Shown here: positions 1 through 64,000 of the stretch, in pieces
Layout of the letters: each line of letters starts with the position of its first letter
Position numbering within the stretch: position 1 is the first letter of the stretch
Assembly: GCF_018390635.1 (NCBI RefSeq)
Contig: NZ_JAHBGE010000013.1
Coordinates: 62,001-126,000, forward strand
DNA from: Ancylobacter lacus
GTDB lineage: Bacteria > Pseudomonadota > Alphaproteobacteria > Rhizobiales > Xanthobacteraceae
Direction of reading: 5' to 3'
DNA: 64,000 bases
Notes under the pieces: generated by a model
What the model was told of the DNA's origin: nothing
The model's database searches: none
Seen by the model: only the letters and a program-made list of their open reading frames with translations
Translations under genes and position numbers: made by a program

Positions 1-2
1 AC

Positions 3-2156
3 TACCACGTGGTCGGCGCGCTGCGCCTCGCCCACACCGCCGAGCGCATGGCCGAGTTCCACCATATCGCCGCCATGGCGCGGATGAACGGGATGGACTT
101 CGAGGTGCTGCCGCCGGAGGCGATTCCCGAGCGCCACCCCTTCATCGGGCTGGACGACCTCGTCGGCGCGCTGTGGGACCCCTATGACGGCGACATCGAC
201 CCCGCCCAGCTCACCCAGGCGCTGGCCAAGGGCGCGCGCGACCTCGGCGCCCGCATCCGCCGCTTCACCCGCGTCACCGCGCTGGCCCGCACCCCCGGCG
301 GGGAATGGAAGGTCACCACCGACCAGGGCGAGGTGATCGCCGAGGTGGTGGTGAACGCGGCCGGCTACCGCGCCGGCGAGATCATGGCGCTGCTCGGCCG
401 GCATCTGCCCATCGTCTCGCTGCAGCACCAGTATCTCGTGACCGAGGACGTGCCCGAGGTGCTGGCCCACAGCGCCCGGCTGCCGCTGATGCGCGACCCC
501 GATGTCGGCTATTATCTCCGGCAGGAGCGCGGCGGCTTCATCCTCGGCCCCTATGAGCGCGACCCGCGGCCGATGTGGCTGGAGGGCATCCCCGACGATT
601 TCTCCTTCCAGCTCTGGGACCAGGACCTCGACCGGCTGGAGAGCGGCATAGAGGCGGCGATGGAGCGGGTGCCGGTGCTCGCCGCCGCCGGCATCCGCCG
701 CGTCGTCAACGGGCCGATCCCCTATTCGCCGGACGGCAACCCCTATATCGGGCCGGAGCACGGCCTGCCGAATTTCTTCCACTGCAACACCTTCAGCTTC
801 GGCATCGCCCAGGCCGGCGGCGCCGGCAAGTCGCTGGCGGAATGGGTGGTGGAGGGCCGGCCGGAATGGGACCTGTGGTCGCTCGACCGCCGCCGCTACA
901 CCGGCTACGCCGACGACGCCTTCACCGTGGCGCGCGCGGTCGAGATCTACCAGAACGAATATGCCCCGGCCTTTCCCCATGAGGAGCGCCCGGCCGGGCG
1001 GCCGCAGCGGCGCTCCGCGCTCTACCCCGCGCAGGCCGCCGCCGGCGCGGTGTTCGGCCTGCGCAGCGGCTGGGAGCAGGTGGTCTATGTCGACCCGGAG
1101 GGGGTGGCGCCGCAGCCCTCGCTCACCTTCGGCCGGGTGCGCAACTGGTTCGACCTCGTCGGCGCGGAGGTGGCGGCGGTGCGCGGCGCCGCCGGGCTGA
1201 TCGAGCTGCCGGGCCTCGCCCGCTTCCGCATCGAGGGGCCCAGGGCGGCGGCCCATCTCGACCGGGTGCTGGCCTCGGCCCTGCCGGCGCCCGGCCATGC
1301 CGCCCGCGCTTTGGCGCTGGCGCCCGATGGCGGCCTTGCCAGCGACCTCTTCCTCATCCGCACCGGGCCCGAGGCCTTCCTCGCGACCGCCCCGGCGGCG
1401 GCGGAGTGGCACGATGACGACGTGCTGCGGCGCGGCCTGCCGGCGGACGGCACGGTGACGATCCGCGAGGCCGGCGCGGAGGAGACGGTGCTGCTGCTGG
1501 CCGGCCCGCAGGCGGACGCCATCCTCGGCGCGCTCACGGCGGCCGATCTCTCGACAGGCGACTTCCCGCCGCGGGCTGCACGGCCGCTCGTCGTGGCCGG
1601 GGTCGAAGTGCTGGCGGTGCGCGCGGGCTGCGGCGGGGAGCCGGGCTGGCAGCTTCATGTGGCGATGGCGGCGGCGCCCGGGCTTTACGCTGCGCTGCTC
1701 GCCGCCGGGGCGCCGCTGGGGCTGCGGCCGTTCGGCGCCTATGCGCTGGAGTGCCTGCGGCTGGAGGCCGGGGAGCCGGCCTGGAAGGTGGATATCGGCT
1801 TCGGCGAAACCCCGTTCGACGCCGGCCTCGGCGGCGCGGTGGAGGTGGGGAAGGCGGGCTTCGTCGGCCGCGACGCGCGGCCGGGGGAGGGCGCGCCGGT
1901 GGCGCGGCGGCTGGTGACCTTTACGCTGGCCGAGCCGGGCGAGGCCGACGCCCCGGCGGGGGCCCCGGTGTTCGCTGGGGATGCCTGCATCGGCGTGGTG
2001 ACCTCCGGCGGGTGGAGCTACACGCGGGGCGCCAGCCTCGGCCTCACCTCCGTCGCGGCGGGGCAGGGGCTGCCCGGCGCCGAGGTGACGATCGAGGTGT
2101 ATGGCCAGCGCCGGCCGGCGGTTCTCGGCGCGGGGCCGGCGCCGGTCGCCGGCTGA
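3..2156 (+). CDS. FAD-dependent dimethylglycine/sarcosine dehydrogenase-like protein (5' partial)
   Basis: Flavoprotein expected to oxidise an N-methylated glycine derivative such as dimethylglycine or sarcosine, passing the one-carbon unit to tetrahydrofolate. The reading frame is open to the left edge, and the visible product begins inside the FAD (DAO) domain, so about 100 N-terminal residues with the dinucleotide-binding motif lie outside the window. The DAO part covers roughly visible residues 1-310 and ends with FHCNTFSFGIAQAGGAGKS. A GcvT-type aminomethyltransferase domain follows from about 345 to the end and includes VTSGGWSYTRGASLG. This two-domain layout is that of dimethylglycine and sarcosine dehydrogenases. 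It converges on a LysR gene across a strong hairpin. The Rieske oxygenase just beyond suggests a glycine-betaine or related demethylation pathway. The exact substrate is not determined. Confidence 0.85.
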   Translation, partial: YHVVGALRLAHTAERMAEFHHIAAMARMNGMDFEVLPPEAIPERHPFIGLDDLVGALWDPYDGDIDPAQLTQALAKGARDLGARIRRFTRVTALARTPGGEWKVTTDQGEVIAEVVVNAAGYRAGEIMALLGRHLPIVSLQHQYLVTEDVPEVLAHSARLPLMRDPDVGYYLRQERGGFILGPYERDPRPMWLEGIPDDFSFQLWDQDLDRLESGIEAAMERVPVLAAAGIRRVVNGPIPYSPDGNPYIGPEHGLPNFFHCNTFSFGIAQAGGAGKSLAEWVVEGRPEWDLWSLDRRRYTGYADDAFTVARAVEIYQNEYAPAFPHEERPAGRPQRRSALYPAQAAAGAVFGLRSGWEQVVYVDPEGVAPQPSLTFGRVRNWFDLVGAEVAAVRGAAGLIELPGLARFRIEGPRAAAHLDRVLASALPAPGHAARALALAPDGGLASDLFLIRTGPEAFLATAPAAAEWHDDDVLRRGLPADGTVTIREAGAEETVLLLAGPQADAILGALTAADLSTGDFPPRAARPLVVAGVEVLAVRAGCGGEPGWQLHVAMAAAPGLYAALLAAGAPLGLRPFGAYALECLRLEAGEPAWKVDIGFGETPFDAGLGGAVEVGKAGFVGRDARPGEGAPVARRLVTFTLAEPGEADAPAGAPVFAGDACIGVVTSGGWSYTRGASLGLTSVAAGQGLPGAEVTIEVYGQRRPAVLGAGPAPVAG

Positions 2157-2181
2157 GCGGGGCCGGCCGCCCGATGAAAGA

Positions 2182-2209
2182 GGGCGGCGTCGCCCGGGCG
2201 ACGCCGCCC
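2182..2209. terminator. Perfect 28-bp palindrome between convergent genes
   Basis: Two 14-base arms, GGGCGGCGTCGCCC and its exact reverse complement, lie back to back between the convergent dehydrogenase and LysR genes. As RNA it forms an 11-12 bp GC stem with a small CCCGGG-type loop on either strand. There is no U-tract, so bidirectional or Rho-assisted termination is inferred. Confidence 0.6.
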
Positions 2210-2313
2210 CAAGTCGGGGGGAGGAACGTGAAGCGACACGTCATGGCGGGAAGGTGCCGCGGCGCGGGCGCGGCGTCTTTCCAATCCGCCGCTTCGGCGC
2301 CGCACCCCGCCCT

Positions 2314-3231
2314 TCACGCCTCACGCCCGGGCTGCGCGGCGAAATAGGCCGCGACATGGGCGGCGAAGCGGGAGAGGAGGCCGCGCGACGGCCCCGGCCG
2401 GGTGGCGAGGACGATGCCGAGCGGGCGCACCGGGCCGGTGAGCGGTAGCGTCCGCACCCGGCGCCCGTCATAGGTGTCGGCGCCGTGCGGGCGCATCACC
2501 AGCAGGGTGAAGCCGAACCCCGCCGCCACCGCGCAGCGCACCCCCTCGATCGAGGTCGAGACATAGGCAATGGGCGGGCTGATGCCGCCCTCCGCCAGCA
2601 GCTCCTCGAAATAGGCCCGGCTTCCCGGCCCGTCGAGCATGACATAGGGCTCCTGCGCCAGCTCCTCCATGGCGAGCGCGGCCCGCCCGGCGAGGCGGTG
2701 GTCCTCCGCCAGCACCACCATCGGCTTCAGCGCCGCCAGCTCGACCCGGGCGAGGCCGGAGAGGTCGGCGCCACGGTCATAGGTCAGGGCGGCGTCGATG
2801 GTGCCGGCCCGCACCGCCTCCGCCAGCTCGGTCAGCGCCATCTCCTCCGGGCGGACGATGACGCCCGGCGCCGCCCCGGCGAAGCCGCGGATGATGTCGG
2901 CGGCGTAGAACGGGGCGAGGGTGCGGAACACGCCGAGCCGTATCTCGCCCGCCGCCTCCGCCGCCAGCGCCCGCGCCTCGCGTTCCACCTGCGCCGCGCC
3001 GTCCAGCAGGGCGCCGGCATGGCCGAGGAAGGCGCGCCCTTCCAGCGTGAGGGTGAGGCCGCGGGCATGGTGGCGCTCGAACAGGGTGAGCCCGGTCACC
3101 GCTTCCAGCTTTTCCAGCGCCTGCGCCACCGAGGGCTGCGAGATGTTGAGCGCCCGCGCCGCCGCCGCGATGCCACCCTGTTCGGCCACGGCGCGGAAAT
3201 AGCCGAGCTGGCGGAGCGTGAAACGAACCAT
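2314..3231 (-). CDS. LysR-family transcriptional regulator
   Basis: A 305-residue LysR-type regulator. Residues about 5-62 form the winged helix-turn-helix (LRQLGYFRAVAEQGGIAAAA, then SQPSVAQALEKLE). Residues about 90-295 are the periplasmic-binding-protein-like effector domain. The ATG at 3231 is chosen because AAGGA lies just upstream and the HTH starts at once; the frame stays open far beyond it without meaning. It is divergent from the Rieske oxygenase gene, the usual LysR layout, with about 117 bp of shared upstream DNA. It probably controls the oxygenase and perhaps the dehydrogenase in response to a methylamine-type effector; that effector is inferred. Confidence 0.88.
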   Translation of the reverse strand: MVRFTLRQLGYFRAVAEQGGIAAAARALNISQPSVAQALEKLEAVTGLTLFERHHARGLTLTLEGRAFLGHAGALLDGAAQVEREARALAAEAAGEIRLGVFRTLAPFYAADIIRGFAGAAPGVIVRPEEMALTELAEAVRAGTIDAALTYDRGADLSGLARVELAALKPMVVLAEDHRLAGRAALAMEELAQEPYVMLDGPGSRAYFEELLAEGGISPPIAYVSTSIEGVRCAVAAGFGFTLLVMRPHGADTYDGRRVRTLPLTGPVRPLGIVLATRPGPSRGLLSRFAAHVAAYFAAQPGREA

Positions 3232-3348
3232 ATTCTTCCTTCGCCAGACCTCGGTTATTCGAGGTTTTATGGAGGTTAGAACGGCGCCACTCTGGAGGCC
3301 AGTCCGCACCGCGTTTCGCCCGCCCCCCTTTTCGCACAAGGCCCCGCC

Positions 3349-4503
3349 ATGCCGCCGCTCCCGCCCGCCGCCGAACTTCTGGCCACCGCCGCCCGCCCCT
3401 TCGAGGACGCCCGCGCCATGCCGCCGAGCGTCTACACCAGCGCCGACTTCCTCCAGCGCGAGCTGGACACCATCTTCGCCCGCGAATGGATGTGCGTCGG
3501 CCGGGCGAGCGCGCTGGCCGAGCCGGGCGACTACCTCACCTATGAGCTGGCCGGCCAGCCGGTGATGGTGCTGCGCGACCGCGAGGGCGGGGTGCGGGCC
3601 TTCTCCAATGTGTGCCTGCACCGCATGTCGACCCTGCTGGAAGGGCGGGGCAACCGCCGCAGCATCGTGTGCCCCTACCACGCCTGGACCTATGGGCTGG
3701 ACGGGCGGCTGCGCGGGGCGCCGTTCATGGCGGAGACCACCGGCTTCTGCAAGGAGGACTACGCCCTGCCGGCCATACGCTGCGAGGAGTGGCTGGGCTG
3801 GATCTACATCACGCTGAACGACGACGCCCCCGCCGTCGCCGAGACGCTCGCCCCGCTCACGCCGATGATCGCGGACTACGGCATGGAGAACTATGTCGAG
3901 TGCTTCCGCGAGACCCATGTGTGGGACACCAACTGGAAGGTGCTCGCCGAGAACTTCATGGAGAGCTACCACCTGCCGGTGTGCCACGCCGCCACCGTGG
4001 GCGGCCATTCCAAGCTGGAGGAGATGGAGTGCCCGCCGGGGCTGGCGGCCTTCAACTACCACTGGATCACCAAGGAAGCCTCGCTGCCGATCGGCAACGC
4101 CCACCCCACCAACACCCGGCTGGAAGGGCGCTGGCGCAAGACCACGGCGCTGCTGGCGCTCTACCCCAGCCACCTCATCACCCTGACGCCGGGCTATTTC
4201 TGGTATCTCTCGCTCCACCCGCAGGGGCCGGACAAGGTGGGGCTGCTGTTCGGCGGCGGGCTCTCGCCGGAGTTCATGGCCGACCCGCGGGCGCCGGACT
4301 ACATCGCCACCCTCAAGGGCCTGCTCGACGAGGTGAACGAGGAGGATCGGGGCTGCACCGAGAAGGTGTTCCGCGGCATGAAGGCCGGCCGGGCGCGCGG
4401 CGGCCACCTCTCCTATCTCGAACGCCCGATCTACGATTTCATGCACTACATCGCCGAGCGGACCGCCGGTTTCGACCGTTCCTTCGCCCTCGCGGCGGAG
4501 TGA
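3349..4503 (+). CDS. Rieske non-heme iron oxygenase, quaternary-ammonium type
   Basis: Terminal oxygenase alpha subunit of 384 residues. The Rieske [2Fe-2S] ligands are C89 and H91 (CLHR) and C108 and H111 (CPYHAW). The catalytic iron site is in ENFMESYHLPVCH: H208 and H213, with D333 (EEDRGCTEK) as the likely third ligand. The residue that bridges Rieske and mononuclear centres is Glu205 rather than the usual Asp. Glutamate there is known from quaternary-amine oxygenases such as carnitine monooxygenase CntA. Together with the neighbouring GcvT-type dehydrogenase this supports N-demethylation of glycine betaine, a proline betaine or a similar compound. No reductase partner gene is visible in the window. 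Choline, carnitine or an aromatic substrate cannot be excluded. Confidence 0.85.
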   Translation: MPPLPPAAELLATAARPFEDARAMPPSVYTSADFLQRELDTIFAREWMCVGRASALAEPGDYLTYELAGQPVMVLRDREGGVRAFSNVCLHRMSTLLEGRGNRRSIVCPYHAWTYGLDGRLRGAPFMAETTGFCKEDYALPAIRCEEWLGWIYITLNDDAPAVAETLAPLTPMIADYGMENYVECFRETHVWDTNWKVLAENFMESYHLPVCHAATVGGHSKLEEMECPPGLAAFNYHWITKEASLPIGNAHPTNTRLEGRWRKTTALLALYPSHLITLTPGYFWYLSLHPQGPDKVGLLFGGGLSPEFMADPRAPDYIATLKGLLDEVNEEDRGCTEKVFRGMKAGRARGGHLSYLERPIYDFMHYIAERTAGFDRSFALAAE

Positions 4504-4523
4504 GCCCGGCGCCGCGGCGGCGG

Positions 4524-4544
4524 CCGGCGCGCCCGCCGCGCCGG
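4524..4544 (+). terminator. Candidate terminator after the Rieske gene
   Basis: CCGGCGCG and CGCGCCGG form a perfect 8-bp stem with a 5-nt loop, 20 bp after the oxygenase stop codon. No U-tract follows. Confidence 0.4.
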
Positions 4545-4737
4545 GGCCATGGCGGCCGTGGCGGCGCTGCGGTTTCCCACGGTTCCGTCGGCCGCGCCCG
4601 CGAATGGCGCTTTTCGCCGCCGGCTCTCCGCGCCTATGATGGCGGCCGGTGAGTGGGGTTGCGCGGAGGTCATGGGCTGGCCGTGGCAGGCTGATCCGGC
4701 ACGGAATCGACCTCGTCCTGCGAGGCGCCGGGAAGCT

Positions 4738-5796
4738 GTGGCATGGCGCCGGTATGGGCTTATGGCGCTGGCGTTTTTCGCCACCGCCGGTGCCGCCCGC
4801 GCCGGCGAGGCGCCGGCCGCCACGGTCGAGCTGCAGGTCGTCGGTGGCCTCGCCGGGGTGACGCAGTACACCCGGTTCGAGCAGCCCTTCTGGACCGAGG
4901 AGATCGAGCAGCGCTCGCAGGGGCGCATCCGCGCCACCATCCGCCCGCTCGACGGCGGCAGCCTGCGCGCCGAGGAGATGCTGCAGCTCATGCGGCTCGG
5001 CGTGGTGCCCTTCGGCACCGCCATCGTCACCGTGGTCGCCGGCGACGAGCCGGAGCTGAACGCCATCGACCTGCCGGTGCTCAACCCCGACATCGACGCG
5101 CTGCGCCGCTCGGTCGGGCTGCTGCGCCAGCCGCTGGGCGACATGCTGCGCACCCGCTACGGCATCGAGCTGCTGGGGGTCTATGCCTACCCCGCGCAGG
5201 TGCTGTTCTGCACCCGCGCCTTCCGCGGGCTGGACGATCTCGCCGGGCGCAAGATCCGCACCTCGTCCGTCGGCCAGTCGGATTTCGTCGGCGCGCTCGG
5301 CGCCGTCCCCGTGCAGGTGCCCTTCGCCGACATCCTGCCGGCGCTGCGGGCGGGCGTGGCGGACTGCGCCATCACCGGCACGCTCAGCGGCTACGAGATC
5401 GGCCTGCCGGGCGTCGCCAGCCATGTCCATGCCATGGCGATCAGCTGGGGCGTGTCGGTGTTCGGCGCCAATGAGCAGGCGTGGGAGGCGCTGCCGCCCG
5501 ATCTCCGGGCCATCATCCGCAGCGGCGTGGCCGATCTCGAAAAGCGCATCTGGGCCGGGGTGGAGCGCGACACCGAGCGGGGCATCGCCTGCAACACCGG
5601 GCGGGCCTCCTCCTGCGGCGGGCCGCCCGGCCGGATGACGCTGGTGCCCACCTCCGCCGCGGATCAGGCCCGGCGCCGCCAGCTTCTCGCGCAGGCGGTG
5701 CTGCCCCGCTGGATCGAGCGCTGCGGCCCGGCCTGCACCCGGCTGTGGGACGACCTGCGCGCCGCCGCGCAGGGCGTCGAGCCGCAACATGAGTGA
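4738..5796 (+). CDS. TRAP-type (DctP) periplasmic substrate-binding protein
   Basis: Periplasmic binding protein of the DctP family, about 352 residues from the chosen start. A GTG at 4738 gives MAWRRYGLMALAFFATAGA, a clean signal peptide cleaved near ARA-GEAP, with GGGAAG upstream. The frame is open back to 4549, but that extension (63 residues) is Arg/Pro-rich and would bury the signal peptide. Family-like features include a GGSLRAEEMLQLMRLG segment, DDLAGRKIRTSS and the substrate-selecting stretch ALRAGVADCAITGTLSGYE. Two Cys pairs near the C-terminus (CNTGRASSC and CGPAC) might form disulfides. No DctQ or DctM membrane partner is present. The next gene, 24 bp on, is a membrane GGDEF-EAL protein, so this protein may act as a sensor subunit rather than a transporter part. 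Confidence 0.8.
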   Translation: MAWRRYGLMALAFFATAGAARAGEAPAATVELQVVGGLAGVTQYTRFEQPFWTEEIEQRSQGRIRATIRPLDGGSLRAEEMLQLMRLGVVPFGTAIVTVVAGDEPELNAIDLPVLNPDIDALRRSVGLLRQPLGDMLRTRYGIELLGVYAYPAQVLFCTRAFRGLDDLAGRKIRTSSVGQSDFVGALGAVPVQVPFADILPALRAGVADCAITGTLSGYEIGLPGVASHVHAMAISWGVSVFGANEQAWEALPPDLRAIIRSGVADLEKRIWAGVERDTERGIACNTGRASSCGGPPGRMTLVPTSAADQARRRQLLAQAVLPRWIERCGPACTRLWDDLRAAAQGVEPQHE

Positions 5797-5820
5797 GGCC
5801 ATGGCACGCGGCACCCGGCC

Positions 5821-8505
5821 ATGATCTGGCAGCGACCGAAGCTCGCCATCGCGCTGGGAGCCGGACTGCTGCTGCTGCTGGTGGGCGCCGCGACGGCGAG
5901 CCTGCTGGCGCGCGGGGAACGCGCGGCGCTGGCGGTGGCCCGGGCCGGCCTCGCCCGCGCCGCGCTGGCGGTGGAGAATGCGCTGGACCGGCAGCTGCTC
6001 CAGGTCCACGGCGCGCTCGCCAGCCTGCCCGCGCTGTTCGACGCCGCCCAGGCCGCCCCCGGCGCGTCGCCGCTGGCGGTCGCCCTGCTGCGGACCCTCA
6101 ATTTCCAGACGCTGGCCTATCGCGACCTGCTGCTGGTCGGGCCGGACGGCGCCATCCTCGCCTCGGCCCGCGCCACCGCCGGCCGCCGCGTGCTGCCGGC
6201 CGAGGTTCGGGCGCTGACCCAGCAGCCGACCGCGCTCGCCGGGCCGGTGCGCAACAATGTGACGGGGGACTGGTCGGTCTATGTCGGGCGCCGGGTGCCG
6301 GGCTGGAGCGGCGTCACCCCGGTCGCGGAGGTGCCGCTGCGCACGCTGATGGGGCTGCTGGAGGAGTCCGGGGTGCCGCCGGGGGTGCGGATCGCGCTTG
6401 AGCGGCCGGGCGGCGTGCTCATCGCCTCGCAGCCCCACGACGAGACGATGACCGGGCGGGTCGTGCCCGGCGCGCTGGGCGGCCACACCCCGGACGGCGC
6501 GGTCTTTCGCAGCGACCCGCCCGACGGGCCGCCGCAGCTCGCCGTGGTGCGCGCCTCGCTCTATGGCGACGTGCGGATCGTGCTCTATCAGGGGCTCGAC
6601 CAGGTGCTGGCAAGCTGGCACGGCGAGCGCGACGGCATTCTCATGATCGCCGCCGGCGGCGCCTTCATGATCGTGGCCTTCGCCGCCGCGCTCGCGGTGG
6701 CGGTGCATCAGCGCGAGCGGGTGGAGGCGGAGCGGGCCCGCGCCGCCGACGTGCTGTTCAACGCCATCGAGGCGATGTCCGACGGTTTCGTCATGTGGGA
6801 CGAGCAGGACCGCTTCGTCACCTGCAACCAGCGCTTCCGCGAGCTCTACGCCCTGTCCTCGCCGTTCCTGAAGCCGGGCATCCGGTTTGAGGAGGTGGTG
6901 CGGCGGGGCGTGGCGCTGGGGCAGTACCCGCAGGCGGAGGGCGACCCCGAGGGTTTCGTGCGCGCCATGCTCGACCTGCACCGCGACGTGGCCGGGTCGG
7001 TGGAGCGGCTGCTGCCGGGCGGGCGCTGGGTCCTCATCAAGGAGCGCCGCACCGCCGATGGCGGCATCGTCGGCATCCGCACCGACATCACCGCGCTGAA
7101 GACGGCGCTGGCGGAGCTGGCCCTCGCCAATGAGCGCGCCGGCGAGGCGGCGGCCGAGACCCGGCGGCAGAACGCCGTGCTGGTGGAGCGGGAAAAGCAG
7201 ATCCGCTACCTCGCCGAGCATGACGACCTCACCACGCTGCCCAACCGGGCGTTCTTCCGTGAGCGGATCGGCGCCATGCTGCGCGGCCCGTTCGCGGCGG
7301 GCGAGGTGCTCGCGCTGCTGTTCCTCGATCTCGACCGCTTCAAGGACATCAACGACACGCTGGGCCATCCGGTCGGCGATGCCCTGCTGCGGGCGGCGGC
7401 GCAGCGGCTCGACGGCTGCGTCGGCGACGGTAGCCGGGTCGCCCGGCTCGGCGGCGACGAATTCGCCGTCATCTGCACCGGGCCCGGCCCGGCCACCGTG
7501 GGGCAGGCGCTGGCGGACGAGATCATCGCCGCCCTCTCGGAACCCTATTACCTGCGCGGCCACACCCTGTCGGTCACCGTGAGCATCGGCATCGCGGTGG
7601 CGCGGGGGGAGGGGGCGGACGCCGACGTGCTGCTGCGGCAGGCCGACCTCGCGCTCTACCGTGCCAAGGCGCAGGGCGGCGGCACGGCCTGCCTGTTCGA
7701 GCCCGGGATGGACGAGAAGCTGCACGACCGGCTGCAGCTCGAGGCCGATCTGCGCGAGGCGGTGGTGACCGAGCCGTTCGAGCTGGCCTACCAGCCGATC
7801 TTCGATCTCGCCTCGAACCGGGCGCTCGGCGTCGAGGCGCTGCTGCGCTGGCGCCACCCGACGCGGGGGCTCATCAGCCCGGCGGTGTTCGTGCCGCTGG
7901 CGGAGGATACCCGGCTGATCGTGGATATCGGCGCCTGGGTGCTGCGCCGGGCCTGCGCCGATGCCTGCCGGCTGCCGCCAGACGTGACGGTGGCGGTCAA
8001 TCTCTCGCCGGTGCAGCTCGCGGTGGGCGACATCGTCGCCACCGTGGCCGCCGCCGTGGCGGAAACCGGCGTCGCCCCCGGCCGGCTGGAGCTGGAGATC
8101 ACCGAAACCGCGCTGTTCGCCAACGACCAGCGCAATATCGACACGCTCCGGCGGCTCAAGGCCCTGGGCATGGCGATCGTGCTGGACGATTTCGGCACCG
8201 GCTATTCCAGCCTCAGCCACCTCCGGCTGTTTCCGTTCAGCAAGATCAAGATCGACCGCTCCTTCGTCAGCGAGATGGCGGTGCGGGCGGACAGCGCCGC
8301 CATCGTCGAGGCGACGGTGGCGCTGGCGCAGCGGCTCGGCATGGCGACCACGGCGGAAGGCATCGAGACCATGGACCAGCACGAGCGGGTCCGCCGCGCC
8401 GGCTGCACCCAGGCGCAGGGCTACTATCTCGGCCGCCCTCAGCCGCTGGAGCTGGCTCGTGCCGTGTTCACGGCGCGCGCGCGGGAATCGGCGGGCGCGG
8501 ACTGA
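5821..8505 (+). CDS. Membrane-bound PAS-GGDEF-EAL cyclic-di-GMP enzyme
   Basis: An 894-residue bifunctional c-di-GMP protein. TM1 (about 8-30) and TM2 (about 274-298, LMIAAGGAFMIVAFAAALAV) bracket a periplasmic sensor region of about 240 residues. A PAS domain follows at about 315-430, then GGDEF with RLGGDEF near residue 544 and EAL with EALLRW starting at E672. The EAL domain keeps the expected metal and catalytic motifs: NLSPVQL, LEITET, DDFGTGYSSLS, KIKIDRSF and EGIET. GGDEF is intact, but there is no RxxD inhibitory site in the segment just before it (CVGDGSRVA). Both synthesis and hydrolysis are therefore possible. Cotranscription with the upstream DctP protein suggests the periplasmic domain reads a ligand-loaded binding protein; that link is inference. 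Confidence 0.9.
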   Translation: MIWQRPKLAIALGAGLLLLLVGAATASLLARGERAALAVARAGLARAALAVENALDRQLLQVHGALASLPALFDAAQAAPGASPLAVALLRTLNFQTLAYRDLLLVGPDGAILASARATAGRRVLPAEVRALTQQPTALAGPVRNNVTGDWSVYVGRRVPGWSGVTPVAEVPLRTLMGLLEESGVPPGVRIALERPGGVLIASQPHDETMTGRVVPGALGGHTPDGAVFRSDPPDGPPQLAVVRASLYGDVRIVLYQGLDQVLASWHGERDGILMIAAGGAFMIVAFAAALAVAVHQRERVEAERARAADVLFNAIEAMSDGFVMWDEQDRFVTCNQRFRELYALSSPFLKPGIRFEEVVRRGVALGQYPQAEGDPEGFVRAMLDLHRDVAGSVERLLPGGRWVLIKERRTADGGIVGIRTDITALKTALAELALANERAGEAAAETRRQNAVLVEREKQIRYLAEHDDLTTLPNRAFFRERIGAMLRGPFAAGEVLALLFLDLDRFKDINDTLGHPVGDALLRAAAQRLDGCVGDGSRVARLGGDEFAVICTGPGPATVGQALADEIIAALSEPYYLRGHTLSVTVSIGIAVARGEGADADVLLRQADLALYRAKAQGGGTACLFEPGMDEKLHDRLQLEADLREAVVTEPFELAYQPIFDLASNRALGVEALLRWRHPTRGLISPAVFVPLAEDTRLIVDIGAWVLRRACADACRLPPDVTVAVNLSPVQLAVGDIVATVAAAVAETGVAPGRLELEITETALFANDQRNIDTLRRLKALGMAIVLDDFGTGYSSLSHLRLFPFSKIKIDRSFVSEMAVRADSAAIVEATVALAQRLGMATTAEGIETMDQHERVRRAGCTQAQGYYLGRPQPLELARAVFTARARESAGAD

Positions 8506-8552
8506 ACAGGGGCGGCGAGGCGGGAGGGGGCGGCGGCGCTGGCCGTGGGAGC

Positions 8553-8579
8553 CGATGCCCGGCGCGGGGCCGGGCATCG
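8553..8579. terminator. Bidirectional terminator hairpin
   Basis: CGATGCCCGGC and GCCGGGCATCG form a perfect 11-bp stem around a 5-nt loop. The hairpin lies between the convergent GGDEF-EAL and aminotransferase genes. There is no U-tract. Confidence 0.65.
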
Positions 8580-8623
8580 GGAGGAACGTTGCGCCGTTCA
8601 GATGGCGCGGCGCGGATGGCGGC

Positions 8624-10000
8624 TCAGGCCGGCATGCCGGCCTCGACCCAGGCGGTGATGTCCGCCAGCGTCGCCTCGAAGCGGCGCAGCATCTCGTCGA
8701 TCTGCTCGCGGGTGATGATCATCGGCGGGCAGAAGGCGATGGAGTCGCCGATCGCCCGGATGATCAGCCCGTGCTTGTGGGCCTGGTCGAAGAAGCGCAT
8801 GCCGACCTTGCCGGGGGGGTCGAACCGGGCCTTGGTCTCCTTGTTCGCCACCAGCTCCACCGCGGCGATCAGGCCCATGCCGCGCACCTCGCCGACGAGG
8901 GGATGATCGGCGAAGCGGGCGAGGCCCTCGCGCATATAGGCGCCCATCTCGGCGGCGCGCTCCACCAGTCCGCGCTCCTCGATGATGGCGAGGTTTTCCA
9001 GCGCCACCGCCGTCGCCACCGGATGGGCGCTGGTGGTGAAGCCATGGCCGAAGGTGCCGAGCGCGGCGGACTGGTCCGCCATCACCTGGTAGATCGCGTC
9101 GCTGACCAGCACCGCCGCCAGCGGCTGGTAGGAGGAGGTGATCTGCTTCGAGCACACCAGGATGTCGGGCTGGATGTCGAGGGCGAAGCAGCCGAACATG
9201 GTGCCGAGCCGGCCGAAGCCGTTGATGACCTCGTCGGCGATGACCAGCACGTCATATTTGCGGCAGACCGCCTGCATCGCCGGCCAGTAGCCCTTGGGCG
9301 GGACGATGACGCCGCCGGCGCCCATCACCGGCTCGCCGATGAAGGCGGCCACGGTCTCCGGCCCTTCCGCCAGGATCAGCGCCTCCAGCTCGGCGGCAAG
9401 CCGCTCGGTGAAGGCCTCCTCGGTCTCGCCCGGCAGGCCGTTGCGGTAGAGATGCGGGCGCGAGAGATGGCGGGAGAAGGGCAGCGGCAGGTCGAAGCCC
9501 TTCTGGTTCACCTGAAGGCCGGTGAGGCTGCCGGCGGCGATGGTGATGCCGTGATAGCCGCCCTCGCGGGCGATGAACTTCTTCTTCTCCGGCCGGCCCA
9601 GCGCGTTGTTGTAGTACCAGACGAACTTGATGACGCTGTCGTTCGCCTCGGCGCCGGAATTGGTGAAGAAGACGTGGCTCAGCCCCTCCGGCCCCAGTTC
9701 CGCCAGCTTGGCGGCCAGCAGGGTGGAGGGTTCGTGCGCCTTGTGGGTGTAGGTGGGGTAATAGGGCAGCTTGGCCATCTGCCGCGCCGCCGCCTCCACC
9801 AGCCGCTGCTCGCCGAAGCCGACGCCCACGCTCCACAGCCCGGCCAGCGCCTCGATATATTCGCGGCCCTCGTCGTCATAGACATAGATGCCGGAGCCGC
9901 GGTCGATGACGACCGGCCCCACCTGCTCGTGCCGGCGCATATTGGTCGCGGCGTGGATGTGGTGGGCGATATCGAGGCTATGGAGCGAGTTGGACGGCAT
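8624..10000 (-). CDS. Class III (omega-amino acid type) aminotransferase
   Basis: PLP-dependent fold-type I aminotransferase of 458 residues, expected to transfer an omega-amino group to pyruvate or another keto acid in the cytosol. PLP is predicted on K285 (VCSKQITSSY). Other family features are TNSGAEANDSVIKF (phosphate cup), YHG and the IADEVINGFGRLG Asp that contacts the pyridine nitrogen. The ATG at 10000 is preferred because GGAAGAAAA lies upstream; 24 codons further upstream are open but have no aminotransferase similarity. Polyamine, beta-alanine or similar omega-amines are plausible substrates, but the window does not settle this. Confidence 0.85.
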   Translation of the reverse strand: MPSNSLHSLDIAHHIHAATNMRRHEQVGPVVIDRGSGIYVYDDEGREYIEALAGLWSVGVGFGEQRLVEAAARQMAKLPYYPTYTHKAHEPSTLLAAKLAELGPEGLSHVFFTNSGAEANDSVIKFVWYYNNALGRPEKKKFIAREGGYHGITIAAGSLTGLQVNQKGFDLPLPFSRHLSRPHLYRNGLPGETEEAFTERLAAELEALILAEGPETVAAFIGEPVMGAGGVIVPPKGYWPAMQAVCRKYDVLVIADEVINGFGRLGTMFGCFALDIQPDILVCSKQITSSYQPLAAVLVSDAIYQVMADQSAALGTFGHGFTTSAHPVATAVALENLAIIEERGLVERAAEMGAYMREGLARFADHPLVGEVRGMGLIAAVELVANKETKARFDPPGKVGMRFFDQAHKHGLIIRAIGDSIAFCPPMIITREQIDEMLRRFEATLADITAWVEAGMPA

Positions 10001-10325
10001 CGTCTGGTTTTCTTCCGGGTCAGATGTGGGTGGGCCGGCCGCCGGCGCGCCCGATGCAATCGTGGCGTGCACGGCGTTCGGGATGGGGCCGATTCCCGTG
10101 GTGCGGGCGGCGGACGGAGGCCTTCATGGATCGAACGACGGCCTTGAGGATCGCGCAAGACGCCATCGCTGACCAGCACGCTTTGATTGCGCCGGTTTTT
10201 GCGGGCCCGATCGGGCCGGAAACGGCACCGGAATGCGGCTTCGCCGTACCGGGGACCGCTTGCCGCGCTGGAGCGCCGGCGCCGGCGATGGCCTATGCTG
10301 CGCGGCGAAGCATCGGGGTGGGCGG
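10001..10325. other. Divergent intergenic region, no gene recognised
   Basis: This 325-bp gap separates the aminotransferase from the ABC exporter and should hold both promoters. It contains a 14-bp palindrome, GGCCCGATCGGGCC, at 10204-10217. A short open frame from about 10126 has no recognisable similarity and no good ribosome site, so I do not call a gene. Confidence 0.4.
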
Positions 10326-12104
10326 GTGACGGCGGATTCGATGGGACGGGCTCTCGCCCGAAGGCTGCGGCCCTGGCGGGCCGCCGGGCCGCTGGTTCGC
10401 GCCTTCCGCGACCACGCCGGCCGCACGGGCATCGCCGCGGCGGCGCTGGTGGCGGCGGGCGCGGTGCTGGAAAGCGCCGGGCTGCTGCTCCTGGTGCCGA
10501 TCCTCGGCATCGTCACCGCGCCGGCTGCGGCGGCGCCGGGAGTGGTGGAGAGCGGGTTGCGCGCCGTCGGCCTTCTCACCCCCACCGCCCGGCTGCTGGC
10601 GCTGCTGGCGGTGTTCGCCGGGGTGATGGTGCTGCGCGCCCTCGTCCTGCACGCCCGCGAGATGGCGCTGGCGCGGCTGCAGACCGGCTTCATCGAGGCG
10701 CAGCGCAACCGGGTGATGCGGGCGCTCGCCGCGGCGCCGTGGGAGCGGGTGGCGTCGCTTCGCCACGCCCGGGTCATGAACATCATGAGCGCGGAGATGC
10801 AGCGGGTCGGGGTGAGCGTGCATTTCCTCCTGCAGGCCGGCGTGGCGGCGGCGATGCTGGCGATCCAGATCGCGACCGCGTTCTGGCTGGCGCCGGCGCT
10901 GGCGGCGGCGGCCGGCGCGGCGCTGCTGCTGGGCGGCGGCGTGCTGCTGCTGGCGCAGGGCCGCCCGCATGGCTTTGGCACCGAGACGGTGCAGTTCAGC
11001 CAGAGCCTGATGAGCAGCGCCGGGGCCTTTCTCGGCGGGCTGAAGACGGCGGCGGCGCAGGACGCGCAGGGCTTCTTCGCCGACGAGTTCGCCGGCCTGC
11101 AGGCGCGGCTGCGGGAGAGCCAGCTCCGCTTCGCCGCCCACCGCGCCCGCAGCCGGCTGGTGCTCGGCACCGCGGTCGCCGTGCTGGGCGGGGCGGTGGT
11201 GCTGGTCGGCTTCGCCGTCTTCCGGGTGGAGGCGGCGGTGCTGATCACGCTGGTGCTGGTGTTCGCGCGGATGAGCGGGCCGGCGCTGCTGATCCAGCAG
11301 GCGGTGCAGAGCTTCTTCCACGGCGTCGCCAGCTTCGAGGCGCTGGACGCGCTGGTCGCCGATCTCGCCGCGCCCGCTCCTCCGGCCGCCGGCACCGCCA
11401 CCGCGGCGGCCCCGCCGGATGACGGCGCGGGCGTGCCGGCCGGGGCGATCGCGTTCCGGGGCGTGCGCTTTCTGCATCCCGGGGGCGGCGGGCTGCAGTC
11501 GGTCGATCTGGCGATCGCGCCCGGCACGTTTCTCGGCATCGCCGGTCCGTCCGGCGCGGGCAAGACCACGCTGGTCGACCTGCTGGTGGGGCTGCTGGCG
11601 CCGCAGTCCGGCGAGATCCGCCTCGGCGGCGCGCCGCTGGCGGGGGCGCGGGCGGCGGCATGGCGGCGCGGGGTGGCCTATGTCGCGCAGGACGGCTTCC
11701 TGTTCCACGACACGGTCCGGCGCAACCTGCTGTGGGACGCGGACGGCATCGACGACGCCACCATCGCCGCGGCGCTGGCCACGGTCGGTGCGGACGGACT
11801 GGTCGCCCGGCTTCCGCAGGGGCTGGAGACGGTGATCGGCGAGCGCGGGGCGCTGCTCTCCGGCGGCGAGCGCCAGCGCCTCTCCCTCGCCCGCGCGCTG
11901 CTGCGCCGGCCCGCCCTGCTGGTGCTCGACGAGGCGACCAACGCGCTCGACCGGGCCAGCGAGGCGGCGGTGCTCGGGGCGCTCGCGGTGTGTTCTCCGC
12001 GCCCGACCATCGTGATGATCACCCACCGGGCCGAGAGCCTCGCCTTCTGCGACCGGGTGGTTCACATCGCCGGCGGCGTGGTGCGCGAAGGCTCCGCCGG
12101 CTGA
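10326..12104 (+). CDS. ABC exporter with fused membrane and ATPase domains (RiPP-type)
   Basis: A 592-residue half-transporter. About 320 residues of membrane domain come first, with a segment such as LESAGLLLLVPILGIV. The ATPase domain has Walker A GPSGAGKTTL with K413, signature LSGGERQRLSLARALL, Walker B LLVLDEATNALD and H-loop ITHR. The GTG at 10326 sits behind GGGGTGGG; an open extension to 10233 is Arg-rich and an ATG at 10341 is the alternative. Position beside RiPP genes suggests export of, and self-immunity to, the modified peptide, as for D proteins of lasso clusters. No N-terminal peptidase domain is visible, consistent with leader removal by the separate B2 protease. Its 3' end overlaps the convergent nucleotidyltransferase gene by 43 bp. 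Confidence 0.85.
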   Translation: MTADSMGRALARRLRPWRAAGPLVRAFRDHAGRTGIAAAALVAAGAVLESAGLLLLVPILGIVTAPAAAAPGVVESGLRAVGLLTPTARLLALLAVFAGVMVLRALVLHAREMALARLQTGFIEAQRNRVMRALAAAPWERVASLRHARVMNIMSAEMQRVGVSVHFLLQAGVAAAMLAIQIATAFWLAPALAAAAGAALLLGGGVLLLAQGRPHGFGTETVQFSQSLMSSAGAFLGGLKTAAAQDAQGFFADEFAGLQARLRESQLRFAAHRARSRLVLGTAVAVLGGAVVLVGFAVFRVEAAVLITLVLVFARMSGPALLIQQAVQSFFHGVASFEALDALVADLAAPAPPAAGTATAAAPPDDGAGVPAGAIAFRGVRFLHPGGGGLQSVDLAIAPGTFLGIAGPSGAGKTTLVDLLVGLLAPQSGEIRLGGAPLAGARAAAWRRGVAYVAQDGFLFHDTVRRNLLWDADGIDDATIAAALATVGADGLVARLPQGLETVIGERGALLSGGERQRLSLARALLRRPALLVLDEATNALDRASEAAVLGALAVCSPRPTIVMITHRAESLAFCDRVVHIAGGVVREGSAG

Positions 12105-13435
12105 GCCGCGCTCCCGTGCCGCCCGCTTTGGGCGCTTCGCCGGGTCGGCGGCGGCGGGGCGAAGGGCGTCCGGGTCGCCCGCCGCCACAGGAAGAGCGGC
12201 AGCCGCGTCAGGATATAGAGCCCGTGCAGCGGCCGGGGCAGCGGCCAGGCGATCGGCTCGACATGGCCGATCGAGGCGCGCCAGAGCTGCGAGCCGAGAT
12301 AGCCGTGCTCGCGCGCGACCAGCAGCTTGAGCTCCAGCCGGCCGACCCAGCCGAGATGCGGCTCCTCGCACTGCAGGCCCTGGAGCGACAGCTCCACCAG
12401 CCGCCGCAGCCGGGGCCGGGCGGCGATCTCCGCCGTCAGCTCGTCGGGCAGGTCGAGCCCCCAGAGCCGCCGGCACAGCTCCAGCGCGACGGTCGCGAAG
12501 GCGCCGACGCCCAGCCCCCCGGCATGGCGGTGCAGCGCGCGCAGCGCCTCGGCATCGTGGCCGGCGACCAGCGCCTGCAGGTCCGCCAGCCATTTCAGCC
12601 GGGCCCAGGCATGGCTGGTGCCGTGGACGCAGAGGCAGGCGAACAGGTCCTCGGGCGCGAAGGCGCGGGCCCGGCCGAAGCCGGGCAGATCGACCTCCAC
12701 CGTGGCGGCGTTGGCATCGAGCCCGGCGAGCAGGCGGGGGTGCCGGGCGAGCCGCCAGTGCAGCTCGACCTGAAGATCGCTGTCCGGCGCGCACAGCGCC
12801 ACTTCCTTGCCGAGCAGCAGGGTCTGGCGCCACTGGGCGTCGTCGAGCCGCTCGCGCGGCTGCCACAGGAGGTAGCCGTCCTCCTCCAGCAGCGCGGCGG
12901 CGCGGCGCAGGTGCTCCGGCGGCACGATGACGTCGATGTCCTTGCTGTGCTTGAGGTCCTGCGAGGCGTAGGCCTGCTGGCCGAGCGTGGTGCCCTTGAA
13001 GAACACGGCGGGGATGCCGGCGGCGTCGAAGCGGGCCTGCAGGCGCACCGTCTCGGCGGCGTTGCGCAGGTTCTGCCGGCGGATGTCGAGCGTTTCCATG
13101 GCGAGGCGCCGCTCCGCCTCGCGCGGCGGGGCGACGCCGGCGGCGGCGAGCGCCGCCCGCACCAGCCCGGCCACCCGATGGCGCGCCACCAGCGCCAGCA
13201 CCGCCGGCCAGACGGGCGCCTGCGCGGCCAGGGCGCGGATTTCCGCGTCGCGCGCCTCGCTCGCCGGCCAGCCGCAGCAGGCCACGACGAGGCGGAATTC
13301 GAGGGACGGCGGCGGTGGAGGGCGGTCCAGCGGTCGACTCGCGCAAGGACGGGCCGGACGTGACCCGCGCCGCGAGGCTATCACCTTGCGTCCGGTGGCA
13401 GAAGGGGTGGCCTGCACGCGCCGCGTGCCCGGCAT
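12062..13435 (-). CDS. Nucleotidyltransferase-family protein (RiPP-associated)
   Basis: Up to 457 residues, resembling the nucleotidyltransferase family (PF14907 type) found in many lasso-peptide clusters. The likely nucleotide and metal site is FFKGTTLGQQAY followed by HSKDIDVIVPPEHL, a G-x-D-x-D-like arrangement. The N-terminal 45 or so residues are Arg/Pro-rich and may not be translated: family similarity starts near FRLVVACCGWPASEARD, and ATG at 13435 and GTG at 13384 both have weak ribosome sites. It lies 78 bp after the GNAT gene, probably in the same transcript as the collar genes. In paeninodin-like clusters a homologue accompanies the peptide kinase; a role in further (poly)phosphorylation or nucleotidylation is inference. 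Confidence 0.72.
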   Translation of the reverse strand: MPGTRRVQATPSATGRKVIASRRGSRPARPCASRPLDRPPPPPSLEFRLVVACCGWPASEARDAEIRALAAQAPVWPAVLALVARHRVAGLVRAALAAAGVAPPREAERRLAMETLDIRRQNLRNAAETVRLQARFDAAGIPAVFFKGTTLGQQAYASQDLKHSKDIDVIVPPEHLRRAAALLEEDGYLLWQPRERLDDAQWRQTLLLGKEVALCAPDSDLQVELHWRLARHPRLLAGLDANAATVEVDLPGFGRARAFAPEDLFACLCVHGTSHAWARLKWLADLQALVAGHDAEALRALHRHAGGLGVGAFATVALELCRRLWGLDLPDELTAEIAARPRLRRLVELSLQGLQCEEPHLGWVGRLELKLLVAREHGYLGSQLWRASIGHVEPIAWPLPRPLHGLYILTRLPLFLWRRATRTPFAPPPPTRRSAQSGRHGSAAQPAEPSRTTPPAM

Positions 13436-13513
13436 CGCGGCCGCCGCCCGTGGGCGATGCCGTCGCGCGGCCAGCTCTTCTCGCGGCGACCCCGCCCGCC
13501 CGATGACGTTCCC

Positions 13514-14101
13514 CTAGGACGGCAGGGCCGGCACCGCCGGGGCGGGCGCCGCAGCGGAACGCTCGGCGCCGGGCTCCGGGGAGGCGGCGGAGCCGGGCCG
13601 CCACTCCATCAGCAGATAGGGCCCGTTCTCGCCGATCTGGCGGAAACCCTTGCGGGTGTAGAGGTTGCGGGCCGGATTGAAGCTCTCGACATGGATGCTC
13701 ACCGTCCGGCCGACGCCGGCGGCCTCCGCGCACACCATGTCGAGCAGCCCGCCACCGATGCCGTGACCACGGCTGGCGGGAACGAGGCTGATGTCGACGA
13801 TGCGATGGTCACGGGTGCCGCGGTGGAGATAAAGCCGGCCGATCGGCTCCCCCGCCCGCTCCACGATGAGGAAGAGCGCATCGTGATAGAACGCCGCGTA
13901 GTGCCGCGACTGGAGCCGGAACTGATCGGCGAGGAAGGCGTGCCGGGTCGCGTCCGGCCAGCCGCTGGCGTCCAGCTCCGGCCAGCGGATCGCGGCGTAG
14001 AGGTGATGCAGGAAGGCGGCGTCGGCCGCAACCTCCGGCCGAAGCCGGAGGCCGACCGATGCCAGCCGCGACGGCAGCTCTGGCATCATGGCGGGGACCA
14101 T
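13514..14101 (-). CDS. GNAT-family N-acetyltransferase
   Basis: A 195-residue GNAT protein. The acetyl-CoA motif is RGHGIGGGLL after the beta strand VDISLVPAS. Further family features are HVESFNPARNLYTRKGF and a terminal YLLMEW strand. The last 25 residues are Ala/Pro-rich. It starts 3 nt after the stop of the tail-collar gene upstream, so it is translationally coupled to it. GNATs of this type are, to my recollection, often found beside tandem tail-collar genes. Its acceptor could be a collar protein, the RiPP or an unrelated metabolite; nothing in the sequence decides this. Confidence 0.83.
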   Translation of the reverse strand: MVPAMMPELPSRLASVGLRLRPEVAADAAFLHHLYAAIRWPELDASGWPDATRHAFLADQFRLQSRHYAAFYHDALFLIVERAGEPIGRLYLHRGTRDHRIVDISLVPASRGHGIGGGLLDMVCAEAAGVGRTVSIHVESFNPARNLYTRKGFRQIGENGPYLLMEWRPGSAASPEPGAERSAAAPAPAVPALPS

Positions 14102-14104
14102 CGC

Positions 14105-14653
14105 TCAGTCGTGAGCCGGGTACGCGCCGTCGAGGCAGATGCAGTAGTTCAGCGCGAGATAGGGTTGACGGTTCTCGTGGGTTGTGGAGCTGCCGGCGTT
14201 GCCGATCGCCAGCGGCGACAGCGTTGTATCGACCGACGCGCCTGTGGGAACGAAGTTCTCCGCCACCGAGGTGTTCCCCACGACCTTGACGCGTGAGAGC
14301 CAGGCGACATTGGAGGGCGATGACGCCATGTCGGCGTCGCCGCTCACCCGGGTGTTCAGCAGGTGCTGGTGTGTCGGCAGATGCGGGATGTCCAGCCTCA
14401 CGGTTTCAGTGCCGCTAACGCTACCGAGATTGTGCGACGTCAGACCCGGCCCGCTGCCCGCCCCCAGCGCCGCGCGACCCTGCAGGTTCGGCAGGGTGAA
14501 GGTTGAGTTGGTGACGGGGCCGTAAATGCCGGCGATGACGCTGTACAGGGCCTGATTCTGCATCGTTGGAAGCTGGCTGCCATTGCAGAAGGCCCAGTTC
14601 ACAGGGGCGAAGTTGAAGGCAAAGGGGCGAATCTCGCCGATGAAGGCATCCAT
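14105..14653 (-). CDS. Tail-collar (MdpB-like) protein 1
   Basis: A 182-residue protein with a phage tail collar domain (PF07484 type) over residues 1-60: MDAFIGEIRPFAFNFAPVNW and then FTLPNLQGRAALG. The C-terminus LNYCICLDGAYP is typical of microcystin-dependent-protein homologues. GAGGAG is well placed upstream of the ATG. There is no signal peptide. It is third in a tandem of three paralogues, 12 bp behind its neighbour. No phage structural or packaging genes are nearby, so this is a domesticated family rather than prophage. Confidence 0.88.
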   Translation of the reverse strand: MDAFIGEIRPFAFNFAPVNWAFCNGSQLPTMQNQALYSVIAGIYGPVTNSTFTLPNLQGRAALGAGSGPGLTSHNLGSVSGTETVRLDIPHLPTHQHLLNTRVSGDADMASSPSNVAWLSRVKVVGNTSVAENFVPTGASVDTTLSPLAIGNAGSSTTHENRQPYLALNYCICLDGAYPAHD

Positions 14654-14665
14654 GTCGGAAACTCC

Positions 14666-15211
14666 TCAATTCTGCGTGGGATAGATGCCCCGGAGGCTGA
14701 TGATGTAGGTGAGGGCGAGGGCTGGCATCTGGTTGTTGTGGGCGTTGCCGTTTCCGCGCAGCGCGATGGCTTGAGCGTTCAGGGTTCGCTCGGTTGTCGT
14801 CTTATTGACGACATAGGCCGCGGCGGCGAGGCCTCCCGTCGCGCCGGCAACCTTGGCGTGGATTCGCGACGGTCCCGGGGTCTGGGTGGTCGCGTCCCGG
14901 GTGGTTCCCGTCAGGGTGTGGTCATGGGCGGGAATCTGGGCGATCGTGAGAGTCACGTATTCCGAGCCGCCCTTCTCCCCGAGGGTGTGCCGACTCAGCC
15001 CCGGGCCCTGGCCCTGGCAGACCGGCAGCCGGCCGCGCAGATCGGGCAATGCGAAGGTGTCGCGACCATCGCCTCCCCAGGTTGTTCCAAGAAGCGAATA
15101 CAGGGCCTGGTTTTCGCTTATTCTTATGAGGCGGCCGTCGCAGACGGCCCAGTCAAATGGGGCGAACTTACCCCCGAACAGACGGATTTCGCCGACATAG
15201 CTGTCAACCAT
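14666..15211 (-). CDS. Tail-collar (MdpB-like) protein 2
   Basis: A 181-residue paralogue: MVDSYVGEIRLFGGKFAPFD, FALPDLRGRLPVCQGQGPGL, and terminal LTYIISLRGIYPTQN. Its middle is rich in Thr and Ala and unlike the other two copies, while the N-terminal 65 residues and the last 20 are conserved. It lies 24 bp after collar gene 3 and 12 bp before collar gene 1. It may form a trimeric beta-rich fibre or a mixed complex with its paralogues; this is inferred from the phage family. Confidence 0.88.
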   Translation of the reverse strand: MVDSYVGEIRLFGGKFAPFDWAVCDGRLIRISENQALYSLLGTTWGGDGRDTFALPDLRGRLPVCQGQGPGLSRHTLGEKGGSEYVTLTIAQIPAHDHTLTGTTRDATTQTPGPSRIHAKVAGATGGLAAAAYVVNKTTTERTLNAQAIALRGNGNAHNNQMPALALTYIISLRGIYPTQN

Positions 15212-15235
15212 GGCAGATTTTCCACTTTGAGAAGA

Positions 15236-15787
15236 TCAGGGGCGGGTAGGGTAAAGGCCGGTGAGCGAGATGCAGAAATTCGCTACGGCGAAGGGCTGCA
15301 TGTTGTAGTGGGCTTCTCCGCCGCCCGTCTTGCTGATGGCATCGGGCGCCATGCCGATCAGCGAGCCGGACGCCGCCTCGGCGTAAAGCGTGCGCTGATT
15401 CTTCGGGGTGAGGTCATCCAGCGCGACAGTGGCAATGAAACCACCGGCTGCATTTCCGGTGGTGCCGGCTGTGGTGCTTGCCCGCAGGTCATGGCTATGC
15501 ATGGGCATCTGCGCCGTCGTCAGCGTGACGGTCTCGAGGCCGGCCGCGGTACCGATGGCATAGCTGGAGCCCTGGGAGGCCTGGGGAACGTTGCCGACCG
15601 GCGTGCGGCCCCGCAGATCGGGGAGCGCGAAGGTCTTGGTTCCATCCCCGCCGTAAAAGTTTCGGATCAGGGTGAAAAGCGCTTGGTTCTGCTGGATCGG
15701 CAGGATCGCGCCATCGGCCAGCGCCCAGCCTGTCGGCGCAAAGGCGAAGCTGAACATGCGGATTTCGCCGATAAAGAAATCGGACAC
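15236..15787 (-). CDS. Tail-collar (MdpB-like) protein 3
   Basis: A 183-residue paralogue and first gene of the leftward operon. The GTG at 15787 is chosen because GGGAGGGAA lies 8 bp upstream and the product then starts MSDFFIGEIRMFSFAFAP, aligned with the starts of the other two copies; a longer frame to 15832 has no such support. It has FALPDLRGRTPVG and terminal ANFCISLTGLYPTRP. The operon order is collar 3, collar 2, collar 1, GNAT and possibly the nucleotidyltransferase. Upstream is the divergent region shared with the RiPP precursor. Confidence 0.88.
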   Translation of the reverse strand: MSDFFIGEIRMFSFAFAPTGWALADGAILPIQQNQALFTLIRNFYGGDGTKTFALPDLRGRTPVGNVPQASQGSSYAIGTAAGLETVTLTTAQMPMHSHDLRASTTAGTTGNAAGGFIATVALDDLTPKNQRTLYAEAASGSLIGMAPDAISKTGGGEAHYNMQPFAVANFCISLTGLYPTRP

Positions 15788-16013
15788 GGATATTCCCTCC
15801 CTGGCTGGGACTGCATTGGTGTCTGCACCCAAGAGATGAATTTATCGCAGACACAACTTTTTGTTGCATGCAGCTTCTGCAATTTCAAGTAGCAGATTGT
15901 GTTGCGGCGCCGCATTCCTGGGAGGCCCGGTCTGGTTGAAAGTGCCGTTAGGCTTGCAACCGCCCGGCAAAGGTTGCACCATGGCGACGGTTCAACTTGA
16001 GCAGGGGGCTGCC
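15788..16013. promoter_or_regulatory. Divergent promoter region between collar operon and RiPP precursor
   Basis: About 225 bp separate collar gene 3 from the precursor start. The centre (about 15835-15905) is clearly AT-richer than its surroundings and contains TTGCA/TGCAA and ACACAA/TTGTGT inverted repeats. Promoters for both directions are expected here, but I cannot place -10 and -35 boxes with confidence. Confidence 0.4.
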
Positions 16014-16169
16014 ATGAAAGAGTTCGAGCAGGTCGAGGTTGCTGCGCCGGCGGAGGTCGCTGCGGCGGCAACGCGGAAGGCGTGGCAGGCGCCCACCATG
16101 GATGTCGTCCCCGCGCGCAGCGCGGAAACGGACAATGCAGGCAGCGCTGACAGCGGCTTTTCGTCCTGA
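16014..16169 (+). CDS. RiPP precursor peptide with lasso-type leader
   Basis: A 51-residue peptide starting at ATG 16014 behind GGGGG; an in-frame ATG at 15981 behind AAAGG would add 11 residues. The leader ends KAWQAPTMDVVPARSAETD. Counting from the conserved Thr39 as position -2, Trp24 falls at -17, Pro27 at -14 and Met29 at -12. These are the Tyr, Pro and Leu positions recognised by lasso B1 proteins. The predicted core is then NAGSADSGFSS. It has no Asp or Glu at 7-9, only Asp6, so a normal lasso macrolactam is not possible in this register. If cleavage follows Thr39 instead, the core starts with Asp and has Asp at 7. The C-terminal Ser fits the adjacent HPr-kinase-like enzyme, whose homologues phosphorylate C-terminal Ser. 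Confidence 0.75.
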   Translation: MKEFEQVEVAAPAEVAAAATRKAWQAPTMDVVPARSAETDNAGSADSGFSS

Positions 16170-16414
16170 AGCGACAGGCTGGCCGCGGGCGCGACGCCGC
16201 ATCTGCCGGAAAGCGGCGTTTCCCGGCCGGGCAGAAGTCGTAGAGCACCCCGCGGAGTCTGCGGGCTGGAGCAGTTGGTTGCCGCGGCGCGGAGCCCGTG
16301 GCAGCCGCCAAGCCGTGGGGTGGTGCCAGTTCGCACCCCCGCGGGCGATTTTCTGGGCGACGCGGCGTGTGGAATCGCGTCCTGAGCCGTCGGTTTGGCT
16401 AAGCGGAAGGTGCG
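16170..16414 (+). other. Gap between precursor and cyclase genes
   Basis: This 245-bp stretch lies between the precursor stop and the cyclase start on the same strand. I see no second precursor in any frame. It may hold a secondary promoter or a stem-loop setting the ratio of precursor to enzyme transcripts, but no convincing hairpin was found. Confidence 0.3.
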
Positions 16415-18304
16415 ATGGGTATCTGCGGTAGCGTCGGCATGCCCGTCCGCTCCGTCGTGCGCAGCCTCTCGGCGCTGAAGCTGGGCCGGGCCCGCGGCGA
16501 GGTGCTGCGGGACGAGGAGGACGGCTCCTTCGGCGCCTGCGACGACGGCTCGGTGCAGCTTCGGGACGACGTGGTCGCCCTGTTCGACGGCCGCATCGAC
16601 AATGAGGAGGAGCTGCGGCGGGCGCTGGCCCTCCGGCCCGGCGAAGCGCGGGACGGTGCCGGCCTCCTGCTTGCCGCATGGCGCCGCTGGGGCGCCGACT
16701 GTTTCGAGCGCATCATCGGCGATTACGCCGCCGTGGTCTGGGACCGCCGGGCGCGCCGGCTGCTGATGGCGACCGACCCGGGCGCGCTGCGCACCCTCTT
16801 CTTCTGGCGGCGGGGCGGCTGCCTGCTCTTCGCCACCGAGCAGCGCGGCCTCTGGGTCTATGCCGACGTGACCCGCGAGTTCGACGAGCAGCAGATGGCG
16901 GCCTGGCTCGCCATGCTGCCGCGCGAGCCGATGCGCACCTTCTTTCGCGGCGTGCAGCGCGTGCCGCCGGGCCACCGGGTGGAGTGGAGCGGCGGCGAGG
17001 TGCACCTCGTGCGGTGGTGGCGGCCGGAGGAGGTGCCGGAGCTGCGTTTCGCCCGCGACGCCGACTATGAGGAGGCGCTGCGGGAGGCGCTGGAGCGGGC
17101 CGTCGCCTGCCGCATCCGCGAGGGCGAGAGCATCGGCAGCCAGCTTTCCGGAGGGCTGGACAGTTCCTCGGTCACCGCGCTCGCCGCGCGGCAGCTCGCC
17201 GCGCAGGGGCGCGGCCTCACCGCCTTCACCGCCGCCCCGCGCCTGCCGCCGGGCGAGCAGCCAAACCGCTTCACCGACGAATGGCCGTTCGCCGCCGCGC
17301 TCGCCGCCGCCTACCCCAATATCCATCATGTCCGGGTCGACAATGACGGCACCCCGCTGCTGGATGCGCTGGCGCAGCGCGAGGCCGGCAATGACTGGCC
17401 GGTCCTCAATGCCAGCAACACGGTCTGGATCAACGGCATCGACCGCGCGGCGCGGGAGCGCCGCATCGGGGTGATGCTGACGGCCAGCATGGGCAACTTC
17501 ACCATGAGCTATAATGGCGGCAATGGCGGGGATATGGTGGCGGGTCAGGTGCGGCGCGGCGACCTGCCGGGCGCCCTGCGCACCCTGTCCGAGCTGCGGC
17601 GCGGCACCGGCCGGTCCTGGCTCGGCATCGCCGGCATAGCGGCGGATGCGGTGCTGCCGGTGAGGCTGCGCCGCCGGCTGCGGGCGCTGGCGGGCAAGCC
17701 CGAGCGCGGGCTCTACGACTATTCCGCCGTGCGGCCGGACTTCCTCGGCCGCGCCGGCGTCGCCGAGCGGGCCGAGCATGTCGCCTGCAACCTGCGCAAT
17801 GTGGCGGGCTATGACAGCCGCGCCCTGCGCCTCGCCGGGCTCGACCGTACCGACCATCGCGGCCAGTGGGCCATGGGCACCCGCCGGCTGTTCGGCATCG
17901 AGCTGCGCGATCCCACCCTGGACCGTCGGCTGGTGGAGCTGTGCCTGTCGATTCCCGACTCGCAATATCTCAAGGACGGGGTGCCGCGCTCGCTCATCCG
18001 CCGGGCGATGCGGGGCATCGTGCCGGACACCGTGCTGCGGGAGGTCCGCCGGGGGCGGCAGGCGGCGGACTGGCGGCGCGGCTTCGACGCCGCGATTCCG
18101 GCGCTGCGCGAGGAAGTGGCCCGGCTGCGCAACAGCCCCTTCGCCCGCGAATGCCTGGATATCGAGCGGATGGAGCGGTTGATCGACGCCTGGCCGGGGC
18201 CGGAGAGCACGGCGGGCGGTGACGAACTGGCCTATCTCTGCGCCTTCAGCCGGGGCCTGACCGCCGGTCGCTTCATCCGCCGCGTCGAGGGCGGCAACGG
18301 CTAG
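16415..18304 (+). CDS. Asparagine-synthetase-like cyclase (lasso C-type)
   Basis: A 629-residue two-domain protein. The N-terminal 200 residues form a class II glutamine-amidotransferase-like domain with VVALFDGRIDNEEELRRAL and IIGDYAAVVWDRRARRLL. It starts MGICGSVG, so the only Cys near the N-terminus is residue 4, not the catalytic Cys2 of true amidotransferases. The synthetase domain carries the ATP pyrophosphatase loop SGGLDSSS at 245-252. By analogy with lasso cyclases it would adenylate a side-chain carboxylate of the core peptide for attack by an amine. GGAAGG precedes the ATG. It converges on the sulfotransferase gene. Confidence 0.85.
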   Translation: MGICGSVGMPVRSVVRSLSALKLGRARGEVLRDEEDGSFGACDDGSVQLRDDVVALFDGRIDNEEELRRALALRPGEARDGAGLLLAAWRRWGADCFERIIGDYAAVVWDRRARRLLMATDPGALRTLFFWRRGGCLLFATEQRGLWVYADVTREFDEQQMAAWLAMLPREPMRTFFRGVQRVPPGHRVEWSGGEVHLVRWWRPEEVPELRFARDADYEEALREALERAVACRIREGESIGSQLSGGLDSSSVTALAARQLAAQGRGLTAFTAAPRLPPGEQPNRFTDEWPFAAALAAAYPNIHHVRVDNDGTPLLDALAQREAGNDWPVLNASNTVWINGIDRAARERRIGVMLTASMGNFTMSYNGGNGGDMVAGQVRRGDLPGALRTLSELRRGTGRSWLGIAGIAADAVLPVRLRRRLRALAGKPERGLYDYSAVRPDFLGRAGVAERAEHVACNLRNVAGYDSRALRLAGLDRTDHRGQWAMGTRRLFGIELRDPTLDRRLVELCLSIPDSQYLKDGVPRSLIRRAMRGIVPDTVLREVRRGRQAADWRRGFDAAIPALREEVARLRNSPFARECLDIERMERLIDAWPGPESTAGGDELAYLCAFSRGLTAGRFIRRVEGGNG

Positions 18305-18328
18305 GCGAATCACCAAAGGGTCGCGGCG

Positions 18329-18344
18329 CCCTGCCGCGGCAGGG
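18329..18344. terminator. Candidate bidirectional terminator
   Basis: CCCTGC-CGCG-GCAGGG forms a compact stem between the convergent cyclase and sulfotransferase genes. There is no U-tract. Confidence 0.4.
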
Positions 18345-18400
18345 AACACACCCGGGCACAACCTTAGGGCGAATCGTCTTCCGGCGCGCGCGAAACCCTC

Positions 18401-19237
18401 TCAGCGATAGCCGAAGCGGGCCATGGTCGCGGCGTGGTCGCGGGCGATGCTTTCCGCAAGCGCGGGGGCCAGCGCCTCGCGCCAGCCGCCGGCCCGCCCC
18501 TTGCGGAAGAAGGCTTTGCCGGAGACGGTGAGCGCGCCGGGGAAACCGTCTTCCTGCTCCCGCGCGGCCAGCCGCTCGAACCGCGTCGCCGCGATGGCGC
18601 CGGCAATGTCCGCCACTGTAGCCTCCAGTTCCAGGAAGCGGCACACCTGGGCGAAGGTCTCCTCCGGCCGGGCCGTCAGATCCTCGTAGCGCACGCAGAG
18701 CCGCCGCAGCCCCGGCGCGTCGAGCCAGCTTTCCACATGGCGGCTCCAGCTCGACAGCCATTGCTCGACATTGGCGTTCAGCCCCGCGGCCGAGCGGCCG
18801 ATCATGTGGGCCTCGTCGCCGAGGTCCGCCACCACGGCCTCCACCGTCTGGCCGAAGTGATGCGCGGCGGAGAGGGCGACGTCGCGCGGGTCGCGCACGA
18901 CATAGACCACGCGGTCGATCGTCTCCGCCGGAATGGCCGGCTCGGCCGCGCCGGGCGGCGCCAGATTGGCGTCGTGCACCTTGTAGAGGCCGGGCCGGGC
19001 GGCGGCGATGCGGCGGCTGACATAAGGGCGCAGCCGCGCCACCTCGGCCGGGGTGAGATCAGAGCATTCCAGCCCGGCGAACGCATCCTGCAGCCCGCGC
19101 GCGGCCAGCGTGGGAATGGCCTCCATGTCCCCATGCAGATCCGGGGTGCGGCCGCCGAGCGTCAGGCTGGCGAGGAAGGCGCGCATCCAGGTGTTGCCGG
19201 ATTTGGGGTAGGAGGCGATGAGGACGAGCCCGGTCAT
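18401..19237 (-). CDS. PAPS-dependent sulfotransferase (RiPP tailoring candidate)
   Basis: A 278-residue cytosolic sulfotransferase. The 5'-phosphosulfate loop is ASYPKSGNTWMRAFL near the N-terminus. The 3'-phosphate site is YVVRDPRDVALSAAHH, and the C-terminal FFRKGRAGGWREAL matches the family's RKGxxGxW signature. The ATG at 19237 overlaps the kinase stop as ATGA, so the two are translationally coupled; an 11-codon Arg/Gly extension upstream is discounted. Sulfation of the RiPP core, which offers Ser but no Tyr, or of a carrier glycan are both possible. Coupling to the kinase and RRE genes favours the peptide. Confidence 0.85.
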   Translation of the reverse strand: MTGLVLIASYPKSGNTWMRAFLASLTLGGRTPDLHGDMEAIPTLAARGLQDAFAGLECSDLTPAEVARLRPYVSRRIAAARPGLYKVHDANLAPPGAAEPAIPAETIDRVVYVVRDPRDVALSAAHHFGQTVEAVVADLGDEAHMIGRSAAGLNANVEQWLSSWSRHVESWLDAPGLRRLCVRYEDLTARPEETFAQVCRFLELEATVADIAGAIAATRFERLAAREQEDGFPGALTVSGKAFFRKGRAGGWREALAPALAESIARDHAATMARFGYR

Positions 19238-20142
19238 CCCCGCGCCACGGCCTCGACCGCGTCCAGCCATTCGTCCATCCCGCCGAGGTCGAAGCGCCGG
19301 GTCAGCCGGTAGACCGGCGTGGCGGCGGCGATGGCGGACTGGGCGAGGAAGAGCGAAGCCGCGCGGCCGAGCTGCTGCGCGGTCTCGCGCCGGAACACTT
19401 CGCGGTCCAGCGCCGGCACGATCTCGATCGGGCTGCTCAGCCGCACGATGCCCGGCGGAACCCCGGGCCCCGCCCGCCCGAGCAGGAAGACCGCGGCGAG
19501 GGGAAGCGGCGTGGTCGCGAAGTCCTCCGGCCGGCGGTAGTGATACTTGTTCTGCCCGGGCCGGTTGCGCTCGAGGCCGGACTCAGCGATCCCCGCCGAG
19601 CGCAGGCTGTCCTGCCAGAGCTTGAGCCGGGGAAAGGCCGGCAGCGCCATCGGCGTGGCACGGGTATCCACCACGCAGACGTCGTCGGCCAGCAGCAGGT
19701 GGCCGCGCCGGGCGAGATGCAGCGCGGTGGTGGATTTCCCCGCCCCGGAGACGCCGCAGAAGGCGAGCGCCCGTCCCTCGATCGCGACGCAGGAGGCGTG
19801 CAGCGGCAGCAGCCCGCGCAGATGGCAGAGATAGCCGAGCACCGAGCCCAGCAGGAACAGCCGGATCTCGACCGGGTCGGCCTCGGGGTGCGGCGCCACC
19901 ACCACGCGGTCCGGCCCGTCGACATGGAAGGTCGCGACCGCCGGCAGGTCGAGGCGGCAGGCACCGCGCGGGTCGACCTGGAGATAGGGCGAATCCTGAA
20001 CGGCGCCCTCCAGCCGGTCCGGCACGGCGCCGCGACGCACGTGGATATCGGGGGCGCGGTCGTCGCCGACCCACGGGGCAAGCTCGGGCAGCGGCAGCTC
20101 CGAGCGAACCCGCCACCCGCACAGATAGCTGTCGCTCGTCAT
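19234..20142 (-). CDS. HPr-kinase-like RiPP kinase
   Basis: A 302-residue protein of the HprK-related kinase family. The P-loop is CGVSGAGKSTTALHL with K136, followed by LLLADDVCVVD, the Asp pair typical of HPr kinases. The N-terminal 120 residues are a variable beta-rich region. The ATG at 20142 overlaps the stop of the B1 gene as ATGA. Homologues in paeninodin-type lasso clusters phosphorylate the side chain of the precursor's C-terminal Ser, and the precursor here ends in GFSS. The substrate assignment is inference from that match. Confidence 0.85.
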   Translation of the reverse strand: MTSDSYLCGWRVRSELPLPELAPWVGDDRAPDIHVRRGAVPDRLEGAVQDSPYLQVDPRGACRLDLPAVATFHVDGPDRVVVAPHPEADPVEIRLFLLGSVLGYLCHLRGLLPLHASCVAIEGRALAFCGVSGAGKSTTALHLARRGHLLLADDVCVVDTRATPMALPAFPRLKLWQDSLRSAGIAESGLERNRPGQNKYHYRRPEDFATTPLPLAAVFLLGRAGPGVPPGIVRLSSPIEIVPALDREVFRRETAQQLGRAASLFLAQSAIAAATPVYRLTRRFDLGGMDEWLDAVEAVARG

Positions 20143-20432
20143 GAATCCGCCGCCGCCCGCAGCTCGATCATGTCCTGCCGGAGGAGACGGTCGAGGAAGC
20201 CGAGGACGTCGGCTTCGAGCACCCCGGCCTCGGCGTCGTAGGCGGCCCGCAGCTCCTCGCACAGGGCGGCAACCACCTTGGGCTGCTCGATCCGCCGCCA
20301 GATGTCCGATCCCACCGGGTTGAGGCCGATATAGACGCCGTGCTCCATGTCCAGCAGCACCTGCTCCTCGCCGACCGCGGCGCCGAGATAGCCCTTCTTG
20401 CGTACAACTTCAGATAGAATATCTACACTCAT
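20139..20432 (-). CDS. PqqD-like RRE (lasso B1-type leader-binding protein)
   Basis: A 97-residue PqqD-superfamily protein: EQVLLDMEHGVYIGLNPVGS followed by helices through VLGFLDRLLRQDMIEL. Proteins of this type bind the leader of the precursor and present it to the B2 protease and cyclase. The ATG at 20432 (MSVDILSEV) is preferred, with GGA 9 bp upstream; ATG 20441 is possible. It is the first gene of a B1-kinase-sulfotransferase operon in which both junctions are ATGA overlaps. Confidence 0.85.
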   Translation of the reverse strand: MSVDILSEVVRKKGYLGAAVGEEQVLLDMEHGVYIGLNPVGSDIWRRIEQPKVVAALCEELRAAYDAEAGVLEADVLGFLDRLLRQDMIELRAAADS

Positions 20433-20515
20433 AGCTTGCATTCCGAGTGTTTGATTGTAGGATGAGACACTACCGTGGATGTATCCATCTGCGGAAGCGT
20501 CTACTGGAGGCGGTG
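20433..20515. promoter_or_regulatory. Short divergent promoter between B1 and DUF6916-B2 operons
   Basis: Only 83 bp separate the two divergent start codons, and this DNA is AT-richer than average. The palindromic GATAGAATATC sits just inside B1 (about 20413-20423). The tight spacing implies joint regulation of the two halves of the RiPP enzyme set. Confidence 0.4.
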
Positions 20516-20803
20516 GTGACGGAACTGGCACATTTCGCAACGCGGGTCGGGCAAGCCTTTTCGGTGGAGGTCGGGCTGCCGGAGCCGCTGGAGATCGTTC
20601 TGTTCGCGGCGAACCCGATGCCCGCGAGGAAGCCTGTCGGCCGCAGCGACCCGTTCGAGCTGAGATTTCGCGGCCGGGGGCCCTATTGTCTGAAACAGTG
20701 GATCCACCGGCTCCGCAACGACGCGCTGGGCGAGATGGACATCTTCCTCGTCCCGATCGCTCAGGAGGACGACCACTTCATCTATCAGGCGGTGTTCAGT
20801 TGA
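20516..20803 (+). CDS. DUF6916-like small protein
   Basis: A 95-residue protein resembling DUF6916, a small family that I recall as a common neighbour of tail-collar genes. Visible features are FATRVGQAFSVEVGLPEPLE, PFELRFRGRGPYCLKQWIHR and LGEMDIFLVPIAQEDDHFIY. The GTG at 20516 is chosen because GGAGG lies 5 bp upstream and the length then fits the family; the frame is open to 20447. Its stop overlaps the B2 start in the tetranucleotide TTGA. That ties a collar-associated protein to the RiPP protease. Molecular function is unknown. Confidence 0.7.
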   Translation: MTELAHFATRVGQAFSVEVGLPEPLEIVLFAANPMPARKPVGRSDPFELRFRGRGPYCLKQWIHRLRNDALGEMDIFLVPIAQEDDHFIYQAVFS

Positions 20804-21243
20804 TACGCGGCGTCTCCCTGCCGGCGCGCTGGCTCCGGCTCGATTCGGGCGGGCGCGCCCTGCTGCTGGAGGCCCTGTTCGCCCTGCTGGCGGCGCGGCT
20901 GGCGGTTCTCCTGCTGCCGTTCCGCCGGGTGGCGCGGTTGGCGTCGCGCCGGCCGAACGGGCCGGTGCGGGAGGCTTCGGCGGAGGAGATCGCCCGTTTG
21001 CGCTGGGCCATCCGCGCCGTGGCGCGGCGCGTGCCGTTCCGGGCGCTGTGCCTTGAGCAGGGGCTCGCCGCGCAGGCCATGCTGCGGCGTCGCGGCATCG
21101 CGGCCACGCTGCATTACGGGGTCGGCAAGCCGCAGGGCGAGGCTTTCCTCGCCCATGCCTGGGTGAGGGCCGGCACCCAGGACGTCATCGGCACCGAGGG
21201 GTGCGACCGCTTCGCCGTGCTCGCCGTGTTTCCCGAGCCGTAG
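20800..21243 (+). CDS. Lasso B2-type transglutaminase-like protease
   Basis: A 147-residue protein of the B2 family. The catalytic Cys is in [16 protein letters not shown], the His in AHAWVR and the Asp in QDVIG, the usual Cys-His-Asp order. A hydrophobic helix lies at about residues 20-42. It removes the leader of the precursor together with B1. The start is the rare TTG at 20800, overlapping the DUF6916 stop (TTGA), so expression depends on the upstream gene. The next ATG in frame lies inside the domain. Confidence 0.85.
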
Positions 21244-21262
21244 CCCGCCGTCGCCGGCTCGG
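21233..21262 (+). terminator. Candidate terminator after B2
   Basis: CCGAGCCG and CGGCTCGG pair over 8 bp around a 14-nt loop that spans the B2 stop codon. The evidence is weak because the loop is large and there is no U-tract. Confidence 0.3.
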
Positions 21263-21440
21263 CCGCCACCTTCGCCATGGCGCCGCCGCGCCGGCACACG
21301 CCGTCTTCCCCCATCGCACGGCAGCGCCACACGCCGCCCGGCCCGCACACAGAGGCGACGGCGGTGGTGCATCCGCTGGATGCAAGGAACAAAGAAGCTG
21401 CCGAGTCATTTACCCCCGGGTTCACGCGCGGAGGTGCAGG

Positions 21441-22568
21441 GTGGCTGACGGAAAACTCCGTGTCGCGATCGTCGGGGTGGGCAATTGCGCCTCCGCGCTG
21501 GTGCAGGGGCTGACCTATTACCGCGACGCGGACGGCAACGAGCCCATTCCCGGCCTGATGCACGTCACGCTCGGCGGCTACCATGTCTCCGACATCGAGA
21601 TTTCCGCGGCGTTCGACGTCACCACCACCAAGGTCGGGCTCGACCTGTCCGAGGCGATCCTCGCGCCCCCCAACAACACCCGCCGCTTCGCCGATGTTCC
21701 CTTCCTGGGCGTCGAGGTGCGGCGCGGCGTGACGCTGGACGGCATCGGCCGCTATGTCGCCGAGGCGATGCCGGAATCCCCGGCCCCGCCGGTGGATGTC
21801 GCGCAGGTGCTCGCCGACACCGGCACCGATGTCCTGGTGTCCTATCTGCCGGTCGGCTCGCAGCGCGCCAGCGAATGGTACATGGAGCGGGCGCTGGAGG
21901 CGGGGTGCGGCGTGGTGAACTGCCTGCCGGTCTTCATCGCCTCGCGCCGCGACTGGGCGGAGCGCTTCGCCGCGCGGGGGCTGCCGATCATCGGCGACGA
22001 CATCAAGAGCCAGGTCGGCGCCACCATCGTGCACCGCGTGCTCGCCAATCTGTTCCGTGAGCGCGGCGTGCGGCTCGACCACACCTACCAGCTCAATTTC
22101 GGCGGCAACACCGATTTCCAGAACATGCTGGAGCGCGAGCGGCTGTCGTCGAAGAAAGTCTCCAAGACCCAGTCCGTCACCAGCCAGCTCGACGTGCCGC
22201 TGCCGGCCGACGATGTCCATGTCGGGCCCAGCGACTATGTGCCGTGGCTCGCGGACCGCAAATGGGCCTATATCCGGCTGGAGGGCACCAGCTTCGGCGG
22301 CGTGCCGCTGAACGCCGAGGTCAAGCTGGAGGTGTGGGATTCGCCCAATTCCGCCGGCGTGGTGATCGACGCGGTGCGCTGCGCCAAGCTCGCGATGGAC
22401 CGCGGCCAGTGCGGCCCGCTGATCGGCCCCTCCAGCTACTTCATGAAGTCGCCGCCCCAGCAGTTCACCGACGACGAGGCCCGCGAACTCACCCGCCGCT
22501 TCATCGACGGGATCGACGGTGCGGCGACCGGGGCCGGCAAGGGCGCGGCCAAGGGCGCGGACATGTGA
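21441..22568 (+). CDS. ino1: Inositol-3-phosphate synthase
   Basis: NAD-dependent isomerisation of glucose 6-phosphate to 1D-myo-inositol 3-phosphate in the cytosol. 375 residues. The Rossmann motif is [15 protein letters not shown]. Family landmarks include [38 protein letters not shown] and [15 protein letters not shown]. The short prokaryotic form fits. The GTG at 21441 has GGAGG 8 bp upstream. Its stop overlaps the start of the histidine phosphatase (ATGTGA), so the two are coupled. This suggests an inositol phosphate pool for the downstream glycan genes. Confidence 0.92.
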
Positions 22569-23164
22569 CGACCTTCCTGCTGCTGCGCCACGCCGCCCAC
22601 GACACGGTGGGCGAGGTTCTTTCCGGGCGCCTGCCCGGCGTGCGGCTCGGCCCCGCCGGGCAGGCGCAGGCGCGGCGGCTGGGCGAGCGGCTGCGCGGCA
22701 TGGCCATCGCCGGGCTCTATTCCAGCCCCCGCGAGCGGGCGGTCGAGACGGCAGAGGCAATCGCCCTCGTCTGCGGGCTGGCGGGGCCGCGCGTGGTGCC
22801 GGCGCTGGACGAGATCGACTTCGGCGCATGGTCCGGCCGCCGCTTCGCGGAACTCGATGCCGATGCCGGCTGGAGGTTGTGGAACGAGCGCCGCAGCCTC
22901 GCCCGCACGCCGAATGGCGAGGCGATGGTCGATGTGCAGGCGCGGGCGGTGGCGGCGCTGGCGACGCTCGCCGCGGAACATGGCGAGGCCGGAACGCTGG
23001 CGGTGGTCAGCCATGCCGACGTGATCAAGGCGGTGGTGATGTACCACCTCGGGCTTCGGCTCGACGACTGGTGGCGGCTGGAGATCGCGCCCGCCTCGCT
23101 CACCCGGCTGGTGATCGACGCCCAGGGCGCGCGGCTGGCCGGGCTCAACGAGCCGGTGGACTGA
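22565..23164 (+). CDS. Histidine phosphatase family protein
   Basis: A 199-residue phosphoglycerate-mutase-like phosphatase. The phosphohistidine motif is LLLRHAAHD near the N-terminus, with a second His in [10 protein letters not shown] and the [14 protein letters not shown] segment. The GTG at 22565 overlaps the ino1 stop by 4 nt. Coupling to inositol-phosphate synthase makes dephosphorylation of inositol phosphate an attractive role, but the family is promiscuous and this is inference. Confidence 0.85.
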
Positions 23165-23182
23165 CGGCGCAGGGGAGGGCCC

Positions 23183-23953
23183 ATGAAGCTGACGCGAACG
23201 CAAATCGAGCAGCGCGTGACCGCGCTGGGACCGTGGTTCCACAATCTCGACCTCGGCGGCGTGGCGACCGCGCCGGGCCATTTCCTCGGCGACTATCCCC
23301 GCACCAAGTGGAAGCGCTTCGCCGCCGCGCTGCCGGCCGACCTCACCGGCAGGTCCGTGCTCGACATCGGCTGCAATGCCGGCTTCTACGCGCTGGAGAT
23401 GAAGCGGCGCGGCGCCGACCGGGTGCTGGGCATCGATTTCGACGAGGCTTATCTCGCGCAGGCACGCTTCGCCGCGGAGGTTGCCGAGCTCGACATCGCC
23501 TTTGAGAAGCTCTCCGTCTACGACGTCGCCGCCCTCGGCGAACGGTTCGACGTCGTGCTGTTCATGGGCGTGCTCTACCATCTGCGCCACCCGCTGCTGG
23601 CGCTCGATCTCGTCCGCGAGCATGTGGTGGGCGATCTCATGGTGTTCCAGTCGATGCTGCGCGGCAGCCGCGCCGTCTGCGAGGCGCCGGAGAACGCCGC
23701 CTTCGCCGACACCGAGCCCTTCCACGAGCCCGGCTTTCCCCGGCTGCATTTCATCGAGCACCGCTACGCCGACGATCCCACCAACTGGTGGGTGCCGAAC
23801 CGCGCCGGGGTGGAGGCCATGCTGCGCTCCTCCGGCTTCGAGATTACCGGCCATCCCGAGGAGGAGGTCTATCTGTGCCGGGCCGCGGCGGCGCCGGCGG
23901 GTGGAGGGGCGGTCTATCCCAGGCGGGGCGCAGCACGGAGAGACGACGCATGA
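23183..23953 (+). CDS. SAM-dependent methyltransferase (CmoB-like fold)
   Basis: A 256-residue class I methyltransferase. SAM motif I is SVLDIGCNAGFYALEM, motif II around VLGIDFDEAYLAQA and the later motif FDVVLFMGVLYHLRHPL. It resembles the methyltransferase family (TIGR04290-like) that I recall from bacterial glycan cassettes with beta-xylosidase-like and glycosyltransferase genes, and shares the YHLRHP motif with tRNA-modifying CmoB. Its stop overlaps the next start (ATGA). O-methylation of a sugar or inositol is likely; the exact acceptor is unknown. Confidence 0.82.
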   Translation: MKLTRTQIEQRVTALGPWFHNLDLGGVATAPGHFLGDYPRTKWKRFAAALPADLTGRSVLDIGCNAGFYALEMKRRGADRVLGIDFDEAYLAQARFAAEVAELDIAFEKLSVYDVAALGERFDVVLFMGVLYHLRHPLLALDLVREHVVGDLMVFQSMLRGSRAVCEAPENAAFADTEPFHEPGFPRLHFIEHRYADDPTNWWVPNRAGVEAMLRSSGFEITGHPEEEVYLCRAAAAPAGGGAVYPRRGAARRDDA

Positions 23954-24915
23954 TCGAAGCCGCGATGATCTGGAACGAGCCCAACAACAAGTCGCACTGG
24001 GACCCGGAACTCGATCCCGACTGGGCGCTGTTCGCGCGGATGGCGGTGCTGGCGGGACAGGCCATCGCCCGCGAGAACCCGCGCCTGCCCCGGGTGCTGG
24101 GCGGCATCTCGCCGATCGACCCCGGCTTCATGGCGAACATGAAGGCGAGGGGGGTGCTCGATCACGTCGAGGCGGTGGCGGTGCACGGGTTTCCGCTCGA
24201 CTGGAACCTGTGGCAGATCGACGAGTGGCCCGCCAAGATCGCCGAGATCCGCGGCGTCACCGAGCTGCCGATCTGGGTCAGCGAGGTCGGCATCTCCACC
24301 TTCGGCGCGGACGAGGTGCAGCGCTGGGGGCTGAACCGCACCGCCGAGCTGCTGCTGGGCCGGGCGCCGCGGGTGCACTGGTACAGCCTCTACGACCTGC
24401 CGATGGCATGGGGCGCCACCACCCGCCACAAGGAGGCGGAAGGCTCCTCCTATTACCGCCATTTCCACATGGGTCTGCTGCGCGCCGACGGCACCCCCAA
24501 GCCGGCGCTGAAGGAGTTCGCCCGCTACACCCCCGCGATGGGGCTGGTGCAGTGGTTTCATTTCGAAGACCCCCGGCTCGACGACGCGGTGGCCTGGATG
24601 AAGCGGCTCGGCGTCGGCTATCTCCGCACCGGTCTGTCCTGGGCCGACAGCTTCCGCCCGGAGGCCGACCGCTGGTTCGACCGGCTGATGACGGCGCTCG
24701 ACGGCTTCGACGTCACGGTGACGTTCTGCTTCACCCCGGAGCATCGCGGCCTTGCGCCCCACCACAGCAGCCCGCCCGCGGTGGCGGAGGAATTCGCCGA
24801 GTTCTGCGGCCGCATGATCCGCCGCTACGGGGCGGGCACCCGCATGGAAGCGGCGCCGGGCGCCGCCCTCGCGCCGCCCGCCACGCGGCAGCCCGCCGGC
24901 GCGCCGGCGCTGTAA
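23950..24915 (+). CDS. Beta-xylosidase/GH39-like glycoside hydrolase
   Basis: A 321-residue TIM-barrel protein without a signal peptide. It opens IEAAMIWNEPNNKSHWDPEL, with the NEP of clan GH-A acid/base residues, and has a probable nucleophile Glu in LPIWVSEVGIST. The last 35 residues are Ala/Pro-rich. It overlaps the methyltransferase stop by 4 nt. A cytosolic hydrolase-like protein among glycosyltransferases may trim or transfer sugars instead of degrading external polymers. The specificity is not visible. Confidence 0.75.
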   Translation: MIEAAMIWNEPNNKSHWDPELDPDWALFARMAVLAGQAIARENPRLPRVLGGISPIDPGFMANMKARGVLDHVEAVAVHGFPLDWNLWQIDEWPAKIAEIRGVTELPIWVSEVGISTFGADEVQRWGLNRTAELLLGRAPRVHWYSLYDLPMAWGATTRHKEAEGSSYYRHFHMGLLRADGTPKPALKEFARYTPAMGLVQWFHFEDPRLDDAVAWMKRLGVGYLRTGLSWADSFRPEADRWFDRLMTALDGFDVTVTFCFTPEHRGLAPHHSSPPAVAEEFAEFCGRMIRRYGAGTRMEAAPGAALAPPATRQPAGAPAL

Positions 24916-24949
24916 AGCCGCGGCACCGCCGCGCCTGTCCGGTCACCTC

Positions 24950-24978
24950 ACCGGGCGCCCGGCGTCAGGGCGCCCGGT
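24950..24978 (+). terminator. Terminator hairpin after the inositol operon
   Basis: ACCGGGCGCCC and GGGCGCCCGGT form a perfect 11-bp stem with a 7-nt loop, 34 bp after the hydrolase stop. There is no U-tract. Confidence 0.6.
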
Positions 24979-25124
24979 CCAAGGCCACATCGACGCGATG
25001 CCGGCGGCGTGCCGGCATCTGCCGCCGCTTCTTCCGCGTGGGGCGATGTCCCCTCGCGGAAGCGCCCTGCACGGCATATCGAGGCCGTCGACCCGGCGGT
25101 AAATTCCCGGGATTCCACTGATGT

Positions 25125-25265
25125 GCCGACGTACATTTTGGTAAACGTCGGCGAATTATTACTACGAGATTCCGTATATATTTTTGCCTATCAAAACGAG
25201 GCCGACAGGAACAAAACTTATTCCGTTCTGTTGAACGTGGGTCTTTTTTTACAAGATACTTATCA
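25125..25265 (+). promoter_or_regulatory. AT-rich island upstream of the glycosyltransferase
   Basis: About 140 bp of markedly AT-rich DNA in a 70% GC setting. It includes TATATA at 25175-25180 as a possible -10 element. The whole 24916-25314 gap has no credible protein gene; open frames crossing it change composition and lack ribosome sites. It is either the promoter and leader of the glycosyltransferase or a short acquired segment. Confidence 0.45.
25224..25250 (+). terminator. Intrinsic-terminator-like hairpin with U-tract
   Basis: CGTTC-TGTT-GAACG, extended by further C-G pairs across a bulge, is followed after 6 nt by seven T residues (25244-25250). It is the only hairpin with a proper U-tract that I noticed in the window. 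It precedes the glycosyltransferase ATG by 65 bp, so it could end a small RNA started near 25187 or act as an attenuator. Confidence 0.45.
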
Positions 25266-25314
25266 CCGCGCATCGTTCGGTGTCGCTTCCTGCCGCAAAA
25301 CTCTGGAGATGCCG

Positions 25315-26493
25315 ATGACTGCGATGCCGACCGGCTTTTCGCGCCCGCAACTCGTGTGCTTCTCTCATCTCCGTTGGGATTTCGTCTATCAGCGCCCGCA
25401 GCACCTGATGTCCCGGGCGGCGGCGCAGTACGATGTGCTGTTCGTCGAGGAGCCGGTGCGGCGGCCGGGTGCCGAGCCCGCCATGGAGATGCACCGGCGC
25501 GGTGCGGTCACCGTTCTGGTGCCCGTCTTGCCGGAGAGCGTTGCCGAACAGCGGGTTCCGGCGCTGGTTCAGGCGCTGCTCCGCCCCCATCTCGGCGCGC
25601 CGGGCGGCGGGCGGGTGCTGTGGTACTACACGCCGATGGCGATGGCCTTCAGTCAGGGCATCCGGGCGGACGCGGTGGTCTATGACAATATGGACGAGCT
25701 TTCCGCCTTTCTCGGCGCGCCCGCCCATCTTCTCGCGCAGGAGGAGGCGTTGTTCCGGCGCGCCGATCTGGTCTTCACCGGCGGACACAGCCTCTATGCG
25801 GCCAAGCGGGGCCGGCACCGCAGCGTCCATGCCTTTCCCTCCAGCGTCGATGCCGCGCATTTCGCCCGGGCCCGCCGGCCTGCGCAGCCGGACCCGGTGG
25901 ATCAGGCGGGGATCGCCCATCCCCGCATCGGCTTCTTCGGGGTGATCGACGAACGGATGGACGTCGATCTCGTCGGCGCGCTGGCGCGGCGCCGGCCGGA
26001 CTGGCATTTCGTCCTCATCGGGCCGGTGGTGAAGATCGACCCCGCCATTCTCCCGCGATCGTCGAACCTGCACTGGCTGGGCGGGCGCCGCTATGAGGCG
26101 CTGCCGGACTATCTCGCCGGATGGGACGCCGGCTTCATGCCGTTCGCCCGCAACGAGTCCACCCGCTTCATCAGCCCGACCAAGACGCCCGAGTTCCTTG
26201 CCGCCGGCCTTCCCGTCGTCTCGACACCCATCGCCGACGTGGTCGACCCCTATGGCCGGCGCGGGCTGGTGCAGCTGGCGGAGGACGCCGCCGAGGCGGA
26301 GGCCCGTCTTTCCGACGTGCTGGAGCGGCCGCGGCGCGACTGGATCGCGGCGGTCGATGGCCATCTCGCCACCATGTCGTGGGATCGCACCTGGGCCGAC
26401 ATGAACCGGCTCATCCTGCGCTCGCGGCAGCCGGTCACGGTTCGCGCCGGCGCGGGAACGCCCGCCGCCGTTGCCGCCGGCCCGAACCTCTGA
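25315..26493 (+). CDS. Glycosyltransferase (GT-B fold, GT1/GT4-like)
   Basis: A 392-residue cytosolic glycosyltransferase. The N-terminal domain has CFSHLRWDFVYQRPQHLMSR, and the C-terminal domain has HPRIGFFGVIDERMDVDLVG and SPTKTPEFLAAGLPVVSTPI, the nucleotide-sugar binding region. The ATG at 25315 is preferred because GGAG lies 6 bp upstream; ATG 25309 is too close to it. It probably transfers a hexose in assembly of the same glycan as the flanking hydrolase-like genes. Donor and acceptor are unknown. Confidence 0.85.
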   Translation: MTAMPTGFSRPQLVCFSHLRWDFVYQRPQHLMSRAAAQYDVLFVEEPVRRPGAEPAMEMHRRGAVTVLVPVLPESVAEQRVPALVQALLRPHLGAPGGGRVLWYYTPMAMAFSQGIRADAVVYDNMDELSAFLGAPAHLLAQEEALFRRADLVFTGGHSLYAAKRGRHRSVHAFPSSVDAAHFARARRPAQPDPVDQAGIAHPRIGFFGVIDERMDVDLVGALARRRPDWHFVLIGPVVKIDPAILPRSSNLHWLGGRRYEALPDYLAGWDAGFMPFARNESTRFISPTKTPEFLAAGLPVVSTPIADVVDPYGRRGLVQLAEDAAEAEARLSDVLERPRRDWIAAVDGHLATMSWDRTWADMNRLILRSRQPVTVRAGAGTPAAVAAGPNL

Positions 26494-26632
26494 GCGGTCC
26501 GCGCGGCACGCTCGGCCGGGGAGGGCCCAAGGCGGGCGTCCGCGCGGGCCACGCATCGAGGCCGTCCGGTCCGCCTGACGGGCCGGGGCATCGCCGCGGT
26601 GCCGCCGTCACCCGCCATCGGGAGGGAAGCCC

Positions 26633-27802
26633 GTGACCCCAGCCTCGCCGTTCCGCAGCCTCTTCCTGGGCGGGTTCGAATGCTCGACCCACCGGCGCGG
26701 GGATGGGGAGCGCCTCGACCTGATCGCGGCGACGGGACATGACCGCCACGCGGAAGCCGATTACCGCCAGCTCAAGGCGCTCGGTATCGAGGCCATGCGC
26801 GACGGCCTGCGCTGGCACCTCATCGAGCGCGGCCCGGGGCTTTACGACTGGTCGAGCCTGAGGGGCATGGCCGCGGCCGCCCGGCGCGCCGACGTGCAGG
26901 TGGTGTGGGACCTCTGCCATTATGGCTGGCCGGACCGCATCGACATCTGGTCGGTCGGCTTCGTCGAGCGCTTTGCCGATTTCGCCGCCGCCGCCGCGCG
27001 GGTGTTGCGCGAAGAAGGCGAAACGGCACCGTTCGTCTGCCCGATCAATGAAATCTCGTTCTGGTCCTGGGCCGGAGGCGAGCTCGGGCATATCGCGCCC
27101 TTCGCGCAGCGCCGCGGTTCCAAACTGAAGCGCCAGCTCGCCCGCGCCGCCATTGCCGCCACCAGGGCGGTGCGGGCGGAAGCGCCGGCCGCCCGGTTCA
27201 TCACCGCGGAGCCCCTCATCCACGTCGCCCCTTCCGGCACGGACGCGGAAGCGCGGCAGGCGGCCGAGGCCTATCACCTCTCCCAGTTCGAAGCCTGCGA
27301 CATGATCTGCGGCCGGCTCGCGCCGGAACTCGGGGGGCGGGAGGACCTGCTCGACATGGTCGGTGTCAATTTCTACCCCTCCAACCAGTGGGCGCTGGGC
27401 GGCAGCATCCTACCGCTCGGCCATCATGCGTACCGGCCGCTGGCCGATCTGCTCGGGGAGGTGCACCGGCGCTACGGGCGCCCGCTGCTCGTCTCCGAGA
27501 CCGGGGCCGAGGGCAGCGCGCGGGCGGCCTGGCTGCATTATGTGTGCGACGAGGCGCGCGTGGCGCTGCAGGCCGGGGTGCCGCTCGTCGGCCTGTGCCT
27601 CTATCCCGTCCTCGACTATCCCGGCTGGGACAATGACCGGATCTGCGCGACCGGCCTGCTCTCGCCGCTCGATCCGTGGGGCGCGCGTTCCGTCCACCCT
27701 GCCTTCGCCGCCGAGCTTGCGCGCCAGCAGGCGCTGTTCGCCGGCTTTCCCGCGCCCTCCTGCGGCAGTCGCACGGGCACCGGGATGCTGGCGGCCCCAT
27801 GA
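26633..27802 (+). CDS. GH1-like family glycosyl hydrolase
   Basis: A 389-residue TIM-barrel protein of beta-glucosidase type. The acid/base Glu is in CPINEISFWSW and the nucleophile Glu in LLVSETGAEGS, separated as in clan GH-A. GTG at 26633 follows GGGAGGGAAG. There is no signal peptide. Its stop overlaps the start of the ABC remnant (ATGA), showing that the two once formed an operon. In similar cassettes such proteins sit with glycosyltransferases and may act as transglycosidases. Confidence 0.8.
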   Translation: MTPASPFRSLFLGGFECSTHRRGDGERLDLIAATGHDRHAEADYRQLKALGIEAMRDGLRWHLIERGPGLYDWSSLRGMAAAARRADVQVVWDLCHYGWPDRIDIWSVGFVERFADFAAAAARVLREEGETAPFVCPINEISFWSWAGGELGHIAPFAQRRGSKLKRQLARAAIAATRAVRAEAPAARFITAEPLIHVAPSGTDAEARQAAEAYHLSQFEACDMICGRLAPELGGREDLLDMVGVNFYPSNQWALGGSILPLGHHAYRPLADLLGEVHRRYGRPLLVSETGAEGSARAAWLHYVCDEARVALQAGVPLVGLCLYPVLDYPGWDNDRICATGLLSPLDPWGARSVHPAFAAELARQQALFAGFPAPSCGSRTGTGMLAAP

Positions 27803-28224
27803 CCGCACGCTGCGACGAGGCCGGCGCCATAGCGCTCGCCGGCGCGAAGGACCGCGCGCGGACGCAGGCGACGGAGTTGCTGTCGGCGGGGCCGTTCCCC
27901 CGGCGCCATCTCCGGCGCTGGCGCGGCCCCGTGGTCGCGCTCACCGCGCTGGTGGCGCTCGCGGCCGCCTGCGCGGTGGCCGGCTTTCTCGGCCTGATCG
28001 CGATGGAAAGCGTCCTGTGGCGCCTCACCGGATGGCTCTGCTGCCGCACCACCATCGGCATCGGGTTCGATATGCGGCTTGATCTCTTCGACCGGCTGGC
28101 GGGTCGGTCGATGCGCTGCCGGCCGCGGAGCGGCGCGCGGGCAGGGCGGGGCGCGGGGGCGGTCGCGCCTGCCGTGCGGTTCACAGCCCGACGCCCTCGG
28201 CAGGAGCCAGCGAGGGCTCGCTGA
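27799..28224 (+). pseudogene. Truncated ABC-transporter membrane-domain remnant
   Basis: The 141-residue frame begins like an ABC exporter: a basic segment with RRHLRRWRGP, one TM helix (VVALTALVALAAACAVAGFL), then FDMRLDLFDRLAGRSMR, the coupling-helix region normally followed by further TM helices and the ATPase. After that point the sequence turns into a low-complexity Arg/Ala tail and runs into the 3' end of the opposite-strand histidine kinase (43-bp overlap). No ATPase domain is present. It looks like the 5' end of an exporter gene cut by a rearrangement. A functional short membrane protein is unlikely. Confidence 0.6.
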
Positions 28225-29671
28225 GGACCGGAAGGGTGAAGGTGAGGCACAGCCCCGCTGCCGCGCCGGGCTGTGCGACGAGCCGGCCGCCATGCGCCTC
28301 GACAATGGAGCGGGCGACCGAGAGGCCGAGCCCCATTCCGTCGTCCCGGGTGGAGAAGAATGGCGCGAACAGGGACTCCAGCGTCTCCGGCGGCGCGCCG
28401 GGACCGGCATCTTCCACCGTCACGGCGACCTCGCCTCCGTTCCCGGGCCCCGCGCCGGCCTGCCGGAGGGCGGTGCGGATCGTGAGCGTGCGGTCCGCCT
28501 CCGGCACCGCATCCATCGCGTGCAGGGCGTTGAGCGCCAGATTGATGAGGACCTGCTGAAGCTGGCCGCGGTCCCCGCCGATGCGGGGGAGGGCGGGGGC
28601 GAGCCGGAGCGCGAGACGAACCCGATGGCTGGCGAGCTCCCACTCCAGCAGCGGCAGGCTGTCCTCCACCAGTTCGCTCAGGTCGATCGGCCGGTGATCG
28701 GGCGGGTCGCGCCGGGCCAGGGCGCGCAGCCGCGCGATGACCTCGCTCGCGCGGCGTCCGTTGGCGATCATCCGCTGCACCGTTTCCTCCGCTTCGGCGA
28801 TGTCCGGCACCGGCCGGCGCAACCAGCGCAGGCATGCCTCGCCGCTGGTGATGACGGCCGCCAGCGGCTGGTTCACCTCATGGGCGATGGAGGCGGTGAG
28901 GGCGCCGAGCGTGCTCACGCGCGTCACCTCGGCCAGGGCGGCCTCTGCCTGCCGCAGGTCGTGCTCGGCCGTCTTGCGGGCCGTGATGTCGTGGTTCGTT
29001 TCCAGCGTCCCAAGGCTGCGGCCCCGCGCATCGCGCTGCGCCGACCACCGGCTGAGGCAGGTGACCTCCCGGCCGTCGCGCGTGGTGTGCCGCACCTCGC
29101 CTTCCCAGAAGCCGGTGGCGTGGAGGCTGGCCATGATCTGGCTGCGCGGCGCCGGCAGCACGGTTCGCAGCAGCGTGCCGGCGGCATGCCCCAGCGCTTC
29201 CTCGCGCGACCAGCCATAGAGCCGCTCCGCCCCGCCGTTCCAGTAGACGATAGCGTCCGAGGGGGCGCGGACGAAGATCGCGTCGTGGGACAGGTCGAGC
29301 AGCGCGGCCTGGTCGCGCAGCGAGGCGGTCGTGGCCTCGTTGCGCAGGCACAACAGGGTCGTCACCCCGATGGCGGCGATGCTGACCAGGCAGCGCATCA
29401 CCGAGGCGAGGTTGTAGTCCTGCGCGTGGATGATGAGGAAACTGCCGACGGCGAGGCCGGCGCATCCCGCCCCGATGGCGATCAGCCCCCTTGTCCCGAA
29501 CCAGGAGGAGGAGACGAGGACGACGACGCCATAGAGGACCGCGATGGCCATATCGAGCGGCGAGAGGGTGTCGACGAGAAAAATGGCCAGGCACAGCGTC
29601 GCCACGAGAGCATGACCGAGCCAACCCGGCCGGGATTGCGTTGCCGATGCGATGCCGCTGAGGCGGGGCAT
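28181..29671 (-). CDS. PAS-domain membrane sensor histidine kinase
   Basis: A 496-residue kinase. About four hydrophobic helices occupy residues 17-110. A PAS domain at about 120-235 contains AIVYWNGGAERLYGWSREEA. The H-box is SIAHEVNQPLAAV with phosphoacceptor H264, and the ATP domain has NLALNALHAMDA, VEDAGPG and DDGMGLGLSV. No response regulator gene is adjacent. It is divergent from the aromatic-acid efflux operon and may regulate it through an unlinked partner. Its HisKA segment resembles that of the 1721-residue protein at 46.7 kb. Confidence 0.88.
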   Translation of the reverse strand: MPRLSGIASATQSRPGWLGHALVATLCLAIFLVDTLSPLDMAIAVLYGVVVLVSSSWFGTRGLIAIGAGCAGLAVGSFLIIHAQDYNLASVMRCLVSIAAIGVTTLLCLRNEATTASLRDQAALLDLSHDAIFVRAPSDAIVYWNGGAERLYGWSREEALGHAAGTLLRTVLPAPRSQIMASLHATGFWEGEVRHTTRDGREVTCLSRWSAQRDARGRSLGTLETNHDITARKTAEHDLRQAEAALAEVTRVSTLGALTASIAHEVNQPLAAVITSGEACLRWLRRPVPDIAEAEETVQRMIANGRRASEVIARLRALARRDPPDHRPIDLSELVEDSLPLLEWELASHRVRLALRLAPALPRIGGDRGQLQQVLINLALNALHAMDAVPEADRTLTIRTALRQAGAGPGNGGEVAVTVEDAGPGAPPETLESLFAPFFSTRDDGMGLGLSVARSIVEAHGGRLVAQPGAAAGLCLTFTLPVLSEPSLAPAEGVGL

Positions 29672-30081
29672 GATGTCGTTGGTCCCTCTGCGGTGTGACG
29701 GTCGCCCGAGGCGCCCGGCGGAGGCCCCCCCGGGAAGCCGGTCGCTGCCGGATTCGGCCTTCGCCAGCGCGTCTTCCGGGTGGTGTCCTCCGCTCTGCGT
29801 CGGTGGCGGGGCGTGGTTGCCGGCGACCGGCCGGAACCGCGCCTCTGCCCGGCACTATGGCAGGCGGGATCGCGCGTTGCTGTCATATCAAGGTATGTCC
29901 GCATCCTCCGGGGATATGCCCCGCGCGCCGGCGGCGGTCCGCCCGCCGCCGCGGCCACCGGCGCGGGCTGCGGCGGGGGGCTAAACCAAGGTTCAGGTCC
30001 GGCGATGTGACGTATAATTTCCCCCGTCCCCGGCGTGCTTGATGTTCGGGCTCTCCCAGCGGTGGAACTGGCGACGAGCAG
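29672..30081. promoter_or_regulatory. Divergent region upstream of the efflux operon
   Basis: This 410-bp gap contains no convincing gene. A TATAAT box lies at 30013-30018, 64 bp before the FUSC start, with a weak TTCAGG-like -35 about 16 bp earlier. A small patch at about 29885-29920 carries CAAGGTATG, a string seen again near 39085 in the other large regulatory gap. Confidence 0.4.
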
Positions 30082-32127
30082 ATGAGCCCGGACGGCGAAA
30101 CGCACAGAGCGGCAAGAGGCCCCGCGATCCGGGTGGACCGGATCATGGCGGCGGCCCGCACCCCCTTTCTTCCCCGGCTGCTGTTCGGGCTGCGCCTTGC
30201 TTCCTCGGTCTGCCTCGCCCTGTTCACGACCTATTATCTGGAGCTGCCAAACCCGTTCTGGGCCGCCACCACCGCGGCCATCGTCTGCCAGCCGAATCTC
30301 GGCGCCTCGCTGCAGAAGGGCCGGTTCCGCGCGCTGGGCACCATCATTGGCGCGCTGGTGCTGGTGGCGCTGTTGTCGCTGTTTCCCCAGCAGCGCGTCG
30401 CCATGATCCTGAGCCTGTCGCTGTGGTGCGGTCTGTGCGGGTGGGCGGTCGTGCTGCTGCGGAACTCCGGCGCCTATGCCGCCGGACTGGCCGGCATCAC
30501 CGCGGCCATTCTCTTCGCCGACAGCGTCGCCGATCCGACGGCCGCATTTTTCCTCGCCCTCACCCGGGTCAGCGAGATCTGCATCGGCATCGCGGCGGCG
30601 GCCGTCGTCATGCGGCTCACCGAGCCCGGTGCGGCCCGGCTTGCCCTCGCCGGCCTGATGGAGCGCACCGCGCTGCAGCTTCGCGACGGCTTTCTCGAGA
30701 CGCTCGCCGGCGACAGCGAAACCCCTTCCATGCAGGCGGCGCGGCGCAATGTCGTGAAGGCTCTCACGCCGCTGAACGCCGCCATCGACGCCGCCATCGG
30801 CGAGACCGCCTTTCTGTACAGCCGCCGGGCGTATTTCCGCATCGCCTGCGCCCGCCTGGTCGATGCGCTCGTGGCGTGGCGGACGGTCAGCCGCCATCCC
30901 TTCGGCATGGCGGGCGATGCACGCCCGATCCAGCGGGAATTGGCGCGGCGCCTCGCCCGGATCGACCCGGTGGGGCCGGAGCGCGACCCGCCGGGGGTGA
31001 GGGCGGAGGTCGAGCGGACCCTCGCCGACATCGAGGCCCTGCGTGCCGCGACGGCGGACGACGCGGTGTCCGGGCGCATCGCGGCCGATGCCGCCCGGGA
31101 CGTGGCGACCTGCCTCGCCGCCCTGATCGACGCCGTGATCCTGCTTCGCCGCCGCGAGGGCCCGCGCCTGCGGGCGGGCCGGCAGCCCTTCGTCATGGCC
31201 GATGCCCGGCCGGCGTGGATCGCGGGGGTGCGCGCCGTCCTCTCGGTGCTCGCCGTCACCCTGTTCTGGATCGTGACCGCGTGGCCCAGCGGCGCTTATG
31301 CGATCGCCTTCACCGCCATCTCGACGCTGGTCTTCGCGTCCTTCGCCGACGAGGCCCGCCAGCGCGCGGCGGATTACACCACGGGCATCGCCGTGATGGC
31401 GGCGCTGGGCGGCGGGCTTTATTTCTGGGTTCTGCCGGCGCTGTCGAGCTTCCCGGCGCTCATGGGGGTGCTGTTCCTGCTTTATGTGCCGCTCGGCGCG
31501 ATGCAGGTGGGCAGCTGGCACAGCGCCGCCTTTCTCGCCATGTCGATCGCGGCCCTGCCGCTTCTCGGGATCGGCAATCCCATCGCCTACGATCCCGTGG
31601 GGTATGTCAACGTGGCGCTCGCCGTCACGGCGGGCAGCGCCGCGGGAGCGCTGTTCTTCGTGATCCTGCCGGGGCCCGGGCCGGAGCAGCGCGCCCGCCG
31701 CCTGATCCGCCTGTCGGTGCGCGACCTTGGCCGCCTGCTGCGCAAGCGGGCAGGGTGGGACCGTTCGCGATGGACGGCCCTTCTCACGCGGCGGCTGGAG
31801 AGCATTCCCCCGCAGGCCACGCCCGAGCAGCACGGCGCCCTGCTGGCCCTGCTGGCGGTCGGCCTCGCCGTCACGCGCCTGCGCCCGGCGGTGGAGGGCG
31901 GGCCCGGCGCGAAGCCGCTGGCCGACGCGCTGGCCGCGCTGGCGGCCGGCGATCTGCCGGTCGCCCTCGGGCATCTCGCGACGCTGGGGCGCCTTGCCGC
32001 CGGCGGCGCGATCGTCGAGCCGTCCGGCTCCGCCCATGTCGAGGTGCAGGTCGCGGTGCTGGCGGATGCCGTCGCGGCCCACGCCGCCCTGTTCGGTCCC
32101 GAGCCGATCCAGCCTGCGGAATCCTAG
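30082..32127 (+). CDS. FUSC-family (AaeB-like) efflux pump subunit
   Basis: A 681-residue inner-membrane protein. An N-terminal block of about six TM helices (from LFGLRLASSVCLALFTTYYL, then NPFWAATTAAIVCQPNLGAS), a long cytosolic stretch and a second TM block (VLSVLAVTLFWIVTAWPSGA onward) match the duplicated FUSC layout. With the following DUF1656 and HlyD-type genes it forms an AaeB-AaeX-AaeA type set, known for p-hydroxybenzoic and related aromatic-acid efflux. An outer-membrane partner is not in the window. Confidence 0.88.
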   Translation: MSPDGETHRAARGPAIRVDRIMAAARTPFLPRLLFGLRLASSVCLALFTTYYLELPNPFWAATTAAIVCQPNLGASLQKGRFRALGTIIGALVLVALLSLFPQQRVAMILSLSLWCGLCGWAVVLLRNSGAYAAGLAGITAAILFADSVADPTAAFFLALTRVSEICIGIAAAAVVMRLTEPGAARLALAGLMERTALQLRDGFLETLAGDSETPSMQAARRNVVKALTPLNAAIDAAIGETAFLYSRRAYFRIACARLVDALVAWRTVSRHPFGMAGDARPIQRELARRLARIDPVGPERDPPGVRAEVERTLADIEALRAATADDAVSGRIAADAARDVATCLAALIDAVILLRRREGPRLRAGRQPFVMADARPAWIAGVRAVLSVLAVTLFWIVTAWPSGAYAIAFTAISTLVFASFADEARQRAADYTTGIAVMAALGGGLYFWVLPALSSFPALMGVLFLLYVPLGAMQVGSWHSAAFLAMSIAALPLLGIGNPIAYDPVGYVNVALAVTAGSAAGALFFVILPGPGPEQRARRLIRLSVRDLGRLLRKRAGWDRSRWTALLTRRLESIPPQATPEQHGALLALLAVGLAVTRLRPAVEGGPGAKPLADALAALAAGDLPVALGHLATLGRLAAGGAIVEPSGSAHVEVQVAVLADAVAAHAALFGPEPIQPAES

Positions 32128-32136
32128 GAGAAGGGC

Positions 32137-32343
32137 ATGTTTTCGGAGGTCAACATTCTCGGCGTCTATGTCGCTCCGTTCGCGGTGATGCTGCTCGCGG
32201 CTTCGGTGGCGATGGTGCCGCTGCGCATGATCGGCGAGCGCGTCGGCCTCGCCCGCCGGGTGTGGCATGCCGGGCTGTTCGAGCTCAGCGTCTACGTCAT
32301 CGTCCTGTCGCTCATCGTGCTCGGCTGCGGAGCCCTGCCGTGA
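32137..32343 (+). CDS. DUF1656 (AaeX-like) small membrane protein
   Basis: A 68-residue protein with two TM helices. It starts MFSEVNILGVYVAPFAVMLL, typical of DUF1656. AGGAGAAGG precedes the ATG, 9 bp after the FUSC stop. It is the invariant small partner between FUSC and HlyD genes. Its function is not established. Confidence 0.88.
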   Translation: MFSEVNILGVYVAPFAVMLLAASVAMVPLRMIGERVGLARRVWHAGLFELSVYVIVLSLIVLGCGALP

Positions 32344-32425
32344 CACCGCCGCGGACGCGCCGGCGGGCGGCGCCCGCCACGACACCCGTCCATCCCCCAC
32401 GCCTGCCCGCCATGGGAGCCCATTC

Positions 32426-33361
32426 ATGAACAGCCTCGATACGCCTGCCGGCAGGCGGATGCCGGACCTCATGCCCGCGATCCGCGTGCTCCTCACCCTC
32501 GCCGCGGTGTGCGTTGCCGGGGCGCTGGGGTGGCGCATGTGGCTCGCCTACATGACGACGCCCTGGACCCGGGACGGCACCGTGCGGGCCTATGTCGTCA
32601 CGGTCGCGCCGCAGATCTCCGGGCGGATCGTCGACCTTCCGGTCAAGGCCGACCAGTTCGTCCACAAGGGCGACCTGCTGATGGTGATCGAGCCCGACGA
32701 CTTCCAGATCGCACTGGCCAATGCCGAGGCCGCCGTCGCCGAGGCCAGGGCGGATGTCGACAACAAGCAGGCCGAGGCCGAGCGCCGTTCCCGCCTCAGC
32801 TCCATTGCCGTGTCGGACGAGGAGAAGCAGAGCTTCGCGGCGGCGGCGGACATGGCGGCCGCGGCGTATCAGCGGGCGCTCGCCGAGCGCGACAAGGCGA
32901 AGCTCGATCTCAGCCGTACCCGGATCGTCTCTCCCGTGAGCGGCTATGTCACCAATCTGCTGACCCAGGCCGGCGATTTCGCCACCGCCGGCCAACGGGC
33001 GCTCTCCGTCGTCGACAGCGGCAGCTTCTGGGTGGACGGCTATTTCGAGGAAAACCTGCTGAGCAACATCCACGTCGGCGATCGCGCCGAGGTGTCGCTG
33101 ATGGCCTATCCCGGGCGGCTGGCCGGCCATGTGACGGGCATCGGGCGCGGGATCGCGGTTTCCAACGCGGAGCCCGACGGTTCCGGCCTCGCGACCGTCA
33201 ATCCCGTCTTCACCTGGGTGCGCCTCGCGCAGCGCGTGCCGGTGCGGGTCGTTCTCGACGATGTCCCGCCCTCCGTGGTCCTGTCGGCCGGCCTCACGGC
33301 GAGCATTTCCATCGTCCCCGGTTCCGCCCCGTCGCCGGTCGACACCTCCGCGCCCCGCTGA
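32426..33361 (+). CDS. HlyD/EmrA-type membrane fusion protein (AaeA-like)
   Basis: A 311-residue periplasmic adaptor with one N-terminal TM helix (IRVLLTLAAVCVAGALGW). The first lipoyl half is YVVTVAPQISGRIVDLPVKA, a helical hairpin covers about 95-170, and the second half is KLDLSRTRIVSPVSGYVTNL. The C-terminus holds beta-barrel elements including VDGYFEENLLSNIHVGDRAE. It links the FUSC pump to an outer-membrane channel. The gene ends the efflux operon and is followed by a strong hairpin at 33537. Confidence 0.88.
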   Translation: MNSLDTPAGRRMPDLMPAIRVLLTLAAVCVAGALGWRMWLAYMTTPWTRDGTVRAYVVTVAPQISGRIVDLPVKADQFVHKGDLLMVIEPDDFQIALANAEAAVAEARADVDNKQAEAERRSRLSSIAVSDEEKQSFAAAADMAAAAYQRALAERDKAKLDLSRTRIVSPVSGYVTNLLTQAGDFATAGQRALSVVDSGSFWVDGYFEENLLSNIHVGDRAEVSLMAYPGRLAGHVTGIGRGIAVSNAEPDGSGLATVNPVFTWVRLAQRVPVRVVLDDVPPSVVLSAGLTASISIVPGSAPSPVDTSAPR

Positions 33362-33406
33362 AACGCCGGGCCGCCCGATCGGACAACGCGGCGGCTCTCC
33401 AGTCCC

Positions 33407-33451
33407 GATCCCGCCGCCCCCGATCCCGCCACCCCCGATCCTGCCACGCCG
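33407..33451 (+). repeat. Three tandem 15-bp units
   Basis: Three consecutive, slightly diverged copies of GATCCCGCCGCCCCC (33407-33421, 33422-33436, 33437-33451) in noncoding DNA just past the HlyD-type gene. Confidence 0.5.
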
Positions 33452-33536
33452 GAGCTGCCGCCCGACCCGTGCCTACCGGCAGGGGCGGGCGCTCGCGTTC
33501 CGTGCGGAAGGTGGAGGGGGCGTGGAGCGAGCGGCC

Positions 33537-33569
33537 ACCCCTCGCCGGCCTCTGCCGCCGGCGAGGGGT
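33537..33569. terminator. Strong hairpin between convergent operons
   Basis: ACCCCTCGCCGGC and GCCGGCGAGGGGT form a perfect 13-bp stem with a 7-nt loop. It lies in the 740-bp gap (33362-34101) between the efflux and quinol-oxidase operons. Apart from this, the tandem repeat and the RND-like remnant, I see nothing coding in that gap. Confidence 0.6.
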
Positions 33570-33845
33570 CGCACGTTTCTCCGGCCGGCGCATCGCCGGG
33601 CGGAACCCATGCGAGCCGCAGCCCGGCGCGGGCCGGCGGGGCGGGGCCTCGCGCATCTCAGCCGGTCGAGATGGAGGGAGATCGCCGGCATGCCTCGGAG
33701 GGCGAGCTTCTGGCGCGCGACCGGCACGGCGAGAGGAGGGACACGGCTGTCATGCGGCACGCCGGGGAACGGCTGGACCGCCAGGAGAGCTGCCGCGACC
33801 AGGGGAGGGCTCGCCCGCGGCGAGGGGTCCATGCCGAGCCGCCGA

Positions 33846-33938
33846 GCCGGCGATCAGCCCGGTGTCCTTCGGAAGGAACCCCTTGGGGAGGTCATGGAAC
33901 AGGACGCCGGTGGCCGCCACGAGGGCGGCGGGCGTCGG
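33846..33938 (-). pseudogene. Possible RND efflux-pump remnant
   Basis: In one leftward frame about 31 codons read PTPAALVAATGVLFHDLPKG followed by FLPKDTGLIAG. This closely resembles the hydrophobic segment and LPKGFFPxxDTGxIxG motif of RND pumps of the MdtB/MdtC type. The flanking frame is low-complexity with no RND domains, so this would be a short relic. The match is short and made by eye. Confidence 0.35.
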
Positions 33939-34101
33939 CCGGGAGGATAGAGCGGGAAATCGGGGGGCGGCGAGAGCCGGCGGGCCGCTCCGCGGCGCCG
34001 GCCTTGCCGTGGCGCTGGCCGCAGCCCGACATCGCGAGCGGCGCGACGAGACCCGCCGCGCCCCCTTCCGTTTCGGTAGCCGCGGCGCGCCGCGGCCGGG
34101 C

Positions 34102-35160
34102 TCATGGCAGCTTCCGGCGGCGGCCCGCAGGGGTCGGATCGGTTCCGTAGGCGCCGTGTCCCGAGCCGGTCTTGCCGCGGAACACCCAGTAGGCGTGCGC
34201 CTGATAGGCCAGCACGATGGGCAGGACGATGGCGAGACCGACGCCGATGAAGGCGAGGGACTGCGGATCGGCGAGCCCCTGCCAGACGGTGACGCTGCGA
34301 GGCACCACATAGGGCCACAGGCTGACGACAAGGCCGATGAGACCGAGGACGAAAAGGCCGAGCGAGAGCAGGAAGGTCCGGCTCTCCGGGCCCGTCCAGA
34401 TTCCCCGCCACATCGTCACGACGACCGCGACCGTGACCAGCGGCACCGGGGCGAGGAGGACGAGGTTCGGCAGGCTGAACCAGCGTGCCGCCACCTCCGG
34501 CACGCTCCAGGCGCTCCAGACGCTGACGATCAGCATCGCCGCCGCCACGAGGATGAGCGCGGCGCGGGCGATTTCGCGGGCGAAGATCTGGGTGGCGCCC
34601 TGCGTCTTCATGATCAGCCAGCCCGCCCCGATCAGCCCGTAGCCGCCGATGAGGCCGACCCCGCACATCAGCCCGAGCAGGCTGAGGAAGCTGAACGGGC
34701 CACCGGCGAACATGCCGTCCGCGACGGGAACACCGTCGATCAGGCCGCCGAGGATCAGGCCCTGGCACAGCGCCGCCAGCATGGAGCCGCCGGCGAAGGC
34801 GATGTCCCAGACCAGCCGGAAGCGGGTCGCCTGCAGGCGGAAGCCGAAGGCCACCCCGCGCAGGATCAGCGCGAACAGCATGGTCACGATGGGCAGATAG
34901 AAGGCCGGCAGCAGGATGTAGTAGCCGGCGGGAAAGGCGGCGAACAGCAGCGTGCCGCCCGCCACCAGCCAGGTTTCGTTGCCGTCCCACACCGGCTCGA
35001 TGCTGGCCATCATCACGTCGCGGTCGGCATCGCGGGGGGCGGCGAGGAAGAGGATGCCGACCCCGAGATCGAGGCCGTCGGCCAGCACATAGACCACGAC
35101 GCAGAACACGGCGACGGCGGCGAAGACGAGCGCGGCGTGCTCGCTCAGCAGGGTGAACAT
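34102..35160 (-). CDS. cydB: Cytochrome bd-type quinol oxidase subunit II
   Basis: A 352-residue integral membrane subunit with about eight TM helices. Family landmarks are VLADGLDLGVGILFL, IEPVWDGNETWLV near residue 60 and LILRGVAFGFRLQ. It supports heme-d-dependent reduction of oxygen to water by subunit I. It follows the subunit I gene after 3 nt. I searched the downstream DNA for a CydX-like small protein (W-Y-F-A-W-start type) and did not see one. A Rho-type hairpin lies beyond, at 33537. Confidence 0.92.
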   Translation of the reverse strand: MFTLLSEHAALVFAAVAVFCVVVYVLADGLDLGVGILFLAAPRDADRDVMMASIEPVWDGNETWLVAGGTLLFAAFPAGYYILLPAFYLPIVTMLFALILRGVAFGFRLQATRFRLVWDIAFAGGSMLAALCQGLILGGLIDGVPVADGMFAGGPFSFLSLLGLMCGVGLIGGYGLIGAGWLIMKTQGATQIFAREIARAALILVAAAMLIVSVWSAWSVPEVAARWFSLPNLVLLAPVPLVTVAVVVTMWRGIWTGPESRTFLLSLGLFVLGLIGLVVSLWPYVVPRSVTVWQGLADPQSLAFIGVGLAIVLPIVLAYQAHAYWVFRGKTGSGHGAYGTDPTPAGRRRKLP

Positions 35161-35163
35161 GGC

Positions 35164-36594
35164 TCAGGCTCCCGCGGCTTGAGGGTTGCGCGGCGTGGCC
35201 GGCGCAAGAGAGGTTGAGGGGGAGGAGGCGCTGCGGCGGCCGAGATTGGTGCCGTCGAGGCCGGGATGCTCCGGGGCCGTCACCGGCAGGTCGGCGGGTC
35301 CGGCAAGGGCGAGCCGGCCGGCGAACCAGGCGAAGGCGAGCATCAGCACGTTGTAGAGCAGGAAGAAGCCGAGGAGGCTGGCGCCGACCGCGCCCGCGGC
35401 GACCGGGGCGACCGCGTCCACGGTGCGGAGCTGCCCGTAGATGAGCCAGGGCTGGCGGCCGGCTTCGGTCACGGTCCAGCCGGCGATGACGGCGATGAAG
35501 CCGAGCGGCGTCGTCGCCATGGCGAGCCACAGGAACCAGCGCGCCTCGAACAGGCGCCGCCTCAGCCGCAGTACCAGCCCGGTGATCGCGGTGGCGAGCA
35601 GGACCATGCCGATGCCCGCCATGATGCGGAAGGCGAAGAAGACGACGGGCACATTGGGCTGGTCGGCCGGGGACACCGCCTTCAGCCCCTCGACCTCGCC
35701 CTTCCAGCTATGGGTAAGGTAGAGGCTCGCGAGATGGGGGATGTCGAGCGCGTAGAGGTTGCTCTGCGTCGCCATGTCCGGCCAGGCGATCACGGTCATG
35801 GCCGGTCCCCGGGTGGTCTCCCACAGCCCCTCCATCGCGGCGAGCTTGGTCGGCTGGTGCTCCAGCGTGTTGCGGCCATGCAGGTCGCCCAGCGCGATCT
35901 GGGTCGGCGCGAGGATCAGCGCCATCCACAGCGCCATCGAAAAGGCGGTGCGGGAGGCGGCGACGTGGCGCTGGCGCCAGATGTGGAAGGCCGAGACGCC
36001 GGCGACCACGAAGGAGACGGTGAGGAAGCTCGCGCAGACCATATGCGCCAGCCGGTAGGGAAAGGAGGCGGTGAACACCACATCCCACCAGCTCACCACG
36101 TGATAGATGCCGTGCGCATCGGCCACCGCGCCGGCCGGGGTCTGCATCCAGCTGTTGGCGGCGACGATCCAGGTGGCGCTGAGCAGCGCGCCGACCGAGA
36201 CCATGGCGCAGGCGAAGACATGGGCGCCTCTGGAGACGCGTCCCTCGCCGAACAGCATGATGCCGATGAAGCCGGCTTCGAGGAAAAACGCGGTCAGCGT
36301 TTCGTAAAGGAACAGCGGGCCCAGCACATGGGCGGCGGAGCGCGAGAAACCGGCCCAGTTGGTGCCGATCTCGTAGCTCAGCACGATGCCGGTCACGACA
36401 CCCATGCCGAAGCCGAGCGCGAAGATGCGCATCCAGAAGCGCATGAGCTGGCGATAGACGGGGTTGCCGGTACGCCACCAGAGCACGCTCAGCCAGGTGA
36501 CGAACCAGGCGAGCCCGATGGTCATGGTCGGCCAGAGAATGTGGAATCCGACGGTGAAGGCGAACTGGAGGCGGGCGAGGGCGACGGCGTCCAT
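35164..36594 (-). CDS. cydA: Cytochrome bd-type quinol oxidase subunit I (CioA-like)
   Basis: A 476-residue subunit with about nine TM helices and heme ligand H18 (LQFAFTVGFHILWP). The quinol-binding region has GRQPW preceded by a short Q loop, so it belongs to the short-Q-loop, cyanide-insensitive (CioA) group. The C-terminal 40 residues are a Pro/Ser-rich tail. The gene sits 4 nt after the YdeP-like molybdoenzyme gene and 3 nt before subunit II, giving one compact operon. Such oxidases serve under low oxygen, nitric oxide or cyanide stress. Confidence 0.92.
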   Translation of the reverse strand: MDAVALARLQFAFTVGFHILWPTMTIGLAWFVTWLSVLWWRTGNPVYRQLMRFWMRIFALGFGMGVVTGIVLSYEIGTNWAGFSRSAAHVLGPLFLYETLTAFFLEAGFIGIMLFGEGRVSRGAHVFACAMVSVGALLSATWIVAANSWMQTPAGAVADAHGIYHVVSWWDVVFTASFPYRLAHMVCASFLTVSFVVAGVSAFHIWRQRHVAASRTAFSMALWMALILAPTQIALGDLHGRNTLEHQPTKLAAMEGLWETTRGPAMTVIAWPDMATQSNLYALDIPHLASLYLTHSWKGEVEGLKAVSPADQPNVPVVFFAFRIMAGIGMVLLATAITGLVLRLRRRLFEARWFLWLAMATTPLGFIAVIAGWTVTEAGRQPWLIYGQLRTVDAVAPVAAGAVGASLLGFFLLYNVLMLAFAWFAGRLALAGPADLPVTAPEHPGLDGTNLGRRSASSPSTSLAPATPRNPQAAGA

Positions 36595-36598
36595 GGGA

Positions 36599-38899
36599 TC
36601 AACGGGCTCCCGGCTGAAGGGGGGATTTCACGATCCGGACGGGCACGCCCTTGGAGGCCGGGGTGAAGCTCTGGGGATCGTGCGCGTCGAGCGGCACGAG
36701 GGCGTTGGCCTCGGGGTAGTAAGCGGCGCAGCTACCCGCGGGAAAATCACAGGCAACAAGGCGGAAGCCGCGCACCGCGCGCTCCACCCCGTCCGCGGTG
36801 ATGGTGGTGATGTCGACGCGCTCGCCATCGGCGAGGCCACGGCGGGCGATCTCGTCGCGGTTCAGAAACAGCACGTCGCGCTGGCCATAGACACCGCGAT
36901 AGCGGTCGGAGAGCGAATAGAGCGTGGTGTTGTACTGGTCGTGGCTGCGCACCGTCGTCAGCCACAGCGCCTCCGCCTCGGTGACGGCCGGGTCTTCGCA
37001 GAGCCCTTCGCAGACCAGCAGGTTGGCCTTGCCGGTCGGCGTGGCCCAGATGCGCTCGCGTGCCAGCGAGGTGAGATGGAAGCCGCCGGGCACCTCGATC
37101 CGGGCGTTGTAGCCCTGGAAGATCGGGAAGATCGCCTCGATCTCCTCGCGGATGAGGGCGTAGTCGCCGACGAGCCTCTCCCAGGGGATCGGGGAGCCGG
37201 CGCCAAGCGTCGCCCGCGCCATGCCGGCGATGATGGCCGGCTCGCTCATCAGATGTTCGGAGGCGGGCGGGTTGTGGCCGGTCGAGGCATGCACCATCGA
37301 CATCGAATCCTCCACCGTCACCGACTGGGGGCCGCTCGCCTGCACGTCCGTCTCGGTGCGGCCCAGGCACGGCAGGATCAGCGCGTCCCGGCCGTGCACG
37401 AGGTGGCTGCGGTTCAGCTTGGTCGCGATGTGGACGGTGAGGTCGAGCCGGCGCATCGCTTCCTGCGTGCGGGCCAGATCGGGAATGGCGGCGGCGAAAT
37501 TGCCGCCGAGGCCGATGAACACCTTCGTCTCGCCCCGCAGCATCGCCTCCAGCGCGGTGACGACGTTGTGGCCGTGGGCGCGCGGCGGCGCGAAGCCGTA
37601 GCGGGCCGCCAGCCGGTCGAGGAATTCCGTCGTGGGGATTTCGGTGATGCCGACCGTGCGGTCTCCCTGCACGTTGGAATGGCCCCGCACCGGGCAGATG
37701 CCGGTGCCCTCCCGCCCGATATTCCCGCGCAGCAGGGCGAGGTTGGCGATCTGCTGAACGTTCTGCGTGCCGTGGCGGTGCTGGGTGATGCCCATGCCGT
37801 AGACGAGGATGGCGCGCTCCGCCCGCGCATAGGCGGCGCCCGCGCCCTCGATGTCGTCGCGGGAAAGGCCGCTCCTGCGGACGATGTCGTCCCATGAGGT
37901 GGCATCGAGATCGGCGATCAGCGCCTCGATGCCGACGCTGTGGCCGCGGATGAAGTCCCAGTCGAGCACCGGGGCCTGCCCCGCCGCCTGTGCCGCGCGG
38001 TCGGCGGCGACGAGATGCTTCATCATGCCCTTGAGCACGGCGACGTCGCCGCCGACCTTCACCTGGAACAGCCGGGAGGAAATCGGCGTCGAGGTCAGCG
38101 TCGCCATCTCCACCGGGTTCTGCGGTGCCTGAAACCGCTCCAGCGCGCGCTCGCGGAACGGGTTGAAGGAGAGGATGGTTGCGCCCCGGCGCGAGGCGTT
38201 GCGCAGTTCGGTCATCATGCGCGGCGAATTGGTGCCGGGGTTCTGGCCGAAGATCAGGATGGCGTCGGCCTTCTCGAAATCCTCCAGCAGCACCGTTCCC
38301 TTGCCGACGCCGATCGATTGCGGCAGCCCGACGCTCGTCGCCTCGTGGCACATGTTCGAGCAATCGGGAAAATTGTTGGTGCCGAAGGCGCGGGCGAAGA
38401 GCTGGTAGAGGAACGCGGCCTCGTTGGAGGCGCGGCCCGAGGTGTAGAATTCCGCCCTGTCGGGATCGGGCAGGGCGTTGAGATGGTGCCCGACCAGGGC
38501 AAAGGCGTCCGCCCAGCTCACCGGCACATATCGGTCGGAAAACGCTTCATAGCGCATGGGGTGGGTGAGCCGACCCCGCATCTCCAGCTCGAAATCGGTG
38601 AACGCCTCGAGTTCGCTCACGGAAAAGCTGGCGAAGAAGTCGGGCGTGCAGCGCTTCGTGGTCATCTCCCACGCCACGGCCTTGCCGCCATTCTCGCAAT
38701 ACTCGAACGGAGAGGGATGCTTCGGGTCGGCCCAGCCGCAACCCGGGCAGTCAAAGCCGCCGGGCTGGTTCATCCGGGACAGCGTTGCCATGCCCGCGAG
38801 GGCGACGTGCTGTTCCAGCAGTGCCGTGCCCATGGCCCTGAGCGCGCGCCAGCCACCGGCGGGCTCATGATAAGGTCGAACGGTCTTCACGATACCCAT
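36599..38899 (-). CDS. FdhF/YdeP-type molybdopterin oxidoreductase
   Basis: A 766-residue cytosolic enzyme of the formate-dehydrogenase-H-like FdhF/YdeP group. The N-terminal iron-sulfur region is GFDCPGCGWADP followed by YCENGG. The molybdenum ligand is the Cys of NMCHEATSVGL, where true FdhF has Cys or selenocysteine. Guanine-dinucleotide contacts include IFGQNPGTNSPRMM, and the C-terminal domain has TVRSHDQYNTTLYSLSDRYR. The ATG at 38899 has GGAGAG upstream; 35 further codons are discounted. E. coli YdeP is linked to acid resistance. Here the coupling to a bd oxidase suggests a redox or stress function. The substrate is unknown. Confidence 0.85.
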   Translation of the reverse strand: MGIVKTVRPYHEPAGGWRALRAMGTALLEQHVALAGMATLSRMNQPGGFDCPGCGWADPKHPSPFEYCENGGKAVAWEMTTKRCTPDFFASFSVSELEAFTDFELEMRGRLTHPMRYEAFSDRYVPVSWADAFALVGHHLNALPDPDRAEFYTSGRASNEAAFLYQLFARAFGTNNFPDCSNMCHEATSVGLPQSIGVGKGTVLLEDFEKADAILIFGQNPGTNSPRMMTELRNASRRGATILSFNPFRERALERFQAPQNPVEMATLTSTPISSRLFQVKVGGDVAVLKGMMKHLVAADRAAQAAGQAPVLDWDFIRGHSVGIEALIADLDATSWDDIVRRSGLSRDDIEGAGAAYARAERAILVYGMGITQHRHGTQNVQQIANLALLRGNIGREGTGICPVRGHSNVQGDRTVGITEIPTTEFLDRLAARYGFAPPRAHGHNVVTALEAMLRGETKVFIGLGGNFAAAIPDLARTQEAMRRLDLTVHIATKLNRSHLVHGRDALILPCLGRTETDVQASGPQSVTVEDSMSMVHASTGHNPPASEHLMSEPAIIAGMARATLGAGSPIPWERLVGDYALIREEIEAIFPIFQGYNARIEVPGGFHLTSLARERIWATPTGKANLLVCEGLCEDPAVTEAEALWLTTVRSHDQYNTTLYSLSDRYRGVYGQRDVLFLNRDEIARRGLADGERVDITTITADGVERAVRGFRLVACDFPAGSCAAYYPEANALVPLDAHDPQSFTPASKGVPVRIVKSPLQPGAR

Positions 38900-39436
38900 T
38901 GGCGCTCTCCGACGATGGTCAACCGAGGGCCGGCTCGGGAAGAGCCGGGTGTGGCGCCAGCCTCGATGCCGAGGTCCGCAGCGGCGATGTCGAGGCGGCC
39001 ACACGCCAACGATGGCGACGGAGAGCAGCGGATTCCATTCTACGGGGGGCTTCTCGCGTCGCAGTTTGGGTTATTCGGGCAATACCAAGGTATGCGCGTC
39101 GCCCGAGGCACTGGACGACGCCGATGAAATCTTGCGAAGCAGGGCCATCATTTTAGGATTATTGCGATTTCCCTAACGATATACCTCTGCGCACGCGCAT
39201 TTTCGTCTTCAATGCGAGGGCATGCAGCAAGGGAGCTTCCCGCGGGCGGCGGTGCCTCCGTCTCTTCGCCGGGTGGTGACATGGCGCCCAAGGGGGCCTG
39301 CACGGCCACCGGCATGACCGATGCGGCCTCCTGCCGCATAGACGGGGTGCGACATCCCGCCGCATGTGCTTGGTGGCCGTCCTGACGCGGGGCCACGGTA
39401 AGAAGGTTCAACTTTCCGATCAACCGCCGGAGTCCG
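38900..39436. promoter_or_regulatory. Large divergent gap upstream of the molybdoenzyme-oxidase operon
   Basis: 537 bp without a recognisable gene. The stretch 39040-39190 is AT-richer and contains the inverted repeat TTAGG-N14-CCTAA at 39153-39176 and another CAAGGTATG string near 39087. No FNR box (TTGAT-N4-ATCAA) was seen. It should hold promoters for both the leftward respiratory operon and the rightward glycan operon. Confidence 0.4.
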
Positions 39437-40879
39437 ATGTTCGCCACTGCTACCGACCTATCCGGCGAGGCCTTCGATGTGCTGGTGATCGGGGCGGGGC
39501 CCGCCGGCCTGACGGCCGCGGAGGAGGCACAGCGGAGGGGCTGGCGCCCGCTGGTGATCGAGGCGGGACGGCAGGTGGGCGGCCTCTCGCGCACCGTGCG
39601 CTGGAAGGGCAACCATGTCGATATTGGCGGCCACCGCTTCCTGAGCAGCAACAGCCGCGTCGTCCAGCGTTGGCAGGAATGGATGGGCGGGCGGATGACG
39701 GAGGTGTCGCGTCTGTCGCGCATCCTGTACCGGCGCAAATTCTACGCTTATCCGCTGAACCTCGTCGACGTCCTGAGGAATTTCGAGCCGGCCGACCTCG
39801 TGCGTGCCGCCGCCAGCTATCTCCTCAGCGTCGTTCGCCCGATCCGGCCGGAACGGAGCTTTGCCGACTGGGTCTCGAACCGGTTCGGCCGCTTCCTGTT
39901 CCGCTGCTTCTTCAAGTCCTACACCGAGAAGGTCTGGGGCATATCCTGCGACAGGCTGCGCGCCGACTGGGCGGCGCAGCGCATTTCGGGCATGAGCTTG
40001 CCGGTCGCGGTGATGAACGCGCTCGGCCGCGGTCGCGGCGCGCGCAGTCTCGCCGACCGGTTCCTTTATCCCGCGCTCGGGCCCGGCAGCATGTGGGAGA
40101 CGGTGGCGGAGCAGGTCGTCGCCGATGGCGGGGTGCTGCGGTTCGAGGAAGACGTGGTGCGCGTCTCCCATCGCAACTTCGCGATCGAGGAGGTGGAGAC
40201 GGTTGCGCCCGACGGGACCCGCCACCTCTATCCGGTGAGGCGGCTGGTCTCCACCATGCCGCTCGGCGCGCTGGTTGCGGCCCTCGATCCGCCGGCGCCG
40301 CCCGCGGTTGGGGCGGCGGCGGCGGCGCTGCGTCATCGCGATTTCCTGGTCGTCGCGCTTGCCGTTTCGCGGCACCAGCTTTTCCGCGACAACTGGCTCT
40401 ACATCCACGATGAGGGCTACAAGGTCGGCCGCGTCCAGAACGCCGGCAACTGGTCGCCCGAGCTGGTGGGTGAGGCGGGAACCTCGTTGATCCTGATGGA
40501 ATATTTCTGCTCGCGCGGCGATCCGCTCTGGGCGCAGACGGACGACGCGCTCATCCAGCTCGCCAGCGGCGAACTGGAGGGTCTCGGTTTCGCCGCCCGC
40601 CATGAGATCACCGACGGCCACGTCATCCGCCAGCTCAACGCCTATCCGGTGTATGACGAAACCTACCGCGCCAATCTCGACATCATCCGCACCTTTCTCG
40701 AGCGGTTCGGCAATCTCAGTCCGGCCGGGCGCAGCGGGCTGCACCGCTACAACAACCAGGATCATGCGATGCTGTCCGGCATGGCCGCCGTGGACTTCCT
40801 CGGCGGCGTTCCGAACGCTTCGGCCTGGGATGTCGATATCGAGCGGTCCTACCACGAGGAACAGGTTCTGCCGGCATGA
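39437..40879 (+). CDS. FAD-dependent UDP-galactopyranose-mutase/amine-oxidase-like protein
   Basis: A 480-residue flavoprotein. The FAD motif is VLVIGAGPAGLTAAEEAQRR, followed by GGLSRTVRWKGNHVDIGGHR, as in the UDP-galactopyranose-mutase/protoporphyrinogen-oxidase superfamily. Other landmarks are FFKSYTEKVWGISCDRL and the C-terminal LHRYNNQDHAMLSGM. In glycan clusters such proteins are annotated as mutases, but a redox role on a sugar or polyprenyl intermediate is equally possible. Its stop overlaps the next gene (ATGA). It is the first gene of a four-gene coupled operon. Confidence 0.78.
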   Translation: MFATATDLSGEAFDVLVIGAGPAGLTAAEEAQRRGWRPLVIEAGRQVGGLSRTVRWKGNHVDIGGHRFLSSNSRVVQRWQEWMGGRMTEVSRLSRILYRRKFYAYPLNLVDVLRNFEPADLVRAAASYLLSVVRPIRPERSFADWVSNRFGRFLFRCFFKSYTEKVWGISCDRLRADWAAQRISGMSLPVAVMNALGRGRGARSLADRFLYPALGPGSMWETVAEQVVADGGVLRFEEDVVRVSHRNFAIEEVETVAPDGTRHLYPVRRLVSTMPLGALVAALDPPAPPAVGAAAAALRHRDFLVVALAVSRHQLFRDNWLYIHDEGYKVGRVQNAGNWSPELVGEAGTSLILMEYFCSRGDPLWAQTDDALIQLASGELEGLGFAARHEITDGHVIRQLNAYPVYDETYRANLDIIRTFLERFGNLSPAGRSGLHRYNNQDHAMLSGMAAVDFLGGVPNASAWDVDIERSYHEEQVLPA

Positions 40880-42036
40880 TGCGGGGCCGGTCGGCTATGG
40901 AGCGGCTTTTGTGGCTTTTCGCGCTCGCGAACCTGCTTCTGGCCTGCCTTCGCCTCGCGCTGCTGGTGGCGGTCCCGCCCGCCGATGGCCAAAGGATGTC
41001 GACCGATCTGTATGAGCGCCATGAAGAAGTGCGGCTCCTCGCCGGCGGTCACTATCCCCGCGCCGATATCCTGCGCGCCGAGGGTGTCGGGTCGACGGCG
41101 AACACCGTCTATCCCCCCAATGCCTTCCCGTGGCTCTGGCTGCTCTCCCCCTTCGAGTCGTTCCGCCTGAACCAGCTTTGGCATGGCGCGTGGTCGCTGG
41201 CGGCGCTGGGCGTCGTGCTGGGCTATGCCTTCGCGGTGGGGGCCGCCTTCTCCGGCGCGGCGGCTGTTGCCTGCCTTGCCGCCGTGCTGTCGATGCCGGC
41301 GGTCTTCGCCACCTTCAGGGCCGGCCAATATGGGCTGATCCTGCTGGCGCTGATGCTCGGCTCGACGCTTCTGCTCTCTCGCGGCCGCGCGTGCCAGGCG
41401 GGTTTTCTCATGGGGATCGCCCTCTTCAAGCCCACCTATGCCGCGACCATGTCGGTGGTCTTTCTTCGCGAGCGTCGCTATGCCGGCCTCGCGGTCGCCG
41501 GGCTGGTGGTGGCCGCGAGCCTTGCCGGCGTCTGCCTGTGGAGCGGGCATGGGCCGCTGGCGCTGGTGGCGGCGACCTATCCCGTCGGCGGCATGCGCTT
41601 TACCGGGCAGGGGTACTCCCTTGTCAGCCTCCTCGCCGCGACGGGTATCCCGCCCCAGTTCGCGAGCCTCCTGTGCGCGGGGGCGGGGCTGACCGGGCTG
41701 TTCGCGGCGCTGCGTTTCCTTGACGCGCCGCGCGATCCGCTGGCCGTTCTGGCCCTTGCGGGTTTGGCGGCGCGGATCAGCTTCTATCATCGCGGCTATG
41801 ACGACGTGCTGCTCATCTTCCTCGCCCTTGCCTGCCTGCGGCGCTGGATTGCCGCCCCGTGCTGGCCGTCGGCGGCGGTCGCGCTGGCGACGCTCGTCTC
41901 GCTGCAGCTTCCCGGACGATGGCTGCACCCGGCCCCACCCGGTCTCGTGCTGACCTTGTTCGCCACATGGATCGGAGCCGCCGTCTTCGTCGTGGCCGAA
42001 GGCTCCGGCAAGAGCATGGCGCCGCAGCCATGCTGA
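40876..42036 (+). CDS. GT87-like polytopic membrane glycosyltransferase
   Basis: A 386-residue membrane protein with about ten TM helices and little soluble sequence. It has the shape of the DUF2029/GT87 polyprenyl-phosphate-sugar-dependent transferases. An early loop contains MSTDLYERHEEVRLLAGGHY and TVYPPNAFPW, where such enzymes keep catalytic acidic residues, followed by FRAGQYGLILLALML. It would add a sugar on the periplasmic face from a lipid-linked donor. It is coupled to both neighbours by ATGA and TGATG junctions. Confidence 0.72.
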   Translation: MMRGRSAMERLLWLFALANLLLACLRLALLVAVPPADGQRMSTDLYERHEEVRLLAGGHYPRADILRAEGVGSTANTVYPPNAFPWLWLLSPFESFRLNQLWHGAWSLAALGVVLGYAFAVGAAFSGAAAVACLAAVLSMPAVFATFRAGQYGLILLALMLGSTLLLSRGRACQAGFLMGIALFKPTYAATMSVVFLRERRYAGLAVAGLVVAASLAGVCLWSGHGPLALVAATYPVGGMRFTGQGYSLVSLLAATGIPPQFASLLCAGAGLTGLFAALRFLDAPRDPLAVLALAGLAARISFYHRGYDDVLLIFLALACLRRWIAAPCWPSAAVALATLVSLQLPGRWLHPAPPGLVLTLFATWIGAAVFVVAEGSGKSMAPQPC

Positions 42037-43076
42037 TGGAGTGTCCCGCCCGGGTCGCAGCGGCGTCGACCGCAACGAGTATGGCGCTGCGGATCTCGAT
42101 CGTCGTGCCGCTCAGGGCCTGGAATGACGAGGCGCGGCGCTGTGTCGAGCGGATGTGCCGGCTGCTTCGCCCCGGCGATGAATGCATCCTCGTGCCGGAT
42201 GGCTTTCCGCTGGTCGCTGATCTGCCGGCGCCGTGCCGCCTCGTGCCCCTCGCCACGCATGGCGGCCCGGCCGTCGCGCGCAATGCCGGGGCGCGCGTGG
42301 CCGGGGGCGATGTGCTTTTCTTCGTCGATGCCGATGTCCTGCTGGCCGCAAATGCGGTGGAGATCGTGCGGGCGCAGTTCAGCCAAAGCGCCATCTCCGC
42401 CGTCTTCGGGTCCTATGACGACGCACCGAGCGCGCCGGGCGCGGTCTCCCGCTTCCGCAACCTGCTGCACCATTTCCAGCACCAGAGCCATGCCGGACCG
42501 GTGCGCAGCTTCTGGACCGGCTGCGGCGCGATCCGGCGCAGCGTGTTCGAGGCGCTGGGCGGCTTCTCGGTGCGCTATGATCGCCCGGCGATGGAGGATG
42601 TCGAGCTGGGCGCCCGCCTCGCGCGGGCCGGCGGCGAGGTCCGCCTCGAACCGACGCTGCTGTGCACGCATCTGAAGCGCTGGACCCTGCGTTCGATGAT
42701 CGTCACGGACATTCGCGATCGCGCGATCCCGTGGTCGCGGCTGATCTATGCCGATGGCGACAGCGTCGCGGTGATGAACGCGGACAGGCGCGGCCGCGTC
42801 GCGCTGGCGCTGACCGCGGTTCTGGGCGCATGTCTCGTCCTCGGCCTGCTCTGGCCGCTTTGCTGGCTGGTGGCGGCGGCGGCCTTTCTGATGCTGCTCC
42901 TCTGGCAGCGGTCTTTCCTGGCGCTGCTCCGGCGCTGCGGCGGCTGGCGGCTGCTCGCGGCGGGCAGTCTGCTCCTGCCCGTGCATCTGGCGAGCGGTGC
43001 CATCGGCTTCGGCTATGTCACGGCGGAGGTGGCGCTGCGGCGCATCCGGGATGCCTGCCATGCCGGGCGGCGATGA
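42036..43076 (+). CDS. GT2-family glycosyltransferase
   Basis: A 346-residue membrane-associated GT-A enzyme. The catalytic core has RISIVVPLRAWNDEARRC, GGPAVARNAGARVAGG, DVLFFVDADVLL (the DxD motif) and a later YDRPAMEDVELGARLARAGG with the ED pair. Two or three TM helices lie in the last 90 residues. ATG 42036 overlaps the previous stop (TGATG); ATG 42030 is an alternative. It acts in the cytosol on a nucleotide sugar. The 3' end overlaps the GMC gene by 17 bp. Confidence 0.85.
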   Translation: MECPARVAAASTATSMALRISIVVPLRAWNDEARRCVERMCRLLRPGDECILVPDGFPLVADLPAPCRLVPLATHGGPAVARNAGARVAGGDVLFFVDADVLLAANAVEIVRAQFSQSAISAVFGSYDDAPSAPGAVSRFRNLLHHFQHQSHAGPVRSFWTGCGAIRRSVFEALGGFSVRYDRPAMEDVELGARLARAGGEVRLEPTLLCTHLKRWTLRSMIVTDIRDRAIPWSRLIYADGDSVAVMNADRRGRVALALTAVLGACLVLGLLWPLCWLVAAAAFLMLLLWQRSFLALLRRCGGWRLLAAGSLLLPVHLASGAIGFGYVTAEVALRRIRDACHAGRR

Positions 43077-44595
43077 TACGTTCGATTATGTCATCGCCGG
43101 GGGCGGCGCCGCGGGGTGCGTGCTGGCGCGCCGTCTGCTGGAGCGGACCGACGGGCGTATTGCGCTGATCGAGGCGGGCTCCGCCCTGCCCAACCGCTGG
43201 CTCGGCACGCCGCTGACCAGCGTGCGCCTTGGCCGCTGGTGGCACAGCTGGCCGTTCGAGACCGTGCCGCAGCAGGCCCTGCACGGGCGCCGGATCGCGC
43301 TGCCGATGGGGCGCGTGCTCGGCGGCAGCGCCTCGATCAACGCCATGATCGCCCAGCCCGCCCTCGATGCCGATATCGCCGAATGGGGCGCGGCGGTCGA
43401 GGGCTGGTCGCCCGCGGCGCTCGCGCCCGCCCGTGCCCGCGCCTTCGGCATGGCGGGAGTGGCCGGCGTTGCGCAGCTTCCCCTCGCGGCTCCTGCCTTC
43501 CGCTCGGCCTTCTCGGAGGCCTTCCTCGCCGCCTGCGGGGAGGGCGGCCTTCCGAACGAGGGCCTGCTGGACGGGCCGGATTCGGTGCGCTGCGGCTATT
43601 ATCCGCTGCTGCAGCGGAACGGGCGCCGCTTCTCGGCCTTTCAGGCCTATCTCGCGCCGATGCGCGGCCACCCCCGCCTGACCGTCATCACGGGCAAGGT
43701 CGTCCGCCTGACACTGGCGCAGGGCGAAGCGCGCGGCGTCGTCGTGGCCCACGGCGGCACGCGCCGCGTCATCGCCGCGGAACGAGAGGTGATCCTGGCT
43801 CTCGGGGCGCTGGAGAGCCCCCGGGTGCTGATGGCCTCCGGCATCGGCCCGGCGGACCTGCTGCGCAGGGCCGGGATCGGCGTTGTCCGCGACCTGCCGG
43901 ATGTCGGCGAGCGGCTCGCCGATCACGTCCGCCTTCCTCTTCTTTTCCATTCGGGCCAGACGTCGCCCGCGCGGCTGTGGCGGCTGCCGGGGGCGCTGCT
44001 GCGGCGGATGGCGGGGCGAGCCAGCGTGCTCGCCTCCAATTGCTGCGAGGCCGGGGCCTATCTCTCATCGGGAGGCGCGGGGCGGCCGGATCTGCAGCTC
44101 ATCACCCATTTCCAGTCCGTCGCCGACGGGGCGGCGGTCGATATCGAGCTTACGCTGGTGCGCCCGCTCAGCCGCGGCCGCGTGTCGATCGACCCGGCGG
44201 CGCCGGACGGCCGTGCCTTGATCGATCCCGCCTATCTCTCCGCGCCGCCCGATCTCGAACGGCTGGTGGAGGGGATCGGCATGGTGCGCGAGATCGCCCG
44301 CCGGCCTGCCCTTGCCGCCTTCGGCATCGGCGGAGAAAGGCTGCCGGGTCCGGCCGCTGTTTCCCGCGAGGCGCTGGCCCGACATGTGCGCGCGACCGCC
44401 ACGACCGCCTTCCATCCGGTCGGCACATGCCGGATGGGCGATGACGATGCGGCCGTGGTCGACGGCCGGCTGCGGGTCAACGGCCTCGCCCGCCTGAGAA
44501 TCGTCGACGCCTCGGTGATGCTGAGCCTGCCGGCGGCCAATACCTGTTGCGCGGTCATGCTCATCGCCGAGAGGGCCGCGGAGCTCATGACCTGA
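43060..44595 (+). CDS. GMC-family FAD oxidoreductase
   Basis: A 511-residue choline-dehydrogenase-like flavoprotein. The ADP-binding motif is DYVIAGGGAAGCVLARRLLE, the GMC signature region is GRVLGGSASINAMI, and ALGALESPRVLMASGIGP matches the second signature. The C-terminal domain has AFHPVGTCRMG, with the active-site His, and VNGLARLRIVDASVM. The ATG at 43060 has GGGA upstream. In this context it probably oxidises a sugar or inositol hydroxyl in the glycan pathway. It ends in an 11-bp convergent overlap with the acyltransferase-fold gene. Confidence 0.87.
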   Translation: MPGGDDTFDYVIAGGGAAGCVLARRLLERTDGRIALIEAGSALPNRWLGTPLTSVRLGRWWHSWPFETVPQQALHGRRIALPMGRVLGGSASINAMIAQPALDADIAEWGAAVEGWSPAALAPARARAFGMAGVAGVAQLPLAAPAFRSAFSEAFLAACGEGGLPNEGLLDGPDSVRCGYYPLLQRNGRRFSAFQAYLAPMRGHPRLTVITGKVVRLTLAQGEARGVVVAHGGTRRVIAAEREVILALGALESPRVLMASGIGPADLLRRAGIGVVRDLPDVGERLADHVRLPLLFHSGQTSPARLWRLPGALLRRMAGRASVLASNCCEAGAYLSSGGAGRPDLQLITHFQSVADGAAVDIELTLVRPLSRGRVSIDPAAPDGRALIDPAYLSAPPDLERLVEGIGMVREIARRPALAAFGIGGERLPGPAAVSREALARHVRATATTAFHPVGTCRMGDDDAAVVDGRLRVNGLARLRIVDASVMLSLPAANTCCAVMLIAERAAELMT

Positions 44596-45493
44596 GCGTC
44601 CCGGCGCTGCGCAGCGCCCGCCGGGTCGGCGCCGCGCATTCCAGAACCTCGAGCGCCGCCAGCGCGGGAAAGCGCGGCGCCAGCCGGCGGCGGACGAGGC
44701 CCAGCAGCCATGCCGTCGCGCGGCTCTCCAGCAAGGGCGCGGCGAGGGGGTGGACGAGAACCCCGACATGGCAGGGGGTCGTCTCGAAGCCGGCGTGGCG
44801 CTTGAAGCGGTCGAGCCCGGGATTGGCGGGAAGGGCCTGCCGGCCGATGCGTAGAAGCGCGACATCGGGCCGGGCCAGCAGCGCCTTGCGGGCTTCATGA
44901 TAGAGAAGATGGGTCGGCCTCAGCTCCGCCAGCGCGTCGTCCCAATGCATGAACAGGCCCTGGCAGAGGCCATCGCTGATGCGGCAGAGCAGATAGGCGG
45001 CGATCTCGCCGCCTCTCGTGACATAGCCATACAGCACGAGGGTGGGGTCGCGGGCCGCCTTCTCGGCAAGCCGGCGGCGTCCTTCCTCCTCGAGGCACGG
45101 CGCGGCGATGGTGCCGTGCCGCCTCAGCGAGGCGCGGTCGCAGCCGAGCGCCAGCGCGTGCCACTCCCGCCAGTCCAGCGGCCGGACGGTGCCATGGGCG
45201 GCCGCGCGCTTCAGGTTCTGTGCGAACTGCCGCTGCACGACCGCCGCCGCCGACCGGGAGGCGGTGAGCGAAAAATGCGCCACGGTCTTGCCGGAGGGTT
45301 GGCCGGTGCAGAAGATCGCGGCGAGGCGCCGCTCGCGCCGGAGCATGGCGCGGATGCCCGACACCGCGCCGCGGTGGACCGCACCGGAGGGCTCGGAAAC
45401 CAGCGCCAGCCGGCCGGCGCTCCGCCAGATCGTGCCGTCCATCTCGACGACGCGATATCCCATGCCGGCATACAGGGCGGGCAAGCCATTCAT
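44585..45493 (-). CDS. Acyltransferase-fold (GNAT/FemAB-like) protein, unassigned
   Basis: A 302-residue protein from ATG 45493 (MNGLPALYAGMGYRVVEMDG). I recognise only a probable GNAT-type fold. The central part reads like the second GNAT domain of FemAB-like proteins: LVLYGYVTRGGEIAAYLLCR, then HLLYHEARKALL and GLDRFKRHAGFETTP. No signal peptide or TM helix is visible. Facing the GMC oxidoreductase gene with overlapping 3' ends, it may N-acylate a glycan or inositol derivative. A real function cannot be assigned from sequence alone. Confidence 0.6.
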   Translation of the reverse strand: MNGLPALYAGMGYRVVEMDGTIWRSAGRLALVSEPSGAVHRGAVSGIRAMLRRERRLAAIFCTGQPSGKTVAHFSLTASRSAAAVVQRQFAQNLKRAAAHGTVRPLDWREWHALALGCDRASLRRHGTIAAPCLEEEGRRRLAEKAARDPTLVLYGYVTRGGEIAAYLLCRISDGLCQGLFMHWDDALAELRPTHLLYHEARKALLARPDVALLRIGRQALPANPGLDRFKRHAGFETTPCHVGVLVHPLAAPLLESRATAWLLGLVRRRLAPRFPALAALEVLECAAPTRRALRSAGTLRS

Positions 45494-45577
45494 CCGGTGG
45501 CAACCTGCGGGTGGCGTCTTCCGATGGCTCCCGAGCCGTTCGGGACCTTTCGACACCTCGCCGGCACTTTCCGGTTC

Positions 45578-46468
45578 CTATATCCCGGTTTTCCGCCTGT
45601 ATTCACCGGGAGAAACCCCGAGATGCCGGCGAAACGCCCTCGTGAAGGTCGACTGGGACGAGAAACGGCAGGTATAGGCGATCTCCACAAGGCTGGTTTC
45701 CGTGTGCCGCAGCATTTCCTGGGCGCGCTGAAACCGCAGTGAGCTGATGAATTTGTGCGGCGGGACGCCAACGGCCGACCGAAAGGCGCGAACAAAATGA
45801 TGGCGGCTCAGACAGGCGATATTTGCGAGATCAGCCAATGAGATGTCGGAATGAATGTTGTCGTTGATGTAATCAATCGCACGACGAATCTTCCCATGGT
45901 CGAAGGAAGTATCGCTCTTTTCGCTGATGTTAATCCCACTATACTTTATGAACAGATGAGACGCCATCGCGCTGGCCAAACTCTCGGCCAGAAGCCGGCC
46001 CGCCGAGGATTCCTCCTCCAGCTCGGCCGTCAGCCTGTAGCCGATCTGCCGGACAAAATCGTCGTCGATGCCGGCGCGATACGCGATGTTGCCGGGCGAA
46101 ATGTTTTGGGACAGAGACGCGGATATGGAACTGAAGACGTCGTGTCCGATGTACATGTGCAGGATGCGGCTGAGATCGTGGGTTATGCGGATGGAATCCT
46201 CCACCACGCCGATCGGGCAAAGCCAGAGCGTGCCGGGCCGGGCCGCGGTGCTCTGAAACTCCCCGTTTCCGCGCCGTTCCACGTGTCCTGTCTCTGATCC
46301 CGCGAGTGCGAGGGTAATCTCCATCTGCTGAGGGACGGGCGGCGGGATTTCCCCGGCAGGGTGATTGCGGATTTCGGCGGCCATGCCTCTCCAGTTCCGC
46401 TGCGTGGAACTCAGGAGCACATCGCCTCTGGGAAACTTCCTGCGGCCGAACTCGTGCACGCCCGCCAT
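45578..46468 (-). CDS. AraC-family transcriptional regulator
   Basis: A 296-residue regulator. The C-terminal 100 residues hold the double helix-turn-helix: ISLADLANIACLSRHHFVRA, then SLVEIAYTCRFSSQSTFTRA and FRRHLGVSPGEYRR. The N-terminal half is a variable sensing domain without a recognised fold. The ATG at 46468 follows GAGGAG; the frame is open to 46738 but without support. It is divergent from the large kinase gene across 212 bp. The last 750 bp or so of this gene have lower GC than the neighbours, which may indicate separate ancestry. Confidence 0.87.
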   Translation of the reverse strand: MAGVHEFGRRKFPRGDVLLSSTQRNWRGMAAEIRNHPAGEIPPPVPQQMEITLALAGSETGHVERRGNGEFQSTAARPGTLWLCPIGVVEDSIRITHDLSRILHMYIGHDVFSSISASLSQNISPGNIAYRAGIDDDFVRQIGYRLTAELEEESSAGRLLAESLASAMASHLFIKYSGINISEKSDTSFDHGKIRRAIDYINDNIHSDISLADLANIACLSRHHFVRAFRSAVGVPPHKFISSLRFQRAQEMLRHTETSLVEIAYTCRFSSQSTFTRAFRRHLGVSPGEYRRKTGI

Positions 46469-46680
46469 ATCCGGCTCCTCGATCCGCAGGGCGCATTTCG
46501 CCTGATTGGTAATTTTGCGGCCGAAGGCGTTCCCGATCAAGTATGCCGATTCCGGCAAACACAACGCCAATCCGGGCACATACGCCCGCGCGAGCCTGCG
46601 GCAGACTGGTGCCCGATCATCGCACGACCCCCGTGGGACGATCCGGCGACGCGCCGAGCGAAGCTCAATGAGAGGCACCC

Positions 46681-49600
46681 ATGAACTCCGGCAGTCGCGT
46701 TCCTGGCGTCCCGCTTCAGGACATCGCAGCGGCTCCACGAGCGTCCTATCTCTTGAGCAACGATCTGCGGAGCCGTCTGGAGCTCAAGAATTCGGACTGG
46801 TGGTCCGGGTTGACCATCCTGCACCAGACCCGCGAGATGGGGGTGGAGCATGTGCATGTCGTCGATGCCGGCGGTGAGGCGTGGTGGATCCGTGCGGCCG
46901 ACTGGAATACGCCGCAGGCGTACCGGCTGCAGTGGGACGCGGCGCTCGCTCTGACACTCGGAAGCGACATTGCGGAGGTTCCCACAGCCGTCGGAGAAGA
47001 CGAAAAGCTTTCGCTCGTCTATGCCCGGCGTTCGGGACAGGTCTTGGCCGATCTTCGTTCCTCCGGTCCCGGCATCCGCTCATTTCTGGACTTTGCGCTC
47101 GCGGCGACGTCGACGCTGATGCGCATGCACGACGCCGGCGTGGTCCATGGCGGCCTCTCGTCGGCCAAGCTGCTGGTCGAGCCGGACGGGCAGGTGCGTT
47201 TTACCGGTTTCGCCTGGAACTCGGTGGCCGATGAAGGGGAGCCGGGCGAACGCTCTGTTTCAGAGGCCGATCTCGCCTACGCGGCGCCGGAGCTGATACG
47301 CACCGATCCTCATCCCGTCGACGCCCGTGCCGATCTCTATGCGATGGGGGTGCTGCTCTATGAGCGCCTCACAGGAACCCTGCCGTTTGCGGCGTCCGAT
47401 CTCTCCGGCTGGCTGCATGCCCATGTCGCGATGGAGCCTCCTTCCGTGCGGGAGATCCGGCCCGATGTACCGGCGATCATTGACCAGATTCTGTTCAAGC
47501 TGATCCGCAAGGACCCCAGGCAGCGCTACCAGACGGCGGCGGCGCTCTACGCCGATTTCCGGCGGGTGGCCGGATCCCTCGCCGCCACGGGCCATGTCGA
47601 CGCGTTCGTCCTCGCCCGCGGTGATCTTGCGGAGCCGCTGCACCCTTCGCTTCATCTCGTTGGGCGCCATCGCGAACGCGCAATGTTCTCGGCGCTCTAT
47701 GAGGCGTTTCGCCGGTCTCCTCACTGCCGCATCGTGCTGCTGAGCGGGGAGCCCGGGGCGGGCAAGACGTCGCTGGTCGAGACGTTTCTCGCAGATATGG
47801 CCGATGGGAGCGCCATCCGCTGCACGGGCAAAGGCGTGCACCTGCGCCAGGGAACGCCGTTCGCCCCGCTCGCGCAGGCGCTGCGCACCGCGCTGGCCCA
47901 CCTCATGGGGGGAGACGAGTCCGTGCTGCAGGCGGCCCGGGCGCGGCTCGATGCGGTGGTCGGCTGTCGCCGCCTCCTTGGAGAGCTGGTTCCCGACCTC
48001 GCCTTCCTGCCGCCTGAAGCGCCGGTGCTCGCCGATGTTCCCGCCCATCTCGCGCAAGTCCGGTCTGCCCGGATCATCGCCGAGACCTTCGGCGCGATCG
48101 CTTCGGCAGGTGCGCCGCTCGTGCTGTTTCTGGACGACCTCCAGTGGTTCGACCACGCAAGCCTGAACGCTGCCCGTCAGCTCTGCAGCGAAGCCCCGGC
48201 CCATGTCTTCCTTGTCTGCGGCTACCGCGATGACGCGCAGAACCGAAGGTCGGTCCGGGATTTCCTCGATGTGGCGAGGGCATCGCCTGCTTTCGCCGAG
48301 GACGTGCGGATCGAGCCCCTGAAGGAGTGCGATACCGGCGAGCTCGTGGCCCTCCTGTTGAAGAGCGAACCGGAGGAGGTCGCACCGATCGCCGCCCGCC
48401 TTCATCGGGAGGCGCGTGGCAATCCCTTCTATATCGGCCAGCTTTTGCGCAGGTCGATGGAGGAGGGCGGCCTGCGGTTCGACGCCGAAACACAGGAATG
48501 GCGCTGGAGCGAGCCACAGGGCGGGCATCCCCACGAGATCGCCGATGTCATGTCGGAACGCATCCATGCCCTGCCGCCGCTGCAGCGCGCTCTCCTGCAA
48601 CGCTGCGCCAGTCTGGGAGGGCATTGCACGCCGCTGTTCGCGGCGCGGCTTTCCGGCGCGAGTGTCGAGGACGTTGTCCGGGCGGCCAACGCGCTGGTTG
48701 CGGCCGGTCTCCTCCGCCGCTCGGGAGCCGCTTTTGCGATAGCCCATGACCGCGTGCTGGAAGCCGCCTATGCGACGATGTCGCCGACCCAGCGGATGCG
48801 CGATCACCTGAGCAATGCCCGTGATCTCGTGACGTGGCGGCCGTCGTCCGAGCCGGACATCGCCTTCGACGTCGCCGCCCAGATCGAGCATTGCGACCTC
48901 GGTCAGCTCTCCGTCGGCGAGCGCCCGGATTTTGCCCGGCTGCTTCTGCTGGCGGCGCGGGCCTGCCGGTCTGCCGGCGAGGCCGGCCGGGCCTTGCATT
49001 TCGTCGAGTTGATACGCCGCATTCTTTTGGGCGCCCCGGCGGACGGCGCCGCTGCGCTCATGTTCGATGCCGAGTGGCTGTATGGCGACTGCCTGCTGGC
49101 TCTGGGGCGGGTCGACGAGGCTCTTGCCGCGGTGGACGCCCTCTCCGACCTCAGCCGCGACCCCGTCAGCGTGGCGGATGCCTGCCGGCTGAAAGCCACC
49201 GCACTGACGATCAAGGGCGCCTATGCCGATGCCATCGCGGTGGCGCGCGAAGGCCTGCGGCTTCTCGATGTCGACCTCGATCCGGCCATGGCTGACGATG
49301 CCCTGGAGGCGGCTTATGTGAGCTGCCGGCGTGAGCTCGACAGGGTCGGTCTCGATCACGTCCTTTCGCTGCCGGAGATGACCGATCGACGGGCACGCTC
49401 CGCATTGTCGCTCTTGTCGACGCTCATCGCGTCCTTCTTCGTCAAGAGCGAGCTGCGGCTGCTGCATGTCATCCGGATCACGGAGCTGACGCTCCAGCAT
49501 GGTGCCGCGCCGGAATCGGCCTATGGGCTCGCGTGGCTCGGCGTCCTCAGTGCTCATGATTTCGGAGCCTATGAGAGAGGCGCGGACTACGCCTTGGCCG

Positions 49601-51846
49601 CCTGCACGTTGGCGAGGCGCGACGGCTACGAGGCGCAGCGGACCGCGGCGTTGATTGCCCTCGACCAGGTCAGTGCCTGGACGGTCCCCATGCGCTCGGC
49701 GCTTGGCTATGCGCGCGAAGGCGCGCGGGTCGGCCAGGCCGCGGGCGATCTCGGCATGACGTGCTACGCCCGCAATCACATCGCCTCCGATATGCTCGTC
49801 AGCGGGGTGCCGCTCGACCGCATACACGCGGAACTTGTCGACAGCATTCGGCTGACGCGGGATATCGGCTACAGCGATATCGAAATGATCCTCACGGCGC
49901 AGCTGGACATGGTGGATTCCCTGCGCTCCGGGGAGGCGAAGACTTCCGTCCGGCATTCGGATCTCGTGGAGTCGTCCGTCGCCACCCAATTCTGGGTAAA
50001 GCACTATACCGGCCTGCAATCCTTCCTTCTGGACGCCGTGGAGGCTGCCATCGGCCATCTGGCGGAAGCGGAGGCGCTGGCTTGGGCGGCGCCAGCGCAT
50101 ATCGACACGGCCAATAACTGTTTTTTCCTGGCCCTGGCGCATGCGCATGTGCCCGACCCGCAACGTTCATCGGCGCAGCGCCTGGAACAGATGGCGGTGG
50201 CGCGCGAACGCTTCAGGTCATGGGCCGCGCTCAATCACGAGACGTTTTCATCCAAGCATCTCATTCTCGAGGCGGAGGCGGCCCGGCTCGGGGGTGAGTG
50301 CCGCCGTGCCATGGAGCTTTACGAGCGCGCCGCAGAGGCGGCCGCGGCCGCCCGGTTCATCCAGGATCGGGCGCTGGCACAGGAACTCGCGGCGCGGCTG
50401 TATCGCGACATGGACCTTGCCGCGCCTGCGCAGGGCTGCCGGGCGGTTGCTGTCGCCTGTTACCGGGAGTGGGGCGCGCATGGCAAGGCCGATCAGCTCG
50501 GCGGCCATCCGACGCCGACGGCCGACGCCGACGCGGATGCCGACGCCGCGACGGCACCCCGGAAGAAGACGCAGCACCAGCTCGACTTCACCGTCATGAC
50601 GGCGGCGTCTCAAGCGTTGGCGGAGGAGGTCGGTCTCGAACAGGTCGTTCGTACGCTTATGAAAAGCATGGTCGTTCATGCGGGGGCCCAGTTCGGCCTG
50701 CTGCTGCTTCTGCGCGGGGGCAAGCCGTCGGTGGAAGCGGTGGCACGCGTCGCGGCACAAGGCTTCACGATCGCGTTTCAACCCGCCACGCCGCCGGAAG
50801 AGCTCATGCCCGCCTCCGTGCTGAAGACGGTCCTGCGCACGGCGAAGCCCGTCACGCTGGCCGATGCCGCCATCGAGGCGGCGCAGCGCGGCCTCTCCAT
50901 GGGAGGGCGCAGCATCCGCTCGCTGGCCTGCCTGCCGCTGATAAAGCGGGGGGAGCTGATCGGCATGCTCTATCTCGAAAACGCCCTGAGCGCCGATGTC
51001 TTCACGCCCCGCCGGATGGCGATGCTGGAAATCCTTGCTCCCCAGGCGGCGATATCGCTGGATTCCGCCCGGCTTTACGGCGACCTGATGGACGAGAACC
51101 TGCGCCGTGCCAGGGCGGAATTCGAGCTGCGCGAGGCGCGGAGCGATCTGGCGCGCGCCAACCAGCTTACCGCCATGGGCAGCTTCGCGACGTCCGTGGC
51201 GCACGAGATCAAACAGCCGCTCGCCAGCCTCGTCGCCCATGCCGACGCAGGCTTGCGCTGGCTGAACAGAGCTCAGCCGGACCTGGCGGAGGTGGCGAAA
51301 AGCCTGCAGAGCATCGGCGACGCGGGACGTCGTGCGGCGGATATCGTCAATGCCCTGCGCTCACTGGTGAAGCAATCTCCGGCCTCCCTCAGCCCGGTTC
51401 GCGTCGACGATGTATTGAATGACGTGCTGAAGATCGTGACTCCCGACATCCTGTCGGATGAGATAAAACTGAATATTACATCGTTCGGTGAATCACGGTT
51501 GATATTGGCCAATAATATTCAGCTGCAGCAGGTGTTCTTTAATCTGATAACCAATGCGATCCAGTCGATGGGATCGACGTCCGCCTCGGAGCGGCGGTTG
51601 AATGTGGTGACTTCTTATCGGTCCAGCGATGTCGAGGTCGCCATCGAAGATGCGGGATGTGGAATGCCGCCGGATGTGGCGGCGCGTATATTTCAACCCT
51701 TCTTCACGACCAAGACGACGGGAATGGGCGTGGGGCTGGCGATCTGCCGCTCGATCGTCGAGCTTCATGGCGGGTCGCTGGACGTTCAGTCCATCGAAGG
51801 CGAGGGGAGCACATTCTTCGTGCGCCTTCCCCTCGCGGCCGCGTGA
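46681..51846 (+). CDS. Kinase-like/AAA-ATPase/GAF/histidine-kinase giant sensor protein
   Basis: A 1721-residue multidomain protein. Residues about 40-300 resemble a Ser/Thr kinase but read HGGLSSAKLLV where HRDLKPxN is expected (H156) and have FTGFAW instead of DFG, so this part is likely a pseudokinase. A STAND/AfsR-like ATPase follows with P-loop GEPGAGKTSL (K362) and LVLFLDDLQWFD. A long helical region covers about 650-1290, then GAF at about 1310-1460. The histidine kinase has SVAHEIKQPLASLV with H1508 and ATP-site motifs NLITNAIQSM and TTGMGVGLAICRS. Such proteins are known as trifunctional kinase/ATPase/histidine-kinase sensors. No partner response regulator is adjacent. Confidence 0.9.
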   Translation: MNSGSRVPGVPLQDIAAAPRASYLLSNDLRSRLELKNSDWWSGLTILHQTREMGVEHVHVVDAGGEAWWIRAADWNTPQAYRLQWDAALALTLGSDIAEVPTAVGEDEKLSLVYARRSGQVLADLRSSGPGIRSFLDFALAATSTLMRMHDAGVVHGGLSSAKLLVEPDGQVRFTGFAWNSVADEGEPGERSVSEADLAYAAPELIRTDPHPVDARADLYAMGVLLYERLTGTLPFAASDLSGWLHAHVAMEPPSVREIRPDVPAIIDQILFKLIRKDPRQRYQTAAALYADFRRVAGSLAATGHVDAFVLARGDLAEPLHPSLHLVGRHRERAMFSALYEAFRRSPHCRIVLLSGEPGAGKTSLVETFLADMADGSAIRCTGKGVHLRQGTPFAPLAQALRTALAHLMGGDESVLQAARARLDAVVGCRRLLGELVPDLAFLPPEAPVLADVPAHLAQVRSARIIAETFGAIASAGAPLVLFLDDLQWFDHASLNAARQLCSEAPAHVFLVCGYRDDAQNRRSVRDFLDVARASPAFAEDVRIEPLKECDTGELVALLLKSEPEEVAPIAARLHREARGNPFYIGQLLRRSMEEGGLRFDAETQEWRWSEPQGGHPHEIADVMSERIHALPPLQRALLQRCASLGGHCTPLFAARLSGASVEDVVRAANALVAAGLLRRSGAAFAIAHDRVLEAAYATMSPTQRMRDHLSNARDLVTWRPSSEPDIAFDVAAQIEHCDLGQLSVGERPDFARLLLLAARACRSAGEAGRALHFVELIRRILLGAPADGAAALMFDAEWLYGDCLLALGRVDEALAAVDALSDLSRDPVSVADACRLKATALTIKGAYADAIAVAREGLRLLDVDLDPAMADDALEAAYVSCRRELDRVGLDHVLSLPEMTDRRARSALSLLSTLIASFFVKSELRLLHVIRITELTLQHGAAPESAYGLAWLGVLSAHDFGAYERGADYALAACTLARRDGYEAQRTAALIALDQVSAWTVPMRSALGYAREGARVGQAAGDLGMTCYARNHIASDMLVSGVPLDRIHAELVDSIRLTRDIGYSDIEMILTAQLDMVDSLRSGEAKTSVRHSDLVESSVATQFWVKHYTGLQSFLLDAVEAAIGHLAEAEALAWAAPAHIDTANNCFFLALAHAHVPDPQRSSAQRLEQMAVARERFRSWAALNHETFSSKHLILEAEAARLGGECRRAMELYERAAEAAAAARFIQDRALAQELAARLYRDMDLAAPAQGCRAVAVACYREWGAHGKADQLGGHPTPTADADADADAATAPRKKTQHQLDFTVMTAASQALAEEVGLEQVVRTLMKSMVVHAGAQFGLLLLLRGGKPSVEAVARVAAQGFTIAFQPATPPEELMPASVLKTVLRTAKPVTLADAAIEAAQRGLSMGGRSIRSLACLPLIKRGELIGMLYLENALSADVFTPRRMAMLEILAPQAAISLDSARLYGDLMDENLRRARAEFELREARSDLARANQLTAMGSFATSVAHEIKQPLASLVAHADAGLRWLNRAQPDLAEVAKSLQSIGDAGRRAADIVNALRSLVKQSPASLSPVRVDDVLNDVLKIVTPDILSDEIKLNITSFGESRLILANNIQLQQVFFNLITNAIQSMGSTSASERRLNVVTSYRSSDVEVAIEDAGCGMPPDVAARIFQPFFTTKTTGMGVGLAICRSIVELHGGSLDVQSIEGEGSTFFVRLPLAAA

Positions 51847-51871
51847 AGGGGCCGGCGGAGGCTCGGCGGCA

Positions 51872-51907
51872 GCCCACCGGCGGCGGTCGCGGGACCGACC
51901 GGTGGGC
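51872..51907. terminator. Bidirectional terminator candidate
   Basis: GCCCACCGG and CCGGTGGGC form a 9-bp stem with an 18-nt loop, between the convergent sensor and SDR genes. Confidence 0.45.
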
Positions 51908-51922
51908 CGCGAAGCTCTGGCG

Positions 51923-52699
51923 TCAGCTGATGTAGTCGATCGTGCCACCGTCCACGCGCAGCGCGGCGCCCGTCGTGGCGGAGGCCAGCGGCGAGGCGAG
52001 ATAGACGACCATGCTGGCGACTTCTTCGACCGTGGCGAGGCGCTGGATGATCGAGGAGGGCCGGTGTGCCTTGACGAAGTCCGTTCCCGCTTCCTCGGGC
52101 GACTTTCCCTGCGCTATGTCGGCCTTCAGCATCTCGGCAACGCCCTCCGAGAGGGTCGGGCCCGGCAGGACCGAGTTCACCGTGACGCCGGTCCCCGCCA
52201 TGCGCTTGGCGAGGCCGCGGGCGAGCGAGACATCGGCGGTCTTGCTGACGCCGTAATGGATCATCTCCACCGGGATGTTGAAGCCGGATTCCGAGGAGAG
52301 GAACAGCATTCGGCCCCAGCCCCGCGACGCCATGCCGGGAAGATAGGCCCGTGCAAGACGCACCCCTGCCATCACGTTGACCTGCCAGTGTCGTTCCCAG
52401 ATCGCATCGTCGGTGTCGAAGAAGTCGGCCGGCTGGAAGATGCCGAGATTGTTGACGACGATGTCGAAGGCGGGTTCGATCGCCACCAGTTCGCGCGTGC
52501 CCTCCGCGGTGCCGAGATCAATGGCGCGCCCTTCCGCGGAACCGCCAAGCTGCGCGAGCGCCGCCTCGACCTTCGCCGCGCTTCGGCCATTGATGACGAC
52601 CGTCGCTCCCGCCGCCTGCAGGCCTTTCGCGATGGCGAAGCCGATGCCGGCGGTCGAGCCGGTGACGAGGGCACGCTTGCCGGAAAGATCGATCTTCAT
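51923..52699 (-). CDS. Short-chain dehydrogenase/reductase
   Basis: A 258-residue classical SDR. The cofactor motif is LVTGSTAGIGFAIAKG, with NNLGIF in place of the NNAG motif. The catalytic Ser is in FLSSESGFN and the Tyr and Lys in YGVSKTADVSLARGL; VLPGPT follows. GAGGAT precedes the ATG. Arg39 in INGRSAAKVE suggests NADP(H). It lies 115 bp downstream of poxB on the same strand. The substrate is not known. Confidence 0.87.
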   Translation of the reverse strand: MKIDLSGKRALVTGSTAGIGFAIAKGLQAAGATVVINGRSAAKVEAALAQLGGSAEGRAIDLGTAEGTRELVAIEPAFDIVVNNLGIFQPADFFDTDDAIWERHWQVNVMAGVRLARAYLPGMASRGWGRMLFLSSESGFNIPVEMIHYGVSKTADVSLARGLAKRMAGTGVTVNSVLPGPTLSEGVAEMLKADIAQGKSPEEAGTDFVKAHRPSSIIQRLATVEEVASMVVYLASPLASATTGAALRVDGGTIDYIS

Positions 52700-52814
52700 G
52701 GTCGCATCCTCAGTGGGTTGGCCTGTGATGGGTCGCGGCAGCCCAAGGCGCCGGGTGGGCCGGGCTGGCGGTGTCGAGCACCGCCACCTGACGGGTTCGG
52801 CCGGCGCGCCGGTA

Positions 52815-54548
52815 TCAGCGCGGCAGCAGGTTCTGTTTTACGAGGTCGATCACCTCGTCGCCACGCCCGCTCATCACGGCGCGGATCAGCCAGAGGCCGA
52901 AACCCTTGGCCTGCTCCACCCCGATGGTCGGGGGCATCGAAAGCTCCTGCGTCGCGGTGACGACATCCAGTACCGCCGGCCCATCATGGGCCAATACCTG
53001 CGCCATCGCGGCCGGCAGGTCGCCGGGGTCCTCGACCCGCACGCCATGGATGCCCATGGCCCGCGCCATCGCGGCGAAATCGGGGTTCTGCAGGTCCGTG
53101 CCGAGGCCGACGAAGCCGGCGGCCTTCATTTCCATTGCCACGAAGCCGAGCACCCCATTGTTGAAGATCACCACCTTCACCGGCAGCTTTTCCTGGGTGA
53201 GGGTGATGAGGTCGCCCATCAGCATGGTGAAGCCGCCGTCGCCGGAGAGCGAGACGACCTGTCGTCCCGGCTGCGCGGCCTGGATGCCGATGGCCTGGGG
53301 CAGGGCGTTGGCCATGGAGCCGTGCACCAGCGAGCCGACCATACGGCGCTTTCCGTTCATCGCCAGATAGCGCGCGGCCCAGATCGTGGGTGTACCGACA
53401 TCGAAGGTGAAGGCGGCATCCTCGGCGGCAAGATCGCTGACGAGCCGGGCGAGGTATTGCGGGTGGATCGGCTTGCGGCCCGGCGTGCCGACCGCGAGTT
53501 CCTCCAGCCCCTTGCGCACGCTTTTGTAGCGTTCGACGCTGGCGTCGAGATGACGGCGGTCGGTCTTCGCCTCGAGCGCCGGAAGCAGCGCCAGGAGGGT
53601 GGCGCGGACGTCGCCGACCACGCCAAGATCGAGCTTGCAGCGCCGGCCAAGCTGGGCGGGGCGGATGTCGACCTGGGCGATCGTGACGTCGGTCGGCAGG
53701 AACTGCTTGTAGGGAAAGTCGGTGCCCAGCATCAGCAGCACGTCGCAGTCATGCATCGCCTCATAGCCCGAGGCAAAGCCGATGAAGCCGGTCATGCCGA
53801 CATCGTAGGGGTTGTCGTATTCCACATGCTCCTTGCCGCCGAGGGCATGGACGATGGGGCTTTTCAGCGCTTCGGCGAGCGCCATCAGCTCGGTATGAGC
53901 GCCGGCGCAACCCCGTCCGCAGAACAGTGTCACCCGCTCGGCGCCGTTCAGCAGTTCGGCGAGCGCCTCGACCTGGGAAGGATGCGGCGTCACCACCGGC
54001 GCCGGCGGCAGCAGGCCGGCGAGGGGCGCGACCTCGCGGCCCGGGGCGGCGCGCAGGGCCACATCGCCCGGCACCACCACGACCGCCACGCCCCGCTCCC
54101 CCACCGCGGCGCGGATGGCGTTTTCCAGCACATACGGCATCTGCGAGGGATCGGAGACCAGTTCGCAGTAGACGCTGCATTCCTGAAACAGGTTTTGCGG
54201 GTGGGTTTCCTGGAAATAGCCGCCGCCGATCTCGGAGGAGGGAATCTGTGCCGCGATCGCCAGCACCGGCGTTCGGCTGCGCTGGGCGTCGAACAGGCCG
54301 TTGACGAGATGCAGGTTGCCCGGGCCGCAGGACCCGGCACACACGGCGAGCTTCCCGGTGATCTGCGACTCCCCGGCGGCCGCGAAGGCCGCAGCCTCTT
54401 CATGCCGGACATGCACCCATTTGATGGCGTCCGTGCCGCGCAGCGCCTCGGTCATGCCGTTGAGGCTGTCGCCGACCACACCGTAGATCCGCTCCACGCC
54501 GGCGCGTTCGAGCGTGTCGATCATGAGTTCCGCGATGTTGCGCGACAT
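52815..54548 (-). CDS. poxB: Pyruvate dehydrogenase (quinone), thiamine-dependent
   Basis: Converts pyruvate to acetate and CO2, passing electrons to membrane quinone. 577 residues in three domains: pyrimidine-binding (VHVRHEEAAAFAAAGESQIT, with the catalytic Glu), an FAD-binding middle domain and the TPP pyrophosphate domain (LSGDGGFTMLMGDLITL to NNGVLGFVAMEMK). The C-terminal tail FGLWLIRAVMSGRGDEVIDL resembles the lipid-activated helix of E. coli PoxB. GGAGCC precedes the ATG. It supplies quinol that bd-type oxidases could use. Confidence 0.9.
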   Translation of the reverse strand: MSRNIAELMIDTLERAGVERIYGVVGDSLNGMTEALRGTDAIKWVHVRHEEAAAFAAAGESQITGKLAVCAGSCGPGNLHLVNGLFDAQRSRTPVLAIAAQIPSSEIGGGYFQETHPQNLFQECSVYCELVSDPSQMPYVLENAIRAAVGERGVAVVVVPGDVALRAAPGREVAPLAGLLPPAPVVTPHPSQVEALAELLNGAERVTLFCGRGCAGAHTELMALAEALKSPIVHALGGKEHVEYDNPYDVGMTGFIGFASGYEAMHDCDVLLMLGTDFPYKQFLPTDVTIAQVDIRPAQLGRRCKLDLGVVGDVRATLLALLPALEAKTDRRHLDASVERYKSVRKGLEELAVGTPGRKPIHPQYLARLVSDLAAEDAAFTFDVGTPTIWAARYLAMNGKRRMVGSLVHGSMANALPQAIGIQAAQPGRQVVSLSGDGGFTMLMGDLITLTQEKLPVKVVIFNNGVLGFVAMEMKAAGFVGLGTDLQNPDFAAMARAMGIHGVRVEDPGDLPAAMAQVLAHDGPAVLDVVTATQELSMPPTIGVEQAKGFGLWLIRAVMSGRGDEVIDLVKQNLLPR

Positions 54549-55007
54549 GCGTCTGGCTCCGCTGGTTTACCAATGCCGCCGGGGCGAGGAGGTTCAGCCC
54601 GGCGAGAAATGCCTCGGCTTCGTGTTGGGCCAGAGGTTAGCGGAAGGCTGTCGGTCGACCAGATCGGCCATCGTATGCCGAACCCATACGTTGGTGTCGT
54701 GGCCATCGCCCCTTCCGCCAAGCCAAAGCGGCCCGACGATCACCGGCCCCGTGCGCTGCGCCGCCAAAGCCGGCGCTTTCCTCGACCGTCGCTTTTGCTG
54801 GTCCCCCTCCATGGACCGAGGGGGCGTGTTGTTGTCGCAGATGGGTCCTGTTCCAAACCACGAGGCGGCGGCGATGACGAAGCCTTTTCTCCGCAGGGGC
54901 GGGTATTTACATCTCGCTTCGAGCGGCTGCCGCACCGAACGCCTCGGCGTGCCATCCGCGCGGGCTCGTCGGTTGAGGTGGGCAGGCGTTGAGCGAGGAT
55001 AGCTGGC
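54549..55007. other. Gap upstream of poxB, no gene seen
   Basis: 459 bp. Frames open on both strands here are low in recognisable similarity and rich in Arg, Ser and Pro, as expected of noncoding GC-rich DNA. It probably carries the poxB promoter. Confidence 0.4.
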
Positions 55008-55173
55008 ATGAGCCGTATTCTCGTCATCGGCGCCACCGGCCTGATCGGTTCACATGTTGCGTCGGCTCTCTCGACGACCTCGCCGGCCGGCTTGCCTGGT
55101 GTCCGCCCATCCGCTCGACCGCTCGGCGCGAGATCGCCCGCGGTGCGGTCGGCGATCCCACCCCCTGGCAGTG
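55008..55173 (+). pseudogene. Degenerate NAD(P)-binding (NmrA-like) gene fragment
   Basis: It begins MSRILVIGATGLIGSHVASA, a textbook Rossmann start of an NmrA/atypical-SDR protein. It then loses coherence in frame. A neighbouring frame contains REIARGAVGDPTPW, which could be the continuation after a frameshift. It ends within about 55 codons, where 200-280 are expected. I treat it as a decayed gene. Confidence 0.55.
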
Positions 55174-55414
55174 AATTCCCGAACGATGGCGGGGAAGGCG
55201 GTCCCGTCCGTTCCCCCGGTCTCCGACCGCACGATGTGTTGCTTGGGAAGGAGCGCTTCGCAGGCGCATGCATCGCCGGTGTTGTTCGACAATGTACGAT
55301 ATGACATTGCGTTCCGCCACGAAGATCATGCTCGGCGACCAATGGAGGTATATTGTGATCGTCAGCGCATGGGGCAAATGAGAAGGAATTAATTCTGTAG
55401 ATCCCTCCATTTCA

Positions 55415-55930
55415 TCATTTCGTGGTCAGCCTCCCCGGCGACGGGCCTGTCGCGCGCCGGCCCTGCCCGCGCAAATGAACGATCTGGGCGGTGAGCCCGA
55501 CGACGAGCATGACGAGAAGGCCGGCCAGGGCGCCCAGGAGCAGCGGTGACTTTGGATCGGTGACCAGGGGATGGCCGTCCGGGACGCGGCGGAGCGTTTC
55601 GCTGACGCTCGGCACCATCAAAAGAAACGCCGTCAGGGTGAGGAGAACCGTCTCGGCATAGATGCCGGCGCGACCCAGTTGCGGGATATGGCCGATGCCA
55701 TACCCGGCGAGCAGCAGCAGGATCGTCACCGCGCCGATGCCGTAGCTTATTGGCTCGTGGGCAACCAGAAACACCGTTGTCGCGCCGATCAGCATCGACA
55801 CGAAGTAGAGGGCGCCGGGCACGGATCGCGGCACGATCCGGCCGTGGCGGGCGAACATGTAGATGGCGAGCGGAATGGCAGGCAGGCTGCCGAGCGTATG
55901 CACCCAGCCGAGGGGCGAAATTCCAAACAT
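55415..55930 (-). CDS. Small polytopic membrane protein, unknown function
   Basis: A 171-residue protein with four predicted TM helices: LGSLPAIPLAIYMFARHG, GALYFVSMLIGATTVFLV, IGAVTILLLLAGYGIGHI with AETVLLTLTAFLLMVPSV, and LLLGALAGLLVMLVVGLTAQ. The layout recalls DUF2306-type proteins, but I do not recognise it firmly. ATG 55930 has CGGGA upstream. The 8-mer GTACGATA lies 23 bp before the start. Its function is unknown. Confidence 0.65.
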   Translation of the reverse strand: MFGISPLGWVHTLGSLPAIPLAIYMFARHGRIVPRSVPGALYFVSMLIGATTVFLVAHEPISYGIGAVTILLLLAGYGIGHIPQLGRAGIYAETVLLTLTAFLLMVPSVSETLRRVPDGHPLVTDPKSPLLLGALAGLLVMLVVGLTAQIVHLRGQGRRATGPSPGRLTTK

Positions 55931-55952
55931 GATGGTCCCGTTGTCTGAACTG

Positions 55953-55960
55953 GTACGATA
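55953..55960. promoter_or_regulatory. GTACGATA motif, copy upstream of small membrane protein
   Basis: An 8-mer also present at 55294-55301 and, inverted, at 58568-58575, each time in intergenic DNA. At 55291-55308 it sits inside AATGT-N8-ACATT. It may be an operator for a local regulator. Confidence 0.35.
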
Positions 55961-56025
55961 GAGGGGCCGCTCGACGAGCGTGGGGTGATGTGCAGTCTGC
56001 CGGTTCCCGGCGCGGCGGAGCCGCG

Positions 56026-57564
56026 TCATTGGCGACAGGCGCCCCTGCGCGGGGCCGTGGAGGGGGCTCTCAATCCTTTCCCTTTGCCCGCGGCGTGCGA
56101 TGGAGGACCCTGGCGGGCGAGGGTGATGCTCAGAGCCACGCCGCCCGTGAGACAGAAGGCGATGCAAAGGACGGCGACGAGGAGCGCCTGCGTGATGGCG
56201 GCCGGATCGGTTCGCGCGCCCAGCACCCCGTAGAAGATCCCGCCGATCACGGCGACGCTGAGCGCGGTGCTGACCTGGAGGGTCGAGCTGGCGATGCCGG
56301 CGATCATGCCGGAATAGGCCGGCGCAACCCGGCCCGTCACCATGCGCATCAGGGTCGGCAGCGCGACCCCTTGGCCAAAGCCGATGACGAACAGCAGGGC
56401 GGCAAGCGGCAAGGGTGCTGGCTGCGCACCGGTCAGCGTCGCCGCGATGAGCCCGGCGAGACCGAGGAATCCGACAACCTCCAACCCCATGCCGATCGGA
56501 TTGACATAGGCGCCGCAGGACCGGCGAAGCAAGGGCGTCGACAACGGCCCGAGCAGGAACCCGGCGCCAAATGGCAGGAAGACGAGGCCCGCCTGCAGCG
56601 CCGTCGCGTGCAGCGCGTCCTGCAGATACACAGAGAGCAGCTGGAAAAAGCTGCCGATCGAATAGAACAGCAGCGCGATCAGCAGCGCGCGGCCCAGTCC
56701 CGGCACCTGCAAGGTGGCGGGGTCGAGCAGGGGGGCGCCGCCCGCTCGCGCCAGCCGGGTCTCATGACGCCAGAAAAGCCATGCCAGCAGCGGCATCCCG
56801 GCGAGCGACAGCCACGACCAGAGCGGCCACCCGGCTTCGCGCCCCTCGATCAGCGGCACGAGCAGCGCAACGAGCGCCAGCGTCGACAGCGCCATGCCGC
56901 CGAGATCCAGCCGGCGTGCGTCGCGGGCGCGCGTCTCCTTCAGCAGGGGAATGCCGAACAGCAGGACGAGCATCGCCACCGGCAGGTTGATGAGGAAGAT
57001 CGCCCGCCAGCCCAGCCCCATAAGATTCAGCGCGATCAGCGCGCCGCCGAGTGCCTGCCCGACCACGGCGGCCAGGCCGAAGATCGCACCATAGATGCTG
57101 AGCGCGACCGGCTTCTCCCGCTCCGGGAAGATCGCCTGCACCGAAGCGAGCGCCTGCGGCGCCATCACCGCGGCCGTTACCCCCTGCAAGGCGCGCCCGG
57201 CGACCAGCACGGCGGGAGACGACGCGAAGCCGCACAGCGTCGAGGCGGCGGCAAAGCCAATCAGGCCGAGAAAGAACATGCGGCCGCGGCCGAACAGATC
57301 GCCGAGCCGCCCGCCCGTCGTCAGCGTCGCGGCATAGAGCGCGGTATAGGACGAAATGACGAGCTGCTCGGCGGCATGGGAGGCGCCCAATTCGCCCCGG
57401 ATCGACGGGAGCGCCACATTGACGATGAAGAAGTCGAGCGGCGGCAGGAACGCGCCGACCAGCAGGATCGCGAACATCGTCCAGCGTCGCGGTTCGGGCC
57501 GGGCCTCCCCGTCCCGGAGGGTGGCGGCCGAAAGGGCCGCGGCGTCACATGTTGTCGCGCTCAT
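56026..57564 (-). CDS. MFS drug-efflux transporter, DHA2 (14-TM) type
   Basis: A 512-residue major-facilitator pump of the EmrB/QacA class, with 14 TM helices expected. Motif A is GGRLGDLFGRGRMFFLGL and the antiporter motif C region is AIFGLAAVVGQALGGAL. It starts with 28 cytosolic residues. It lies 95 bp upstream of the small membrane protein on the same strand and 47 bp downstream of the SDR, so the three may be cotranscribed. The likely role is proton-coupled export of an amphipathic toxin. Confidence 0.88.
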   Translation of the reverse strand: MSATTCDAAALSAATLRDGEARPEPRRWTMFAILLVGAFLPPLDFFIVNVALPSIRGELGASHAAEQLVISSYTALYAATLTTGGRLGDLFGRGRMFFLGLIGFAAASTLCGFASSPAVLVAGRALQGVTAAVMAPQALASVQAIFPEREKPVALSIYGAIFGLAAVVGQALGGALIALNLMGLGWRAIFLINLPVAMLVLLFGIPLLKETRARDARRLDLGGMALSTLALVALLVPLIEGREAGWPLWSWLSLAGMPLLAWLFWRHETRLARAGGAPLLDPATLQVPGLGRALLIALLFYSIGSFFQLLSVYLQDALHATALQAGLVFLPFGAGFLLGPLSTPLLRRSCGAYVNPIGMGLEVVGFLGLAGLIAATLTGAQPAPLPLAALLFVIGFGQGVALPTLMRMVTGRVAPAYSGMIAGIASSTLQVSTALSVAVIGGIFYGVLGARTDPAAITQALLVAVLCIAFCLTGGVALSITLARQGPPSHAAGKGKGLRAPSTAPRRGACRQ

Positions 57565-57611
57565 GGGTGTACGTCCGTTCTGGAATCCGGCGTTCGCTGC
57601 CGCCGATCAGG

Positions 57612-58445
57612 TCAGGCGGCGTCGAAATCGGTTGCGATGGAGATGTCGCGCCACGCGGCGATGTCGGCGCGGAAGGCGTCCAGCTTCTGCTCCGCTATCG
57701 CGTGGGCGCGCGGTCCTATCGGGAGGTGCAGCGGCGGCTGCTCGGCATCGATGGCCTGCAGCATTACGGCGACGGCCTTGGCCGGGTCGCCGGCCTGCCG
57801 GCCGTTATCGGTCTCGCGGTAATGCCGTCTCGCCGGCACCGTCTCGCCATAGGCGGCGATCTCCCGCGCCGCGGTGACCATCGAGCGGCCGAGAAACGCG
57901 GTGCGGAAGGGGCCGGGCTCGACAATGATCACGTTGAGGCCGAGCGGGCGAAGTTCCTGTGCGAGCGCCTCGGACAGACCTTCGACCGCAAACTTGCTCG
58001 CATTGTAGAAGCCGAAGCCGGCGGAGCCGGCGATCCCGGCACCGGAGGAGAGATTGACGATGCGGGCTCCGGCGCGTTTGCGCAGCGCCGGCAGCGCGGC
58101 GCGCGTGGTCTCGATCAGGCCGAAGACGTTCACCTCGAACATCGGCCGATATTCGTCGGGCTCGGCCTCTTCGATCGCGCCGATAAAGCCGAAGCCGGCA
58201 TTGTTGACGAGGACGTCGAGGCCACCGAACGCGCTTTCCGCCAGAGCCACGGCCTTTGCGGCGTCACCGGCGCGGGTGACGTCCAGCGAAACGCTGCGGA
58301 CCGTTTCGGGATAGCGCTCGCACAGCGCGGTCAGGCTATCGGTCGAACGGGCGGTGGCGACGAGGCGGTCGCCTCGCGCCGCCACGGCCTCGGCTAGCTG
58401 CCGGCCCAGGCCCGACGAGCATCCTGTGATCAGCCAGGTTTTCAT
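57612..58445 (-). CDS. Short-chain dehydrogenase/reductase
   Basis: A 277-residue SDR: LITGCSSGLGRQLAEAVAAR cofactor motif, NNAGFGFIG, IVNLSSGAGIAG with catalytic Ser, and YNASKFAVEGLSEAL with Tyr and Lys, then VEPGPFRTAF. ATG 58445 is favoured over the adjacent ATG 58448 because GGAGG is then 5 bp away. Its divergent neighbour is a LysR regulator, which is likely to control it. The substrate is unknown. Confidence 0.88.
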   Translation of the reverse strand: MKTWLITGCSSGLGRQLAEAVAARGDRLVATARSTDSLTALCERYPETVRSVSLDVTRAGDAAKAVALAESAFGGLDVLVNNAGFGFIGAIEEAEPDEYRPMFEVNVFGLIETTRAALPALRKRAGARIVNLSSGAGIAGSAGFGFYNASKFAVEGLSEALAQELRPLGLNVIIVEPGPFRTAFLGRSMVTAAREIAAYGETVPARRHYRETDNGRQAGDPAKAVAVMLQAIDAEQPPLHLPIGPRAHAIAEQKLDAFRADIAAWRDISIATDFDAA

Positions 58446-58567
58446 CATGTCCTCCTTCAGCGTTGGGGGCGGGTGTCGCAGAGCCGACGCCCTTGGCGGC
58501 CGGCGCGCGGCGATGCCCAACGGGATGAGGCGAATGTAGGCGATTGGATTTGTTCGATAACTGACAG

Positions 58568-58575
58568 TATCGTAC
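58568..58575. promoter_or_regulatory. TATCGTAC (inverted GTACGATA) in the SDR-LysR divergent promoter
   Basis: Located 37 bp before the LysR start and directly after GATA-N8-TATC (58556-58571). This dyad is a plausible LysR-type binding site (T-N11-A class), shared by both directions. Confidence 0.4.
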
Positions 58576-58604
58576 GCTATCCGTTCATTTTTGTGGGTGC
58601 GGCG

Positions 58605-59471
58605 ATGGAGTGGAGCGACGTCAGGATCTTTCTGGCCATAGCCCGCGCCGGCACGCTGGGCGCTGCCGCCCGCGCGCTTCATCTCAGCCATCCCACGGTT
58701 GGACGCCGCCTTCGGGCTCTCGAACAGGCCACCGGCCATACGCTGTTCCAGAGAACCGCCGACGGTTTCGTTCCCACCGAAGAGGGAAACGCCGTCATCG
58801 CCCTGGCCGAGCAGATGGAGGAGGGGGCCCTGGCCATCGAGCGGCGGCTGGCCGGGCAGGAGCGGGCCCTTCAGGGCACCCTGCGCATATCGTCGGCGGA
58901 CTGGTTCGGCGCCTACGTCCTGCCGCCGATCATCGACGCGTATGCGAAGGTCTATCCACACGTCGATCTGGAAATTCTCACCGGCACCCGCCTGTTCAGC
59001 CTCGCGCAGCGGGAGGCCGACATCGCTTTCCGGATCGTTCCGTTCGACAACCCCGATGTCGTGCAGCGGCGACTGGTCCGTCTGCCCTATGGCGTCTACG
59101 TCGCGGCAGGCTCACCCGAGCCGGTCTATGGTGACGGAGCCGGCTTCCGGCTCATCACCCACGACACCTCGACCGGCCAGTTCCCGGACATCGACTGGCT
59201 CACCGAAAGCTTTCCGAACGCGAAACCGCTCATCCGGTCGAACAACCGGAACGTGCAGGGGCGGATGTGCCGCGAGGGTATCGGCATCGCCGTCCTGCCA
59301 CAGGTGGTCGGAGGTCAGATAGCGGGTCTCCGCAGGCTCGATCTGCCGGCAGAGCCACCCTCGCGGGATATCTGGATGGGCTATCACCGGGACATCCGCG
59401 GCCTTCAGCGGCTGCGGGCCTTCATCGCCGTCGTGGCCGATCATCTGACGAAGACACCGCTCCAGCCGTGA
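58605..59471 (+). CDS. LysR-family transcriptional regulator
   Basis: A 288-residue LysR-type protein. The HTH is in MEWSDVRIFLAIARAGTLGA, then LSHPTVGRRLRALEQATG. The effector domain runs from about residue 90 (GTLRISSADWFGAYVLPPII) to the end. ATG 58605 is the natural start, though its ribosome site (GGGTG) is weak. It is divergent from the SDR gene with 159 bp between starts, and probably regulates it and the MFS pump. Confidence 0.9.
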   Translation: MEWSDVRIFLAIARAGTLGAAARALHLSHPTVGRRLRALEQATGHTLFQRTADGFVPTEEGNAVIALAEQMEEGALAIERRLAGQERALQGTLRISSADWFGAYVLPPIIDAYAKVYPHVDLEILTGTRLFSLAQREADIAFRIVPFDNPDVVQRRLVRLPYGVYVAAGSPEPVYGDGAGFRLITHDTSTGQFPDIDWLTESFPNAKPLIRSNNRNVQGRMCREGIGIAVLPQVVGGQIAGLRRLDLPAEPPSRDIWMGYHRDIRGLQRLRAFIAVVADHLTKTPLQP

Positions 59472-59572
59472 ACGCGGCGACGGGATGCGACGTCACCCGC
59501 TTTCATGGAGACCGCACGGGCCATCGCGTGCAGGTCGCTGCGAGATGGGCACAGGGACCGCTCCCGCCGCCC

Positions 59573-61096
59573 TCAGCCGGGTGGGGTGGTCGGGATATCG
59601 CCCCGCTCCATCCCGACAAGAATGTCGCGAAGGATATCGAGGCCTTCGTCCATCTGATCCTCGCCGAAGGCGCTGAATCCCAGCGTGACGAGATGATTGA
59701 CCTGCACTTCGCGTGCGAGAGCGGCGATGGGCAGTATCTCCAGCCCACGGCGCGCAGCCTCTGCCGCCAGCGCTTGCCCGCTCAGCCCCGCCGAGAGGCT
59801 GGCGATGATCTCCATGCCGGTATTGGTGGGCGTTGCCGTCATCCACCGGGAGAGGCGTTGTTCGATCGCCTCCAGCAGATAGGTCTGCCGCCGCGCGTAG
59901 AGCCGCCGCATGCGCCGCACATGGGTCGCAAGATGGCCGTCCTTCATGAATCGGGCCACCAGCGCCTGTTCAAGCATCGGCGAATAGCGCCCGACAATGG
60001 CGCGTGCCGAGACGAACGCCTCGACCAGAGCGTCCGGCAGCACGGCGAAACCGAGCCGGAGGCCGGGGAACAGCATCTTGCTGAAGGTGCCGAAATAGAG
60101 CACACGCCCCTCGCGATCCAGCGCGTGCAGCGCCGGCATCGGCCGGCCGGCATAGCGGAACTCGGTGTCGTAATCATCCTCCAGCACCCAGGCCCCGGCG
60201 GCGCCGGCCCATTGCAGCAGGGCATGGCGCCGCTCGAGGCTCAGCTCCATGCCGAGCGGGAACTGCTTGGACGGCGAGACGTAGACGAGCCGGGCATCGG
60301 GCGCGAGAGCGATGCCCCGCTCCACCTCGATCCCTTCCTCGTCGACCGGCACGGCAACGGGAAGCGCGCCCGCCGCAGTCGCGGAGGCATAGATGCCGTC
60401 ATAGCCCGGATCCTCGCACCAGACCTGCTCGCCCGGGGTGAGCAGGATGCGGCAGGCGAGATCCACGGCATGCTGCGCCCCCGCGAAGATGACGATGTTG
60501 TGCGGGGTGCAGGTGAGGCCGCGGCTGAGCGCGACATGCTCCGCAATGGCGACGCGCAGCGGCTCGTAACCCTGCGGATCGCCCTCGCCGAGCAGTTCCC
60601 CTGCGGCGTCGGGGTCCAGCTCGCGATAGAGCGTGGCCGCGAGGCTGGCCCATTGCCGCACCGGGAACATGTCGACCGCCGGGAAATTGGCGCGGAACGG
60701 CACCGGCCGGCGCATGTGACGCAAGGTGGACGGCGCATGGGTGATCGCGGAATCGGGTGCCATGGACCGGCTGAGATGACCGGCCGCCTCAATGGCAGGA
60801 TTTATCCGGGCAGACGCCTTTGCCGGACGCTGCTCGGGCAGCTCCCGTGAGACATAGGTGCCCGAGCCGGTGATGGGCTCGAGATAGCCTTCGGAAATCA
60901 GGTGGTCGAAGGCGAGCAGCACCGTGTTGCGCGACACGCCCAGCAGTTCCGCGAAGTCCCGCGTCGAGGGAAGCTTCTCGCCGGGCCGCAGGGCTCCGGC
61001 GGTGATCTCCTCCACCAGCCGGTGATAGAGCTGCCGGTGCAGCGGCGCATCGGCAACCCTGTCAACGTGGAGAGCGAGCGAATCCAGCAGCCTCAC
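59573..61096 (-). CDS. MocR/PdxR-type GntR regulator with aminotransferase-like domain
   Basis: A 507-residue fusion regulator. The N-terminal GntR HTH (APLHRQLYHRLVEEITAGAL, then LPSTRDFAELLGVSRNTVLL) is joined by a linker to a fold-type I aminotransferase-like domain. PLP is probably held by the Lys of FGTFSKMLFPGLRLGF, with VLEDDYDTEFRY before it. The GTG at 61096 is chosen because GGAGG lies 5-6 bp upstream; 16 earlier codons are open. It stands 62 bp downstream of the ABC permease on the same strand and may sense an amino compound imported by that system. Confidence 0.88.
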   Translation of the reverse strand: MRLLDSLALHVDRVADAPLHRQLYHRLVEEITAGALRPGEKLPSTRDFAELLGVSRNTVLLAFDHLISEGYLEPITGSGTYVSRELPEQRPAKASARINPAIEAAGHLSRSMAPDSAITHAPSTLRHMRRPVPFRANFPAVDMFPVRQWASLAATLYRELDPDAAGELLGEGDPQGYEPLRVAIAEHVALSRGLTCTPHNIVIFAGAQHAVDLACRILLTPGEQVWCEDPGYDGIYASATAAGALPVAVPVDEEGIEVERGIALAPDARLVYVSPSKQFPLGMELSLERRHALLQWAGAAGAWVLEDDYDTEFRYAGRPMPALHALDREGRVLYFGTFSKMLFPGLRLGFAVLPDALVEAFVSARAIVGRYSPMLEQALVARFMKDGHLATHVRRMRRLYARRQTYLLEAIEQRLSRWMTATPTNTGMEIIASLSAGLSGQALAAEAARRGLEILPIAALAREVQVNHLVTLGFSAFGEDQMDEGLDILRDILVGMERGDIPTTPPG

Positions 61097-61158
61097 GATG
61101 CCTCCGCGATCTGAGCGATCGGGAGAACGCAAGTCCCGTACCACCGGCCGAGTGCGCG

Positions 61159-61980
61159 CTACACCGCGCTGCGTTCACGCTCCGGCCGGTGACCGAAGGT
61201 GACGAGACCGGTCCGCATCAGCACGAACATGAGGCTGAGGAGCAGGAGGACGACCAGATTCACGCAGGTCGCCAGCGCATAGAGTTCCGGCTTGACCCCG
61301 TAGCGCAGCGCACCCCAGGCGGCCGACGGCAGGGTAGGCGTGGCGCCGAGCAGGTAGAACGAAATCTCCAGATTGTTGAACGCCATGATGAAGGCCACGA
61401 TGAAGGCGCCGAGCAGCCCGGGCCAGATCAGGGGCAGTGTCACTTCGAAGAAGGTGCGGGCCGGGCTCGCCCCGAACACCATGGCCGCGTCGTCGAGCCT
61501 CCAGTCATAGCGATAAAGCTGCGTCGCGATGATCAGCAGCGCATAGCTGAAGCAGTGGACCACATTGGCAAGGACGGCCGAGACCATATTGCCGCGAAGG
61601 CCCAGAAACAGGCCGTTGAAGATGAGCGAGGAGATGCCGAGCAGCACCTCCGCCACGAAGAGCGGCGCGATGAACAGCGCGAGGTAGAGCGGCGCGCGCC
61701 GGCCGGCGTGGCGCATCAGCCCTATCGTCGCCAGCCCCGCCAGCGCTGTCGCCAGCAGCGCCGAGCAGATGCCGATGACAAGGCTGTTGGCCAGCGCGGT
61801 CTGGTAGAGCGAGTTGGAGAACAGCCGCGCCATGGTGTCGAGCGACCACTTCGGCGGATAAGGAAAGTTCGAGTTCCGCGCGAAGCTCGCCAGTCCGATA
61901 TGGACGACCGGCAGATAGAGGAACAGGTAGGATACGGCGACCGTCCCCAGCAGGGCGGCCTTTCCCGGCTTCAGGCGCAT
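61159..61980 (-). CDS. ABC transporter permease (PotC-like)
   Basis: A 273-residue inner-membrane permease with about six TM helices. The EAA loop, which contacts the ATPase, reads DAAMVFGASPARTFFEVTLP. The sequence opens with a TM helix (LLGTVAVSYLFLYLPVVHIG). ATG 61980 has GGAGGGG upstream and follows the other permease's stop by one base. It belongs to the spermidine/putrescine-type family. Confidence 0.9.
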   Translation of the reverse strand: MRLKPGKAALLGTVAVSYLFLYLPVVHIGLASFARNSNFPYPPKWSLDTMARLFSNSLYQTALANSLVIGICSALLATALAGLATIGLMRHAGRRAPLYLALFIAPLFVAEVLLGISSLIFNGLFLGLRGNMVSAVLANVVHCFSYALLIIATQLYRYDWRLDDAAMVFGASPARTFFEVTLPLIWPGLLGAFIVAFIMAFNNLEISFYLLGATPTLPSAAWGALRYGVKPELYALATCVNLVVLLLLSLMFVLMRTGLVTFGHRPERERSAV

Positions 61981-61981
61981 C

Positions 61982-62842
61982 TCATCCCCTCCCGAATCCG
62001 GTGAAGCCGGTGCGGCGCAGATCGACCAGCCGGGCAACCACGATGACCAGCAGCAGCGACACGGCGAACAGCACGACACCCATGGCCGCACCCAGCGCCC
62101 AGGTGCCGCTCTCGCCGAACTGCTGCGCCATCGCCATGCCGTAGAGCGTGCCGTTCGGGCCGCCGAGGAAGCGGGGTGCCAGCGTCGCCGACAGGCAGGG
62201 AATGAAGCACAGCGCGAAGCCGATCAGCGTGCCGAACAGGTTCAGCGGCCAGGTGATCTCGAAGAACGCGCGCGCCGGGCTCGCCCCGAAGATGGTCGCG
62301 GCATCGATCAGCCGCTGGTCGAAATTGAGCAGCGACAGGTAGATCACCGTCACCACGATCGGCAGGTAGAGATAGACGAGGCCGATGGCGCTGGCGACAT
62401 TGGTGTACATGATCACCCGCAGCGGTGCCGCCCCGAGCGACAGCAACAGGCCATTGAGCAACCCGGCCGGCCCGAGAAGCCCCTGAAGCGCGATGATGCG
62501 CAGCACCTCGCCGGTGAGGAACGGCACGGCGAAGGCGAGCGTCAGCAACAGCTTGTAGCGTCCACCATACAGGGTAATGCCGTAGGCCACGGGCCAGGCG
62601 AGCAGGGTGCAGATCAGCGAGACGGCGCTCGCCATCGCAAGCGAGCGCACCAGAAAGGTCATGTAGGCGCCTTCGGTCGCCAGCACCTCGTAATTGTGGA
62701 GGCTGAAGTCGCGGATGATGTGGTAGTTCTCGGTTCGCCAGACGCTCAGTACCACCATGGAGACGAGCGGCAGCACGAACAGCCCGACCAGGAACACGGT
62801 GGGCATGCCGAGAAAGATGGCTGGGGCGGCGCGTCCTTTCAT
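61982..62842 (-). CDS. ABC transporter permease (PotB-like)
   Basis: A 286-residue permease with six TM helices. The EAA loop is DAATIFGASPARAFFEITWP, nearly the same as in its partner. The start overlaps the ATPase stop as ATGA. The long periplasmic segment after TM1 (RTENYHIIRDFSLHNYEVLA) is typical of PotB-type subunits. With the neighbouring genes it forms an importer for polyamines or related cationic amines. Confidence 0.9.
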   Translation of the reverse strand: MKGRAAPAIFLGMPTVFLVGLFVLPLVSMVVLSVWRTENYHIIRDFSLHNYEVLATEGAYMTFLVRSLAMASAVSLICTLLAWPVAYGITLYGGRYKLLLTLAFAVPFLTGEVLRIIALQGLLGPAGLLNGLLLSLGAAPLRVIMYTNVASAIGLVYLYLPIVVTVIYLSLLNFDQRLIDAATIFGASPARAFFEITWPLNLFGTLIGFALCFIPCLSATLAPRFLGGPNGTLYGMAMAQQFGESGTWALGAAMGVVLFAVSLLLVIVVARLVDLRRTGFTGFGRG

Positions 62843-63921
62843 CGACCATCCTCCGTCATCGGAAACAGGTCGATATCCGCCTCGTTCCAGAAGCAGGCCA
62901 CCTCGGCGCCCTGGGCGAACGCCGCCTCGCTGCGCGGCCGGCTGACGATGATCTCGCCGCCGGTCCAGCCGAGCACATATTCGGCATAGGCCCCGCGCAG
63001 GAGCACATAGCGGATCGTCGCCGTCAGCGTGTTGGCGGCGTCCGCCGGCATCTCTGCGGCAGGCTTGAGCTGAATCTTCTCGTTCTTCACATAGGCGGCA
63101 ATCCGCTTGCCGTCGGCGATGTCCGGCCGGGCCGCGCTCTCGATCCGCACGCCGTGGTCGCACAGGGCGGTTTTGCCCTGGGAAATCAGCGCGGTGCCGG
63201 TGAAGCGGTTGGAGCGCCCGACGAACTGGGCGATGAAGGCGGTTCTGGGATGATCGTAGATGGCGGTGCGCGAGGCGAAGTCCTCGATGCGCCCGCCGCG
63301 GACGACCGCGATGCGGTCGCTCATCGAGAGCGCCTCTTCCTGATTATGCGTCACATAGATGAAGGGGATGCCCAAGTCCGTCTGGTGCTTGCGGATCTCG
63401 ACCTCCATCTCCTGCCGCAGCTCGCGGTCGAGATTGGCGAGCGGTTCGTCGAGCAGCAGCACCTTGGGCCGGCCGACGAGGCCACGTCCCAGGGCAACGC
63501 GCTGCTGCTGGCCGCCGGAGAGCTGGTTCGGGTAGCGCTTTTCCAGCCCGCGCAGGGCGAGGATGCCCACGGCCCACTCGACGCGCGCCTCGATCTCGCC
63601 CTTGGGGAGCTTGAGCATGCGCAGCGGGAAGGCAAGGTTCTCGTAGACCGTGCGATGGGGGAACAGCAGGAATTCCTGAAACACCATCGCAACCCCGCGC
63701 CTGTGCGGCGGCAGCTCGGTCACGTCCTCGCCGTCTATGAGAACGCGTCCCTGCGTCGGGCGCTCGAGCCCCGCGATGATGCGCAGCAGCGTCGTCTTTC
63801 CCGAACCGCTGGGGCCGAGCAGAGAGACGAATTCCTGTTTCCCGATCGCCATATCGGCGCGATCGACCGCCCAGACGCTTCCATACTGCTTGGAAACGCC
63901 GTCGAGATGGATATAGGCCAA
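62839..63921 (-). CDS. ABC transporter ATPase (PotA-like)
   Basis: About 360 residues. Walker A is [19 protein letters not shown], signature [19 protein letters not shown], Walker [13 protein letters not shown] and H-loop [17 protein letters not shown], followed by a C-terminal OB-type regulatory domain. TTG at 63921 has GGGAG 7 bp upstream and gives [18 protein letters not shown] 63930 lies on top of that ribosome site and is less likely. It drives uptake through the two permeases. The binding protein is probably encoded just beyond the window edge. Confidence 0.88.
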
Positions 63922-63956
63922 ACGCCGCACTCCCTGATCGAACCAACGCAGGCAAG

Positions 63957-63980
63957 GCCCGGGCCTTTGGCGGCCCGGGC
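63957..63980 (-). terminator. Hairpin between the edge gene and the ATPase gene
   Basis: GCCCGGGCC and GGCCCGGGC form a 9-bp stem with a 6-nt loop, touching the stop codon of the partial gene at the edge. It could weaken read-through and so raise the ratio of binding protein to transporter, as is common in ABC operons. Confidence 0.45.
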
Positions 63981-64000
63981 TATGGCGTGTCCTCGAAGGT
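63980..64000 (-). CDS. C-terminal tail of a partial gene (possible binding protein)
   Basis: The leftward frame entering at the right edge reads TFEDTP and stops with TAG at 63982-63980, immediately before the hairpin. Only six residues are visible. Its position upstream of PotA/B/C-like genes makes a periplasmic binding protein likely, but this is inference. Confidence 0.35.
   Translation of the reverse strand, partial: TFEDTP

Follow-up and report, generated by a model that had tools for sequence, protein, structure and literature searches.

A lasso-type RiPP locus in Ancylobacter lacus whose core peptide probably closes an ordinary eight-residue ring

Can lasso-type enzymes sit beside a precursor whose core is unable to form a standard lasso ring? 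A 64,000-nucleotide stretch of the Ancylobacter lacus genome (hereafter the window) raises this question, as a preliminary description took its precursor to be cut after Asp40, yielding the 11-residue core NAGSADSGFSS, and proposed a small unthreaded macrolactam, a peptide cyclized in another register or a new modification by the cyclase homolog. Comparison with relatives leads us to a different reading, which we hold as a whole with high confidence: the locus belongs to an alphaproteobacterial lasso-type subfamily with a precursor outside any Pfam or NCBIfam model, which would be cut after Glu38 and closed into an ordinary eight-residue Thr39–Asp46 (Thr1–Asp8) macrolactam with a tailored tail.

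Lasso-type machinery and its precursor gene

The genes around positions 16014–21243 encode a precursor, an asparagine-synthetase-like cyclase, a PqqD-type B1 protein, a B2 peptidase, an HPr-kinase-like kinase and a sulfotransferase, with a nucleotidyltransferase and an ABC transporter gene upstream of the precursor at 10.2–13.4 kb. The cyclase (C; 16415–18304, + strand) finds its best NCBIfam match in the lasso cyclase family NF033535 (E = 5.7e-69), scoring 233 bits where the curated cut-off is 525, and its SGGLDS adenylation loop is kept in all eight aligned sequences. B1 (20139–20498, − strand, start uncertain) matches PqqD (1.6e-19) and NF033536 (6.5e-15; 55 bits, below the curated cut-off of 80), as well as the lasso PqqD chaperone 9x90 (1.1e-10) and TbiB1 5v1u (2.2e-08) in the PDB. 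The Transglut_core3 leader peptidase B2 (20800–21243, + strand) passes NF033537 with 99.3 bits against a cut-off of 33, such that the window holds both the PqqD-like and the transglutaminase-like components of a lasso cluster. Precursor, cyclase, B1 and B2 thus all lie where the preliminary description had placed them; the exporter does not, as the candidate ABC transporter (D; 10233–12104, + strand, assigned by profile match) is encoded about 3.9 kb upstream of this interval. A search of the genome for a second cyclase returned none at E ≤ 0.001. The cluster is a lasso-type RiPP cluster that would make a ring-forming peptide.

The 51-codon precursor frame (16014–16169, + strand) is present as first described, and its relatives are the upstream neighbors of the cyclase in all seven sister loci. 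An in-frame ATG at 15981 would extend it to 62 codons, although the lengths of its relatives favor the start at 16014. The precursor has no Pfam or NCBIfam match at E ≤ 0.1. Trp24, Pro27, Ala37 and Ser51 are invariant in an alignment of 12 precursors, so the frame is very probably translated. A second, canonical precursor, raised earlier as a possible true substrate, was sought in this genome with a profile of 12 precursors (150 of 165 first-look candidates scored), which recovered the known precursor only (E = 3.3e-16). When the profile was run on 12 genomes, a second strong precursor emerged in G028 only (locus L102, 3.0e-10), alongside second matches in G023 (1.4e-3, at another lasso-type locus, L112) and G012 (4.3e-3). 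Six other short frames in the window carry a W/Y/F..P motif; none lies beside the cyclase and none appeared credible by eye.

The core register from genus relatives

To set the core register we compared ten precursors from nine Ancylobacter genomes. Outside positions 8 and 13 their cores share a mean pairwise identity of just 15%, and the features common to all ten are the leader Trp and Pro, an invariant Ala, one acid nine residues downstream of that Ala, and a C-terminal Ser. If Ala37 of the Ala37–Glu38 pair (16122–16127, + strand) is taken as the −2 residue, the putative cut falls after Glu38 and the proposed 13-residue core is TDNAGSADSGFSS (16128–16166, + strand), comprising a Thr1–Asp8 ring and the tail SGFSS. 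The acid then falls at position 8 in ten of ten precursors, as Asp or Glu, and Asp46 (16149–16151, + strand) becomes the proposed isopeptide acceptor. The leader recognition motif W24-x-x-P27-x-M29 (16083–16100, + strand) would occupy −15, −12 and −10, with Ile, Leu or Met at −10 throughout. Under random placement of the acids within each core, the probability of a given all-acid column is 3.5e-8, and of any of the 13 columns at most 4.6e-7, values that overstate independence because the sequences are related (the best core pair is 62% identical). Two of the ten precursors (L096 and L102) were retrieved with a profile whose columns include the acid. The eight module precursors were picked by genome position rather than with the profile, and these alone place the acid at position 8 in 8/8, with an equally good column in 5 of 200,000 shuffles. 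These data indicate that the core would start two residues earlier than previously assumed, with its acid at an ordinary ring position. The supposed inability to form a standard ring thereby falls away, along with the claimed exception to the lasso ring rule, and the Thr1–Asp8 ring would need no new chemistry from the cyclase homolog.

The cut after Asp40, leading to a six-residue macrolactam or some other modification at Asp6, does have points in its favor. Relative to Asn41 the arithmetic of Trp(−17), Pro(−14), Met(−12) and Thr(−2) is correct and fits canonical leaders in this single sequence, and a first-residue Asn has a precedent in metanodin (PMC12670498). However, the column it reads as −2, which is position 1 of our proposed core, holds T, A, V, A, L, V, T, D, F and S across the ten precursors. 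With Thr in only two of ten the register is unsupported, and it would impose a six-membered ring on all ten; we regard it as extremely improbable. The acid and the C-terminal Ser, whose invariance had been proposed as a check, are both invariant, although counting from the invariant Ala places the acid at 8 rather than 6.

The acid alone leaves the cut unfixed, and rings of seven (Asp1–Asp7, cut after Thr39) or nine (Glu1–Asp9, cut after Ala37) both lie within the 7–9 residues known for lasso rings (PMC8498205). A ring of nine also draws on the possibility that Ala37 is −1, as the next residue is Glu, Gln or Arg in 10/10. In these registers, though, a ring of seven would put E/Q/R at −2 and a ring of nine a variable S/G/D/A, whereas leader removal is described as dependent on the −2 residue (PMC10368454). 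Related leaders with Thr in Ala's place argue against both: their cores start with Gly, Ala or Ser in L039, L040, L042, L046 and L112, as lasso cores commonly do, and elsewhere with V, L, N, Q, T or E. Together these two cuts appear quite improbable. The hunch of the preliminary description that the peptide cyclizes in another register was therefore sound, although the relatives point to Thr1–Asp8 rather than to its Asp1–Asp7 after Thr39.

Some observations count against the Thr1–Asp8 register. Gly is a common first residue of lasso peptides, unlike the varied N-terminus here, and the Trp-to-core spacing is two residues shorter than the canonical −17. Asp or Glu at core positions 7–9, as expected of a lasso peptide, is found at position 8, dependent on the inferred cut; the usual Thr(−2) is replaced by Ala in 10/10. 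We do not treat this Ala as excluding the lasso class because exceptions to Thr(−2) are published, Ile having been shown and Ala predicted (PMC10368454).

In a wider comparison we collected 36 precursors, mostly chosen by eye from motif lists on the basis of the leader motif, nearness to a cyclase and, usually, a C-terminal Ser; an Azospirillum precursor was left out of this set. A C-terminal Ser is seen in 35/36, a count biased by that choice. A fixed rule assigns the register in 33, leaving three that could not be assigned. The acid lies at position 8 in 26 of the assigned precursors and at 7–9 in 32, the other six having it at 7 or 9, while that of L044 lies at 10. L077, L078 and two of the three L072 precursors carry Thr instead of the Ala, equally far from Trp, and in 14 further precursors Thr occurs one residue later, nine of them with the acid at 8. 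A register lacking Thr(−2) can thus be set simply, by aligning relatives and using the invariant acid and invariant −2 residue, and the comparison suggests a subfamily in which the ring acid and C-terminal Ser are fixed while the rest of the core can vary freely.

Tailoring genes and the short tail

The preliminary description made no mention of the kinase, sulfotransferase, nucleotidyltransferase, three collar genes, GNAT or DUF6916 genes around the precursor. The HPr-kinase-like peptide kinase (K; 19234–20142, − strand; PF07475, 1.2e-08) retains its P-loop and the following Asp-Asp pair, as expected at phosphorylated-lasso loci, in the window and 7/7 sisters, and the C-terminal Ser of all ten genus precursors is likewise a mark of phosphorylated lasso peptides. 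Such kinases are described as phosphorylating the C-terminal Ser of lasso precursors in Firmicutes and Proteobacteria, and in pseudomycoidin a nucleotidyltransferase adds a hexose to the phosphate (PMC8498205); the NTP_transf_5 nucleotidyltransferase here (12062–13435, − strand; PF14907, 6e-45) is a candidate for attaching a sugar to the phosphate. In the sulfotransferase (18401–19249, − strand; PF00685, 6e-25), the YPKSGNTW and RDPRD motifs are shared by the window and all seven sister loci. At loci where identity to the window's sulfotransferase reaches 52% or more, 11/11 precursors carry a penultimate Ser or Thr, and the G002 locus pairs a broken sulfotransferase with a penultimate Ile. However, sulfation of this residue is just a hint, because six precursors near distant sulfotransferases (34–43%; L046, the second of L055, L068, L077, L078 and L112) lack the Ser/Thr, and L044 has a penultimate Thr yet no sulfotransferase match in 14 kb. 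At L045 and L100 a sulfotransferase is present and no precursor was identified. Judged from these sequences, the product is likely phosphorylated and perhaps sulfated.

The pathway we infer would begin with the PqqD-like B1 binding the leader via Trp(−15), Pro(−12) and Met(−10), and the kinase phosphorylating Ser51 on the linear precursor. Cleavage by B2 would fall between Glu38 and Thr39, with Ala37 recognized at −2, a position held by Thr in most lasso leaders, and the cyclase would activate Asp46 and join it to the new N-terminus of Thr39, giving an eight-residue macrolactam with the five-residue tail SGFSS. The sulfotransferase would probably place a sulfate on a hydroxyl in the tail, perhaps that of the penultimate Ser; the nucleotidyltransferase may add a sugar to the phosphate, and the ABC transporter would export the product.

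Whether this macrolactam threads is doubtful, because its tail is very short, no longer than the shortest known lasso tails or even shorter, and a bulky plug is missing from most of the tails. In nine of ten cores the tail has just five residues, and six of ten tails contain no aromatic or basic residue to plug it. An unthreaded, branched cyclic peptide produced by the lasso enzymes, akin to the small unthreaded macrolactam suggested earlier, is compatible with the Thr1–Asp8 reading, and we give it a little under an even chance. Weighing against it, the enzymes belong to lasso pathways, the two final residues could bear a phosphate, sulfate or sugar that serves as a plug, and tails of eight residues occur in some relatives (L068, L077).

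Among known systems, the phosphorylated lasso peptides (paeninodin, the S. yanoikuyae cluster and pseudomycoidin) share the C-terminal Ser precursor, cyclase, B1/B2 and HPr-kinase homolog, and some Firmicutes clusters of this type also carry a nucleotidyltransferase or sulfotransferase gene (PMC8498205). The Ancylobacter loci differ from these in their Ala(−2), Trp(−15), 8+5 core, penultimate Ser/Thr, adjacent collar module, and the dispersal of peptidase and exporter genes in sisters. The Bradymonas BsfA pathway similarly features a kinase, B1/B2, a non-Thr −2 residue and a ring acid at 8, but with Ile(−2), canonical −17 spacing and phosphorylation at core Ser3 (PMC10368454). Metanodin, another lasso peptide from proteobacteria, also starts with an unusual residue, but its Asn1 follows a leader with Thr(−2) and its tail has ten residues (PMC12670498).

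Distribution and the collar module

The module is present in 7 of 29 other Ancylobacter genomes, in each of which, as in the window, the precursor lies directly upstream of the cyclase, an arrangement expected of a lasso cluster and whose recurrence is more than chance. In all seven sisters a B2 gene, 55–59% identical, is found elsewhere in the genome. The genus genomes with a strong B2 match (E ≤ 1e-18) number 9 of 30 and are precisely the eight with a cyclase plus G002, where the module has decayed; weaker matches to the B2 family (E up to 0.001) are seen in 13/30, so that the module is tracked by strong matches alone. The closest relatives of the nucleotidyltransferase (39–43% identical) likewise lie away from the module in 7/7 sisters, adjoined in three by an ABC gene 41–44% identical to that of the window, and no ABC exporter was found at the module of the seven. 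These data point to a peptidase and exporter encoded in trans.

Upstream of the precursor, all on the − strand, lie genes for a GNAT acetyltransferase (13514–14101; PF13508, 3.6e-09), present in 7/7 sister loci, and tail-collar proteins 1 (14105–14653; PF07484, 3.5e-20), 2 (14666–15211; 1.3e-25) and 3 (15236–15832, probable start near 15787; 1.3e-25). A DUF6916 protein (20516–20803, + strand; PF21880, 1.1e-21) is encoded between B1 and B2. Several features of this system are unusual: the collar, GNAT and DUF6916 neighbors, the tailoring genes, the 8+5 core with its very short tail, the want of aromatic or basic residues in six of ten tails, a leader combining Ala(−2) and Trp(−15), and the peptidase and exporter genes dispersed in sister genomes. 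Within the genus, 36 of 40 strong Collar matches (E ≤ 1e-11; four further matches at about 3e-4 excluded) have lasso-type genes no more than about 10 kb away, the cyclase-less G002 remnant included. This suggests a link with phage-tail-like collar proteins. The collar triad as a lasso-specific feature is weakened by six of six examined loci (of 49 matching plasmid records) where no lasso genes accompany it and its neighbor is a protein gene of 2.7–12.5 kb, and by the many other lasso-type loci with a cyclase match and no collar gene, e.g. L034–L037, L039–L041, L043, L053 and L054.

One speculative extension, unlikely as a whole, would join these observations: in plug-less 8+5 macrolactams, enzymatically added groups might replace bulky side chains, the kinase (with the nucleotidyltransferase) loading the C-terminal Ser and the sulfotransferase the penultimate Ser/Thr. 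Sulfate and phosphosugar would then form the stopper or the active part, and the peptide would act with the tail-collar/GNAT/DUF6916 module in place of the large surface-like protein found there in other bacteria.

A further parallel is an uncharacterized locus on an Azospirillum oryzae plasmid (NZ_CP054615.1), reached via its cyclase. It differs from the window in a 2OG oxygenase gene after the cyclase and the lack of a sulfotransferase match, and its precursor has Ala(−2) but an acid at position 9, counted by eye. The collar triad and lasso genes are nevertheless both present there, as GNAT, three tail fiber genes, a small precursor, cyclase, B2, a kinase-like gene, PqqD, nucleotidyltransferase, ABC and DUF6916.

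Gene complement and its counterparts in Ancylobacter

Sequence analysis places the genes of the lasso-type locus (about 10.2-21.2 kb of the window, in a genome of 4.6 Mb) in the following order: an ABC transporter gene (+), an NTP_transf_5 nucleotidyltransferase (-), a GNAT gene and three tail-collar genes (all -, 13514-15832), the precursor, an open frame (+, 16014-16169), the cyclase (+), a sulfotransferase, an HPr-kinase-like gene and the PqqD-like leader binder B1 (all -), a DUF6916 gene (+, 20516-20803) and, ending at about 21.2 kb, the leader peptidase B2 (+). The cyclase, which possesses the active-cyclase motif SGGLDS, and B1 have lasso models as their best NCBIfam matches, yet score under the curated cut-offs; B2 exceeds that of its NCBIfam lasso model, and the precursor matched no model in the Pfam or NCBIfam libraries. 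These searches, and the retention of the genes in sister genomes, bear out the preliminary description's observation that lasso-type genes are present.

A cyclase of this type, counted as present at E <= 1e-150, was found in 8 of 30 genus genomes, the window's included; those of the seven sisters are 60-65% identical to it. Every sister preserves the arrangement from GNAT through the three collar genes, the precursor, the cyclase, the sulfotransferase and the kinase to B1, and tblastn places DUF6916 at the module in four. In another genus genome, G002, the module no longer includes the cyclase and the sulfotransferase frame is broken, but precursor, B1 and kinase are retained (remnant locus L096, about 7300-12100); the precursor frame is still open, with an acid at core position 8 and a penultimate Ile. 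A different cyclase in G002, ~40% identical to the window's, lies ~70 kb from the decayed module.

The closest B2 relative (55-59% identical) lies away from the lasso module in all seven sisters (L089-L095), with no other lasso enzyme gene beside it in the 15 kb inspected. Nine of the 30 genomes have a strong B2 match (E <= 1e-18), namely the eight cyclase carriers and G002, and 13 have one of any strength (E <= 0.001); G008 and G026 carry additional, weaker B2-family genes. The nucleotidyltransferase's best relative is likewise elsewhere in 7/7 sisters, adjoined by a related ABC gene in three. The window thus unites in one place genes that the sisters hold in two or three, which favors a working role for both B2 and the ABC transporter in the pathway.

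Proposed core register and ring

The ten genus precursors comprise eight from modules, one from the G002 remnant and an orphan from G028. No gaps interrupt their alignment between Trp and the acid, and their Trp, Pro and Ala leader columns are invariant. Core position 8 is Asp or Glu and the last residue Ser in 10/10, an acid occurs at any other core position in at most three, and mean core identity is 25%, or 15% once these two positions are excluded. This alignment is most simply read as cleavage after Glu38, which places Ala at -2 and predicts an eight-residue ring, Thr39-Asp46. The preliminary description had taken Thr39 as -2 and proposed a core unable to form a standard ring; given the invariant acid and the variability of that -2 column (T, A, V, A, L, V, T, D, F, S), this anomaly is most likely a register error. 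Lasso -2 residues besides Thr are known, according to PMC10368454, and more distant relatives with Thr replacing Ala have an acid likewise at 8 or close by. In a wider set of 36 lasso-type precursors, chosen mostly by eye, a fixed rule assigned the register of 33 and left three unassigned; the acid is at 8 in 26/33 and at 7-9 in 32/33.

The G028 orphan (L102, about 7650-7800) has the core SGGSDSPDGAETS; no cyclase, B1, B2 or kinase match was found in the 15 kb fetched around it, and G028 has a module elsewhere. Five alphaproteobacterial loci (L039, L041, L053, L065, L072) have two or three differing precursors per single lasso-type cyclase.

Tail and tailoring

A tail of five residues after the eight-residue ring would be very short for threading, and 6/10 genus precursors have tails without an aromatic or basic residue. 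The mature peptide may be a branched ring that is not threaded, or a phosphate, sugar or sulfate may act as the plug. With its unusual tail and neighbors, the locus is a putative phosphorylated-lasso type in a new form.

Judged by sequence, the kinase and sulfotransferase carry the motifs of active enzymes. PMC8498205 describes lasso kinases of this type as phosphorylating the linear precursor at its C-terminal Ser, proteobacterial ones as adding several phosphates, and a nucleotidyltransferase as able to attach hexoses to the C-terminal phosphate; PMC10368454 describes B1 as assisting the kinase as well as the peptidase in another lasso pathway. For the present pathway, we infer in what order the steps occur, where sulfation takes place and that the product is exported. 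At loci with a sulfotransferase close to the window's, all 11 precursors have a penultimate Ser or Thr, and the precursor of the G002 remnant, where this gene is broken, has Ile. This only hints at a link between residue and enzyme, because six precursors near distant sulfotransferases have another residue there and locus L044 has a penultimate Thr with no sulfotransferase match in 14 kb.

The tail-collar module

Three collar genes and a GNAT gene, often with DUF6916, lie beside the window locus and several, not all, alphaproteobacterial lasso-type loci; within the genus, 36 of 40 strong Collar matches are near lasso-type genes. At all six other plasmid loci fetched (from 49 matching plasmid records; Deinococcus and Paenibacillus among the loci), the same module has the gene of a large protein, and no lasso genes, beside it. 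At three of these the large protein carries Ig-like or choice-of-anchor domain annotations, and DUF6916 was found at four. This makes the module a general one, with at least two partners, the lasso-type peptide among them. A limited literature search found no publication joining the collar module to lasso-type peptides. The combination of three tail-collar genes, GNAT and DUF6916 (window 13514-15832 and 20516-20803; fetched loci L113 and L115-L120) constitutes a widespread module.
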